A stretch of DNA of 64,000 bases from Limnomonas spitsbergensis (lineage: Eukaryota > Chlorophyta > Chlorophyceae > Chlamydomonadales): positions 1,520,501 through 1,584,500 of the forward strand of contig JAYJMM010000100.1 in NCBI GenBank assembly GCA_037349105.1, in the 5' to 3' direction. Numbering within the stretch: the first letter of the stretch is position 1; each line of letters begins with the position of its first letter. The position numbers and the translations under genes were made by a program. Below the pieces are notes generated by a model that did no database searches, was not told the origin of the DNA, and saw nothing but the letters and a program-made list of their open reading frames with translations. Positions 1 to 64,000 of this stretch are shown here, piece after piece.

Positions 1-557
1 ATGTACTCATGTGTCGGGGAGGGAGGGGGGAGGGGATAGTGCAACATGCACTCCAATAAAGCGGAGCTGCAGATCTTGCATCATGTGAGGGGCGGATGGG
101 TGGGTGCCAGCCTACATCGGGTTGGTGGAGGGGAAAGGTGCGGATGAGGGGGGGGGGGGGAGGGGAGGGCAGCGTTCACTTGGTCAATTTGGCACTTCAC
201 TTATTGCTTCATATTACGGGGGGGGGGCGCCGGTGACGGTGAGTGTGTTATGGGTCGGGGCAGTGTGTGTGAGATGACAGGACTGTGCGGTGGAGGGTGT
301 TGCGAACTCCTGTTGATAAGGGTTTAGGGTTTGGTAAAGGATTGATGACGCTTTAGGGTTAGGTTCTGGTACATTAGGATTAAAGGTTAGGATAAGGATA
401 TGATTCACACATGTGCGATCATGTGGGGCGGACAGTGGATAGCGCCCAGCTCAGCAGCAGTGGTCCATGCTAGAATTAAACGCTTCTTCACACGTATGAT
501 GATAAGAACGATTCACACTTGCGCGCTCAGGTGGGGCGGACAGTGGATCGTGCGCAG
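1..557. other. Non-coding upstream/intron DNA with junction copies
   Basis: No exon could be supported here. The first 240 bases are G-rich low-complexity sequence. From about 300 to 400 there are degenerate telomere-like units (TTTAGGGT, TTAGGAT variants). Two similar segments start at 402 and 510 (period 108 bp; both begin GATTCACAC and contain GTGGGGCGGACAGTGGAT). They lead into an AG acceptor, and the second copy is the one directly in front of the exon at 558. This is probably the intron upstream of the MICU-like exon. Confidence 0.5.
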
Positions 558-1259
558 CTCAATAAGCTCGTCACCAAGTTCGCAAAGATACGACTCTCTG
601 ACCAGGTAACAGCAGCCAACTAACCTTAGCAGGGTAAGCCTCACCTTCCTGAAACCCTGAACCAGGGAACAGCAGTCCCCAACCCGAGACAGATTCAGAG
701 TGTAATCTCCTCTTCACCTTCGACCAGATTAAACCCGTCCCCTACCCTGAACCCTGAAACAGGTAATAGCAGCCCCCTACCCTAAACCCTGAACCAAGTA
801 ATAGCAGCCCCCTACCCTAGGCAGGGTAAAGCATTTGCCCTTCCCCTACACCTTCAACCAGAAGACAGCTGTCCCCTGTTTTTCACCCTTCGCGTATTTG
901 CCTTTATACTGCTGATCAGTCTTGGTCTCGCCTTCCTCCGCACACACAAAGGTCCAGGGTTACCTAGCACGGCCGTTTTGGCAAAGAATCCCGTACCGTA
1001 TCCCGTCCCGTCCCGTACCGTTTGGAACTACCGTACTGTCCATTTTCTTACTAGCCCATCCCATTATGCCCGTACTGTACCGTACCCGTACCGTTTGACC
1101 GTACCGTATTCCGTACCGGGTTCCCCTGCACAGGTCCTTGACATCATCATGGCCGTGTTTGGAGATGAGAAGGGCATCCTGGACGTGGACGCATTCATCG
1201 ACGCGATGAAGCGGAAGCTGAACTCTGTGCACGCCTCCAAGTTTGCGCTGGACTCGTGA
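558..1259 (+). CDS. MICU-like calcium-uptake regulator, C-terminal two exons (partial)
   Basis: Two exons can be spliced: 558-605 (acceptor GCGCAG, donor GTAACA) and 1134-1259 (acceptor CCTGCACAG, stop TGA at 1257-1259), both phase 0. The first gives LNKLVTKFAKIRLSDQ; the second continues VLDIIMAVFGDEKGILDVD and ends about 20 residues later. The arrangement LSD-x-V-x-D-x3-A-x-F, acidic/Gly loop, then F-x3-MK-x2-L resembles the last EF-hand of the MICU family, which gates the mitochondrial calcium uniporter. The EF loop is one residue short and lacks the canonical D-x-D-x-D-G spacing, so calcium binding is doubtful. Upstream exons lie before or near the window start. The family call rests on recalled similarity over about 58 residues; another EF-hand protein is possible. 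Confidence 0.5.
606..1133 (+). repeat. Intron with decayed copies of its own 5' splice junction
   Basis: The exon ends GACCAG and the donor begins GTAACAGCAG. Similar blocks recur at about 661 (ACCAGGGAACAGCAG), 722 (ACCAGATTAA), 756 (ACAGGTAATAGCAG), 794 (ACCAAGTAATAGCAG) and 856 (ACCAGAAGACAGC). They are separated by CCCTGAACCCTA-like filler. From 985 to 1120 the intron is a low-complexity CCGTA/CCGTC run. These look like tandemly duplicated and diverging junction copies. Confidence 0.6.
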
Positions 1260-1600
1260 TCAGCTGTGGCGAAATTTAAAATTCGAAATTTTAATTTCCT
1301 GGGCATTGACAAACAGGAGATCAACTCGGTGCACGCCTTCAAGTTTGCGCTGTTCTATCAAGTAATAATCGGCGGTGGTAAAATTCATATTCGAATTTTG
1401 AATTGCCAAGTCGTCGACAAGCAGGAGATTGACTCGTTGCACGCCTCACCGCTTGCGATTGACTGGTCATCGGTGGCGGCGAGATTCAAATGTTGAAATT
1501 TGAACTTACCGACGTCGCCAATGTGGAGACTCAGACCTTCCTGCACACCTCGCCCATGTTGTGCTTGACTCGTGATTTTCGGGGCGGGTTCGGGCAGGCT
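1216..1600 (+). repeat. Tandem copies of the terminal exon end (period about 100-108 bp)
   Basis: The last coding bases (AACTCTGTGCACGCC, then AAGTTTGCGCTG and GACTCGTGAT) start at 1221. Copies recur at about 1323, 1431 and 1529, each followed by an AT-rich AAATTT/AATTC stretch. The final copy still carries GACTCGTGATTTTC at 1567. The copies lie downstream of the stop, so they would fall in the 3' UTR or intergenic DNA. Confidence 0.75.
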
Positions 1601-2640
1601 TGCGGTGCTGTGGTGGGTGGGTCAGGGGGGGAAGCGTGAGGCGGCGTGAAGGAGAAAGGGAGGCTACTGAAACCTCAAGGCGGCATTATGGGCGTAGATT
1701 TCGTTCCGGCAAACCAGTTTGTAGCTGCCTGCTCGGTTGAGGACCAGATTTCGTATCTATAAGCTGCCCGGCTGATGAGGACCAGTCTTAAGTTGAGATT
1801 ACGTTGGCCTAGGCGGTATCTATTCATGGATACGTGCTGCAGCACATGCCCAGCGTGTCAGGCTACCAAGTCGAACTGTTAAGGACGTATGGGTTTGTCA
1901 CAGCATGTTTCCATGCATGTCGGAGTTGTTGATTTTTAATCTAGTGTTGGTACTTAATCTACCAATTCCACTGCCACATTAAAACGAAGTGCAGCGTGGT
2001 CCATGGACTGCATCTTCCCCTGTCTAATTCACTGGGCTCCATGTTCCTGCCTCCCTATGTAAGGAGGCTGCACCGTAATTCCTGGCTGTGCAAGTTAGCT
2101 GAAATTGAGCTTGCTCATCCCCTTCCAGCCCAACGAGGCTGAGCGTTCAGCAGGGCCCAGCTGGGTGATGACGTTACACCTTTGGGCCCTGCTTAAATAA
2201 AGATCGGCGACGTCGGCAAACATGAAGTCAGGTAGGAAAGTCAGGGGAGAAGGAACAAGAAGAAAAAAAGATAACATTCCAAACAACGAAAAGGCTAGGC
2301 AAACCGTATCCCCTGCCCCTCAAGAGACTAGCTTTTAAAATTCAATTACAAGGTCCACAAAAGCCAGGGCCTCCCATTCCTGCCTGCGGGCTATCCAAGT
2401 TCATGTCTCGTAGGGACAAAAAAAGAAAGGAACTGTATGGGCAAGAGGAGAGACAGAGAGGAGCAGCGGGTATGCCAATGCCGTTACACCTCTGCCATGC
2501 TCAATCAGGTTTGTCACGGTATAATGCAGTATACGTGCCAAAACCGTAGGGGCCGCTAAGTACTGCAGCCCCGGAGACTCCGCAGCTTCCCTGCGGAGCC
2601 CCCCCTTTTAGGGTTAGGAGCCCAGCTTCCCACTTTCGGG
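1600..2640. other. Intergenic DNA, no gene recognised
   Basis: No exon with good splice sites or long reading frame was supported. The segment around 2155-2190 (GACGTTACACC followed by GGCCCTGCT) resembles 55053-55080 in the retroelement leader, so the distal part may belong to the same repeat family as the feature at 2640-3170. Confidence 0.4.
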
Positions 2641-3170
2641 AAGATCTGAGGCAAGATTTCCCGTACCTTAGTAATAAGGGCTTGCCGGGACCTTGTATCC
2701 CGGCTTGCCCACTGTCCCTTACTTCGTTCCTTTTAAGTGGACAGGCCTCTAATTGTAAACAGCACCGGCTACATCCCAGGGATCTACCCAGTGAAGAGCA
2801 ACAACGCCAGTACCACTCAACTAGTCAAGCCTAGGACAGCCCTACAGCCAGCGTCTTAGCAGCCCTAGAACCCCAAAGTGAGACAATCAGCCCGACTCAG
2901 GCCTATGCCCGCAGTCTACGGCTACGGTCTCTCCCGCCGCGCGCGGTAAGTGACTCAGCGACCCTCCACATTAGCTATCTGGAAGGTCAGCGTTCTAGCT
3001 AAAGCCGAGTGCTAAACTCCGCGACTGTCATCTAGAAGTTCCAGCCACAGCTTAACGCGCTGCGCATCCGCGGCCAGTGTGTAGTCACTGAGCCCGCCCG
3101 TAGGCGTCCGCCACTCTGTGGGGAAGAAGTCCGCCATGGACCCGAAGCTAACCTCTCCAAGTAAAGTAGG
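2640..3170 (+). mobile_element. Retroelement LTR/leader-like remnant
   Basis: This segment is similar to 55280-55760. Shared landmarks in the same order include TATCCCGGC, TTACTTCGT followed by GGACAG, CCTCTA-TTGTAA, AGCACCGGC, CGCGGTAAGTG, CTCGCAGCCAGTG-like sequence, GCCCGTAGGCGTCCG and GAAGAAGTCCGCC. The copy at 55 kb sits directly in front of retroelement coding sequence, so this one is read as a solo LTR or truncated leader. Exact ends and target duplication were not resolved. Confidence 0.6.
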
Positions 3171-4004
3171 GGCGGTACCCACAAGCTAGGGGCGCCCGGG
3201 TAGGCCAGCCTTCCCTCTTATTAAGTACGCTGTACCTAGTTCCCCTTTACATCCCTTGTACCTCCGCAGTGTAGTAAAAGGTGCACGTGTGTACGGTGTT
3301 GTACAGTAGTTGTGAGTAGTGTGAGCCTCTCTATGGCGATACGGGCAGCTTCCACCATTTTGGCACGGTTACTGCTTTACGGTGCGACAGGCTCGGCCGT
3401 GGGTATGCACCATTTTAAACCGTGATGCTCTGATGGACTGTAAAAACTTAACAAAAACGGTGACCTCCGCACGAAACAAGGGCATGCCAGCATTTGTACA
3501 TCATGCAGGCATGAGAAATGTAAGGTCGCCATCTAGGTACAATCTTCATGTGTCAAAATCCTCGATCTGGAAGATCACAAAACAGCTACCTGTGTATCGA
3601 GCAGCCATGCAGGGGGTGGACTGAAACGTCACTTTGGGTCCCGACGAAACAATATGTGGCTTGCTAGCTGAAATCAGTCACAAATGGCAACGAAGAAGCT
3701 CAATATTATCAAATCGATTCCACGAACATTGAAAAATCTGAAACAGCAAGATGCCTGCTTCCCTTTCTTCCCTTAAGCTGGTATGAAGTACTAGATGGTA
3801 TGAAGGAGCTCAAGAGGGAAAATTGGAATCATAACACGAGACACAATACCGTGGCCGACCACTCACCACATGGTGACGTGATGAGGTATGGGGTACCATC
3901 CGGGACACGAGCACATGTCCCATGCATCAAATGTGATGCTCTGATGGACAGTAAAATTGGACGAAACGAAACTGGACATCCACCACTATACACTATTATC
4001 CATC
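3170..4004. other. Non-coding DNA with a short direct duplication
   Basis: No gene is supported. GTGATGCTCTGATGGAC occurs at 3422 and again near 3930, followed both times by GTAAAA, so a block has been duplicated about 510 bp apart. Short reading frames here have no recognisable domain. Confidence 0.4.
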
Positions 4005-5927
4005 TCAAGCTGGCATGCAGTACCACATGGCAACAAAGGAGCACATGAGGGAAAGCGTAATAATCATGCTAGATGCAGGTGCGGCGGCCAAGCCTCCAGA
4101 AGCTGCCACGGGGGCGGCATTAGATTTTGATCCAGGTCCTGGATCAGCATCAGATCTAGATCCAGATTCCTCTGGTGGATTCGTAAAAACCGCTGAAGGC
4201 ACTGCTGGATTTGGGGCAGCAGCTTGAGGTTCATTCGAAAGTCTCTCTGGGGTCAGACCCTGGGGCGTCTCCGAAGCAGCCGAGGGCGGCTGAGTTTCCA
4301 CCACTAATCCTTTGCCGACTTCTGTTGGTGCCACGATGGACGCTGAGGAGGGCATGTCAGCGGGATCTTCAACCCTCGCCTGACATCTGCCATTGGGGTA
4401 AACGGCAGCCAGCCACACTTCAGAACACGTGCGGATTAGCAAAACCTTTTCGGCCAGCACACGTCTGGGTTTGTGCGAGCCGAAAGCCGCAGGTCTGTCT
4501 CTGAGAGCATAACTCTCTGCTTGTGCGGTAAGGTAAGGTAACTGATGATCTCAGCCATCGCCTGACACCTGCCAGGTAAGGTAAGTGGTAACCCGCATGC
4601 GCTTAGCTGTAAAGGACATAGCGGTCAAGGTCAAGCATGGTAGAATCTCACCCTGCTGAAACGGTCTCGTCCGAGGTGGCAGGTGGCAGGTGGCAGGTGG
4701 CAGGGCATGTATATGTATGTTGCCTCTGTGGAGCATGCGACACATCTTGGGAGCCGGCAATCCACTATGTTCTTTTCCTCCCGCACCTTTCATTCATCTT
4801 TTATGATTGAAACACACATATTTTATTTCTGCACGTTTTAAAACTTCCCTCCTTCACGGAGCGTCCTGGCCGTTTTTTTTATTGCCTTTTGTAGGGTTTC
4901 ATTGCTAATATTGATTTAGGGTTTAGGGTTTAGGGTTTAGGGTTTAGGGTTTAGGGTTTAGGGTTTAGGGTTTAGGGTTTAGGGTTTAGGGTTTCATTGC
5001 TAATATTGATTTTCACCCGTTTAAACATTCATCGAGATTGCCCCACGCACTGTTTGATGAATAAACCAAAATCAATTGAAAATTTGTTGTTAAGCTAAAA
5101 GCAGCCGCCGCACTGAAGCTCCTGGAAGACCAAGATCTGACAGTCTAGAGCGTTCTCTAATCCTTCTCACCTGGCAGAGCATTCATTAAGGGTGGTCCAT
5201 CGGTTTCCATTTCCTCCGCAGCCACCATACTCAAACGCTTCACACTTCGAAGAGGTGGCGTTGTAAAAATAGCGCGTGATGGACGCCCTGATTATCCGGC
5301 AAAAGTACATGGTTCAGGGTCAAGAGTTCATGGTTCAGGGTCGAGAGTTCATGGTTCAGGGTCAAGAGTTCATGGTTAAGGGTCAAGAGTTCATGGTTCA
5401 GGGTCGAGAGTTCATGGTTCAGGGTCGAGAGTTCATGGTTCAGGGTCAAGGGTTCATGGTTCAGGGTCAAGAGTTCAGGATTCAGGGTCAAGAGTAAATT
5501 GTTCAGGGTCGAGACTTCATAGGTCAGGGTCAAGAGTAAATGTTTCAGGGTCAAAAGGTCATGGTTCAGGGTCAAGAATGCAGGGTTCAGGGTCAAGAGT
5601 TCAGATTTCAGGAAACCATACGGCAAGCGCTTTGGGTCAACAGATACAAGTCAATCATAGTTTTTTGACCTGCAGTGTTCCACAGTCTAGTATCCTGATT
5701 TACTAGCACTAAACTCTTAACCCTGAACCCGAAACCCTACACCGTAAACCCTACACCCTAAACCGTAAACCCTAAACCGTAGACCCTTATCTTACTGACC
5801 TGCAGGGTCCCACGTCCAAGGGCATTAGGCAAGCTGTGGCATCGTTGGCCTCGGCCTGTTCGAGCTGAAGGGAGGTATCAGGCATACAAACGTAGAGATC
5901 AGAAGCGATTGTTTTCGTAATGTACCT
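4005..5927 (-). CDS. Unknown protein, two 3' exons (partial)
   Basis: On the minus strand an exon at about 5800-5927 (acceptor AACAG, donor GTCAGT) ends in phase 2. It joins in phase to an exon starting at 4386 (acceptor ATGGCAG) that stays open to a TGA at 4005-4007. The first exon encodes a short helical stretch (SLQLEQAEANDATA). The second encodes about 127 residues rich in Pro, Ala, Ser and acidic residues, ending in a hydrophobic tail (SSMIITLSLMCSFVAMWYC) that could be a C-terminal membrane anchor. No domain is recognised. Matching phases and junction copies at 4543-4580 and 5668-5690 support the splice sites. Alternatively the second exon splices out before the hydrophobic tail. Confidence 0.4.
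4543..4580 (-). repeat. Decayed copy of a 3' splice junction
   Basis: On the minus strand TGGCAGGTGTCAGGCGATGG here mirrors the functional TGGCAGATGTCAGGCGAGGG at about 4371-4391. It lies upstream of it in the same intron. Confidence 0.65.
4677..4704 (+). repeat. Short tandem GGTGGCA array
   Basis: Four near-perfect 7 bp units (GGTGGCA) in a row, within the intron of the minus-strand gene. On that strand it reads CCTGCCA, similar to the acceptor context CTGGCAG. Confidence 0.8.
4893..5012 (+). repeat. Interstitial telomere array between 25 bp direct repeats
   Basis: About eleven perfect TTTAGGG units occupy 4914-4993. The 25 bp segment starting AGGGTTTCATTGC and ending ATTGATTT is present on both sides (4893-4917 and 4988-5012). 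Perfect telomere units inside a chromosome flanked by a duplication fit repair-associated telomere insertion or a local duplication at a break. Confidence 0.85.
5300..5615 (+). repeat. 21 bp minisatellite
   Basis: About fifteen units of a 21 bp motif (GTTCATGGTTCAGGGTCAAG plus A), decaying towards the right end. Since 21 is a multiple of three, open frames appear on both strands (LTLNHEL repeats on minus), but these are not credible proteins. The array lies in the intron of the minus-strand gene and probably grew from the TTCAGGG telomere-variant heptamer. Confidence 0.9.
5668..5690 (-). repeat. Decayed copy of a 5' splice junction
   Basis: Plus-strand GACCTGCAGTGTTCCACAGTC resembles the functional junction GACCTGCAGGGTCCCACGTC at 5797-5816, about 130 bp away. 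On the minus strand both read as exon end CCTGCAG followed by GTCA. Confidence 0.6.
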
Positions 5928-6833
5928 CTGTTTTTTTTGCGTCTGTTCTAGATTAATGGATTTTAGCATTTATGGACTCTGCTTCTTTTGTCCAAGAGCA
6001 CATGCACTTTGTTTAACCTATGACAGCAGTGTAACTAGTGTAACGTTATTGACCTATGACAGCGGCATCTGAGCACGTTGGATTGTTTTATACATTTATT
6101 TCTTGCCGTTGCAGCCGAGTACTTTCTTCTTTAGCTCACCCCTGCCAGCGGCAGCCAAGCAGATGCCCACCCTGCACACCAAACCTCCAGTGACAAACAA
6201 GATCTGTCTTGGGGTCGGAAATGAAAAACCGATATTGTATATGTAGCAATATCACAGGATTTTGTGGTGTAAATGAAACTTGCATACCGTACCACAGCGA
6301 CATAACAGACTTGTGAAGTATAAAATGATTTGTGTACCGGTGGCATAAAAAAATGCATTCTGATCGAAGGTCTGCAGTCCCCTGGGCTCTGAAAAGCAGT
6401 GCAGACTGTTTCGTTATTTCGGCAGCAAATCAGGGATGCTGCACCATGTCCTTTTCCTTAAAATTGTTTTTCTCATCAGGTACGCCCAGAGGCTGAACTG
6501 AAAATAACTTGGAGGATGACGACATATATGATTATACCGGTATGTAGGTACCTGTTACATGCTATGTACGGGTAAGACACTGTATCGGTACGGCATAAAC
6601 GACATATGTCAAATATGGGTTTGTCGCTGCAGCTAGATCATCTGCAGCTCGGGCAACCGGCCGGAGGCCATCCGAATCAGGTCTGGATCCCATATCCAAT
6701 CCAAGCATGGGTCCGTTGCTTTGGACCTGAACTCTAAATCCTAAACCCGAAACCCAAAACTGATGCCCTGTACCCGTAGGCCTTAGGCTTGAGGGTTGCG
6801 GCATGAAGGTTGCCAGCATTTTGCTATCACCAG
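5928..6833. other. Intron/intergenic DNA, no firm gene
   Basis: No exon could be confirmed. A possible short minus-strand exon near 6127-6177 (acceptor GTGTGCAG, donor GTGAGC) has no phase partner that I could find. Degenerate telomere-like units occur at 6735-6790. Confidence 0.35.
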
Positions 6834-6900
6834 AACCAACGTATGCCGGAGCCACTGGAGACACTCCGCAGCCAGATCGAACAAGCTGATGCCCATGCTG
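6834..6900 (+). CDS. Candidate single exon, helical peptide (partial gene)
   Basis: Acceptor ATCACCAG and donor GTAGCC bound a 67 bp segment that reads NQRMPEPLETLRSQIEQADA and two more residues, ending in phase 1. The composition suits a coiled coil. Two decayed copies of its end follow at about 6995-7035 and 7095-7120. That is the same junction-copy pattern seen at confirmed exons in this window, and it is the main reason for listing the segment. Neighbouring exons were not found, so the gene is unidentified. Confidence 0.3.
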
Positions 6901-8416
6901 GTAGCCCAAATCCTCAACCCTCAACCCTCAACTCGCCAACCCTAAATCCTTTAACCCTTAGCTTTCAATCTTGTTGCTGTCACTGATGGCAAGACACCGG
7001 CCATGGAGAGAACAAGCAGATGCCCAGGCCAGTACCCTTAACACTGAATCCTGAACCGAAACACCCTGAGCGCTTTGCCCCTCAACCCTTCACAATCACC
7101 TGCGCCGATGCTGGGTCCAAAAGAGAGAGGGACGCGACCAGGCAGAGTAGGCGGATGACCAGCATGCCAGCACCGGTCCTCATTGGCTCAGCGGTATTTT
7201 GATGACTTGAATACGTGATTCGTTATGTGACCAGGTGGCAGACTGCCTTGGCTTGCGAATGAGAGGGATCGCGGAGGACCTTAAATAGGTTTAACGCCGT
7301 CAAATTCTCTCCAACTCGTGTTTTGCTGGGTTGAGTCTCAAAAGCAAGCCAGCTAGCAAGCTGCAAGCAGAGTATGTCAGGAGGTAGGAAAATCGACAAC
7401 TAAAATGCTGGAATGGATTAACAAGTCTACAGTGTCGGGTTGCAGACACCAAGGTTGCTGAATAACGCGTACGTTGCACTGCTTGATGGGCCTGCTATCA
7501 TGTCGGAGTTCCGTTCGGCCGGCCGGCGACAAACGGTCATCACGAACGGGGATCCCGGATCCTGCGGCCGGGATATCCGCGAGACTCACTCGATCGGAGT
7601 GCACCAGCGCAGGATCTATCATCCTGGGTTGTAATCCTGCTCCGCACGGAAACATCTCCGATTGCATTCTGGATTGTATTCGCACCTGCAGCAAATCTTT
7701 TACAAATTGATTACACAACGAGTCCGAGACGGACTCATACCCCAAAGGGGCCGAATCGCAGGCCACATCCATGATAAACATCACCACATGAACATTTGAT
7801 TTCTGCATTCCACCTAAAATTGTGAAGGCACAGGAGTGAAACTGGCCTACTAGGTCCGTGAGGCCACAAGAACTTCAGCCTGGGGTATGGGGTCTGGGGT
7901 AATGTTGCAAATTTTCCCAGTTGTGAAAATGTAGGGTCGAGGACCGCCCGGTTGAAGGGTGCGGGCACTGACAGCCCAACAGCATAGTGGACTATGCGCA
8001 AATGATTTATCCCGCGAACCTAAATTCGTCTAGCTTATGTTAGGTCCTCGTTACAAAGTTTGGTTTTTTGATGCGGTGGATGCTTAACCGTTATGTTCGG
8101 TTTGAACGCCCGGATTGGATGGGGGCCACACGTTCCGTCGACATTTCACAGCAGCATATGCAAACATCAAATAGCAGACATATCCTCCGTCAGCCAGTCT
8201 AACCCGACATTTCTTCGCATCATTTCTTGACATTTGCAATTGAAGGCTCCGCGGGCCTGACAGGCACACTACTGTTCTGGGTAGGTTGTGCGCACATCCG
8301 CACACTCACTTCGCGCCCAGTCCCGAATAACAACCATTCAACCAACAGGCACAGAAGCCATCCTGCTTAAACAGCGACAGCGAGGCCAATCCGTGTAAAA
8401 CCGAAGGCTTCGCAAT
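6901..8416. other. Intergenic DNA with telomere-like filler
   Basis: 6915-7090 is mostly degenerate AACCCT units. A more GC-rich stretch at 7490-7640 carries overlapping frames on both strands (about 140 residues on minus), but neither has splice sites or a domain I recognise. The SelU promoter should lie just before 8417; no clear TATA-type element stands out. Confidence 0.35.
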
Positions 8417-11400
8417 ATGAGTCTCATTGCCAGCCGGAGCCGAACTGCTGGCCTCAGAAGCAGCGAGGTCGCCCCAACAACAGGGAAAACAGGCAGGAAC
8501 GCTATACTGCGCCACCGTGCAGGAACAGCGGCATTGTCTGCATTGCCGTCCTCGTCTCGGATGCAGCTTATTATGGGACAGTCTGTCGCAGCTCCTGCGA
8601 GAGCCGAGTCGCGGCGTAGGTTTTGCCATGTCACTCAAGCAGCGATGGACGTCTCGTCATCGAGCAACCCGCTTATGCGGTGAGTTAGTAAGAAGCAAAT
8701 CCAGCAGTTGACAATCCAGAGGTAGCGCACGCAGAATGTGTGTTCGATGGATATCGCTTCGTTCCACGACCCGCAGATGAAACATTCAGTCGATCATTCA
8801 ACATGTCGTCCATGCCTTGTTTGTGGGGGTGTGAGGGCGCCGTCTGCTTGTGTGCATGGCCGACTTTGGCAACCTTTTCTCATAATCGTTTACTAGGTAC
8901 AATTACATATGCACGATAGCCACGAACAGTTTACAATCCGTGCATTTATGTGGGTGTGAGGTCCATGTGTATTTGCGAGGTGCATGGGTGCAATGTGCAT
9001 GGGCGTGTGCTTGTCTCTTGAGGTGCATACGTGTGTGCATGCACGCGTATTGCATTTGTGTCGGGTGCATGTGTGTATGCATGTCAATGAGATGCAAGGG
9101 GTGTGCATGCACTCATGGTGCATGGACGCTTGGTGCATGCACGCGAGGTGTATGTATGCAAGATGCAAATGTCGGGCATGTGTGTGACTGTGTGAGGTGG
9201 ATGTGTGTGAGTTGCCTGCTCGCAAGTCGCTGTCATGTGTGCACGCTAGGTGCATGTGTTCATAGCACATACCGTAGTCACAGATGTATTTCGTTGTTTT
9301 GATCGTTGTCCAGGGAGCAGCGAAATCAATTGTGGAAATGTTTTTGACTGGAATTTTTCATGTCAAGAGGCAATCAAAACAATCACCAAAACAGCGACTT
9401 TTTAAGCAACAATGAACTTCGAAAACAACGAAACACGTCCGTGACTACGGTACATGCGAGGTGCATGAGCACGAGGCGCATGTGTCTTTGTGAGGTGCAT
9501 GGATAGTTGGGTACACATAAATTTAAATCTGGTGGGTCGTGGACAGCAGGTGGCAGGATACCTGCGTAGCAGATGCATTCACGCTGGCCCTGAGCACTGT
9601 CTAACAGCCTGGGCTTCGTGTCAAGGTTCAACCCTAGTTTAAGCCCTACACCCTTAACCCTAACAGCCTATACTTGCCATGAGCGCAGGGTTCCCCAGGG
9701 TACTCTTCTCACCCGAGTGGACGGCAGTAGAATCACTGTCAGTGACGTCACGGATGGCAAAGTCGTGCTGGCCCTGCTGCGCCACCTTGGATGACCTGTG
9801 AGTGCCGGCCGCAGATAACCGATAACCTAAACCGATTACCTAAACCCTAAACTGATTACCTAAACCCTAAACCGATTACCTAAACCCTAAACTGATTACC
9901 TAAACCCTGCTGCGCCACCTCCGATGACCAATGAGTGCAGGATGAGCAGATGACCCTAAACCATGAACCCTGCTGCGCCACTTCGGATGACCCGTGTGTG
10001 CTGGTAGCAGATAACCCTAAACCCTCACCCCCTTCACCCTCAAACTTGCTGCGCTACTTCAGGTGACCTGTGAGTGCCGGTAGCAGATGGCGAGAAACCC
10101 TAAACCCTAAATCCTGCTGCGCTACCGTAAGTCACCTGTGAATGCAGGTGTGACAAAAAACCCTCAACCCTTAACCCTGCTGTGCCACCTTAAGTGACCC
10201 GTGGGTGACAGTAGCAGATGACCCTTAACCATAAACGCTGCTGCGCTTCCTCGAGTGACCCGCTAGTGCCGGTGTGGCAGATGTTGTGTATTTTTGAAGT
10301 TGTTTCAGCAGGCAAGGAGTAAGGTGACACAACAGGGAGCAACGTCATGCTGTTTCCACTCCGCTGCATCTCCTGAGGATTGGGCAGCCCAGCCCTGACC
10401 CATCCTGCCATGCCGTGCTGTGCCATGCCTCCACCCTTAATAAACCCTTTGCCCCTCAGATGGGCTGGGAGCAAGACAGGTATCTGCTCTTTCTGATCCT
10501 CCAATTATATGCCTACCCGCCTTGATCTGCCATCGATGAGGTCCTGTCCTGCCCCACCCTTCTTGCCCCCTTCATAAAACCCGCCTCGCCTCGACCCTCC
10601 TGTCCCCGCCCCTGTCAGCTGTGCTGGGAGCAAGCCAAGAATCTGCTCCCCATGGTCCCTCAGTCCAACGCCGCTATCCCCTCTGCTCACACACACACAC
10701 ACACACCTCGTATGCCCCTGATCTCCTCACCCCTTCCCCCTTCATTCAGCTGTGCTGGGAGCAGGCCAAGAACCTGCTTCCTATGGTCCCTCAGTTCAAT
10801 GCTGCCAGCCATCGGCTTGCCCCGCCTCTCATAGGTCCCTTACCCGCTTCGCCCCTTCTTCCCGTTCAGCTATGCTGGGAGCAGGCCAAGAACCTGCTCT
10901 CTATGGTCCCTCAATTCAACGCTGCCGGCTATCGGCTGGCTGCCGTGTCTATCGGCACCCCTGAAGGCGCCAGGACGTTCTGCCAGGACGTACCCTTCCC
11001 GCCAGAGCTGCTGTACCTGGACAGCCCGGACCGCGAGTGAGTGTAGGTTGTTGTAGGTAGGATCTATGATCCTAAACCCCGAATCTGCAGGGTATGAACA
11101 CGTTTTTAGACGGGTGTTCTTCCCGCCCCGTCCGAGCTGCTTTACCTGGATAGCCTGGATCGCGAGTGAGTGGCTGGTAAGGGGCAGGTTGTTGTAGCTG
11201 AGACGTATGATCTTTAACCCGGAATCTGCAGGGTGCAAACACATTTGTAGACGGGTGTTCTTCCCGCCCTGTCCGAGCTGCCCTACCTGGACAGCTCAGA
11301 TCATGCGTCAGTGGCTGCTAGGGTGTAGGGTTTTGGAGCTGGGGCGTATGACCTTCACACCCGCAAGTTAGGCTGTTATATTTTTCAGGTTTAAGACTTG

Positions 11401-14400
11401 AAATCTACAGCCTTTATTTTAAAAGACCTCAAAACCGTTTATCCCACAGCCTTGCTCCAAGGGTCCAAAACTCTGGAACCTACTATTCACAACCCTAAAC
11501 ACCAAAGGCCGCAAAGCGATTGACCTCAAACCCATGATTCACAGCCTCAAGTCCACAGGGCCCCAAAACACTCAACCCAAAATTCTGAATCTTGAACCCC
11601 TTGGTCAGTGTGTTTGAGGTGGTCTATGTGGGGCTGGAAGGTCCGTCTTGATGCCGTTTTCCCGCTCAAATCAGCAGGAAAACAGCATCATGACGGACCT
11701 TTCAGATTCTTTGAGGCTCTCAGGCTTCTCATGGATTTTCTCGAGGCACCCAACACTTCAAAAAGGCCCACCTAGAAAAACCATGCATGAATGCGGCAGG
11801 TGTCAACCTCTTCTTGTGTGTCTCCTCTCAGGTTCTATAAGGCTCTCAGGCTCAAGGACGGCGTCTTCTCCATGTTCCAGGGCGCGTCCTCCATTGAGGT
11901 GGGGTTCAGGGTTGTCGTATGGGAAGAGTGTCTAGGGTTTTAGGTAACATTTAGGGGATATGGTAAGAGTGTCTTAAGTTTCACGTTTGAGGACAATGGG
12001 AAGAGTATACAGAGGTTAAGGTTAACATTTGAAGGTTTTAGGAAGAGTGTCCAGGGTTAAGACTTAACGTTTGAGGGATACCCCGCAGGCCCGCAGAGTT
12101 TTAAGTTACCCGGACAAAATAGGCATTCTGTCGTTCTGTCAGGGTGCAGCATACATTGTGTTGGTGGGGAGGTCATGGGTCGAATTTCAGGGCTAAGGGT
12201 TCAGGTTTAAGGGTTGTTTTGTTGGATTTTTGTAATGTTAACAAATCAGTCGTCTTCTCTTTCTTCCAGGGCGTGTCCTCCATCGAGTGGGGTGGAAGGA
12301 TAAAGGCTGAGTGTCAAGGTTACGGTTCACGGTTAGAGCGTTGAGCTTAAGGTTACCGGTTGCTAAAACGAAGAGGCATGTTCTCCTTTTCCATGTTGCA
12401 GTATCCATGCAGGTGGGATAGAGGGTCACCAGGGGCTGAGGGATACTGTGTCAAGGGTTAAAATTTGAGGGTAATCTTGCAATTCATGTCTGAGGGTTAG
12501 CCTCACTTTTAGCCGATGTTTAAAAATCCATGATAATCTTTTGTACGTCCAGCATTCCTATTTGGAGGAGCCGGGGTGACCAGGATCTACTCCCTCGTCC
12601 CTCTCCCTCAAAAGCATTGCCTTTTGACTCTCCGAGTGTATGCTGATCTCCCTTGCCAGCCGTCTCTTCATGTCCTTTCCACCCCTCAAGTTGATGCTGA
12701 CCTCCTGCTGCAGTAGTGGGCACGACCGCTACTTTTCTGCAGTCCTTCTCCCCTTCCGCTGAACCAGCCTACCCCATCTGATACTGCCCACCTGCCAGCG
12801 TGCTGCCCACCCCCCTCTGCTGCCCCCCTCCCCCTCCTTCAAATCCCCCTGCGTTTAATATCATGGCCGCCGCCTCTCTGCTGGCCCTCTTCCCACTCAG
12901 TCAATCCTGCTTAACCCATCTGATACCGTCCATCTGCCAGTGTGCAGCCCTTCCCCCTTTGCCCCCTTGAACCACTCTTCATATCCTGTCGACCCTCGAA
13001 TTGATGCAGGCTCCCCCCCCCCAACCCACCTCCCTCACGAGCATCTTCTCCCAACCCCTCCTGCTGAACACTCAATTAAAATGCCACACTGACCTTCTAC
13101 CCCCATTCCCCCTGCACGCACCCACTTGGCCTCTTCTGTTTGGGACTCAATTCGAAGGCTTGGATGAAGAAGGTGAGCTGGGGCCATGCGGGATGTGGGA
13201 CCCCTCTAAACCAGTTGAGGGTTAAGGGCTCATCCCTAGGCTTTCCCTGTATCAGTACTTGTGTAGGGTTACGGTTTGATGATAAAACCCCTGAACCCTT
13301 AACCTTGGTGCCAGTACAGGGTTAAGGGTTGAGGGCTTAGGCCCCATGTACACTGGATTTGAGCAAGGCTGGCGTTTCCATGCAGAATAACAAGATGATG
13401 CCGTTTTTGCCCTTGCCTAAATTCTAGTTCCAATCCTGCCCCTCCCACCCATGCAGGATTTGAGCAAGGTCGGCAGCGCCATGCAGAATTACAAGATGAT
13501 CGCCCCGGCCAACACAGAGATGACCACGCAGCAGGGCGGCACGTTTGTGTTTGACAACTACGAGCTCCTGTACGGTTGGGAGGTGAGGGTCAAGCAACCG
13601 GATGGGGCATGGCTGGGCGGCGAGCCAGCTGCCGGGAAGGGCCAGGAAGGGAGAAGCCTGCTGCTGCCACGCTCATCAACGTGCATTTTCCGCTGAAATT
13701 AATGTATTTTCCTGACCAGTTTGAAAAGCTGATGAGGCCAGATGCGCAGTATGGGGCCACAAGCCTCCTCCACGAAAGCTCAAACCCCGACTGATATTTA
13801 TTTGTTTTGAATTTCTAGCCTGTGACTTCCACCAACCCATCAGGGTTGGTTCGTTCCGTCCCTGGTGTCGGTGTGCATGCCCACGACGAGGACTTTCCTC
13901 AGACCTGATCCTAAATTTTGAATGTGTAAAAGATCTCACAATTGCTGGACCTCAGACCCCGGAGTCTGAGCCCAGGCGCCCAGCAAGGATGTCCTACAGG
14001 CCTGTTATTTGAATTTAACTATGAGTACCCTCCACACTTCAGGACCTTGGCGTCGGAGCTCATGCGCCCAACAAGGATGTCCTCCAGGCATGTGATTGAA
14101 ATTTGAATTTGCACACCCTCCACACTTCAGGACCTTGGCGTCGGAGCTCGTGCGCCTAACAAACGTCCCACAACAAGAATGTCCCACGTGCCTGAAATTT
14201 GAATTTTAGCGTCCTGCTTTCTTTAAATCCCAGCATCGGAGCTCACGCGCCCAACACTGAAGTGCCACAACCTTCAAATTTGAATTTGAGCGCCCTCCAC
14301 ACTTCAGGACCCTGGTGTCCGAGCTCTTGCACGGGCCTAACAAGATCGACAAATACGCCTTAGCTTAGAATTTGAATTGAGTCTGCATTCCACTTTGAGC

Positions 14401-14758
14401 AGGCCTGTGCCCGTAATTTGAATTTGAATCTCCGCGCCCTTCACAATTTAGGACCCTTGCATCAGAGCTCAAGCGCCCAACAGAGACATCCTTTAGGCCT
14501 GTCCCTGAAGTCCGAACTTGAATTTGAACACCCTCCTCAATTCAGGACCCCGGCGTAGGAGCTCACGCGCCTAACGACGACGTTCTTCAGGCCTGCTGCT
14601 CCTCAAGCGGCCCGCCAGGAGGGTTTACCTACCCCCCTCTGGGAGGGCCTGCCTATCCCCCTCTAGGAGTGCCTTCCTACCGCCCACCCAACGCTGGGCC
14701 TGGCTACCCCCCCGGTGGTGGGCCTGTCATGCCCCCGCCTGTCTTGAGGAGATTTTAG
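8417..14758 (+). CDS. SELENOU: Selenoprotein U-type peroxiredoxin-like protein (AhpC-TSA_2 / PRXL2), plastid-targeted
   Basis: Six exons join in phase: 8417-8679, 9689-9797, 10870-11036, 11832-11898, 13457-13582 and 14546-14758. All have GT-AG sites and total 945 nt, giving 314 residues if the TGA at codon 123 is read through. Residues 1-70 are Ser/Arg/Ala-rich, like a plastid transit peptide. The thioredoxin-fold core follows: TVSDVTDGKVVLALLRHLG, then U123-P-L-C126, then WEQAKNLL, AAVSIGTPEGARTF, FPPELLYLD, FYKALRL, QQGGTFVF and HAPNDDVLQACC. These blocks occur in this order in plant PRXL2-type proteins, where the motif is CxxC. Members of this family are thought to be thiol or selenol redox enzymes. 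The last 45 residues form a Pro/Gly/Tyr-rich tail unusual for the family. Introns are full of junction copies. If UGA is not recoded, the product would end before the active site. Confidence 0.85.
8680..9688 (+). other. SelU intron 1 with GTGCATG-rich low-complexity stretch
   Basis: Intron with donor GTGAGT and acceptor GCGCAG. From about 8935 to 9260 it is a run of imperfect GTGCATG/TGTGCATG motifs that generates spurious frames on both strands. 9440-9500 has further GAGGTGCATG motifs. Confidence 0.6.
9792..9794 (+). other. SELENOU: In-frame TGA, predicted selenocysteine codon
   Basis: The codon lies between GGA and CCT at the end of exon 2, at the position where homologues have the first Cys of the RHFGCPxCWE-type motif. 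Reading it as Sec gives the UxxC motif typical of SelU proteins. The frame is open for 122 codons before it and 191 after it across four junctions. Five of six decayed copies of this junction downstream also keep TGA at the equivalent place, so a single-base sequencing error is unlikely. A SECIS element was not found by eye. Confidence 0.72.
9904..10275 (+). repeat. Six decayed copies of the SelU exon 2 / intron 2 junction
   Basis: The functional end of exon 2 (CTGCTGCGCCACCTTGGATG, then ACCT and the GTGAGT donor at 9798) is followed by copies starting near 9907, 9969, 10047, 10114, 10177 and 10238. Most keep CTGCTGCG, TGACC, a GTG-AGTG-like donor and a trailing GGTAGCAGAT. Filler between them is CCCTAAACCCT. 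Five of six keep TGA at the Sec position (TCA in the fourth). A separate ACCTAAACCGATT microrepeat lies at 9825-9905. Confidence 0.88.
10455..10835 (+). repeat. Copies of the SelU exon 3 acceptor and 5' coding part
   Basis: Near-intact copies start at 10618 and 10745, each with a C-rich tract, CAG, and coding LCWEQAKNLLPMVPQ. The copy that continues into the full exon starts at 10870. A more decayed copy begins near 10453. Spacing of the close copies is about 125 bp. The first two keep AG acceptors and an open frame, so they could act as alternative acceptors. Confidence 0.9.
11105..11310 (+). repeat. Copies of the SelU exon 3 / intron 3 junction
   Basis: The exon end encoding FPPELLYLD and the GCGAGTGAGTG junction (10998-11042) is copied at about 11117-11172 and 11245-11312. 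Both copies keep CTTCCCGCC, GAGCTGC-TACCTGGA and a GAGTGAGTG or CGTCAGTG end. Confidence 0.88.
11697..11760 (+). repeat. Copy of the SelU exon 4 acceptor side
   Basis: CTTTCAGATTCTTTGAGGCT followed by CTCAGGCTTCTC resembles the functional CTCTCAGGTTCTATAAGGCT and CTCAGGCTCAAG at 11826-11855, about 130 bp downstream. Confidence 0.75.
12265..12300 (+). repeat. Copy of the SelU exon 4 / intron 4 junction
   Basis: TTCCAGGGCGTGTCCTCCAT followed by CGAGTGGGGTGG mirrors the functional end TTCCAGGGCGCGTCCTCCAT and TGAGGTGGGGTTC at 11876-11905. The copy lies about 390 bp downstream in intron 4. The flanking GGGTTAAGG-type sequence is telomere-like. Confidence 0.8.
12700..13150 (+). other. SelU intron 4, C-rich tract
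   Basis: Pyrimidine-rich sequence (many CCCCTC/CCTTC runs), with two related blocks around 12765-12830 and 12905-12960 (GCTTAACCCATCTGATAC versus GCCTACCCCATCTGATAC, then CTGCCAGYGTGC). No exon is supported; a reading frame at 13140-13200 does not match the protein family. Confidence 0.55.
13345..13400 (+). repeat. Copy of the SelU exon 5 acceptor side
   Basis: GGATTTGAGCAAGGCTGGCG followed by TTTCCATGCAGAATAACAAG corresponds to the functional exon 5 start GATTTGAGCAAGGTCGGCAG and CGCCATGCAGAATTACAAG at 13457-13495. The copy precedes it by about 105 bp. Confidence 0.85.
13945..14545 (+). repeat. Six decayed copies of the SelU exon 6 acceptor
   Basis: Blocks starting near 13947, 14040, 14128, 14231, 14305 and 14450 share TTCAGGACC-TTGGCGTCGGAGCTC, then GCGCCCAACA and a GTCCTYCAGGCCTG end, followed by ATTTGAATTTG and CCTCCACACTTC. 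The seventh and functional copy begins at 14546 and alone continues into the full terminal exon. Spacing is about 75-145 bp. Confidence 0.9.
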
Positions 14759-14965
14759 ACAGGGCAGACGCAGGCCAGGGGGGGTGCCTGGCAGTGACTT
14801 TGCACCTTCTCGCTTGGGCAGCGAGGTGAGGGGCTTCACGCCTCTATCAGCACACCGTGGGATGGATGCCCGGAAGGAGTGAAACAGCGCCTCATCATCA
14901 GAGATGGGTGGTCCAGGTTGCCCCAAGGATTGCCCTGCCTTTCCAGGACAAAAATAAAGCCAAGT
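14759..14965 (+). other. SelU 3' UTR candidate
   Basis: Sequence after the TAG stop. It contains several inverted segments (for example CACCTTCTCGCT with AGCGAGGTG at 14802-14830, with TGA on both flanks) and an AATAAA at 14953. No stem-loop with the full SECIS core (TGA, unpaired AA or CC, opposing GA) convinced me. Confidence 0.4.
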
Positions 14966-16480
14966 CCCGTTTGGGCGTGAGAGTTAAAGAAAAAAACAGA
15001 CTTAAGTAGCCCTGCCTGCTATGTGACGTGCTCCTGGGGTGATATGGGTTGTCAGGTTTTTAGGGTCTCTGACTGGGTTTAGATGAGGAAAGGCGGGTTT
15101 CCACAAGGAAAGCTGGTTGCTGCCATGCCTGATATATGACGCGCTCCTGGGGAAGCATCTTGCGAGGTGTCCAGAGCGCTGAACTTCCCTTTTTCATAGA
15201 GGGGTGGGCAGGTGATGGCCGGCTTTCCTTGTGGGTCCTGATTGATTCCTTGATATCCAGACCATGTCGGTATAGTTCATGGGTTTTCGGTCAAAATTAG
15301 GGGCACCTCGAATAACCTGCAATGGGCACTCGTAAAATGGCCATGTCCTGGAGTCTTTCAGACTGTACCTGAATTGGAGCATTTCGTATTATCTACATGC
15401 CCATTTGATTTACGGTTCAGATGCCCTAAAGAAACTAGGACAGCGAGCGGAACGACATTGCCCAGCCCTGGGCAAGCAATCAATCACAGACAAGCGGCAA
15501 GGGAATGACCCCCACGGATATACTGCAACATGGCACTCAGATTCTACACTACGGCACTCGGTTGTTTAACGTAGTTCTCAGATTCTACAAATTGGCACTC
15601 AGATTAATGTATCACAAGCTGGAGTTCCTTCCACATGCATATCAGGCAAGATTATCCACTGGTCGTTTTTTGCACAAAAGAGAGGATTCTGAAGCGAATA
15701 GCATGTTTAAGGGTGTGCGTACTATGTGCTCAAACCCTCAACACAAGCAACGCAAATATAGTAAACGTGGAGATAAATAACAGACCTACCGCTCACTGCA
15801 CCTCCAAACAACGAGCGGGGAAGTAACTTCGGTGTATGAGGGTCAAAGATACAAATGATAAACCCTAAACAGTGGATGAGTTATTCAAGGTCACATATTT
15901 AATATTTTTGCAGAGTGACCTTCGGCAAAACAATCCGCTACACATACAATCCTTGCAGCGTTCGGTAAAAACAATCAGCAACATTGCCTCCTACAAACCT
16001 GGGGAGTCCCGGGAAACCTGGTGCAGCAAGCCCTGCCGATCGTAGGCAGGTTGAGGCTTGGTTCTCATCGGCCCAGGGCAGGCTGTTTGAGGGGGGGGGG
16101 GGTTAGGGTTTCCACTGAAAGCCTGCTGCCTGTTACTGGTCGCCCGGCAGTCAGCCTTGGCTGGTCGCCCGGGCAGCCTGAACTGAATAATTTAAATAAA
16201 GCACTGGAAAGCACTGGAAATATGGCTAAGGGCTATTTCAGCTCATTGACTCCTGCGGCCCTAAGATTCCTGCGTCCCTAATCCCCCAAGCAAGCTGCTA
16301 CCCCCCCCCCCTTCAAACGAACAAGCCAGTCTTTCTTTTTCCAGCCTCAGTGCCTCCAACAGCGAGCTGCCCCACAGCCGGCCAAAGGCTGGAACGGGGC
16401 CAGGCCTTGACTGGCTACCAGACGCAGGCCCAAGCTGACCAATTGGCCGTGCATGAGGTCACCGGCCGGAGGGCCATGGG
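14966..16480. other. Intergenic DNA between SelU and the bZIP gene
   Basis: No gene is supported. Small repeats are present: a direct duplication around 15017-15045 and 15125-15150 (ATGTGACGTGCTCCTGGGG versus ATATGACGCGCTCCTGGGG), an inverted CCACAAGGAAAGC/GCTTTCCTTGTGG pair at about 15099 and 15222, and short GGCACTCAGATT units at 15530-15610. These are the ordinary decayed duplications seen throughout the window. Confidence 0.5.
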
Positions 16481-16565
16481 GTAGCTGAAATGTAGCCGAG
16501 CCAGAAAGCCAAGGGGTAGCCGTGTAGCCGAGCCAGAAGGCCAAGGGGTAGCTGAAATGTGGCGG
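16480..16565 (+). repeat. Short tandem duplication
   Basis: Units built from GTAGCTGAAATGTAGCCGAG and CCAGAAAGCCAAGGGGTAGC are repeated with small changes about three times. The region is otherwise unremarkable. Confidence 0.7.
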
Positions 16566-16639
16566 AGCTCGAAATAAGAAACACTGTTCCCACAAGCTGC
16601 TCTACGGTAGGTAGGGACATAAACGGCAGTACACAAATG

Positions 16640-16714
16640 AACTGACAATTTGTGAATGGTACGGAAATTAAGTGTGACAGACTTAATTACTGTACCTTTC
16701 ACAAATTGTCAGTT
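16640..16714. repeat. Long near-perfect hairpin
   Basis: The arm 16640-16673 (AACTGACAATTTGTGAA through AATTAAGT) pairs with 16681-16714 (ACTTAATT through TTCACAAATTGTCAGTT) around the 7 bp loop GTGACAG. Only about four positions of 34 are unpaired. It lies just beyond the 3' end of the bZIP coding sequence. It could be a fold-back/MITE remnant, an RNA processing hairpin or a small-RNA precursor. Confidence 0.85.
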
Positions 16715-16795
16715 CCGGAAGCAGCTGAACAGCCTTCCCAGCTGCAACGGCAGTGCCAGCAGTACAAGCACTACAGGCAGTACCAACAGTAACAC

Positions 16796-16879
16796 CTAGA
16801 CTAAAGGTTGTGGCACTGTTAGGCTACTGCTTCTGCTGCTCTTGCATGCAACCCCTGGTGCTTGCTGCTGCTGCTGCTG
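16796..16879 (-). other. Possible former C-terminus beyond a TAA in the Gln tract
   Basis: The TAA at 16880-16882 sits inside a CAG/CAA run. In the same frame the run continues for five more Gln codons and about 20 further residues to a TAG at 16796-16798. The present stop may be a CAA-to-TAA change that shortened the protein. Confidence 0.4.
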
Positions 16880-19800
16880 TTATTGCTGCTGCTGTTCTTG
16901 TTGCTGCTGTTGCTGCTGTTGCTGTTGTTGTTGATGTTGCTGTTGTTGCTGTTGTTGCATCCCCATCGACAGCAGTCCCGGACGCATCCTCCCTGTTGCC
17001 TGTTGCATTGGCGTGTCCGTCGTTCGAGGCGGTTGAAGCATGCCTGTCTCGGGCCCTGCCTTGAGAGCCGGGCTGGGCCGGTGGGCAGCGTGCAGCCAGC
17101 TGTAGCCGAGCGCCTCCATGGACTGCCTTTGCCCGGATGGTCCCGGAGGCGTGGAGGCCCCGAAGGCACCGATGCCACTAGGCGCTGATGCCCCGTCAGC
17201 ACCGAGCGCCGGGCCCCCTGTGGCTGGAGCGATGTCGAACGTTATGAAACCGCACGGTCTCGGGAGGCTTTGGAGCCGGGGTACGGGCGGAGGATGGCTC
17301 GCCGCCGCCACTGAAGTGCTAGGTCCGCCGCTGAGGCTGCCGCCGCCGCCGAGGGGCGGCGTCGAGGCCGGGCCGGAGGCGCGCCGCCGCCCGGCAGGCT
17401 GTACCGCGAGATCTGGCGATAGGCGGGCGGGCAGCGGCCCAGCGGGGCCCGCCCTGAACAGCCCGTAACCATGGAAATCGGCCTGGTGCTGCTGCTGCTG
17501 CTGTTGTTGCTGTTGTCCTATTTGTTGCCGTTGTTGCCGCAGCAGCAGGTGTTGCTCTTGCTGCTGGAATGGATGTTGCAGCTGATAGGGCTGCAACTGT
17601 TGCAGGTGTTGCAGATGTTGCATGTGCTGCATGTGCTGATGTCCCTGCAGGGCCTGTCCCTCGTGCTGCAGCCACAGTTGTTGCTGTGTGCTTAGCTGTT
17701 GTTGCAAGTTATGACGCAGGTGCAACTGTTGCTGCTGCTGTTGCATTGTTGCGGATGTTGAGGAGGTGAGGAAGCCGCCTCTGGCAGCCTCTCCACCCCT
17801 TCCTGGTGATGTTCTAGGACCTCCCAGGTCCGGACGGCCCTGCAGCTGTTGCAGCTGTCGCTGTTGCTGTTGTAGCTGCTGTTGTTGCATGGCTGTGGCT
17901 TCTGCATGTGGTGGGTGCAGCAGGCCCACTTGCTCGCCTGAAAGGTCGTCTGGGAGACTATTTTCGAGCCCCAGCGAGGCCTGCACGTGTGAAGGGGGGT
18001 AAAGACAAATTAAATATTATAACTTATGTGGAAATAGTGTGTCAAAGGGTAAGCAACATTTCTAAACACATATGGTTTTACCCCTACCGATATTCCACCG
18101 ACCTCATTACTTAGATCCTAAGAAAAAAACGCCTTTTATACTGACCTGATTATGCTTGAGAGTTAAGGGTATGAAACCTAGACCCGAAACCACTGAGAAA
18201 ATCAAGTGTCTTGGTCCAACCCTGGACCCTGTTCCCCTGGCTTCATATCACTTTGACATCAAGGGGCAACATGACTGTAATACTGACCCGATTATGCTCA
18301 AGAGTCCACGGAATTAACTCTTAACCCTTAACCACAGACCGAATTTTGTGCCTAAGATCAAGCCTGGACTCTATTCCGCCATCTGATTTTTTTTGAACTC
18401 CTAGATTTAGAACGGGTACCGGGACGATACAGACCTGATCAAGATATTCTTGAGGGCGGTAGGCATTCATCCTAAACCCTAAGCACCAATATGACCAACT
18501 TTGCATTCAACGCCCCAAGCAACTGAAACCAGAAAACCTCAACCCTAGATCCTCAAACCCTTAACCCTACACCCTGAACCCTCAGTCTTGAAACAACACC
18601 TACCTGTAGACTCAGGACCTGGTCTCCCAGCCTCCGATTCTTTTCCACACTATCCATCAGCAGCTGGCGCCAGCGGTCAGACTGCGTTCACACAACGGTT
18701 CCACATTTTGGGGCCCGGCGGGCGGAATTTCTCAAAACCCCCCTCTCCCCCAGTTTGTATGGTTTAGGTACCAGGGTGCAGCTCTGAGCCCTGTGCGACC
18801 TTCCATCATGGCCTAGGATTTATGGCTAACGGTTAAGGGCTCAGGGCTCAGGGTCATGGGTTAAGAGATAAGGGTTAGGCATTCAGCCCCGTGCCATGAG
18901 TGTTGCTTCCATCATGATGCCCCTCCCTCCCGAATGGCAAAATATGTCAGACTGGCTCGGATCGATATGGCTCGTAATTATGTAGCTCGGTTCTCTTCCG
19001 CCCGGATCCTGCCCCTCAGAACCAGAACCCTGAACCATGTAAGGTTTGATGCATCTAACGCTTTCGTTTTCTCTCAACATTCTTCTTAGCTTGGATCTAA
19101 GAAGAAGATTGGTGCGATAGATGTTACCACCACGCTAAAGGGTTCAGGGTTCAGGGTTCAGGGTTCAGGGTTCAGGGTTCAGGGTTCAGGGTTCAGGGTT
19201 CAGGGTTCAGGGTTCAGGGTTCAGGGTTCAGGGTTCAGGGTTCAGGGTTCAGGGTTCTGATCGGTACCAGCCAAGTAACAGTGACGGACTTAAAGGAATG
19301 TGCCCGCAGACACTTCCGCATAGCATATCAATACAGCGTATTGGTGAAAGGCCTGATGGCTGGATGGTTGGTTGGTTGTTGGTAGCATTTCTTACGGTGC
19401 AAGCGGTCACACTTGGTGCAGTACATAACACCACATCGAGCGTAGTACATTGAGAATGTAGTACATCATATATAGTAAATCCAGGATACGGTGTGGGACA
19501 TAACTGACGTAGTGTGCAGTACATGCAAGGTGCAGTACATCCAGGGTGCAGTACATTAAGGATGTCATGCAGGTAGAAGACACAATGTGTTTATAAGCAG
19601 CTTATATTGACATTCATGGCTACGACAGAAGCAGGTCCAGGGCCTTTTCTGAAGTCAAGAACCTTAACCCTGAACCCTGAACCCGAAACATTCTGACCCC
19701 GTCCTGCCCCATTACCAACCCTACCACCAACCCAACATCATCCCCTTCTCTCATACGTTACCCTAACCCTAAACCTATCCCGCATCCCATGTTCCAACGG

Positions 19801-22800
19801 CAACCCCTGCCTCCGACGGGCCCGGTGTCATCCGTCTCTGCCCCAGCCCGCAGCTCCCCGCCCTGCCCCAGTCCCTGTCCTCATCCTCGTCCTTGCCCCC
19901 ACCCTTGACCCGCCATGCGAGTTCTCGAAAGAAGACTCACACTAGGAGTCATATCCCGTATGTACTTCACAAACTCACACTAGCTGTCATGTCCTGTATG
20001 TACTGCCTGAGCGAGGCGGCATGCAGCTTGAGCCCCTCCACGCGGCAGGCCAGGGTGTCGATCTCAGTGTGGACATCCGCCAGCTCTGACAACAACGTAC
20101 TACCGTACTGCACCTTGCGTTCCTTGGACTTGATCGCACTCTGCGGTACAACAGGCAGTACAACGAGCAGGGCAACAGGCGGTACGGTAGGCGGCTACAT
20201 GTTACACTGTACAACAGTCAGGATGCAAGGTGATACAGAAGCAATGAGGTTACTCCTCACTATTATGGAGATCCAATCGTTAAAGCAGGGAGCATCGAGT
20301 TTATGCATGAAAGGAGATTGGTAGCCTTAAACCCTAACCTTAACCCTAAACCCTTGTGGTTTTAAGGATTGAAGAATCTGCCGTTTGGTGTGAGGAATCT
20401 GCCAACAGGTGTGAGCAAGCTGCCAAAATGTGTGAACATGTTGATTACGTATGCGAGGAAGCTGATAGCATGCACATAGAAGATGCTGGAGGGTGTGAGG
20501 AAGCTGCCGACAGGCGTGAGGAGGCTGTTGGTAGGTGTAAGGAAGATGCTAGAATGTGTGAGGAAGCTACTGCAAGGCATGATGAAATTGTGTGCATGTG
20601 TGAGGAAGCTGTTGGAAAGTGTGAGAAAGCTGTTGGCAGGTGTGAGGAAGCTGTTGGAAAGTGTGAGATAGCTGTTGGCCGGTGTGAGGAAGCTGTTGGA
20701 AAGTGTGAGGAAGCGGTGGGCAGGTGTGAAGAAGCGGTGGGCAGGTGTGAGGAAGCGGTGGGCAGGTGTGAGGAAGCCGTTGGAAGGTGCGAGGAAGCTG
20801 CTGCAAGGTACAAAGCTGTGCACATGTGTGAGGAAGCTATTGGCAGGTGCAGGGAAGCTACTGGAAGGTGTGGAGAAGCTGCTACCATGCGTAAGGAGTC
20901 TGATTACAGAACCTACGGCCCACACTATTTCACACCTCACGGTTTGCTTGGATGCGTCTCGCCCTCTTCGTCTCTGAGCTCACCGCAATCAGCAAGACGT
21001 CCTCCGGGAAAATCGACCCTACTGCCGCCGCAGAGCTGCTGCCCGGCTCGTCGGAGGCCGCCGCTGCCACTGCCACCGCCGAGGAGGAGCCCTCCGGCCG
21101 CCCCGCGGCGCCCTCCTCCTCCAGATACCGCCGCTGCTCCCAATAGCTATGCCCGCTACCGCCCGCCGCCGCCGCGGTGCGGCCGCCGGGAACTCCGCGG
21201 ACCTTAACAACGCCGCCGCCACTGCCGCCGCCGCTGCGCGGCGGCGGTGGCGGCGGCGGCGGTGGCAGCGGTGGCGTCAGCAGCGATGTGTAGGGTAGCT
21301 TCCTGGACACGTGCCCCTCGAGGACTAATTGCTGTAGTTGAGCTCGGGTTTTATCTGTGGGGATTCAGGGTCAGTATACGGGGAGAGTTATGGGGCTGCC
21401 GTATCTAGCCTGCTAGACACGCTACTACGTAAGGTGCCTGCATGCACACACCACATAAGCATGCCACAAACCTTGAACCCTAAACCCTGAGCCACCAAAC
21501 CGCCGAGTTAGTAACCTGAGGAACCAAAACACCAAACAGAGACATTCTCTGTCGCCAATAATGCTTCGTGTTATTGAAAGAAGAAAAAAAACGCAACAGA
21601 TCTCAGTCGTTGAACAGTCAACGGGTTAAGGGGTAGGGGTAGGGGTAGGGTAAGGGTTAAGGGTTAAGATTAGGGCACAATATTAGGGGATAGAACAAGG
21701 GGTTAAGGCTTATGCGTTTTTCACAGCTTCGGGGGCTGACAATGCGCCTCAGGGGGCTCCGCATACCACAGCCAGCCAGCCAGCCGCTTAACTCAACTTC
21801 AAGCCACGTGACCGGTCCCAGCCATGGAACACCGCAAGGCATGGAAAAGGCATATGACCTAGAGGCCATGAATCATCAAGGCACATGTTTGCAAGCCATG
21901 TACTGGTCAATAACTTGCAAGCCACGTACTGGTCAATAACTTGCAAGCCACGTACTGGTCAATAACTTGCAAGCCATGTACTGGTCAATAACTTGCAAGC
22001 CATGTACTGGTCAATAACTTGCAAGCCACGTACTGGTCAATAACTTGCAAGCCACGTACTGGTCAATAACTTGCAAGCCACGTACTGGTCAATAACTTGC
22101 AAGCCATGTACTGGTCAATAACTTGCAAGCCACGTACTGGTCAATAACTTGCAAGCCACGTACTGGTCATTAACTTAAAAGCCACATACTGATCAATAAC
22201 TTGCAAGCCACGCACTGGTCAATAACTTGCAAGCCACGTACTGGTCAATAACTTGCAAGCCACGTACTGGTCAATAACTTGCAAGCCACGTACTGTTCAA
22301 TAACTTGCAAGCCATGTACTGGTCAATAACTTGCAAGCCATGTACTGGTCAATAACTTGCAAGCCATGTACTGGTCAATAACTTGCAAGCCATGTACTGG
22401 TCAATAACTTGCAAGCCACGTAATGGTCAATAACTTGCAAGCCACGTACTGGTCAATAACTTGCAAGCCATGTACTGGTCAATAACTTGCAAGCCATGTA
22501 CTGGTCAATAACTTGCAAGCCATGTACTGGTCAATAACTTGCAAGCCATGTACTGGTCAATAACTTGCAAGCCATGTACTGGTCAATAACTTGCAAGCCA
22601 CGTACTGGTCAATAACTTGCAAGCCATGTACTGGTCAATAACTTGCAAGCCACGTACTGGTCAATAACTTGCAAGCCATGTACTGGTCAATAACTTGCAA
22701 GCCATGTACTGGTCAATAACTTGCAAGCCACGTACTGGTCAATAACTTGCAAGCCATGTACTGGTCAATAACTTGCAAGCCACGTACTGGTCAATAACTT

Positions 22801-25800
22801 GCAAGCCATGTACTGGTCAATAACTTGCAAGCCATGTACCGTTCAATAACTTGCAAGCCTTGTAATGGTCAATAACTTGCAAGCCATGTACTGGTCAATA
22901 ACTTGCAAGCCACGTACTGATCAATAACTTGCAAGCCATGTACTGGTCAATAACTTGCAAGCCATGTACTGGTCAATAACTTGCAAGCCGCGTACTGGTC
23001 AATTACTTGCAAGCCACGTACTGGTCAATAACTTGCAAGCCATGTACTGGTCATTAATTTGCAAGCCATGTACTGGTCAATAACTTGCAAGCCATGTACT
23101 GGTCAATAACTTGCAAGCCATGTACTGGTCAATAACTTGCAAGCCATGTACTGGTCAATAACTTGCAAGCCACGTAATGGTCAATAACTTGCAAGCCACG
23201 TACTGGTCAATAACTTGCAAGCCATGTACTGGTCAATAACTTGCAAGCCATGTACTGGTCAATAACTTGCAAGCCATGTACTGGTCAATAACTTGCAAGC
23301 CATGTACTGGTCAATAACTTGCAAGCCACGTACTGGTCAATAACTTGCAAGCCACGTACTGGTCAATAACTTGCAAGCCATGTACTGGTCAATAACTTGC
23401 AAGCCATGTACTAGTCAATAACTTGCAAGCCACGTACTGGTCAATAACTTGCAAGCCACGTACTGGTCAATAACTTGCAAGCCATGTACTGGTCAATAAC
23501 TTGCAAGCCACGTACTGGTCAATAACTTGCAAGCCACGTACTGGTCAATAACTTGCAAGCCATGTACTGGTCAATAACTTGCAAGCCATGTACTGGTCAA
23601 TAACTTGCAAGCCACGTACTGGTCAATAACTTGCAAGCCACGTACTGGTCAATAACTTGCAAGCCACGTACTGGTCAATAACTTGCAAGCCATGTACTGG
23701 TCAATAACTTGCAAGCCATGTACTGGTCAATAACTTGCAAGCCACGTACTGGTCAATAACTTGCAAGCCACGTACTGGTCAATAACTTGCAGGCCACGTA
23801 CTGGTCAATAACTTGCAAGCCACGTACTGGTCAATAACTTGCAAGCCACGTACTGGTCAATAACTTGCCAGCCACGTACTGGTCAATAACTTTCAAGCCA
23901 TGTACTGGTCAATAACTTGCAAGCCATGTACTGGTCAATAACTTGCAAGCCACGTACTGGTCAATAACTTGCAAGCCATGTACTGGTCAATAACTTGCAA
24001 GCCATGTACTGGTCAATAACTTGCAAGCCATGTACTGGTCAATAACTTGCAAGCCATGTACTGGTCAATAACTTGCAAGCCACGTACTGGTCAATAACTT
24101 GCAAGCCATGTACTGGTCAATAACTTGCAAGCCACGTACTGGTCAATAACTTGCAAGCCACGTACTGGTCAATAACTTGCAAGCCATGTACTGGTCAATA
24201 ACTTGCAAGCCATGTACTAGTCAATAACTTGCAAGCCATGTACTGGTCAATAACTTGCAAGCCATGTACTGGTCAATAACTTGCAAGCCATGTACATGTC
24301 AATAACTTGCAAGCCATGTACTGGTCAATAACTTGCAAGCCACGTACTGGTCAATAACTTGCAAGCCACGTATTGGTCAATAACTTGCAAGCCATGTACT
24401 GGTCAATAACTTGCAAGCCACGTACTGGTCAATAACTTGCAAGCCATGTACTGGTCAATAACTTGCAAGCCATGTACTGGTCAATAACTTGCAAGCCACA
24501 TACTGGTCAATAACTTGCAAGCCATGTACTGGTCAATAACTTGCAAGCCACGTACTGGTCAATAACTTGCCAGCCATGTACTGGTCAATAACTTGCAAGC
24601 CACGTACTGGTCAATAACTTGCAAGCCATGTACTGGTCAATAACTTGCAAGCCACGTATTGGTCAATAACTTTCAAGCCATGTACTGGTCAATAACTTGC
24701 AAGCCATGTACTGGTCAATAACTTGCAAGCCATGTACTGGTCAATAACTTGCAAGCCACGTACTGGTCAATAACTTGCAGGCCACGTAATGGTCAATAAC
24801 TTGCAAGCCACGTACTGGTCAATAACTTGCAAGCCACGTACTGGTCAATAACTTTCAAGCCACGTACTGGTCAATAACTTGCAAGCCACGTACTGGTCAA
24901 TAACTTGCAAACCACATACTGGTCAATAACTTGCAAGCCATGTACTGGTCAATAACTTGCAAGCCATGTACTGGTCAATAACTTGCAAGCCATGTACTGG
25001 TCAATAACTTGCAAGCCACGTACTGGTCAATAACTTGCAAGCCACGTACTGGTCAATAACTTTCAAGCCACGTACTGGTCAATAACTTGCAAGCCACGTA
25101 CTGGTCAATAACTTGCAAACCACATACTGGTCAATAACTTGCCAGCCATGTACTGGTCAATAACTTGCAAGCCACGTATTGGTCAATAACTTGCCAGCCA
25201 TGTACTGGTCAATAACTTGCAAGCCACGTACTGGTCAATAACTTGCAAGCCATGTACTCGTCAATAACTTGCAAGCCATGTACTGGTCAATAACTTGCAA
25301 GCCACGTACTGGTCAATAACTTGCAGGCCACGTAATGGTCAATAACTTGCAAGCCACGTACTGGTCAATAACTTGCAAGCCACGTACTGGTCAATAACTT
25401 TCAAGCCACGTACTGGTCAATAACTTGCAAGCCACGTACTGGTCAATAACTTGCAAGCCACATACTGGTCAATAACTTGCAAGCCACGTACTGGTCAATA
25501 ACTTGCAAGCCATGTACTGGTCAATAACTTGCAAGCCATGTACTGGTCAATAACTTGCAAGCCACGTACTGGTCAATAACTTGCAAGCCATGTACTGGTC
25601 AATAACTTGCAAGCCACGTACTGGTCAATAACTTGCAAGCCACGTACTGGTCAATAACTTGCAAGCCATGTACTGGTCAATAACTTGCAAGCCATGTACT
25701 GGTCAATAACTTGCAAGCCATGTACTGGTCAATAACTTGCAAGCCATGTACTGGTCAATAACTTGCAAGCCATGTACATGTCAATAACTTGCAAGCCATG

Positions 25801-28800
25801 TACATGTCAATAACTTGCAAGCCATGTACTGGTCAATAACTTGCAAGCCACGTACTGGTCAATAACTTGCAAGCCACGTATTGGTCAATAACTTGCAAGC
25901 CATGTACTGGTCAATAACTTGCAAGCCACGTACTGGTCAATAACTTGCAAGCCATGTACTGGTCAATAACTTGCAAGCCATGTACTGGTCAATAACTTGC
26001 AAGCCACATACTGGTCAATAACTTGCAAGCCATGTACTGGTCAATAACTTGCAAGCCATGTACTGGTCAATAACTTGCAAGCCACGTACTGGTCAATAAC
26101 TTGCAAGCCATGTACTGGTCAATAACTTGCAAGCCACGTACTGGTCAATAACTTGCAAGCCACGTACTGGTCAATAACTTGCAAGCCATGTACTGGTCAA
26201 TAACTTGCAAGCCATGTACTGGTCAATAACTTGCAAGCCATGTACTGGTCAATAACTTGCAAGCCATGTACTGGTCAATAACTTGCAAGCCATGTACATG
26301 TCAATAACTTGCAAGCCATGTACTGGTCAATAACTTGCAAGCCACGTACTGGTCAATAACTTGCAAGCCACGTATTGGTCAATAACTTGCAAGCCATGTA
26401 CTGGTCAATAACTTGCAAGCCACGTACTGGTCAATAACTTGCCAGCCATGTACTGGTCAATAACTTGCAAGCCATGTACTGGTCAATAACTTGCAAGCCA
26501 CATACTGGTCAATAACTTGCAAGCCATGTACTGGTCAATAACTTGCAAGCCACGTACTGGTCAATAACTTGCCAGCCATGTACTGGTCAATAACTTGCAA
26601 GCCACGTACTGGTCAATAACTTGCAAGCCATGTACTGGTCAATAACTTGCAAGCCACGTATTGGTCAATAACTTTCAAGCCATGTACTGGTCAATAACTT
26701 GCAAGCCATGTACTGGTCAATAACTTGCAAGCCATGTACTGGTCAATAACTTGCAAGCCACGTACTGGTCAATAACTTGCAGGCCACGTAATGGTCAATA
26801 ACTTGCAAGCCACGTACTGGTCAATAACTTGCAAGCCACGTACTGGTCAATAACTTTCAAGCCACGTACTGGTCAATAACTTGCAAGCCACGTACTGGTC
26901 AATAACTTGCAAACCACATACTGGTCAATAACTTGCAAGCCATGTACTGGTCAATAACTTGCAAGCCACATACTGTCCAATAACTTGCAAGCCATGTACT
27001 GGTCAATAACTTGCCAGCCATGTACTGGTCAATAACTTGCAAGCCACGTATTGGTCAATAACTTGCCAGCCATGTACTGGTCAATAACTTGCAAGCCACG
27101 TACTGGTCAATAACTTGCAAGCCATGTACTGGTCAATAACTTGCAAGCCATGTACTGGTCAATAACTTGCAAGCCACGTACTGGTCAATAACTTGCAGGC
27201 CACGTAATGGTCAATAACTTGCAAGCCACGTACTGGTCAATAACTTGCAAGCCACGTACTGGTCAATAACTTTCAAGCCACGTACTGGTCAATAACTTGC
27301 AAGCCACGTACTGGTCAATAACTTGCAAACCATATACTGGTCAATAACTTGCAAGCCATGTACTGGTCTATAACTTGCAAGCCATGTACTGGTCAATAAC
27401 TTGCAAGCCATGTACTGGTCAATAACTTGCAAGCCACGTACTGGTCAATAACTTGCAAGCCATGTACTGGTCAATAACTTGCAAGCCACGTACTGGTCAA
27501 TAACTTGCAAGCCACGTACTGGTCAATAACTTGCAAGCCATGTACTGGTCAATAACTTGCAAGCCATGTACTAGTCAATAACTTGCAAGCCATGTACTGG
27601 TCAATAACTTGCAAGCCATGTACTGGTCAATAACTTGCAAGCCATGTACATGTCAATAACTTGCAAGCCATGTACATGTCAATAACTTGCAAGCCATGTA
27701 CTGGTCAATAACTTGCAAGCCACGTACTGGTCAATAACTTGCAAGCCATGTACTGGTCAATAACTTGCAAGCCATGTACTGGTCAATAACTTGCAAGCCA
27801 CGTACTGGTCAATAACTTGCAAGCCATGTACTGGTCAATAACTTGCAAGCCACGTACTGGTCAATAACTTGCAAGCCATGTACTGGTCAATAACTTGCAA
27901 GCCATGTACCGTTCAATAACTTGCAAGCCTTGTAATGGTCAATAACTTGCAAGCCATGTACTGGTCAATAACTTGCAAGCCACGTACTGATCAATAACTT
28001 GCAAGCCATGTACTGGTCAATAACTTGCAAGCCATGTACTGGTCAATAACTTGCAAGCCGCGTACTGGTCAATTACTTGCAAGCCACGTACTGGTCAATA
28101 ACTTGCAAGCCATGTACTGGTCATTAATTTGCAAGCCATGTACTGGTCAATAACTTGCAAGCCATGTACTGGTCAATAACTTGCAAGCCATGTACTGGTC
28201 AATAACTTGCAAGCCATGTACTGGTCAATAACTTGCAAGCCACGTAATGGTCAATAACTTGCAAGCCACGTACTGGTCAATAACTTGCAAGCCATGTACT
28301 GGTCAATAACTTGCAAGCCATGTACTGGTCAATAACTTGCAAGCCATGTACTGGTCAATAACTTGCAAGCCATGTACTGGTCAATAACTTGCAAGCCACG
28401 TACTGGTCAATAACTTGCAAGCCACGTACTGGTCAATAACTTGCAAGCCATGTACTGGTCAATAACTTGCAAGCCATGTACTAGTCAATAACTTGCAAGC
28501 CACGTACTGGTCAATAACTTGCAAGCCACGTACTGGTCAATAACTTGCAAGCCATGTACTGGTCAATAACTTGCAAGCCACGTACTGGTCAATAACTTGC
28601 AAGCCACGTACTGGTCAATAACTTGCAAGCCATGTACTGGTCAATAACTTGCAAGCCATGTACTGGTCAATAACTTGCAAGCCACGTACTGGTCAATAAC
28701 TTGCAAGCCACGTACTGGTCAATAACTTGCAAGCCACGTACTGGTCAATAACTTGCAAGCCATGTACTGGTCAATAACTTGCAAGCCATGTACTGGTCAA

Positions 28801-31800
28801 TAACTTGCAAGCCACGTACTGGTCAATAACTTGCAAGCCACGTACTGGTCAATAACTTGCAGGCCACGTACTGGTCAATAACTTGCAAGCCACGTACTGG
28901 TCAATAACTTGCAAGCCACGTACTGGTCAATAACTTGCAAGCCACGTACTGGTCAATAACTTTCAAGCCATGTACTGGTCAATAACTTGCAAGCCATGTA
29001 CTGGTCAATAACTTGCAAGCCACGTACTGGTCAATAACTTGCAAGCCATGTACTGGTCAATAACTTGCAAGCCATGTACTGGTCAATAACTTGCAAGCCA
29101 TGTACTGGTCAATAACTTGCAAGCCATGTACTGGTCAATAACTTGCAAGCCACGTACTGGTCAATAACTTGCAAGCCATGTACTGGTCAATAACTTGCAA
29201 GCCACGTACTGGTCAATAACTTGCAAGCCACGTACTGGTCAATAACTTGCAAGCCATGTACTGGTCAATAACTTGCAAGCCATGTACTAGTCAATAACTT
29301 GCAAGCCATGTACTGGTCAATAACTTGCAAGCCATGTACTGGTCAATAACTTGCAAGCCATGTACATGTCAATAACTTGCAAGCCATGTACTGGTCAATA
29401 ACTTGCAAGCCACGTACTGGTCAATAACTTGCAAGCCACGTATTGGTCAATAACTTGCAAGCCATGTACTGGTCAATAACTTGCAAGCCACGTACTGGTC
29501 AATAACTTGCAAGCCATGTACTGGTCAATAACTTGCAAGCCATGTACTGGTCAATAACTTGCAAGCCACATACTGGTCAATAACTTGCAAGCCATGTACT
29601 GGTCAATAACTTGCAAGCCACGTACTGGTCAATAACTTGCCAGCCATGTACTGGTCAATAACTTGCAAGCCACGTACTGGTCAATAACTTGCAAGCCATG
29701 TACTGGTCAATAACTTGCAAGCCACGTATTGGTCAATAACTTTCAAGCCATGTACTGGTCAATAACTTGCAAGCCATGTACTGGTCAATAACTTGCAAGC
29801 CATGTACTGGTCAATAACTTGCAAGCCACGTACTGGTCAATAACTTGCAGGCCACGTAATGGTCAATAACTTGCAAGCCACGTACTGGTCAATAACTTGC
29901 AAGCCACGTACTGGTCAATAACTTTCAAGCCACGTACTGGTCAATAACTTGCAAGCCACGTACTGGTCAATAACTTGCAAACCACATACTGGTCAATAAC
30001 TTGCAAGCCATGTACTGGTCAATAACTTGCAAGCCACATACTGTCCAATAACTTGCAAGCCATGTACTGGTCAATAACTTGCCAGCCATGTACTGGTCAA
30101 TAACTTGCAAGCCACGTATTGGTCAATAACTTGCCAGCCATGTACTGGTCAATAACTTGCAAGCCACGTACTGGTCAATAACTTGCAAGCCATGTACTGG
30201 TCAATAACTTGCAAGCCATGTACTGGTCAATAACTTGCAAGCCACGTACTGGTCAATAACTTGCAGGCCACGTAATGGTCAATAACTTGCAAGCCACGTA
30301 CTGGTCAATAACTTGCAAGCCACGTACTGGTCAATAACTTTCAAGCCACGTACTGGTCAATAACTTGCAAGCCACGTACTGGTCAATAACTTGCAAACCA
30401 CATACTGGTCAATAACTTGCAAGCCATGTACTGGTCAATAACTTGCAAGCCATGTACTGGTCAATAACTTGCAAGCCATGTACTGGTCAATAACTTGCAA
30501 GCCACGTACTGGTCAATAACTTGCAAGCCATGTACTGGTCAATAACTTGCAAGCCACGTACTGGTCAATAACTTGCAAGCCACGTACTGGTCAATAACTT
30601 GCAAGCCATGTACTGGTCAATAACTTGCAAGCCATGTACTAGTCAATAACTTGCAAGCCATGTACTGGTCAATAACTTGCAAGCCATGTACTGGTCAATA
30701 ACTTGCAAGCCATGTACATGTCAATAACTTGCAAGCCATGTACATGTCAATAACTTGCAAGCCACGTAATGGTCAATAACTTGCAAGCCACGTACTGGTC
30801 AATAACTTGCAAGCCACGTATTGGTCAATAACTTGCAAGCCATGTACTGGTCAATAACTTGCAAGCCACGTACTGGTCAATAACTTGCAAGCCATGTACT
30901 GGTCAATAACTTGCAAGCCATGTACTGGTCAATAACTTGCAAGCCACATACTGGTCAATAACTTGCAAGCCATGTACTGGTCAATAACTTGCAAGCCATG
31001 TACTGGTCAATAACTTGCAAGCCACGTACTGGTCAATAACTTGCAAGCCATGTACTGGTCAATAACTTGCAAGCCACGTACTGGTCAATAACTTGCAAGC
31101 CACGTACTGGTCAATAACTTGCAAGCCATGTACTGGTCAATAACTTGCAAGCCATGTACTGGTCAATAACTTGCAAGCCATGTACTGGTCAATAACTTGC
31201 AAGCCATGTACTGGTCAATAACTTGCAAGCCATGTACATGTCAATAACTTGCAAGCCATGTACTGGTCAATAACTTGCAAGCCACGTACTGGTCAATAAC
31301 TTGCAAGCCACGTATTGGTCAATAACTTGCAAGCCATGTACTGGTCAATAACTTGCAAGCCACGTACTGGTCAATAACTTGCCAGCCATGTACTGGTCAA
31401 TAACTTGCAAGCCATGTACTGGTCAATAACTTGCAAGCCACATACTGGTCAATAACTTGCAAGCCATGTACTGGTCAATAACTTGCAAGCCACGTACTGG
31501 TCAATAACTTGCCAGCCATGTACTGGTCAATAACTTGCAAGCCATGTACTAGTCAATAACTTGCAAGCCACGTACTGGTCAATAACTTGCAAGCCACGTA
31601 CTGGTCAATAACTTGCAAGCCATGTACTGGTCAATAACTTGCAAGCCACGTACTGGTCAATAACTTGCAAGCCATGTACTGGTCAATAACTTGCAAGCCA
31701 TGTACTGGTCAATAACTTGCAAGCCACATACTGGTCAATAACTTGCAAGCCATGTACTGGTCAATAACTTGCAAGCCATGTACTGGTCAATAACTTGCAA

Positions 31801-34800
31801 GCCACGTACTGGTCAATAACTTGCAAGCCACATACTGGTCAATAACTTGCAAGCCACGTACTGGTCAATAACTTGCAAGCCATGTACTGGTCAATAACTT
31901 GCAAGCCATGTACTGGTCAATAACTTGCAAGCCACGTACTGGTCAATAACTTGCAAGCCATGTACTGGTCAATAACTTGCAAGCCACGTACTGGTCAATA
32001 ACTTGCAAGCCACGTACTGGTCAATAACTTGCAAGCCATGTACTGGTCAATAACTTGCAAGCCATGTACTGGTCAATAACTTGCAAGCCATGTACTGGTC
32101 AATAACTTGCAAGCCATGTACTGGTCAATAACTTGCAAGCCATGTACATGTCAATAACTTGCAAGCCATGTACATGTCAATAACTTGCAAGCCATGTACT
32201 GGTCAATAACTTGCAAGCCACGTACTGGTCAATAACTTGCAAGCCACGTATTGGTCAATAACTTGCAAGCCATGTACTGGTCAATAACTTGCAAGCCACG
32301 TACTGGTCAATAACTTGCAAGCCATGTACTGGTCAATAACTTGCAAGCCATGTACTGGTCAATAACTTGCAAGCCACATACTGGTCAATAACTTGCAAGC
32401 CATGTACTGGTCAATAACTTGCAAGCCATGTACTGGTCAATAACTTGCAAGCCACGTACTGGTCAATAACTTGCAAGCCATGTACTGGTCAATAACTTGC
32501 AAGCCACGTACTGGTCAATAACTTGCAAGCCACGTACTGGTCAATAACTTGCAAGCCATGTACTGGTCAATAACTTGCAAGCCATGTACTGGTCAATAAC
32601 TTGCAAGCCATGTACTGGTCAATAACTTGCAAGCCATGTACTGGTCAATAACTTGCAAGCCATGTACATGTCAATAACTTGCAAGCCATGTACTGGTCAA
32701 TAACTTGCAAGCCACGTACTGGTCAATAACTTGCAAGCCACGTATTGGTCAATAACTTGCAAGCCATGTACTGGTCAATAACTTGCAAGCCACGTACTGG
32801 TCAATAACTTGCCAGCCATGTACTGGTCAATAACTTGCAAGCCATGTACTGGTCAATAACTTGCAAGCCACATACTGGTCAATAACTTGCAAGCCATGTA
32901 CTGGTCAATAACTTGCAAGCCACGTACTGGTCAATAACTTGCCAGCCATGTACTGGTCAATAACTTGCAAGCCACGTACTGGTCAATAACTTGCAAGCCA
33001 TGTACTGGTCAATAACTTGCAAGCCACGTATTGGTCAATAACTTTCAAGCCATGTACTGGTCAATAACTTGCAAGCCATGTACTGGTCAATAACTTGCAA
33101 GCCATGTACTGGTCAATAACTTGCAAGCCACGTACTGGTCAATAACTTGCAGGCCACGTAATGGTCAATAACTTGCAAGCCACGTACTGGTCAATAACTT
33201 GCAAGCCACGTACTGGTCAATAACTTTCAAGCCACGTACTGGTCAATAACTTGCAAGCCACGTACTGGTCAATAACTTGCAAACCACATACTGGTCAATA
33301 ACTTGCAAGCCATGTACTGGTCAATAACTTGCAAGCCACATACTGTCCAATAACTTGCAAGCCATGTACTGGTCAATAACTTGCCAGCCATGTACTGGTC
33401 AATAACTTGCAAGCCACGTATTGGTCAATAACTTGCCAGCCATGTACTGGTCAATAACTTGCAAGCCACGTACTGGTCAATAACTTGCAAGCCATGTACT
33501 GGTCAATAACTTGCAAGCCATGTACTGGTCAATAACTTGCAAGCCACGTACTGGTCAATAACTTGCAGGCCACGTAATGGTCAATAACTTGCAAGCCACG
33601 TACTGGTCAATAACTTGCAAGCCACGTACTGGTCAATAACTTTCAAGCCACGTACTGGTCAATAACTTGCAAGCCACGTACTGGTCAATAACTTGCAAAC
33701 CATATACTGGTCAATAACTTGCAAGCCATGTACTGGTCTATAACTTGCAAGCCATGTACTGGTCAATAACTTGCAAGCCATGTACTGGTCAATAACTTGC
33801 AAGCCACGTACTGGTCAATAACTTGCAAGCCATGTACTGGTCAATAACTTGCAAGCCACGTACTGGTCAATAACTTGCAAGCCACGTACTGGTCAATAAC
33901 TTGCAAGCCATGTACTGGTCAATAACTTGCAAGCCATGTACTAGTCAATAACTTGCAAGCCATGTACTGGTCAATAACTTGCAAGCCATGTACTGGTCAA
34001 TAACTTGCAAGCCATGTACATGTCAATAACTTGCAAGCCATGTACATGTCAATAACTTGCAAGCCATGTACTGGTCAATAACTTGCAAGCCACGTACTGG
34101 TCAATAACTTGCAAGCCATGTACTGGTCAATAACTTGCAAGCCATGTACTGGTCAATAACTTGCAAGCCACGTACTGGTCAATAACTTGCAAGCCATGTA
34201 CTGGTCAATAACTTGCAAGCCACGTACTGGTCAATAACTTGCAAGCCATGTACTGGTCAATAACTTGCAAGCCATGTACCGTTCAATAACTTGCAAGCCT
34301 TGTAATGGTCAATAACTTGCAAGCCATGTACTGGTCAATAACTTGCAAGCCACGTACTGATCAATAACTTGCAAGCCATGTACTGGTCAATAACTTGCAA
34401 GCCATGTACTGGTCAATAACTTGCAAGCCGCGTACTGGTCAATTACTTGCAAGCCACGTACTGGTCAATAACTTGCAAGCCATGTACTGGTCATTAATTT
34501 GCAAGCCATGTACTGGTCAATAACTTGCAAGCCATGTACTGGTCAATAACTTGCAAGCCATGTACTGGTCAATAACTTGCAAGCCATGTACTGGTCAATA
34601 ACTTGCAAGCCACGTAATGGTCAATAACTTGCAAGCCACGTACTGGTCAATAACTTGCAAGCCATGTACTGGTCAATAACTTGCAAGCCATGTACTGGTC
34701 AATAACTTGCAAGCCATGTACTGGTCAATAACTTGCAAGCCATGTACTGGTCAATAACTTGCAAGCCACGTACTGGTCAATAACTTGCAAGCCACGTACT

Positions 34801-37800
34801 GGTCAATAACTTGCAAGCCATGTACTGGTCAATAACTTGCAAGCCATGTACTAGTCAATAACTTGCAAGCCACGTACTGGTCAATAACTTGCAAGCCACG
34901 TACTGGTCAATAACTTGCAAGCCATGTACTGGTCAATAACTTGCAAGCCACGTACTGGTCAATAACTTGCAAGCCACGTACTGGTCAATAACTTGCAAGC
35001 CATGTACTGGTCAATAACTTGCAAGCCATGTACTGGTCAATAACTTGCAAGCCACGTACTGGTCAATAACTTGCAAGCCACGTACTGGTCAATAACTTGC
35101 AAGCCACGTACTGGTCAATAACTTGCAAGCCATGTACTGGTCAATAACTTGCAAGCCATGTACTGGTCAATAACTTGCAAGCCACGTACTGGTCAATAAC
35201 TTGCAAGCCACGTACTGGTCAATAACTTGCAGGCCACGTACTGGTCAATAACTTGCAAGCCACGTACTGGTCAATAACTTGCAAGCCACGTACTGGTCAA
35301 TAACTTGCAAGCCACGTACTGGTCAATAACTTTCAAGCCATGTACTGGTCAATAACTTGCAAGCCATGTACTGGTCAATAACTTGCAAGCCACGTACTGG
35401 TCAATAACTTGCAAGCCATGTACTGGTCAATAACTTGCAAGCCATGTACTGGTCAATAACTTGCAAGCCATGTACTGGTCAATAACTTGCAAGCCATGTA
35501 CTGGTCAATAACTTGCAAGCCACGTACTGGTCAATAACTTGCAAGCCATGTACTGGTCAATAACTTGCAAGCCACGTACTGGTCAATAACTTGCAAGCCA
35601 CGTACTGGTCAATAACTTGCAAGCCATGTACTGGTCAATAACTTGCAAGCCATGTACTAGTCAATAACTTGCAAGCCATGTACTGGTCAATAACTTGCAA
35701 GCCATGTACTGGTCAATAACTTGCAAGCCATGTACATGTCAATAACTTGCAAGCCATGTACTGGTCAATAACTTGCAAGCCACGTACTGGTCAATAACTT
35801 GCAAGCCACGTATTGGTCAATAACTTGCAAGCCATGTACTGGTCAATAACTTGCAAGCCACGTACTGGTCAATAACTTGCAAGCCATGTACTGGTCAATA
35901 ACTTGCAAGCCATGTACTGGTCAATAACTTGCAAGCCACATACTGGTCAATAACTTGCAAGCCATGTACTGGTCAATAACTTGCAAGCCACGTACTGGTC
36001 AATAACTTGCCAGCCATGTACTGGTCAATAACTTGCAAGCCACGTACTGGTCAATAACTTGCAAGCCATGTACTGGTCAATAACTTGCAAGCCACGTATT
36101 GGTCAATAACTTTCAAGCCATGTACTGGTCAATAACTTGCAAGCCATGTACTGGTCAATAACTTGCAAGCCATGTACTGGTCAATAACTTGCAAGCCACG
36201 TACTGGTCAATAACTTGCAGGCCACGTAATGGTCAATAACTTGCAAGCCACGTACTGGTCAATAACTTGCAAGCCACGTACTGGTCAATAACTTTCAAGC
36301 CACGTACTGGTCAATAACTTGCAAGCCACGTACTGGTCAATAACTTGCAAACCACATACTGGTCAATAACTTGCAAGCCATGTACTGGTCAATAACTTGC
36401 AAGCCACATACTGTCCAATAACTTGCAAGCCATGTACTGGTCAATAACTTGCCAGCCATGTACTGGTCAATAACTTGCAAGCCACGTATTGGTCAATAAC
36501 TTGCCAGCCATGTACTGGTCAATAACTTGCAAGCCACGTACTGGTCAATAACTTGCAAGCCATGTACTGGTCAATAACTTGCAAGCCATGTACTGGTCAA
36601 TAACTTGCAAGCCACGTACTGGTCAATAACTTGCAGGCCACGTAATGGTCAATAACTTGCAAGCCACGTACTGGTCAATAACTTGCAAGCCACGTACTGG
36701 TCAATAACTTTCAAGCCACGTACTGGTCAATAACTTGCAAGCCACGTACTGGTCAATAACTTGCAAACCACATACTGGTCAATAACTTGCAAGCCATGTA
36801 CTGGTCAATAACTTGCAAGCCATGTACTGGTCAATAACTTGCAAGCCATGTACTGGTCAATAACTTGCAAGCCACGTACTGGTCAATAACTTGCAAGCCA
36901 TGTACTGGTCAATAACTTGCAAGCCACGTACTGGTCAATAACTTGCAAGCCACGTACTGGTCAATAACTTGCAAGCCATGTACTGGTCAATAACTTGCAA
37001 GCCATGTACTAGTCAATAACTTGCAAGCCATGTACTGGTCAATAACTTGCAAGCCATGTACTGGTCAATAACTTGCAAGCCATGTACATGTCAATAACTT
37101 GCAAGCCATGTACATGTCAATAACTTGCAAGCCACGTAATGGTCAATAACTTGCAAGCCACGTACTGGTCAATAACTTGCAAGCCACGTATTGGTCAATA
37201 ACTTGCAAGCCATGTACTGGTCAATAACTTGCAAGCCACGTACTGGTCAATAACTTGCAAGCCATGTACTGGTCAATAACTTGCAAGCCATGTACTGGTC
37301 AATAACTTGCAAGCCACATACTGGTCAATAACTTGCAAGCCATGTACTGGTCAATAACTTGCAAGCCATGTACTGGTCAATAACTTGCAAGCCACGTACT
37401 GGTCAATAACTTGCAAGCCATGTACTGGTCAATAACTTGCAAGCCACGTACTGGTCAATAACTTGCAAGCCACGTACTGGTCAATAACTTGCAAGCCATG
37501 TACTGGTCAATAACTTGCAAGCCATGTACTGGTCAATAACTTGCAAGCCATGTACTGGTCAATAACTTGCAAGCCATGTACTGGTCAATAACTTGCAAGC
37601 CATGTACATGTCAATAACTTGCAAGCCATGTACTGGTCAATAACTTGCAAGCCACGTACTGGTCAATAACTTGCAAGCCACGTATTGGTCAATAACTTGC
37701 AAGCCATGTACTGGTCAATAACTTGCAAGCCACGTACTGGTCAATAACTTGCCAGCCATGTACTGGTCAATAACTTGCAAGCCATGTACTGGTCAATAAC

Positions 37801-40800
37801 TTGCAAGCCACATACTGGTCAATAACTTGCAAGCCATGTACTGGTCAATAACTTGCAAGCCACGTACTGGTCAATAACTTGCCAGCCATGTACTGGTCAA
37901 TAACTTGCAAGCCATGTACTAGTCAATAACTTGCAAGCCACGTACTGGTCAATAACTTGCAAGCCACGTACTGGTCAATAACTTGCAAGCCATGTACTGG
38001 TCAATAACTTGCAAGCCACGTACTGGTCAATAACTTGCAAGCCACGTACTGGTCAATAACTTGCAAGCCACGTACTGGTCAATAACTTGCAAGCCATGTA
38101 CTGGTCAATAACTTGCAAGCCATGTACTGGTCAATAACTTGCAAGCCACGTACTGGTCAATAACTTGCAAGCCACGTACTGGTCAATAACTTGCAGGCCA
38201 CGTACTGGTCAATAACTTGCAAGCCACGTACTGGTCAATAACTTGCAAGCCACGTACTGGTCAATAACTTGCAAGCCACGTACTGGTCAATAACTTTCAA
38301 GCCATGTACTGGTCAATAACTTGCAAGCCATGTACTGGTCAATAACTTGCAAGCCACGTACTGGTCAATAACTTGCAAGCCATGTACTGGTCAATAACTT
38401 GCAAGCCATGTACTGGTCAATAACTTGCAAGCCATGTACTGGTCAATAACTTGCAAGCCATGTACTGGTCAATAACTTGCAAGCCACGTACTGGTCAATA
38501 ACTTGCAAGCCATGTACTGGTCAATAACTTGCAAGCCACGTACTGGTCAATAACTTGCAAGCCACGTACTGGTCAATAACTTGCAAGCCATGTACTGGTC
38601 AATAACTTGCAAGCCATGTACTAGTCAATAACTTGCAAGCCATGTACTGGTCAATAACTTGCAAGCCATGTACTGGTCAATAACTTGCAAGCCATGTACA
38701 TGTCAATAACTTGCAAGCCATGTACTGGTCAATAACTTGCAAGCCACGTACTGGTCAATAACTTGCAAGCCACGTATTGGTCAATAACTTGCAAGCCATG
38801 TACTGGTCAATAACTTGCAAGCCACGTACTGGTCAATAACTTGCAAGCCATGTACTGGTCAATAACTTGCAAGCCATGTACTGGTCAATAACTTGCAAGC
38901 CATGTACATGTCAATAACTTGCAAGCCATGTACTGGTCAATAACTTGCAAGCCACGTACTGGTCAATAACTTGCAAGCCACGTATTGGTCAATAACTTGC
39001 AAGCCATGTACTGGTCAATAACTTGCAAGCCACGTACTGGTCAATAACTTGCCAGCCATGTACTGGTCAATAACTTGCAAGCCATGTACTGGTCAATAAC
39101 TTGCAAGCCACATACTGGTCAATAACTTGCAAGCCATGTACTGGTCAATAACTTGCAAGCCACGTACTGGTCAATAACTTGCCAGCCATGTACTGGTCAA
39201 TAACTTGCAAGCCATGTACTAGTCAATAACTTGCAAGCCACGTACTGGTCAATAACTTGCAAGCCACGTACTGGTCAATAACTTGCAAGCCATGTACTGG
39301 TCAATAACTTGCAAGCCACGTACTGGTCAATAACTTGCAAGCCACGTACTGGTCAATAACTTGCAAGCCACGTACTGGTCAATAACTTGCAAGCCATGTA
39401 CTGGTCAATAACTTGCAAGCCATGTACTGGTCAATAACTTGCAAGCCACGTACTGGTCAATAACTTGCAAGCCACGTACTGGTCAATAACTTGCAGGCCA
39501 CGTACTGGTCAATAACTTGCAAGCCACGTACTGGTCAATAACTTGCAAGCCACGTACTGGTCAATAACTTGCAAGCCACGTACTGGTCAATAACTTTCAA
39601 GCCATGTACTGGTCAATAACTTGCAAGCCATGTACTGGTCAATAACTTGCAAGCCACGTACTGGTCAATAACTTGCAAGCCATGTACTGGTCAATAACTT
39701 GCAAGCCATGTACTGGTCAATAACTTGCAAGCCATGTACTGGTCAATAACTTGCAAGCCATGTACTGGTCAATAACTTGCAAGCCACGTACTGGTCAATA
39801 ACTTGCAAGCCATGTACTGGTCAATAACTTGCAAGCCACGTACTGGTCAATAACTTGCAAGCCACGTACTGGTCAATAACTTGCAAGCCATGTACTGGTC
39901 AATAACTTGCAAGCCATGTACTAGTCAATAACTTGCAAGCCATGTACTGGTCAATAACTTGCAAGCCATGTACTGGTCAATAACTTGCAAGCCATGTACA
40001 TGTCAATAACTTGCAAGCCATGTACTGGTCAATAACTTGCAAGCCACGTACTGGTCAATAACTTGCAAGCCACGTATTGGTCAATAACTTGCAAGCCATG
40101 TACTGGTCAATAACTTGCAAGCCACGTACTGGTCAATAACTTGCAAGCCATGTACTGGTCAATAACTTGCAAGCCATGTACTGGTCAATAACTTGCAAGC
40201 CACATACTGGTCAATAACTTGCAAGCCATGTACTGGTCAATAACTTGCAAGCCACGTACTGGTCAATAACTTGCCAGCCATGTACTGGTCAATAACTTGC
40301 AAGCCACGTACTGGTCAATAACTTGCAAGCCATGTACTGGTCAATAACTTGCAAGCCACGTATTGGTCAATAACTTTCAAGCCATGTACTGGTCAATAAC
40401 TTGCAAGCCATGTACTGGTCAATAACTTGCAAGCCATGTACTGGTCAATAACTTGCAAGCCACGTACTGGTCAATAACTTGCAGGCCACGTAATGGTCAA
40501 TAACTTGCAAGCCACGTACTGGTCAATAACTTGCAAGCCACGTACTGGTCAATAACTTGCAAGCCACGTACTGGTCAATAACTTGCAAACCACATACTGG
40601 TCAATAACTTGCAAGCCATGTACTGGTCAATAACTTGCAAGCCACATACTGTCCAATAACTTGCAAGCCATGTACTGGTCAATAACTTGCCAGCCATGTA
40701 CTGGTCAATAACTTGCAAGCCACGTATTGGTCAATAACTTGCCAGCCATGTACTGGTCAATAACTTGCAAGCCACGTACTGGTCAATAACTTGCAAGCCA

Positions 40801-43800
40801 TGTACTGGTCAATAACTTGCAAGCCATGTACTGGTCAATAACTTGCAAGCCACGTACTGGTCAATAACTTGCAGGCCACGTAATGGTCAATAACTTGCAA
40901 GCCACGTACTGGTCAATAACTTGCAAGCCACGTACTGGTCAATAACTTTCAAGCCACGTACTGGTCAATAACTTGCAAGCCACGTACTGGTCAATAACTT
41001 GCAAACCACATACTGGTCAATAACTTGCAAGCCATGTACTGGTCAATAACTTGCAAGCCATGTACTGGTCAATAACTTGCAAGCCATGTACTGGTCAATA
41101 ACTTGCAAGCCACGTACTGGTCAATAACTTGCAAGCCATGTACTGGTCAATAACTTGCAAGCCACGTACTGGTCAATAACTTGCAAGCCACGTACTGGTC
41201 AATAACTTGCAAGCCATGTACTGGTCAATAACTTGCAAGCCATGTACTAGTCAATAACTTGCAAGCCATGTACTGGTCAATAACTTGCAAGCCATGTACT
41301 GGTCAATAACTTGCAAGCCATGTACATGTCAATAACTTGCAAGCCATGTACATGTCAATAACTTGCAAGCCATGTACTGGTCAATAACTTGCAAGCCACG
41401 TACTGGTCAATAACTTGCAAGCCACGTATTGGTCAATAACTTGCAAGCCATGTACTGGTCAATAACTTGCAAGCCACGTACTGGTCAATAACTTGCAAGC
41501 CATGTACTGGTCAATAACTTGCAAGCCATGTACTGGTCAATAACTTGCAAGCCACATACTGGTCAATAACTTGCAAGCCATGTACTGGTCAATAACTTGC
41601 AAGCCATGTACTGGTCAATAACTTGCAAGCCACGTACTGGTCAATAACTTGCAAGCCATGTACTGGTCAATAACTTGCAAGCCACGTACTGGTCAATAAC
41701 TTGCAAGCCACGTACTGGTCAATAACTTGCAAGCCATGTACTGGTCAATAACTTGCAAGCCATGTACTGGTCAATAACTTGCAAGCCATGTACTGGTCAA
41801 TAACTTGCAAGCCATGTACTGGTCAATAACTTGCAAGCCATGTACATGTCAATAACTTGCAAGCCATGTACTGGTCAATAACTTGCAAGCCACGTACTGG
41901 TCAATAACTTGCAAGCCACGTATTGGTCAATAACTTGCAAGCCATGTACTGGTCAATAACTTGCAAGCCACGTACTGGTCAATAACTTGCCAGCCATGTA
42001 CTGGTCAATAACTTGCAAGCCATGTACTGGTCAATAACTTGCAAGCCACATACTGGTCAATAACTTGCAAGCCATGTACTGGTCAATAACTTGCAAGCCA
42101 CGTACTGGTCAATAACTTGCAAGCCATGTACTGGTCAATAACTTGCAAGCCACGTACTGGTCAATAACTTGCAAGCCATGTACTGGTCAATAACTTGCAA
42201 GCCACGTACTGGTCAATAACTTGCAAGCCATGTACTGGTCAATAACTTGCAAGCCACGTATTGGTCAATAACTTTCAAGCCATGTACTGGTCAATAACTT
42301 GCAAGCCATGTACTGGTCAATAACTTGCAAGCCATGTACTGGTCAATAACTTGCAAGCCACGTACTGGTCAATAACTTGCAGGCCACGTAATGGTCAATA
42401 ACTTGCAAGCCACGTACTGGTCAATAACTTGCAAGCCACGTACTGGTCAATAACTTTCAAGCCACGTACTGGTCAATAACTTGCAAGCCACGTACTGGTC
42501 AATAACTTGCAAACCACATACTGGTCAATAACTTGCAAGCCATGTACTGGTCAATAACTTGCAAGCCACATACTGTCCAATAACTTGCAAGCCATGTACT
42601 GGTCAATAACTTGCCAGCCATGTACTGGTCAATAACTTGCAAGCCACGTATTGGTCAATAACTTGCCAGCCATGTACTGGTCAATAACTTGCAAGCCACG
42701 TACTGGTCAATAACTTGCAAGCCATGTACTGGTCAATAACTTGCAAGCCATGTACTGGTCAATAACTTGCAAGCCACGTACTGGTCAATAACTTGCAGGC
42801 CACGTAATGGTCAATAACTTGCAAGCCACGTACTGGTCAATAACTTGCAAGCCACGTACTGGTCAATAACTTTCAAGCCACGTACTGGTCAATAACTTGC
42901 AAGCCACGTACTGGTCAATAACTTGCAAACCATATACTGGTCAATAACTTGCAAGCCATGTACTGGTCAATAACTTGCAAGCCATGTACTGGTCAATAAC
43001 TTGCAAGCCATGTACTGGTCAATAACTTGCAAGCCACGTACTGGTCAATAACTTGCAAGCCATGTACTGGTCAATAACTTGCAAGCCACGTACTGGTCAA
43101 TAACTTGCAAGCCACGTACTGGTCAATAACTTGCAAGCCATGTACTGGTCAATAACTTGCAAGCCATGTACTAGTCAATAACTTGCAAGCCATGTACTGG
43201 TCAATAACTTGCAAGCCATGTACTGGTCAATAACTTGCAAGTCATGTACATGTCAATAACTTGCAAGCCATGTACATGTCAATAACTTGCAAGCCATGTA
43301 CTGGTCAATAACTTGCAAGCCACGTACTGGTCAATAACTTGCAAGCCACGTATTGGTCAATAACTTGCAAGCCATGTACTGGTCAATAACTTGCAAGCCA
43401 CGTACTGGTCAATAACTTGCAAGCCATGTACTGGTCAATAACTTGCAAGCCATGTACTGGTCAATAACTTGCAAACCACATACTGGTCAATAACTTGCAA
43501 GCCATGTACTGGTCAATAACTTGCAAGCCATGTACTGGTCAATAACTTGCAAGCCACGTACTGGTCAATAACTTGCAAGCCATGTACTGGTCAATAACTT
43601 GCAAGCCACGTACTGGTCAATAACTTGCAAGCCACGTACTGGTCAATAACTTGCAAGCCATGTACTGGTCAATAACTTGCAAGCCATGTACTGGTCAATA
43701 ACTTGCAAGCCATGTACTGGTCAATAACTTGCAAGCCATGTACTGGTCAATAACTTGCAAGCCATGTACATGTCAATAACTTGCAAGCCATGTACTGGTC

Positions 43801-46800
43801 AATAACTTGCAAGCCACGTACTGGTCAATAACTTGCAAGCCACGTATTGGTCAATAACTTGCAAGCCATGTACTGGTCAATAACTTGCAAGCCACGTACT
43901 GGTCAATAACTTGCAAGCCATGTACTGGTCAATAACTTGCAAGCCATGTACTGGTCAATAACTTGCAAGCCACATACTGGTCAATAACTTGCAAGCCATG
44001 TACTGGTCAATAACTTGCAAGCCACGTAATGGTCAATAACTTGCCAGCCATGTACTGGTCAATAACTTGCAAGCCACGTACTGGTCAATAACTTGCAGGC
44101 CACGTAATGGTCAATAACTTGCCCACGTACTGGTCAATAACTTGCAAGCCACGTACTGGTCAATAACTTTCAAGCCACGTACTGGTCAATAACTTGCAAG
44201 CCACGTACTGGTCAATAACTTGCAAACCACATACTGGTCAATAACTTGCAAGCCATGTACTGGTCAATAACTTGCAAGCCACATACTGTCCAATAACTTG
44301 CAAGCCACATACTGGTCAATAACTTGCCAGCCATGTACTGGTCAATAACTTGCAAGCCATGTACTGGTCAATAACTTGCAAGCCACGTACTGGTCAATAA
44401 CTTGCAAGCCACGTATTGGTCAATAACTTGCAAGCCATGTACTGGTCAATAACTTGCAAGCCACGTACTGGTCAATAACTTGCAAGCCATGTACTGGTCA
44501 ATAACTTGCAAGCCATGTACTGGTCAATAACTTGCAAACCACATACTGGTCAATAACTTGCAAGCCATGTACTGGTCAATAACTTGCAAGCCATGTACTG
44601 GTCAATAACTTGCAAGCCACGTACTGGTCAATAACTTGCAAGCCATGTACTGGTCAATAACTTGCAAGCCACGTACTGGTCAATAACTTGCAAGCCACGT
44701 ACTGGTCAATAACTTGCAAGCCATGTACTGGTCAATAACTTGCAAGCCATGTACTGGTCAATAACTTGCAAGCCATGTACTGGTCAATAACTTGCAAGCC
44801 ATGTACTGGTCAATAACTTGCAAGCCATGTACTAGTCAATAACTTGCAAGCCATGTACTGGTCAATAACTTGCAAGCCATGTACTGGTCAATAACTTGCA
44901 AGCCATGTACATGTCAATAACTTGCAAGCCATGTACTGGTCAATAACTTGCAAGCCACGTACTGGTCAATAACTTGCAAGCCACGTATTGGTCAATAACT
45001 TGCAAGCCATGTACTGGTCAATAACTTGCAAGCCACGTACTGGTCAATAACTTGCAAGCCATGTACTGGTCAATAACTTGCAAGCCATGTACTGGTCAAT
45101 AACTTGCAAGCCACATACTGGTCAATAACTTGCAAGCCATGTACTGGTCAATAACTTGCAAGCCACGTACTGGTCAATAACTTGCCAGCCATGTACTGGT
45201 CAATAACTTGCAAGCCACGTACTGGTCAATAACTTGCAAGCCATGTACTGGTCAATAACTTGCAAGCCACGTATTGGTCAATAACTTTCAAGCCATGTAC
45301 TGGTCAATAACTTGCAAGCCATGTACTGGTCAATAACTTGCAAGCCATGTACTGGTCAATAACTTGCAAGCCACGTACTGGTCAATAACTTGCAGGCCAC
45401 GTAATGGTCAATAACTTGCAAGCCACGTACTGGTCAATAACTTGCAAGCCAGGTACTGGTCAATAACTTTCAAGCCACGTACTGGTCAATAACTTGCAAG
45501 CCACGTACTGGTCAATAACTTGCAAACCACATACTGGTCAATAACTTGCAAGCCATGTACTGGTCAATAACTTGCCAGCCATGTACTGGTCAATAACTTG
45601 CAAGCCACGTACTGGTCAATAACTTGCCAGCCATGTACTGGTCAATAACTTGCAAGCCACGTACTGGTCAATAACTTGCAAGCCATGTACTGGTCAATAA
45701 CTTGCAAGCCATGTACTGGTCAATAACTTGCAAGCCACGTACTGGTCAATAACTTGCAAGCCACGTAATGGTCAATAACTTGCAAGCCACGTACTGGTCA
45801 ATAACTTGCAAGCCACGTACTGGTCAATAACTTTCAAGCCACGTACTGGTCAATAACTTGCAAGCCACGTACTGGTCAATAACTTGCAAACCACATACTG
45901 GTCAATAACTTGCAAGCCATGTACTGGTCAATAACTTTCAAGCCACGTACTGGTCAATAACTTGCAAGCCACGTACTGGTCAATAACTTGCAAACCACAT
46001 ACTGGTCGATAACTTGCAAGCCCTGTACTGGTCAATAACTTGCAAGCCATGTACTGGTCAATAACTTGCAAGCCATGTACTGGTCAATAACTTGCAAGCC
46101 ATGTACTGGTCAATAACTTGCAAGCCATGTACTGGTCAATAACTTGCAAGCCATGTACTGGTCAATAACTTGCAAGCCATGTACTGGTCAATAACTTGCA
46201 AGCCACGTACTGGTCAATAACTTGCAAGCCACGTACTGGTCAATAACTTGCAAGCCACGTACTGGTCAATAACTTGCAAGCCATGTACTGGTCAATAACT
46301 TGCAAGCCCTGTACTGGTCAATAACTTGCAAGCCATGTACTGGTCAATAACTTGCAAGCCATGTACTGGTCAATAACTTGCAAGCCATGTACTGGTCAAT
46401 AACTTGCAAGCCATGTACTGGTCAATAACTTGCAAGCCATGTACTGGTCAATAACTTGCAAGCCATGTACTGGTCAATAACTTGCAAGCCACGTACTGGT
46501 CAATAACTTGCAAGCCATGTACTGGTCAATAACTTGCAAGCCACGTACTGGTCAATAACTTGCAAGCCACGTACTGGTCAATAACTTGCAAGCCATGTAC
46601 TGGTCAATAACTTGCAAGCCATGTACTGGTCAATAACTTGCAAGCCATGTACTGGTCAATAACTTGCAAGCCATGTACTGGTCAATAACTTGCAAGCCAC
46701 GTACTGGTCAATAACTTGCAAGCCATGTACTGGTCAATAACTTGCAAGCCACGTACTGGTCAATAACTTGCAAGCCACGTACTGGTCAATAACTTGCAAG

Positions 46801-48606
46801 CCACGTACTGGTCAATAACTTGCAAGCCATGTACTGGTCAATAACTTGCAAGCCCTGTACTGGTCAATAACTTGCAAGCCATGTACTGGTCAATAACTTG
46901 CAAGCCATGTACTGGTCAATAACTTGCAAGCCATGTACTGGTCAATAACTTGCAAGCCATGTACTGGTCAATAACTTGCAAGCCATGTACTGGTCAATAA
47001 CTTGCAAGCCACGTACTGGTCAATAACTTGCAAGCCATGTACTGGTCAATAACTTGCAAGCCACGTACTGGTCAATAACTTGCAAGCCATGTACTGGTCG
47101 ATAACTTGCAAGCCACGTACTGGTCAATAACTTGCAAGCCACGTACTGGTCAATAACTTGCAAGCCACGTACTGGTCAATAACTTGCAAGCCACGTACTG
47201 GTCAATAACTTGCAAGCCACGTACTGGTCAATAACTTGCAAGCCATGTACTGGTCAATAACTTGCAAGCCACGTACTGGTCAATAACTTGCAAGCCACGT
47301 ACTGGTCAATAACTTGCAAGCCACGTACTGGTCAATAACTTGCAAGCCATGTACTGGTCAATAACTTTCAAGCCACGTACTGGTCAATAACTTGCAAGCC
47401 ACGTACTGGTCAATAACTTGCAAGCCATGTACTGGTCAATAACTTGCAAGCCACGTACTGGTCAATAACTTGCAAGCCATGTACTGGTCAATAACTTGCA
47501 AGCCACGTACTGGTCAATAACTTGCAAGCCATGTACTGGTCAATAACTTGCAAGCCACGTACTGGTCAATAACTTGCAAGCCACATACTGGTCAATAACT
47601 TGCAAGCCATGTACTGGTCAATAACTTGCAAGCCATGTACTGGTCAATAACTTGCAAGCCACGTACTGGTCAATAACTTGCAAGCCACGTACTGGTCAAT
47701 AACTTGCAAGCCACGTACTGGTCAATAACTTGCAAGCCACGTACTGGTCAATAACTTGCAAGCCATGTACTGGTCAATAACTTGCAAGCCGTGTACTGGT
47801 CAATAACTTGCAAGCCATGTACTGGTCAATAACTTGCAAGCCATGTACTGGTCAATAACTTGCAAGCCATGTACTGGTCAATAACTTGCAAGCCACGTAC
47901 TGGTCAATAACTTGCAAGCCATGTACTGGTCAATAACTTGCAAGCCACGTACTGGTCAATAACTTGCAAGCCACGTACTGGTCAATAACTTGCAAGCCAC
48001 GTACTGGTCAATAACTTGCAAGCCACGTACTGGTCAATAACTTGCAAGCCAAGTGACAAGCACATGGCCATGTGAGGTGCCCGAAATTGAACACACGTGC
48101 ACGCCAAATACCGGTACCTAAAACTTAGAACTCGCCAACCATATTTTCAAATCGCAAACTGCATAGCCAAACCGCACATCACTTAACCACGTGAAATTTC
48201 CGGACACAGGGCTCATAATTGACTCGCAAGCCGCGTAAGCATGTAAGTTGCCCGGAAGCGAGACATGTCCCATCAACCCAGAAGCCACATCACTGCGCTA
48301 GGTACCTGCTTGGACAGAAAACCATGCAGACGATGACGCTACTCCTGCCCTTGCTCCCTGCAGCCCTGAAGGGCCGGCGTCTGATAGCAAAGTCTCCTCT
48401 GCCCCCATCTGTTGTTGCTGTTGTTGTTGCTGTTGTTGTTGTTGCTGTTGTTGTTGCTGTTGTTGTTGTTGTTGTTGTTGCTGCTGTTGTTGCTGTGGCA
48501 GCTCTTGCAGCTGCCATGGCGAGGTCGTTCGGATGTCCCCCATTCTGTTGCTGGAGCTGGCCCGACCGCTCGGCAGGCCGGACCATCCTTGAGCTGCAAG
48601 AGGCAC
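16880..48606 (-). CDS. Group I-type bZIP transcription factor with polyglutamine tracts (5' partial)
   Basis: Five minus-strand exons join in phase: 48306-48606, 20936-21354, 19979-20140, 18604-18681 and 16880-17980 (2061 nt, 686 residues plus stop). The basic region KRARRIQANRE|SAIKSKERK is split between the second and third exons. It has the N-x7-K form of plant VIP1/RSG-like group I bZIPs. Nine residues later a zipper follows with L, V, L, L, L, M at strict heptad spacing. Exon 1 and the last exon carry long Gln tracts; exon 2 is Pro/Gly/Ala-rich. The protein should bind DNA as a dimer in the nucleus. The first visible intron (21355-48305) holds the 26 kb satellite: the exon at 48.3 kb ends in phase 1 (G) and that at 21.35 kb starts with AT after a CCCCACAG acceptor. 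N-terminal exons were not found. The link across the satellite rests on phase, strand and composition only. Confidence 0.8.
18125..18460 (-). repeat. Three decayed copies of a donor-like unit in the last bZIP intron
   Basis: Plus-strand units at about 18137, 18277 and 18426 (ACTGACCTGATTATGCTTGAGA, ACTGACCCGATTATGCTCAAGA, ACAGACCTGATC with ATTCTTGAGG) read on minus as an exon-like end followed by GTCAGT or GTCTGT. The source junction was not identified. The rest is AACCCT-type filler. Confidence 0.55.
19081..19107. repeat. 9 bp perfect inverted repeat
   Basis: TCTTCTTAG and CTAAGAAGA flank a short loop, about 30 bases left of the TTCAGGG array, in the intron between bZIP exons 3 and 4. Confidence 0.75.
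19140..19256 (+). repeat. TTCAGGG telomere-variant array
   Basis: Nearly 17 perfect GGGTTCA heptamers in a row with no substitutions, inside a bZIP intron. The heptamer differs by one base from the TTTAGGG array at 4.9 kb. Its perfection suggests recent insertion or expansion. Confidence 0.95.
19936..19966 (-). repeat. Copy of the bZIP exon 3 / intron junction
   Basis: On plus, ACTCACACTAGGAGTCATAT and CCCGTATGTACTTC repeat the functional ACTCACACTAGCTGTCATGT and CCTGTATGTACTGC at 19973-20006. On minus this is the exon end encoding QYIQDMTAS with its GTGAGT donor, duplicated 37 bp downstream. Confidence 0.85.
20380..20895 (+). repeat. 21 bp minisatellite in the bZIP gene
   Basis: About 24 units of a 21 bp motif (GTGTGAGGAAGCTGTTGGCA plus G) with mutations accumulating at both ends. 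It gives frames on both strands (CEEAVGR repeats on plus), but it lies inside the intron 20141-20935 between the two exons that encode the bZIP basic region. Confidence 0.9.
21670..21891 (+). other. Left flank of the satellite with decayed units
   Basis: Sequences such as CAAGCCACGTGACCGGTC (21801) and CAAGGCATGG resemble the satellite monomer and grade into the perfect array. A short GCCA run (CCAGCCAGCCAGCC) sits at 21771-21784. Confidence 0.6.
21892..48044. repeat. 26 bp satellite, 1006 monomers, inside a bZIP intron
   Basis: Each monomer begins CAAGCCAYGTAC and ends TCAATAACTTG. The array spans 26,153 bp, which is 1006 x 26 minus 3, and one 23 bp monomer at about 44123 accounts for the missing bases. 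Most variation is at one CpG: ACGTAC, ATGTAC and, less often, ACATAC. Rarer variants (TACATGTC, ACTAGTC, GTATTGG, GTAATGG, TTTCAAG, GCCAGCC) mark higher-order blocks. Copies of one 6370 bp block (245 monomers) lie at about 25.4-31.7 and 31.8-38.0 kb, and a 1300 bp block repeats at 37.9 and 39.2 kb. There are no spacers, so it is not CRISPR. Confidence 0.97.
48045..48305 (+). other. Right flank of the satellite
   Basis: The last full monomer is followed by CAAGCCAAGTGACAAGC and then diverged units such as ACTCGCAAGCCGCGTAAGC (48222-48240). The bZIP donor GTACCT (minus) is at 48305-48300. Confidence 0.6.
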
Positions 48607-49190
48607 CTGAGCAGGAAAGAGAGAAGAAGGGTGAATCAGGTATAAAGGGATGCATGCGCAACATGAAAAATTGCCCTTGGCAGCTGATCAGGGCGAAAAG
48701 GAGTACGGTAAGTAAGTTGTAAAGGTATGCATGTTGAACATAACTTTTGCTCTGGGCGCCCCCCGCCCCCCATTGTTCCCCTTGGACGGCACAACTTACA
48801 GGACCTTCTTTAACCTCCTCTTTACCCTTCCTCTTATCCAACTTTTCTCCCCTGTTTTACCCCCTCTTTTCCGCCTCGCCCCTCACCCTCCTCTTTACCC
48901 ACTTCCTACCCACTTTTCACCCTCCTTCCCACAAATACTCCCTCTTTTCCGCCTTAACTTCACCCTACTCATCTCCCCTTCACCTTCCTCTTACCCACTT
49001 TTCCACCTTACGTCCTCCCTACTTCCCACCTTCCTTCACCCTCCTGTCCACCCTCATCCTTGTCCTCAACTCAAACCATGTGAAGGCATATGGCGCCCTG
49101 CTCCTGTCAAGACGGCTGTCGGCTCAATCTGAAACTTGACCAATGACAATCCATTGCATGCAGAGGAAATAGATTAGGGCTTGTCTCAAC
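48607..49190. other. Intron/intergenic, pyrimidine-rich
   Basis: 48607-48640 (minus) is a good polypyrimidine tract and acceptor for the bZIP exon. 48780-49060 is dominated by CCCTCTTTT/CCACTT runs on plus. Open frames there are composition artefacts. Further 5' exons of the bZIP gene may lie here, but I could not identify any. Confidence 0.5.
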
Positions 49191-49670
49191 AAAATGCTTC
49201 GGGTACTTAACCCTCAACCCTCAACTCCTAATGAGCTTCAGGTACTGAACCCTCGAACCAGAAACCTAAAACCCACACATGCTCTAAGCACTAACCCCTG
49301 GACCCTTAACCCGTAACCCCTATAATGCTTAAGGTACTTAACCCTGAACCCTTAATTCGTAACCCCTAAAACGCTTTAGGTACTCAACCCTGAACCCTTA
49401 ACCCTACCTTAAACCCTGTCATGTTTCAGATATTAACCCCTCAACCCTCAAACCTAAACCCACAAAAGCTTTATGTCCTAAACCAGTCGCCCTTAAACTT
49501 GCAACCCAAAAATCCCCCAGGTACCAAACCCTCTTCCCTTCAACCTGAACCCCTAAAATTCCCCAGGTACCAAACCAGCCTCCCTTAAACCTAAACCCCT
49601 AAAATTCACCAGGTACCAAACCCTCCTCCCTTAAACTTCATCCCCTGAAATGCTTCAGGTGCTGACAAGA
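49190..49670 (+). repeat. Degenerate ~60 bp repeat with a CTTCAGGTAC core
   Basis: About eight units pair ATGCTTCAGGTACT (or TTTAGGTACT, CCCCAGGTACC, CACCAGGTACC) with AACCCTNAACCC filler. Each core resembles an exon end followed by a GTAC donor, matching the junction-copy pattern elsewhere. No functional exon was identified. Confidence 0.65.
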
Positions 49671-49695
49671 CATTTCATGATCAGCATTCTGCACA

Positions 49696-49850
49696 ACCAC
49701 GTCCTGGTTTCCCCAATGCACCGTCACCACGCCATCAACACAGCCAAGTCCTGGTTTCCCCAATGCACCGTCACCAAGCTAACAACACAACCACGTCCTG
49801 GTCTCCCCCGAACACCGTCATCACGCCGCCAAAACAGCCAGCTTGAGGGC
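49696..49850 (+). repeat. Three copies of a ~48-50 bp tandem repeat
   Basis: CACGTCCTGGTTTCCCCAAT and GCACCGTCACCA recur three times with few changes, at about 49699, 49748 and 49793. Confidence 0.85.
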
Positions 49851-49894
49851 CTACACCTTAGGGCTTAAGGCCTACAGCTATGGGGGGCTGGAGA

Positions 49895-50080
49895 TTAACA
49901 CTGGAGGGTTTAGGGTTTAGGGTTTCAGGTGTACACCTACGGGTCAAGGGTTTAGGGTACAGGGTTTCAGGTGCAAACCTTAGGATTGCGGAATTAGGGT
50001 ACATGGTTACAGAGGTATTTTCCAGGGTCTGCATCACTGGGTTCAGAAGTTTTAAGCCTTGGGTTAAGGGTTGAAGGTAC
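49895..50080 (+). repeat. Degenerate telomere-like units
   Basis: GGGTTTAGGGTTTAGGGTTTCAGGTG (20 or fewer bases of each unit are perfect) and related TTTAGGGTAC/GGGTTTCAGGTG blocks alternate with less regular sequence. Confidence 0.7.
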
Positions 50081-50369
50081 ATTTTTCTGGTCCAGAGTCT
50101 GCGCCAGAGGGTGCGATGTTTACGTCTTGTGGTATTGGATCCACACCTTAAGCCACCCCCTCACCATTTGCGCCCCTTCAACCCTCTTAGCTGCGTCATC
50201 ATTGTCAGAGCCCCTCATGCAGCTGCCTGCACGGCGCTATCCGCTCCCGCTCGCCGCTAGCGGCTGGCCGCTCCCCGCTCTGTGTTCGGTGCTCCCCACA
50301 CCCCGCTTGTCGTTCCACCCAGGCCGCTCCCTCGCAGCCGCCTCCCTGCCTTTCCTGCAGAAACTTCTC

Positions 50370-50641
50370 CTGTTCCTGTTCCTGTCTCTGCTGCTGCTGC
50401 TGCTCCTGCCGTTCCCGCAGCAGCTGCTGCTACTGCTTCTCCTGTTCTTGTCTTGCTGCTGATGCTTCTGCAGCAGATGCTACTGCTGCTGCTGCTACTG
50501 CTGCTACTGCTGCTACTGTCCCTGCTGTTGCTGCTGTTGTCGCCTCTGTGCCCAATTGCTGACCGGCTGGCCGTTAAGCGAGGTTCCGAGGGCCAGCGTG
50601 CTCAAGAGGCAAGGAGCCTGCTCCTGGTGGATCAGGTGCGG
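50370..50641 (+). other. Trinucleotide (CTG/GCT) tract with an adjoining open segment
   Basis: 50385-50560 is a CTG/GCT-rich run open in a Leu frame on plus. It is followed by ADRLAVKRGSEGQRAQEARS and LLLVDQ up to a GTGCGG donor at about 50636. On minus the Gln frame is broken by several TAGs. The downstream piece could be a plus-strand exon, but no partner was found. Confidence 0.3.
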
Positions 50642-51893
50642 GGATTTGGGTATAGGTGATCCAGGGGGGGGGGGATTCGGCCGCACGTGATGTTAGAATG
50701 GGCAAGTTGCAAGGATTTGACCATAAGTTGAGTTGTAGTCGTTGTTGCGAGATTAATGCAACCGCCCACATTCGTCTTGGAGAGGGCCAGGCAGATCAAA
50801 CCAGAGGAATACCTGGAGGGGCAAGCTAGAAAAGTCAGTAATGGTGAGATGAAATTCTACAGGGTTTGATGCGTTTGAGGATGAGAGGGTACAACGCGCA
50901 GGTGTGAGGGTTGAGGATTGAGGGTTGAGGGTTGGGCGAGCGTGAGGGTTGAGGGTTGAGGGTAAGACGCATTAGAGGTTAGAGGGTGCAGTGTTCTTAG
51001 TGGGGCCAGCTGAGGAAGAGTGATGTACATTTAGGAACGAAGACTAAGAAATAGATATGAGGCAAGCAGTCCTTGCAGTTGGAGGGGTTTGCTTGCAGTG
51101 GGCGCTGGATAGGATAGGTGTGGGATATGGCCGCAGGTGGGGCACGTCAGGAGCTAGACTTGAGGAGGATACAATTAGCTGTACCAGAAGTACAACCCCA
51201 ACGAGCAATACCAGTGGTACATATTTCAATCAGAGAACAGAGAGGGGGACTGCTCCGTGCCACGAAGGAGAAGCCGAAGCTGCTGCTGCGTCTGGGTGTG
51301 GGAGGAGCTGCTGATCAGGTGCACATGTTTGGAGAAGCTGCTGAGTAGCTGCACACAATGTGAGAAGCTGCTAAGCAGCTGCACACAGTGTGAGAAGCTG
51401 TTGAGCAGCTGCAACAAATTCAAGAAGCTGTTGAGCAGATGCAAACAACATGAGAAACAGCTGCACACTTCAGTAGTTCAGTATGAATGGCTTCATCTCT
51501 CATGGGCCCATGTGGGCAAATGGGTATGGGCATGCTAGGGGCCATATCTGCAGAATCCAGCTAAACGTGTGCCCAAAAGTGTTGTCTCATGTTACCTTGG
51601 TGGCAGAATCCAGCTATTGTGCCCTATTGTGCTGCCATGCAAGGAACGGAGAAAGTATGAAGATCAAGCCAGAGATGTTAAGGGAAGTAGATTGGGGTCT
51701 AGATTGGGGACTAGACTGGGGAGTAGAAAAGAGGACATCAGAGCAGCCAATGCGGACAGAATGGGAGGGCCAGAGAAGATTGGTGGGGGGTGTAGGACCG
51801 AATGCCCGATGCACCATGGCATCCTGCGTAATCGGGCGGACATGCATGACGTCAGCAAGCGGTTTTGGTTTTATTCTCGCACGTGCCTGAATT
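50642..51893. other. Repeat-bearing DNA without a firm gene
   Basis: 50870-50970 holds GAGGGTTGAGGG units. 51331-51465 is a 30 bp tandem repeat (GAGAAGCTGCTAAGCAGCTG then CACACAGTGT), about five units, in frame as EKLLSSCTQC. 51690-51725 has three copies of a 12 bp TAGAYTGGGGAC unit. No domain or clear splice pair was seen. Confidence 0.5.
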
Positions 51894-52063
51894 ATGATCC
51901 GTCGTGCTTCTCCTATGGCGACTGGAATCTACCGCGCTCGAATTTTGGCTGCGACCTTTGGCTGTAGGTCCCCGCCCGAACATCCAGCCTGCCTGCTTGA
52001 TCGCTCACCCGTTGCCCCCGAGTGTGCGCCGGGCACAATGGGCCCCAGACACACTTTTCCGCA

Positions 52064-52104
<41 letters not shown>

Positions 52105-52437
52105 TGTTGCTGATGTTACTTCTTCTGCCGCTCGTAGCCAACCAGCGCGTGTGCGCTTGGAGCTGCCGATCTATGGGTTTACCAAGCGCGGTGTAAATGT
52201 TCGTTACGATCGAGAGGGTGAGGATCTACCTGACTAGCCGCGTCAGCTCGCACGTGTTGTGTAGATCGTTGTAGTCGCCGATCTGACTCATGCGTCTTAC
52301 AGGCAACGTCAATATCGCCTTAATACTTCTTGCGTTTCCATTGCGTTAGGTGCGCTATGGAAAGAGGGGTCATTCGCCACCGCATCAAAGACATCGCTGT
52401 CGGTCACACTTCACCGCAAACCGTGAAGGATGATGCA
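51894..52437 (+). CDS. Candidate gene with Ala/Leu tract, unknown function
   Basis: An ATG at 51894 opens a basic, organelle-like N-terminus (MIRRASPMATGIYRARILAA). A CTG/GCT run follows at 52063-52112, preceded by an acceptor-like TTTTCCGCAG. In the GCT frame it continues VADVTSSAARSQPARVRLEL then PIYGFTKRGVNVRYDREG, with a possible GTGAGG donor at 52216. A further segment, 52351-52437, reads AMERGVIRHRIKDIAVGHTS with a GTGAGA donor. The frames do not join cleanly in any splicing I tried, so the model is unresolved. No family recognised. Confidence 0.25.
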
Positions 52438-52743
52438 GGTGAGAGCCCTCCGCTACATCCGTCAGCTACAGTGGCCCACCCGCACCCCGTGTCCGTCTGC
52501 CTGGACAACAGACCATCCTAGGCCACCCATCTTGGGCCGCATATTCAAGCAGCGTTGTCGATATCCACACATCTCGCGTGGTTCACACTGCCTTCACACC
52601 GTTCTCTTAACGGTGACCCACCACTCCTTCTCAAATTTTCCACAACAGTAAAACTCTCACAGCCACCGCTGATATCAAAAAGAACGTGCCACCACCCACC
52701 ACCTGAAGAACAATAAAACCCGACGAACGTTCAGCATCGCAAC

Positions 52744-53154
52744 ATGCTCGCTAGCTCGACCATGAGGACTGGCGCCGCTCCCCGGGTGCAGCTTCACAAG
52801 ACCGCTTCCATCTCCGTCGCGTCGCCCTCGACGCCCCTCACGCGCAACATCACCGTTCGGCGTGGCGTGGCATCTCGGGCCGCACCCGAGGAAGGCACCA
52901 CGACCACGACCTCTCAGCCGGCCGCTGGCAGCCAAGCCACCCCGCCCCTGGCACCTGCCACCAAGCCCCTGGCTCCCGCCACCCCTCAGCCCACCCCGAT
53001 CCAGCCTGAGAGCCTCTTCAAGGGCCAGGGCACTGCCATCGTGACAGGGGCCATCTCAATCATATTCGGCGTTGCCTACCTGGCGCTTGTCTACGTTATG
53101 GACTCTCGGGGTGGCCAGATGATGCCTCCCCCGCCTGAGGCCTTGGGGCTGTAG
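52744..53154 (+). CDS. Small single-pass plastid protein, green-lineage type
   Basis: An intronless frame of 136 residues. Residues 1-47 are rich in Ser, Thr, Arg and Ala and end VRRGVASRAAPEE, typical of a plastid transit peptide with cleavage near residue 46. A Pro/Ala/Thr-rich linker follows (48-87). Then FKGQGTAIVTGAISIIFGVA begins one membrane segment (about 93-118), and a short Pro-rich tail (MMPPPPEALGL) ends the protein. The FKGQGTAIVTGA-type membrane segment looks to me like a small thylakoid protein family shared by algae and plants whose role I cannot name. The start is the first ATG of a GC-rich frame behind an A-rich leader. A stop-rich 3' region follows. Confidence 0.75.
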   Translation: MLASSTMRTGAAPRVQLHKTASISVASPSTPLTRNITVRRGVASRAAPEEGTTTTTSQPAAGSQATPPLAPATKPLAPATPQPTPIQPESLFKGQGTAIVTGAISIIFGVAYLALVYVMDSRGGQMMPPPPEALGL

Positions 53155-54540
53155 GTGCGACCATAATATGCCACTGCCGACGCCCTTGGCCTTCGCTCCC
53201 CAGCATGGGAGACGGATCCTGTTTCAAGGGGGCAGGCACGCACGGCTGGCCACGCCCGAGGCCTCCCTGTTTTAAGCAGGAGCGGGCAGAAGCTTCCGCT
53301 GCCTCCCGAGGCCTTCCTGCCAAAGCAGTGTAGGTCATTGCATCTGGAGGGCTGGTGTCTATATCACATGCAGCCTGGACGGCTTCTCTGCCTCTCTGCT
53401 CTGAGCGCCCCCTGCGCTGAGTTTGTGGCAGCATGTTGAGGTCTGCAGCATCCTGGATCTAGCCTGCATCTAGCCTGGATCTAGCCTGGATCCTCTATAG
53501 CCTAGCGAATGGATAGTGGAGGGGGATTGCCCGGGTGCAGCTGGCACAGATGTGGAAGCGGGTGTGCGACAGGAGGGGCCAAGGCGATGCAGGAGTGCTT
53601 CTCACTGGAGGTTACAGCCTGTTGTCCCCGCCGCCCTACGCCCCCTTGCGGGCACACAGAGCGCGCGGCCTGGCCGGAGCAGCTCACGCCCGCCAGCGAT
53701 AAAGCTGCAGGTCTGCTTTGGGGGGAGAGGAGAGCACCTGCACATGCCGCTGATTGGCGTCAATTGCTACTATTTCTGCTGCTGCCGCTGCAGCGGCATG
53801 GCCGGCGGCCCAGGAGATTGTCGCTGCTCGTACTGCTGATTTGGCAGCTGCAGTGACTGCTGTCACCGCTGCATTTTGAATCTGGGCCGGATGGGCTATG
53901 AAAGATGCGTAACCCGGGAGGCTCTCTCTGTTGTTGCGGCATGTGTGGCAAGCTTCTAAGGTCTGCAGGCTGTCAGAATCAGTTTTGTTTGTGCATGCAG
54001 GCGGATGTTTTTCTGTCTTGCCCTCTGACTGTTATTTTGCCGGCCTCTCTGCTGTCTTGCTGGGAAATGTTTTGTGTGTACTGACAAGGCGTGAGGTAAT
54101 TCTTTCGCCGTTTTCACATCAATCATTGCCAAGAGTGATTCTTGTAGCTACAGCGGCGACTGTCGGGGCATGAATTGTATGGCAGGCTGCTTGAGCTTTC
54201 TTTTGCTGCTGTATTATTCCTGGAGCAAGCAGTTGCTATCTTATTGTCTTGTTTCCTTTGAGCGGGCACACGCCATCTTGCTGCCCACGTTTTTTAGCTG
54301 CTGCTTGAATTATGTGCAGTGAGTCATATGAGGCGAATTATTTCAGCATCTCTGGAGAGGTAGAACAATGAACATCAGGACGCTGATTGCCTCTGCTGGA
54401 GACTGCATCTATATATATTATTAGCTCTGTGCGCGCGTGAAGCGTGAATAGTGGAGTGGGCTTGGTAGTTGCGTAACAGGCCTAATGTTGGCAGAGAATG
54501 ATGACATTTGACCTGCAGTTTCCCCCCTACTCAACCTCAT
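53155..54540. other. Intergenic DNA, no gene recognised
   Basis: 53455-53500 contains a short imperfect repeat of GGATCTAGCCTGCATCTAGC. Otherwise I see no exon structure, domain or RNA gene. Frames at 53509-53866 overlap on both strands without family resemblance. Confidence 0.5.
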
Positions 54541-55330
54541 GGACTGAAACAACCGCAAATTATGAATGAATTTCCATCAGTTGGACATTGTAGTTCAACT
54601 ATACAGCGCACCCTCATTTGTCACGCACCCTCACCAACGTGTTGTCCCACAGCGGTTGACGTTACACCAGTGGGGTCTGTCTTGTAAGCCCCGGCTGCAT
54701 TGGCAAACCGTCTGGGTTGAAACAGAAAAATATAAAGCAAGAACACTGAGGACGATGGAGCTTTCCTCGAAAATAGTACACAATCTGGACGAATGGTATC
54801 TGTTCCGACACTATACCTATCAGTGTCCAGTCGGGCGCGGCCGAGCTTTGAGTGGGCCCAGAGGTGCGACGTTATTGACCTATCAGTGTCCCTACCAGCT
54901 TGATGTACACCCCTGGATGAATCTGAACCTGATGATCCATTTGAGCCTGCATTTGAGTATGCGAGAGGACCGAATTTTGTGCCGGTTGGCAGTGGCTTAG
55001 GCATGGTCCATAGAGGCATGATACACAGCAAGGACTACAATGCAGGTGAATGACGTTACACCTCTTGGCCCTGCTCAAAACAGGCACGGCCTCGTGGGCA
55101 CCTAACTGAACAGTTGGGAGGAAAGAAACACAGAAGGGGGCATGACAAAAGAAAGGAGGGGAAAAGTAGGGACTACAGTGCATGTGAACGATCTCAATAT
55201 GAGCAGTAACCGACGTCACACATCAAGGCCCTCCAGTTAAAGGTTCGGCCGCATGGGCATCCAACTTAATTTACCGTACTCTGAATTGGGCCTGTCGGGT
55301 CCCTATATCCCGGCAATTGCCTAAACTAGT
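54541..55330 (+). mobile_element. Retroelement upstream/LTR-like repeats
   Basis: Contains several related blocks: GACGTTACACC at 54659 and 55054 (and GACGTCACAC at 55214), ACCTATCAGTGTCC at 54826 and 54879, and GACTACARTGCAGGTGAA-like sequence at 55033 and 55172. The nested repetition and the link to the 2.2-3.2 kb remnant suggest LTR or leader sequence. The 144-codon frame at 54566-55000 has no domain and is not credited. Confidence 0.45.
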
Positions 55331-55789
55331 TACTTCGTCCCTTTCCAAAGGACAGACCTCTATTGTAACAAGCACCGGCCGTCATCCTGGTATGAGACCT
55401 ACAGCGTTCAAATAAGTCAGTACCTTAATCCGAGTCAAGACTAGCTCAGCCTCAGCTGAACTAGCTGGAGACAATTACCCCAGTAGAGAACCGAGACCCT
55501 GCAGAAGAAGAAGTACGCAGTCTACGTCCCGGCTACCTCACCGCGTGTCACGCGGTAAGTGCCCTTAACATAGCCCTGCTGGATCGCGCCCAGACGGCCA
55601 GAAGGCCTACGCTACCTTAGTCTATTGCTATACATACAAATATCCAGCTCAGCTGCTTAACTCGCTGAGCACTCGCAGCCAGTGAAGAGTCACTGAGTCT
55701 GCCCGTAGGCGTCCGTCACTCCCGTGAGGAAAGAAGTCCGCCACGGACCTGAAGCGCACATCGCGTGTCCTTTAGAAAGGGACGAAGTA
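55331..55789 (+). mobile_element. Segment bounded by 23 bp inverted repeats, retroelement leader
   Basis: TACTTCGTCCCTTTCCAAAG plus GAC at 55331-55353 is inverted at 55767-55789 with one mismatch. The enclosed part matches 2720-3150 in order. It precedes the Gag/protease frame by about 320 bp. Confidence 0.6.
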
Positions 55790-56135
55790 GATTTAGCCTG
55801 ATCAGCTTGATTTGCCAATTCCTGCTAAAGGTGCTTGTGCAGCGGAATTGGAATTTTGTTTGCATGCAAACGACCTTGGACAGCGTTTGGACTGCACTTT
55901 GCTGTGGTAATCTCCAGAGAGAGATTGCCAAGTTAAACCCTGAGAATCACTGAGCGTGGCAGCTTAGTGTTGAGTCCAGGAGTGGCTTGAAGATCTGGCT
56001 GTGGATTTTTACACCCAGCAGATAATTACCTGTGTGACTGCAGATTGTGATCGGGTGGATCCAATCTTTCATCATTGACAGAAGTTAACTTGAGGATAGA
56101 ACATCCAAGCTGAGCCAGAGGGCTGGCAACAGACT

Positions 56136-57845
56136 ATGGCAGAGATGCTCAGCGAGTCTGTGGCACTCATGACGCAGGTTGGGCTGGTGCCCAAACCCGC
56201 AGAATTCAAACAGGCGGCTCACAACGCTCGTCCTAGGTCATTCTTGCCAGAACCCTGCCAGGAGGAGGAACCTGAGCAAAGGCTCGTGGAACCTGCCTCC
56301 AGGAAGGGAGCAAAGAGGCTGGTTTTGAGCAAATTGGCTGACGATATGTCTGACATTCGACTGCAGGTGTTCAAGTTGAACGAGAGGCTGACATCGCTGT
56401 CGTTCACCACTATGCCCATGGGTTCAGAAGACCACAGGGGTAAGGCCAGTAAAGGCAGGCAGGAAAGCAAGGCTGTCACAGCTGCACCAAGGCTGCAGTA
56501 TTTTAAGAATGACAGAAGCAACATGGAGCAATGTGTGGGACTGATGGTCAAAGGAAAGGTCTTGGTGGCTCAGAAGGCCCTCATGGAATCAGCATGCTCC
56601 TGTCATGTGATCACAGTCAACATTGCGGAACAGTTAGTCGCCATGGGGGCAGAACTGATCCGGACGGATGAGAAGATCCGTACCACAGACAATGCAGGGG
56701 CAGATCTGTATGGGGTGCTGTTCATTTATGTGGTGTACGGATATGGGGGGCCCAATGCCATTATGGAACCCACGGTGGTCAGGGTCGTTAAGACGCCAGC
56801 CGATGCATACGAACACTTGGTGGGGAACCCAGAGTTCCTCAAGTACAGTGGGGTTTTGGAGGCAGCAGGAAGGCTGACCTTACGCCCCAGAGATGGTCCC
56901 CAGACAGTACGAGGGGTCAGGGACCTGACGCTGCCGCTGGTGCTAGCATCCCCAGCAGGGGGGTACCAGGCAGCAGCAGTGGCATGGGCAGGAATTCAGT
57001 GTGGATTTGCAGAACGGGAAGGATGGCCTGCGGCCAGTGTGGAGGAAGAACACGAGCCGCTCTTACAGCATGCCATGGCCACACACGCAGGTGCCGCCAT
57101 GAGGACAGACCAGGAGGTGGGACAAAGCCGCGGAACAGCCGCAGGTGCAGGCAGAAGCACCGCAGATGCGGGCAGGAGCAGCCGTGGGGGCCCACAGGAG
57201 ACCCCTTCCAGGCCTCGCCAGCGCGGGAAAGCGCAGGCTGCAGTGCCCAGGGAGGTCAAGGTGGATGCCAAGGCTGCTGCGTCACAGCAAGGCCAGGCAG
57301 CAGCACAGGCAGAGGCCGGTGTTGCGGTATCAATGGCACGCAAGGCAGAGTCGAAGCCAGCATATGAAAAGGAGATCATCAGGAGGTGCTTGGCGGCAAG
57401 CCCAAGCCACCCATGCGTCTTGTGCGGAGAGCCTGGCCTGCACTCACCAGAGGAGTGTGACCAGAGAATCCAGGAGATACTGCAGAAGCCTGCGGCAGAC
57501 CCCGCAGCCCAGGGGACATCACCAGGAGCAAAAAGGCAGGTGGCCTTCGGGGGAGCCGCAACAGCAAGAGCTGCACCAGCGGGATCAATCAGGCGCTCGG
57601 AGGTGCGAGTACCTGGCAAGGGCGAGAGGGCCTGTGAGGCTGATGGGGGCGTTAGGAAAGACGCCCCAGAGGCAGCAGACAGAACGCGGGGGGTAACAGC
57701 AAACCGCGGCCAGGAGGAGCCTGGCAGCAAGGAGGAGAGTAAAGAACTAGAGGAGTCAGAGGAGGAAGAGGTCCATGAACAGGGGCCCAGTCAGAAGTAC
57801 ATGCATGTACTGAGGCTGCAGCACCAAGTAACGTTGTTGCAGTAA
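56136..57845 (+). CDS. Retroelement polyprotein fragment with retropepsin-like domain (left arm)
   Basis: 569 codons, open upstream to at least 56107 in the same frame. Residues 1-130 are a linker. A retropepsin-like domain follows: KGKVLVAQKALMESACSCHV at the active site, then GADLYGVLFIYVV and TPADAYEHLVGNPEFLKYSG, resembling the C-terminal LG-x-x-x-L strand of the fold. The expected catalytic Asp is Glu here (codon 56585-56587); the right arm has Asp. A Gly/Ala/Gln-rich region and a zinc-knuckle-like CVLCGEPGLHSPEEC (CX2CX5HX4C, one residue longer than usual) come next. The TAA at 57843-57845 interrupts a frame that is otherwise continuous with the next entry, so this copy is broken. Confidence 0.75.
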   Translation: MAEMLSESVALMTQVGLVPKPAEFKQAAHNARPRSFLPEPCQEEEPEQRLVEPASRKGAKRLVLSKLADDMSDIRLQVFKLNERLTSLSFTTMPMGSEDHRGKASKGRQESKAVTAAPRLQYFKNDRSNMEQCVGLMVKGKVLVAQKALMESACSCHVITVNIAEQLVAMGAELIRTDEKIRTTDNAGADLYGVLFIYVVYGYGGPNAIMEPTVVRVVKTPADAYEHLVGNPEFLKYSGVLEAAGRLTLRPRDGPQTVRGVRDLTLPLVLASPAGGYQAAAVAWAGIQCGFAEREGWPAASVEEEHEPLLQHAMATHAGAAMRTDQEVGQSRGTAAGAGRSTADAGRSSRGGPQETPSRPRQRGKAQAAVPREVKVDAKAAASQQGQAAAQAEAGVAVSMARKAESKPAYEKEIIRRCLAASPSHPCVLCGEPGLHSPEECDQRIQEILQKPAADPAAQGTSPGAKRQVAFGGAATARAAPAGSIRRSEVRVPGKGERACEADGGVRKDAPEAADRTRGVTANRGQEEPGSKEESKELEESEEEEVHEQGPSQKYMHVLRLQHQVTLLQ

Positions 57846-58918
57846 GACGTCAAGGCAAGAGAGGAGCTGCTATACCGCCAGGCTGCAGCAACAATTGAAT
57901 ACCTGCGGTTGCAGCAGGTCAGGTGGACAGGCCTCCAGGATGCCAATATACGGCTCACGGAGGTACAGCAGCAGTACATCTTGCGCGCAGACCAGCTGCG
58001 AGAGCTGTACACCAACCTTGGGAACCAGCAGGCAGGAGAGCCGCTGCAGTCCACAGTCCCAGGAGACCCGGAGCTGGCAGAACACATGAGAGTAATGTTT
58101 CAACCCGCGGCCGCGCTCACAGATAAGGACGAGGGTCTGGGCCAGGAGAAGCTGCAGGAACAGGAGCAGCAAGCCACTGGTCAGCAAGGACCAGGGGGCA
58201 GTGGCGGGGCCAGGCAGGCCAGAGGGGAGAAGCGCACGCAGCACAGGGGGACAACCCCAGATGCTGCAAAGAACACAGAGACCAGAGAGCGCAGCAGGAG
58301 CGCGCAGAGGGCCCGCAGTGTAGAACGCCACGGGGTGGTGCCTACACCTGAGGCTCGAACCCAGCGGCCGGACCGCGATGATAGATACGACCAGCCTAGA
58401 GGCAGGAGGCAGCGGTCACCCAGCAGGGATCGCGGGAGCCAGCCCAGGGGCAGGTCACAGGAGCGAGGCGCAGGTAGCCACGCCAAGACATGCCAGCTGG
58501 AGGGGAGAGTGCAGGATAAAAGAGGAACCTCCGGCCAGAGTCCGCCGGGCAGGGCCCAGGCAGGGCGCAGCTGGATGGGGGGACAGAGAAGCGTCCTTGG
58601 ACCCCATGATGGGGGAGTCTGCTTCAATTGTGGGAAGCCAGGGCACTTCGCTAATGCGTGCCCAGAGCAGGGGGTGGCCTTGCAGCCAGGTGACAGCAGC
58701 CAGTTTGACCAATCGCGAGCAGCAGTAGGCCCAGAACGGAGCTGGGGAGTTAGGGGACCTGGCAGGAGCCAAGAGGCCTCAGAAGACAACATGAGGCGAG
58801 CTTATGAGGCTGCCAAGGAGGTCTCCTATGAGGACTGGAAAAATCAGCAGGAGACAGCTGGCCCAAGTGAGCTGCCAGGCCCGCCGGGATGGCCGGGGCC
58901 AGCAGGGCAGTCATACAA
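57846..58918 (+). pseudogene. Continuation of the left-arm polyprotein after a stop, zinc knuckle
   Basis: Same frame as the preceding entry, separated only by TAA (CAA in the right arm). It encodes a helical Gln-rich segment (EELLYRQAAATIEYLRLQQV), an RS/RG-rich region and a canonical zinc knuckle CFNCGKPGHFANAC (CX2CX4HX4C), ending in a Pro/Gly stretch. The frame formally runs on to 59117 across the palindrome centre, but those residues are antisense of the other arm. No reverse transcriptase or integrase is present. Confidence 0.75.
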
Positions 58919-58948
58919 TTCCAGGTGGGTCAGCCAGGAGAGGCACAC
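58919..58948. other. 30 bp spacer at the palindrome centre
   Basis: The unique sequence between the two arms begins TTCCAGGTGGGTCAGCC. Both arms end at exactly the same internal coding position next to it. Confidence 0.9.
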
Positions 58949-60033
58949 TTGTATGACTGCCCTGCTGGCCCCGGCCATCCCGGCGGGCCTGGCAGCTCAC
59001 TTGGGCCAGCTGTCTCCTGCTGCTTTTTCCAGTCCTCATAGGAGACCTCCTTGGCAGCCTCACAAGCTCGCCTCATGTTGTCTTCTGAGGCCTCTTGGCT
59101 CCTGCCAGGTCCCCTAACTCCCCAGCTCCGTTCTGGGCCTACTGCTGCTCGCGATTGGTCAAACTGGCTGCTGTCACCTGGCTGCAAGGCCACCCCCTGC
59201 TCTGGGCACGCATTAGCGAAGTGCCCTGGCTTCCCACAATTGAAGCAGACTCCCCCATCATGGGGTCCAAGGACGCTTCTCTGTCCCCCCATCCAGCTGC
59301 GCCCTGCCTGGGCCCTGCCCGGCGGACTCTGGCCGGAGGTTCCTCTTTTATCCTGCACTCTCCCCTCCAACTGGTATGTCTTGGCGTGGCTACCTGCGCC
59401 TCGCTCCTGTGACCTGCCCCTGGGCTGGCTCCCGCGATCCCTGCTGGGTGACCGCTGCCTCCTGCCTCTAGGCTGGTCGTATCTATCATCGCGGTCCGGC
59501 CGCTGGGTTCGAGCCTCAGGTGTAGGCACCACCCCGTGGCGTTCTACACTGCGGGCCCTCTGCGCGCTCCTGCTGCGCTCTCTGGTCTCTGTGTTCTTTG
59601 CAGCATCTGGGGTTTTCCCCCTGTGCTGCGTGCGCTTCTCCCCTCTGGCCTGCCTGGCCCCGCCATTGCCCCCTGGTCCTTGCTGACAAGTGGCTTGCTG
59701 CTCCTGTTCCTGCAGCTTCTCCTGGCCCAGACCCTCGTCCTTATCTGTGAGCGCGGCCGCGGGTTGAAACATTACTCTCATGTGTTCTGCCAGCTCCGGG
59801 TCTCCTGGGACTGTGGACTGCAGCGGCTCTCCTGCCTGCTGGTTCCCAAGGTTGGTGTACAGCTCTCGCAGCTGGTCTGCGCGCAAGATGTACTGCTGCT
59901 GTACCTCCGTGAGCCGTATATTGGCATCCTGGAGGCCTGTCCACCTGACCTGCTGCAACCGCAGGTATTCAATTGTTGCTGCAGCCTGGCGGTATAGCAG
60001 CTCCTCTCTTGCCCTGACGTCTTGCTGCAGCAA
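58930..60033 (-). pseudogene. Right-arm polyprotein C-terminal part, zinc knuckle
   Basis: 367 codons matching the left arm (helical Gln-rich segment, RS/RG region, CFNCGKPGHFANAC). It is in a different frame from the upstream right-arm entry because of a 4 bp loss at about 60058-60068 (TACATGTAC here, TACATGCATGTAC in the left arm). The last few residues are read from the 30 bp spacer. Confidence 0.75.
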
Positions 60034-61757
60034 CGTTACTTGGTGTTGCAGCCTCAGTACATGTACTTCTGACTGGGCCCCTGTTCATGGACCTCTTCCT
60101 CCTCTGACTCCTCTAGTTCTTTACTCTCCTCCTTGCTGCCAGGCTCCTCATGGCCGCGGTTTGTTGTTACCCCCCGCGTTCTGTCTGCTGCCTCTGGGGC
60201 GTCTTTCCTAACGCCCCCATCAGCCTCACAGGCCCTCTCGCCCTTGCCAGGTACTCGCACCTCCGAGCGCCTGATTGATCCCGCTGGTGCAGCTCTTGCT
60301 GCTGCGGCTCCCCCGAAGGCCACCCGCCTTTTTGCTCCTGGTGATGTCCCCTGGGCTGCGGGGACTGCCGCAGGCTTCTGCAGTATCTCCTGGATTCTCT
60401 GGTCACACTCCTCTGGTGAGTGCATGCCAGGCTCTCCGCACAAGACGCATGGGTGGCTTGGGCTTGCCGCCAAGCACCTCCTGATGATCTCCTTTTCATA
60501 TGCTGGCTTCGACTCTGCCTTGCGTGCCATTGATACCGCAGCACCGGCCTCTGCCTGTGCTGCTGCCTGGCCTTGCTGTGACGCAGCAGCCTTGGCATCC
60601 ACCTTGACCTCCCTGGGCACTGCAGCCTGCGCTTTCCCGCGCTGGCGAGGCCTGGAAGGGGTCTCCTGTGGGCCCCCACGGCTGCTCCTGCCCGCATCTG
60701 CGGTGCTTCTGCCTGCACTTGCGGCTGTTCCGCGGCTTTGTCCCACCTCCTGGTCTGTCCTCATGGCGGCACCTGCGTGTGTGGCCATGGCATGCTGTAA
60801 GAGCGGCTCGTGTTCTTCCTCCACACTGGCCGCAGGCCACCCTTCCCGTTCTGCAAATCCACACTGAATTCCTGCCCATGCCACTGCTGCTGCCTGGTAC
60901 CCCCCTGCTGGGGATGCTAGCACCAACGGCAGCGTCAGGTCCTTGACCCCTCGTACTGTCTGGGGACCATCTCTGGGGCGTAAGGTCAGCCTTCCTGCTG
61001 CCTCCAAAACCCCACTGTACTTGAGGAACTCTGGGTTCCCCACCAAGTGTTCGTATGCATCGGCTGGCGTCTTAACGACCCTGACCACCGTGGGTTCCAT
61101 AATGGCATTGGGCCCCCCATATCCGTACACCACATAAATGAACAGCACCCCATACAGATCTGCCCCTGCATTGTCTGTGGTACGGATCTTCTCATCCGTC
61201 CGGATCAGTTCTGCCCCCATGGCGACTAACTGTTCCGCAATGTTGACTGTGATCACATGACAGGAGCATGCTGAGTCCATGAGGGCCTTCTGAGCCACCA
61301 GGACCTTTCCTTTGACCATCAGTCCCACACATTGCTCCAGGTTGCTTCTGTCATTCTTAAAATACTGCAGCCTTGGTGCAGCTGTGACAGCCTTGCTTTC
61401 CTGCCTGCCTTTACTGGCCTTACCCCTGTGGTCTTCTGAACCCATGGGCATAGTGGTGAACGACAGCGATGTCAGCCTCTCGTTCAACTTGAACACCTGC
61501 AGTCGAATGTCAGACATATCGTCAGCCAATTTGCTCAAAACCAGCCTCTTTGCTCCCTTCCTGGAGGCAGGTTCCACGAGCCTTTGCTCAGGTTCCTCCT
61601 CCTGGCAGGGTTCTGGCAAGAATGACCTAGGACGAGCGTTGTGAGCCACCTGTTTGAATTCTGCGGGTTTGGGCACCAGCCCAACCTGCGTCATGAGTGC
61701 CACAGACTCGCTGAGCATCTCTGCCATAGTCTGTTGCCAGCCCTATGGCTCAGCTTG
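58949..61757 (-). mobile_element. Right arm of the retroelement palindrome
   Basis: Inverted copy of 56106-58918. Unlike the left arm, its upstream side (higher coordinates) continues into Gag coding sequence to the window end. Confidence 0.9.
60054..61727 (-). CDS. Retroelement polyprotein fragment with retropepsin-like domain (right arm)
   Basis: 557 codons, about 98% identical to the left-arm protein. The active-site motif here is MDSACSCHV, with the expected Asp (codon at 61275-61277), so DSAC replaces the usual DSG/DTG triad. The zinc-knuckle-like motif is CVLCGEPGMHSPEEC. The frame closes early because of the 4 bp deletion. Upstream it joins Gag in the same frame except for a TAG at 61743-61745 (GAG in the left arm). 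Confidence 0.75.
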   Translation of the reverse strand: MAEMLSESVALMTQVGLVPKPAEFKQVAHNARPRSFLPEPCQEEEPEQRLVEPASRKGAKRLVLSKLADDMSDIRLQVFKLNERLTSLSFTTMPMGSEDHRGKASKGRQESKAVTAAPRLQYFKNDRSNLEQCVGLMVKGKVLVAQKALMDSACSCHVITVNIAEQLVAMGAELIRTDEKIRTTDNAGADLYGVLFIYVVYGYGGPNAIMEPTVVRVVKTPADAYEHLVGNPEFLKYSGVLEAAGRLTLRPRDGPQTVRGVKDLTLPLVLASPAGGYQAAAVAWAGIQCGFAEREGWPAASVEEEHEPLLQHAMATHAGAAMRTDQEVGQSRGTAASAGRSTADAGRSSRGGPQETPSRPRQRGKAQAAVPREVKVDAKAAASQQGQAAAQAEAGAAVSMARKAESKPAYEKEIIRRCLAASPSHPCVLCGEPGMHSPEECDQRIQEILQKPAAVPAAQGTSPGAKRRVAFGGAAAARAAPAGSIRRSEVRVPGKGERACEADGGVRKDAPEAADRTRGVTTNRGHEEPGSKEESKELEESEEEEVHEQGPSQKYMY

Positions 61758-62717
61758 CCCCGTTGGGCTGCTTAGGTGTGATACGTGTGCCGCTTGCTGA
61801 GCCTGACCCCCCTGGCCAGGCCCTGGCCGTTGGTACTGCCTGTTGTTCTGATTCCGCTCGTACGGCCTGCCTGCAGGTTGACCTTGCTGTGGCCTTGGCG
61901 GGAGCGGGTACTGCTGCTGCGGCGGCCTTGCCTGCCCAGCTGTAATGTCTGTAGCGAGTGGCGCAGGCCTGCGCTCATCCCTGGGCCTGGGCGCCCTGCA
62001 GTCCCTGGCCAGGTGCGCCGTGCTACCACACTGGTAGCATGCCTTGGCTGCCCCTGCAGCGCCTTCTGCGCTGTAATTTGGTGCCCCGGATTGATCTGCC
62101 CAGGTAGCTCCTCTGAGTTTACCATCACTCCGCTGTTGCTGGGCAGCTGCTGCGCCTGCGGGGTTCACTGCCCCTTCAAGGCGTGTCCGCATCTCCCACT
62201 GTCCAGTTCTCTCCTTCCTTGTTCTGGTGGGCTGCACCTCTCCCTGGCTAGGCCCACTGGCCATCTGTTTGAGGCTTGCGCCTCCTAGGTCCAGCATTTC
62301 CAGGGCAAACTTCTCCCACAGCACCACCTGCTGTGTGAGCACTGCAATCTGATCTTCATCCGTCATGCTGAGGTACCCTGGTACTGTCATAACAAACTTG
62401 CCCAGTTTGGCCTTAGCAAGCGTTGGAAGTCCGTCATGGAACATATGCGAGACAGAGTGCCTCCTGCCGAAGTGGTCCACTGCATCCCTTGAGATCTGCA
62501 GCAACTCTGCTGTCGACATTACTCTGTGAGCAAATGCTTCCACCGTCTCCTCTGGCTTGACGTCAGGGTCGAGAGTGGTCTTCACTCCTAGCCTGAGATT
62601 GGAGATGGCTGTCCTCTCATCTGAGGTTGGCTTCCCCACTTCTGCTTGAACTACCTTGATCCACAAGGCTAGCAGCGAGGCTTCGCAACACTGCTCCTCT
62701 GCTGGGGCAACCCACAT
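61743..62717 (-). CDS. Gag region with zinc knuckle
   Basis: 324 codons. The N-terminal 150 residues look like a capsid-type helical domain (KTSDERTAI-like start, TLDPDVKPEETVEAFAHRVM, LPTLAKAKLGKFVMTVPGYL, VVLWEKFALEML). A linker and a canonical zinc knuckle CYQCGSTAHLARDC follow, then a Gln/Pro/Arg-rich tail. The stop TAG aligns with a sense codon in the left arm, so Gag and protease were once one frame. The upstream stop TGA at 62781 likewise separates it from the preceding entry in the same frame. Confidence 0.75.
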   Translation of the reverse strand: MWVAPAEEQCCEASLLALWIKVVQAEVGKPTSDERTAISNLRLGVKTTLDPDVKPEETVEAFAHRVMSTAELLQISRDAVDHFGRRHSVSHMFHDGLPTLAKAKLGKFVMTVPGYLSMTDEDQIAVLTQQVVLWEKFALEMLDLGGASLKQMASGPSQGEVQPTRTRKERTGQWEMRTRLEGAVNPAGAAAAQQQRSDGKLRGATWADQSGAPNYSAEGAAGAAKACYQCGSTAHLARDCRAPRPRDERRPAPLATDITAGQARPPQQQYPLPPRPQQGQPAGRPYERNQNNRQYQRPGPGQGGQAQQAAHVSHLSSPTGQAEP

Positions 62718-62780
62718 CCCCCTGATCCTTTCTGCTTCTCTGGCAACCCTGTCTCCTGCATGAGGCGCCGCCCTGATGGC

Positions 62781-63758
62781 TCACATCAGCGGCCCCACGC
62801 TAGCCGGCTTGCTGTCCCATAGCTTGACCAATGATTTCACCAGCATCGTCATAGCTGATGGCGACTGGCACGACCCAGCTATTTCTCCGGCCACCACAGC
62901 CAACGCTGGCGGGTCATCTGACAGCGCCAGCCTGTTGTGCGATCCCCAATATCCACACGCCTGGCAATATTTCCTGGCTGCAACCGCGCCTGGGTGCGAC
63001 ATATCCAACACCGGCACGTTGCCTTGGATGGCCGGGATTTTGGTGAATTTGGCTACCCCTGCCAGCTGCAGGACCATCTGCTGTTGCAGCTGCAGGTTCA
63101 CCCTTGCCTGCTCCCTATCGAGCCTTTTCATTTCCTGGTCGCTGGACTCCTGCCTAGCTCCCGGCCTGCGCCTGTCCGTTCCTCCTGGTCCCGAATCTAC
63201 TGATTCTGACCGCGACCCAGATCCTCCACCACCGCCCCTCGATGGGCTGCGACCTGAATGGTATCTGTCATGTCTGTAATAATCATCCTCCTGATCATGA
63301 TCTTCTCGCGATGGCTGTCTGCCTGCTCTTCCTGCAGAGCCTCTACTCCCATCGGGTGGCGGCCGTTCTGCTTCGCTTCTGCCTGGTCTGCTGTCAGAGC
63401 CATGCCTCCAAGCCTGTGCTCTGCCAGGCTCTGCCTGTCCCCTTGGGCAGCTCCTGGTCTTGCCGATCCTGCTGCGTCCCTTTGCTGTGTTCCGCTGGTC
63501 CCCTGGGTTGCTCCTGGCTTTGCTGGCTTGGCTGTTCTCTGCCCTCTGCCTGCCCTCTGGGCGGCTCCTGGCTATGCCGGCTTGGCTGTTCTCTGCTGTA
63601 TGCCTGCCCCCTGGGCGGCTCCTGGCTCTGTCATCCTGGCTGCGTCCCGCATGTGTAATTCCTGGCATAGGAATCAGACTGCGTTTCCTCCCTGGCTTCC
63701 TGCATTCTTGGACCACTGCTTCGCACGCTGCCTGCCGGCTCAACCCTCCTGGTTCCAC
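62781..63758 (-). pseudogene. N-terminal Gag region, RS-rich, interrupted
   Basis: Same frame as the Gag entry downstream, ended by TGA at 62781-62783 (in ATGTGAGCC; a CGA-to-TGA change would explain it). The first 230 residues are Arg/Ser/Gly-rich with a repeat of about 17 residues (ARSRPGGRHTAENSQAG). The C-terminal part (KFTKIPAIQGNVPVLDMSHP, then KYCQACGYWG) looks like a structured Gag segment. A frameshift near 63650 separates it from the frame at 63631-63933. Confidence 0.6.
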
Positions 63759-64000
63759 TCGCTGTGCACTCCTGCCTGTTCCTCAGGAATTCCTCGATGT
63801 AATCCACCTGGGTTTCCTGGCATGTGTTTTCTTTGTCCTCGACTATGCGTAGTAATGCATAAGACTCTTGCCTGTTTGCTCTGCGTGTTGCTATGCCTTG
63901 CTCTGCCATCCTGGCAAGTGATCGGCTAGTCAACTCCGCCCTTTTGCTGGCGGCTGGGCTGCTGGCTCTGGGCGCTTCCCTGCCCCTTGGCCGTCCTCTG
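63631..64000 (-). pseudogene. Gag N-terminal fragment, frame-shifted, cut by window end
   Basis: A frame reading MAEQGIATRRANRQESYALL and onward to a TGA at 63631. Its acidic/helical content (RIVEDKENTCQETQVDYIEE) suits a coiled coil. It overlaps the preceding entry in another frame; the natural protein probably changes frame here because of a small indel. The element's own 5' end lies beyond 64000. Confidence 0.5.

Follow-up and report, generated by a model that had tools for sequence, protein, structure and literature searches.

Locally duplicated sequence and decaying copies of exon edges in long introns of the green alga Limnomonas spitsbergensis

Exon edges and their copies in SelU and neighbouring genes

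The window, a stretch of 64,000 nucleotides of contig JAYJMM010000100.1 of Limnomonas spitsbergensis (positions 1,520,501 to 1,584,500, forward strand), contains MICU-like, SelU and bZIP genes, in which the initial annotation had described an exon-junction stutter, that is, short segments holding an exon edge and its splice site that are repeated, with decay, in the adjoining intron. SelU contains an AhpC-TSA_2 domain (PF13911, E=1.1e-16), and the in-frame TGA in 9699..9797 is presumably read as selenocysteine, given the frame and general knowledge. The four Rfam matches in 9600-15600 all fell below gathering scores and included no SECIS family, and none of the 372 candidate protein homologues of SelU reached E<=0.001. 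The exons and the copies of their edges are located as follows.

1206..1576, plus strand: 3' edge of a MICU-like exon and three downstream copies (1311-1352, 1419-1471, 1542-1576), 72-83% identity
9699..9797, plus strand: first modelled exon of SelU, ending ...RHLG-TGA-P; supported by frame and splice sites, start at 9699 uncertain
9905..10282, plus strand: six copies of the exon-1 donor edge in intron 1 (9798-10869); identity 0.70-0.83, GT kept in 4/6, p=7.1e-6
10445..10809, plus strand: three copies of the exon-2 acceptor edge in intron 1; identity 0.71, 0.80 and 0.86, rising towards the exon, AG kept in 3/3
10870..11036, plus strand: SelU exon 2 (LCWEQAK...SPDR), within the PF13911 match
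11122..11326, plus strand: two copies of the exon-2 donor edge in intron 2 (11037-11831); identity 0.84 and 0.72, GT kept in 2/2
11698..11726, plus strand: copy of the exon-3 acceptor edge in intron 2; score 21, equal to the top shuffle, identity 0.86, AG kept
11832..11898, plus strand: SelU exon 3, supported by frame and splice sites
12251-12293 and 12375-12426, plus strand: copies of the exon-3 donor edge in intron 3 (11899-13456); identity 0.86 and 0.72, GT kept in 2/2
13343..13402, plus strand: copy of the exon-4 acceptor edge in intron 3; identity 0.80, AG kept
13457..13582, plus strand: SelU exon 4, supported by frame and splice sites; donor without copies
13860..14501, plus strand: seven copies of the exon-5 acceptor edge in intron 4 (13583-14545); identity 0.68-0.83, AG kept in 4/7 as aligned
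14546..14758, plus strand: final SelU exon and stop codon, supported by frame
19935..19963, minus strand: copy of a bZIP exon donor edge, intron 19978-18682; score 21, p=7.2e-5, identity 0.86

For each splice side, 45 nt of exon edge together with the adjoining 15 nt of intron sequence were compared by alignment with the remainder of its own intron; sides were counted as positive at p<1e-3 and single copies at a score of at least 18, with 200 dinucleotide shuffles and a Gumbel p for each SelU side. Seven of the eight SelU junctions scored 21-44, whereas their shuffles averaged 9.9-12.2, with a largest single value of 21, and over all eight sides both the other SelU introns and the reverse complement gave 8-12. 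At the intron-2 acceptor, which belongs to these seven, the score of 21 equals the top of its 200 shuffles (Gumbel p 2e-4; 2.3e-5 in a later screen), and the intron-4 donor has no copies above background by the same alignment. In total, 22 copies reach the threshold, distributed over introns 1 to 4 as 6, 2, 2 and 0 at donors and 3, 1, 1 and 7 at acceptors. Some of them are arranged in tandem, with a period of 141 bp for the exon-2 donor copies (TRF, 141 bp x2.3) and of about 88 bp in the best-preserved part of the exon-5 acceptor copies (TRF, 88 bp x2.3).

The stutter is real in SelU, with controls at background, but it is weaker in the other genes of the window. In the MICU-like gene, where it had also been reported, intron 606-1133 has no positive side (0/2; donor p=0.0035, acceptor p=0.029). 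The next MICU-like exon has a 3' edge, at about 1206-1265, that scores 28 against the downstream DNA (five shuffles, 7-11), but since its reading frame runs into a TGA, this edge may be the end of the gene and not a splice junction. In bZIP, one of the six sides is positive and the remaining five are not.

Duplicated cover and intron length in sampled genes

The full set comprised 170 sides in 18 genes, namely SelU, its paralogues and 14 blind genes, the latter chosen regardless of stutter and contributing 69 curated introns and 138 sides. The blind sample was drawn with three probes; 15 genes were fetched, PPP_C104 was dropped since no splice was found in it, and the 24 blind introns of at least 400 bp come from only six genes. 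The counts leave out two gaps between actC103 exon matches, one VTC gene (L013), the actin-probe matches C36, C75 and C118, the PP2A-probe matches C34:2177608 and C123:2245299, and the 112 RACK1-probe matches other than the 6 that belong to the C121 gene; certain acceptors, such as PPP_C120b 1516, are still doubtful. With the less exact exon borders of a first pass, 2 of 42 PPP sides lay above all shuffles, as did 1 with the reverse complement.

Positive sides numbered 7/8 in SelU, 9/24 in its paralogues and 20/138 in the blind genes. Stutter at nearly every exon, as first described, is thus a feature of SelU only, with 36 of 170 sides positive overall. The reverse-complement control gave 0/170, and foreign introns of similar length reached a score of at least 18 in 3 of 1244 comparisons. 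Copy identity lies mostly between 69 and 97% (5th to 95th percentile), and 136 of 154 copies reach at least 6 nt on both sides of the junction. The progressive decay with distance that had been noted appears weak, with the nearest copy more similar at 17 sides and less similar at 9 (binomial p=0.17).

An excess similarity of introns to their flanking exon edges over shuffled controls, which had been expected genome-wide, holds for blind introns of at least 400 bp, 16 of 24 of which stutter on at least one side, but not for shorter ones (0/45; 14 genes in all). The contrast recurs within individual genes, for instance in actC110, where the four introns of at least 700 bp are positive and the four of 87-273 bp are negative. 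Local duplication covers about 56% of the combined length of the 24 long blind introns, against 2% for the reverse complement, and duplicated cover rises with intron length (Spearman 0.79, 63 introns). TRF-tandem sequence with periods of at least 12 accounts for 15,602 of 48,091 bp (32%) in introns of at least 400 bp. The duplication of splice-site segments claimed in the initial annotation stands in this form: it is local and direct, far above chance, tied to intron length and also present in unrelated genes.

Paralogues differ in the same respect. The actin genes actC110 and actC116 have seven intron positions in common and differ in intron length: five of these introns measure 273-1947 bp in actC110, with 25-77% cover, whereas their actC116 counterparts measure 64-206 bp and have no cover. 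Similarly, PPP_C116 and PPP_C105 have two intron positions in common. Intron 1 of PPP_C116 (1942 bp) contains a 46-bp unit, formed by exon end and intron start, in 22 full copies, whereas the paralogue's counterpart measures 297 bp and contains none. No new intron at a formerly exonic place was found in the compared actin and PPP_C116/PPP_C105 pairs. A route to intron gain, which had been suggested, is not needed here, since the paralogues have the same intron positions and different intron lengths. Choosing long introns selects whatever lengthened them, which leaves causation by duplication unproved.

Junctions, intron interiors and alternative explanations

Splice junctions could be hotspots of duplication through splicing or transcription (R-loops, splice-site sequence or reverse splicing), in keeping with the stutter at 7/8 SelU junctions and at homologous junctions of the paralogues, where the units differ. 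However, windows centred on junctions are no richer in local direct copies of score at least 18 (37/68, 54%) than intron interiors (330/579, 57%), and at scores of at least 40 they are depleted of the closest copies (11/68, 16%, versus 209/579, 36%; p=0.001). Moreover, the short blind introns also possess junctions and do not stutter. A junction hotspot, rejected because interior and junction rates are equal, is very unlikely, and the view that the junction itself is the duplicated unit is not supported. None of 68 exon windows lying 70-130 bp from the edge has a copy in the intron, and no copies were found of exon windows at least 60 bp from the edge. Stutter is not a junction phenomenon, and on the best reading the junction copies are only the visible rim of local duplication. 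Introner-like elements or other mobile DNA spreading between genes, known from green algae according to the available part of PMC3879977, can be given hardly any probability, since the copies match the edges of their own gene and foreign introns almost never match (3/1244); a genome-wide search with one segment, of 181 bp from SelU, recovered only that segment, the decoy belonging to it and three SelU paralogues. Just as improbable are chance, low complexity or an assembly artefact: CCCTAAA-like and C-rich tracts are frequent in stuttering introns and the assembly was built from PacBio CLR reads, but it was polished with PacBio and Illumina reads (both according to the accessible part of the genome paper), copies that are mostly 69-97% identical are not assembly duplicates, short introns of the same assembly lack stutter, and the reverse-complement and foreign-intron controls dispose of chance and low complexity.

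The copied splice sites might also be putative decoy, alternative or recursive splice sites under selection, which, judged from sequence, seems quite unlikely. Splice dinucleotides are retained at 0.909 per side versus 0.806 for their neighbours (34 sides, with 30 higher and 4 lower), they exceed the same dinucleotide elsewhere in the copies (donor p=0.041, 17 sides; acceptor p=0.045, 11 sides), and CAG|GT is kept in 22/22 donor copies of PPP_C116 intron 1. On the other hand, the blind genes alone give p=0.09 (18 sides), the pooled spanning copies keep only 0.45-0.48 of acceptor letters, probably because one 30-copy side dominates (pooled acceptor comparison p=0.23), and the alignments had to cross the junction, so that intact junctions may be favoured. 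The retention of splice letters in decoys is suggestive only. A combined reading is likewise unlikely, in which introns of this alga, and perhaps of its relatives, lengthen mainly by local duplication and the copied sites are in addition preferentially kept for splicing as decoys or recursive sites; if both held, most long introns would be an archive of self- and edge-copies, as in the PPP_C116 intron with its 22 intact donor copies.

A model of intron lengthening and its relation to known systems

Local direct copies are in excess in long introns, with limited reach into exons and independently of junctions, and there is no such excess in the short introns of blind genes. The account that we consider probable is that spliceosomal introns already in place are lengthened by local direct duplication, again and again, with the junction stutter as its by-product. 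Segments of about 20-150 bp would be duplicated locally, directly, often in tandem and repeatedly, anywhere within an intron or across its edge. Duplications inside an exon would be purged by selection, while those straddling a junction would survive, because splicing at the exon-attached copy would still yield a normal mRNA, and would leave behind a decaying intronic decoy made up of exon edge and splice site. Further exchange within the intron could amplify some copies into arrays, and the stutter would be the portion of duplication that happens to catch recognisable exon sequence. That duplication causes the length, and that selection acts in these steps, is what we infer.

Our best guess is that the duplications arise by microhomology-mediated duplication and unequal exchange. 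A matching-run excess of at least 2 bp is present in 76% of 17 recent two-copy duplications, versus 18% at random breakpoints; this is suggestive only, since several of these cases lie in arrays or simple repeats and the 17 were left by filtering from 64 (101 raw). Some results count against the lengthening model. The exon and intron parts of the copies have decayed equally (0.811 versus 0.803, p=0.81), whereas better preservation of the exon part would be expected if mutations fell on the intronic copy only; the gradient of age lacks significance (17 versus 9 sides), and pure neutral decay does not predict that splice letters in decoys outlast their neighbours.

Internal gene duplication across exon-intron boundaries was reportedly described by Gao and Lynch in 2009, and resembles the present case in that duplicated within-gene segments span the boundary, with exon edge, splice site and intron edge included in 136/154 copies here. 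Here, however, the copies remain intronic, decaying decoys without a demonstrated new intron or exon, they recur often, and duplication makes up about half of long-intron length. In tandem duplication of mutually exclusive exons, exon sequence is also copied beside itself, but the copies here are partial exon edges; none of the 68 deep exon windows has a copy in the intron, as whole exons with both splice sites would require, although very short exons could escape. As in minisatellites, units lie head to tail (TRF periods 12-201 bp in introns), but the unit often holds an exon edge and splice site, and TRF-tandem sequence makes up 32% of long-intron length versus 56% locally duplicated in long blind introns. 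The Rogers model of intron gain by tandem genomic duplication, exemplified by a potato RdRp case (PMC4974935) and reviewed in PMC3443670, as far as the available parts of both go, likewise involves tandem duplication across an intron-exon boundary that duplicates splice signals, but it creates a new intron, whereas here existing introns at positions common to paralogues lengthen.

The related core-Reinhardtinia algae have conspicuously long introns; the accessible part of PMC8226300 leaves their cause open and names no mechanism, and local duplication is only a candidate for it. The available part of the genome paper on L. spitsbergensis links genome growth to repeats and retroelements and does not discuss intron growth there. 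If about half of long-intron length is recognisable local duplication, intron length would become a readable mutational record, testable in any related genome, in which exon edges are the selection-anchored copies. Annotators should also be wary, since gene prediction can be misled by decoy exon ends that retain intact splice sites.

It also counts against the lengthening model that some non-intron DNA is rich in local copies too, with 31 of 65 query windows positive in 48060-52000 of the window and 12-51% in random 10-kb stretches, which are unannotated and may include genes. A Pfam search of whole frames at random loci gave a VTC gene on the plus strand of L013, one aminotransferase exon on the plus strand of L012 and no match at L011. 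By eye, a 221-bp array at L020 does not seem junction-derived, and stutter-like repeats are visible near the VTC exons of L013.

Exon-edge copies in SelU and in blindly chosen genes

The joined exons of one gene in the window match AhpC-TSA_2 (PF13911, E 1.1e-16), and its first modelled exon ends RHLG-TGA-P, the following exon starting LCWEQ. We take this gene to be SelU and, from the reading frame, the TGA to be a selenocysteine codon, the site reading UPLC. Decayed direct copies that combine exon edge and splice site (stutter) lie in the adjoining intron at seven of its eight junctions, with 22 copies in total. The initial annotation described such copies, in tandem and decaying, at real junctions of several genes in the window and suggested comparing introns with the exon edges that flank them. 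Contig C9 carries three SelU paralogues (L006, L007 and L008), which also show stutter at some junctions, each with its own units, and reach p<1e-3 at 9 of their 24 sides (a side being one intron end).

Copies and repeat units at SelU junctions
SelU intron 1 (1072 bp), donor copies: within 9905-10282
SelU intron 1 (1072 bp), acceptor copies: within 10445-10809
Exon-2 donor, paralogue L006 and also L007: 55-bp unit
Exon-1 donor, paralogue L007: 84-bp unit
Exon-4 donor, paralogue L008: 130-bp unit

The in-frame TGA of the UPLC site is kept in L006 and L007, with GGATGAACC there in L008; another exon-like match lies at C9:4772012-4772152.

Fifteen genes were fetched regardless of stutter by probing with PP2A, RACK1 and actin proteins; 14 of them supplied introns, giving, with the four SelU genes, 85 GT-AG introns from 18 genes (69 blind introns and 16 from SelU genes). 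Exon edges with the adjoining intronic bases, aligned to the rest of their own intron and compared with dinucleotide shuffles, reached p<1e-3 at 36 of 170 sides overall and at 20 of 138 blind sides, while a score of at least 18 was reached by 0/170 sides in reverse complement and by 3/1244 in similar-length introns of other families. Blind introns shorter than 400 bp gave 0/45 and those of at least 400 bp 16/24; the latter come from six genes, so that gene and length are partly confounded. Donor and acceptor sides of these long introns were positive in 9/24 and 11/24 cases, respectively. Within the actin gene actC110, four introns of at least 700 bp were positive and four of 87-273 bp negative, and a single SelU intron of 355 bp was positive.

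Positive blind sides by intron length
<200 bp: 0/56
200-400 bp: 0/34
400-800 bp: 4/16
800-1200 bp: 7/18
>1200 bp: 9/14

Junctions, intron interiors and other DNA

When a 60-bp window was slid over the junctions of 38 introns of at least 400 bp, 32-55% of windows were positive from the junction into the intron, and all those lying at least 60 bp into the exon were negative. In introns of at least 700 bp, local copies were found for 37/68 junction-centred windows, 330/579 interior windows and 0/68 windows placed 70-130 bp into the exon. Duplications thus occur throughout introns and are not specific to junctions. At scores of at least 40 in the same length class, junctions gave 11/68 vs 209/579 for interiors (p=0.001), junction-spanning duplications being, if anything, less frequent among the copies of highest similarity.

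With the 600 bp to each side of the test window as targets, 399/749 intron windows were positive (5 in reverse complement), as were 19/197 in four window stretches taken as mostly intergenic without annotation (0 at a score of at least 30), 2/46 and 7/83 at the end of the window that resembles a retroelement, 24/87 over the bZIP gene, 3/41, 8/49 and 7/71 in upstream DNA of the C9 genes and, for five 10-kb stretches taken at random, 12-51%. Positions 48060-52000 of the window, which lack a gene model, had local direct copies in 31/65 windows. Thus, local duplication is not limited to introns; the rich stretches may be partly genic. The stretch 48060-52000 may itself be intronic or repeat-rich spacer.

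Duplication and intron length

L. spitsbergensis is an Arctic snow alga whose published description includes an assembly of 260.248 Mb in 124 contigs, introns averaging 788 bp, and CDSs with a mean of 6.7 exons (PMC11228838). Cover, the share of an intron that is locally duplicated, grows with length (Spearman 0.79, 63 introns of at least 120 bp), although long introns were chosen for length, which limits a causal reading. On average, the 24 long blind introns measure 1143 bp, of which 56% is covered (2% in reverse complement), leaving a mean of 497 bp uncovered; blind introns below 400 bp average 166 bp. Seven intron positions shared by two actin genes sum to 931 bp without cover in actC116 vs 5743 bp in actC110, where cover is 25-77% in five introns and absent from the other two, of 87 and 136 bp; actC110 has one more intron, its eighth, of 106 bp, without a counterpart in actC116. 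Likewise, intron 1 of PPP_C116 measures 1942 bp with 87% cover, and the same intron of its paralogue PPP_C105 297 bp without cover. In the longer intron, a 46-bp unit that joins 18 nt from the exon end to 28 nt from the intron start is present in 22 full copies, all with CAG|GT; one non-exon letter is common to 21/22, so that most copies seem to derive from amplification of an intronic copy.

These patterns are probably explained by small duplications that may arise at any place, perhaps via microhomology, for which the evidence is suggestive, and that would be purged from coding interiors and accepted in introns; those spanning an intron edge would leave decoy splice sites behind, and unequal exchange could expand the arrays. 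What is firm is that there are local duplications and that these follow intron length, all further steps being inferred. Splice letters in copies outlast neighbouring positions (0.909 vs 0.806 per side, 34 sides; p=0.041 and 0.045 in letter-matched comparison, p=0.09 in blind genes alone), which could reflect function or a bias from picking junction-crossing alignments. Acceptor letters are poorly retained when copies are pooled (0.45-0.48), probably owing to one 30-copy side. Boundary-spanning duplication has reportedly been treated by Gao and Lynch. Earlier work already describes duplication spanning exon-intron boundaries and its role in intron gain (PMC3443670, PMC4974935, PMC2891723); a limited literature search found no title on long green-algal introns built by local duplication, which does not imply absence from print.

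Other features of the window and fetched loci

At L020 (reverse strand, 1-1554), an array of ~7 units of 221 bp precedes two PPP exons that resemble the C34 gene; by eye, it does not look junction-derived. Other features are listed below; the region 56100-61750 looks like a retroelement gag region in inverted duplicate.

Window 4915-4994: internal, perfect TTTAGGG x11.4 array
Window 19139-19257: internal, perfect AGGGTTC x17 array
Window 21889-48051: 26-bp satellite, ~1006 copies, 95% match, 26 kb, flanked by bZIP-like and polyQ-like frames
Window 56100-61750: two long arms, by eye mutual reverse complements about ~58930, and a frame resembling a CCHC knuckle (CFNCGKPGHFANAC)
L013 2880-3440 and 5198-5430: VTC-domain gene, with apparent acceptor-edge copies (GCAG|GTGGTACGGTGATCTGAAC) 5' of an exon-like stretch
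L025 976-1023 and L026 724-771 (reverse strand): 48-bp actin micro-exon (IMFETFNVPAMYVAIQ), in each of the two conventional actin genes
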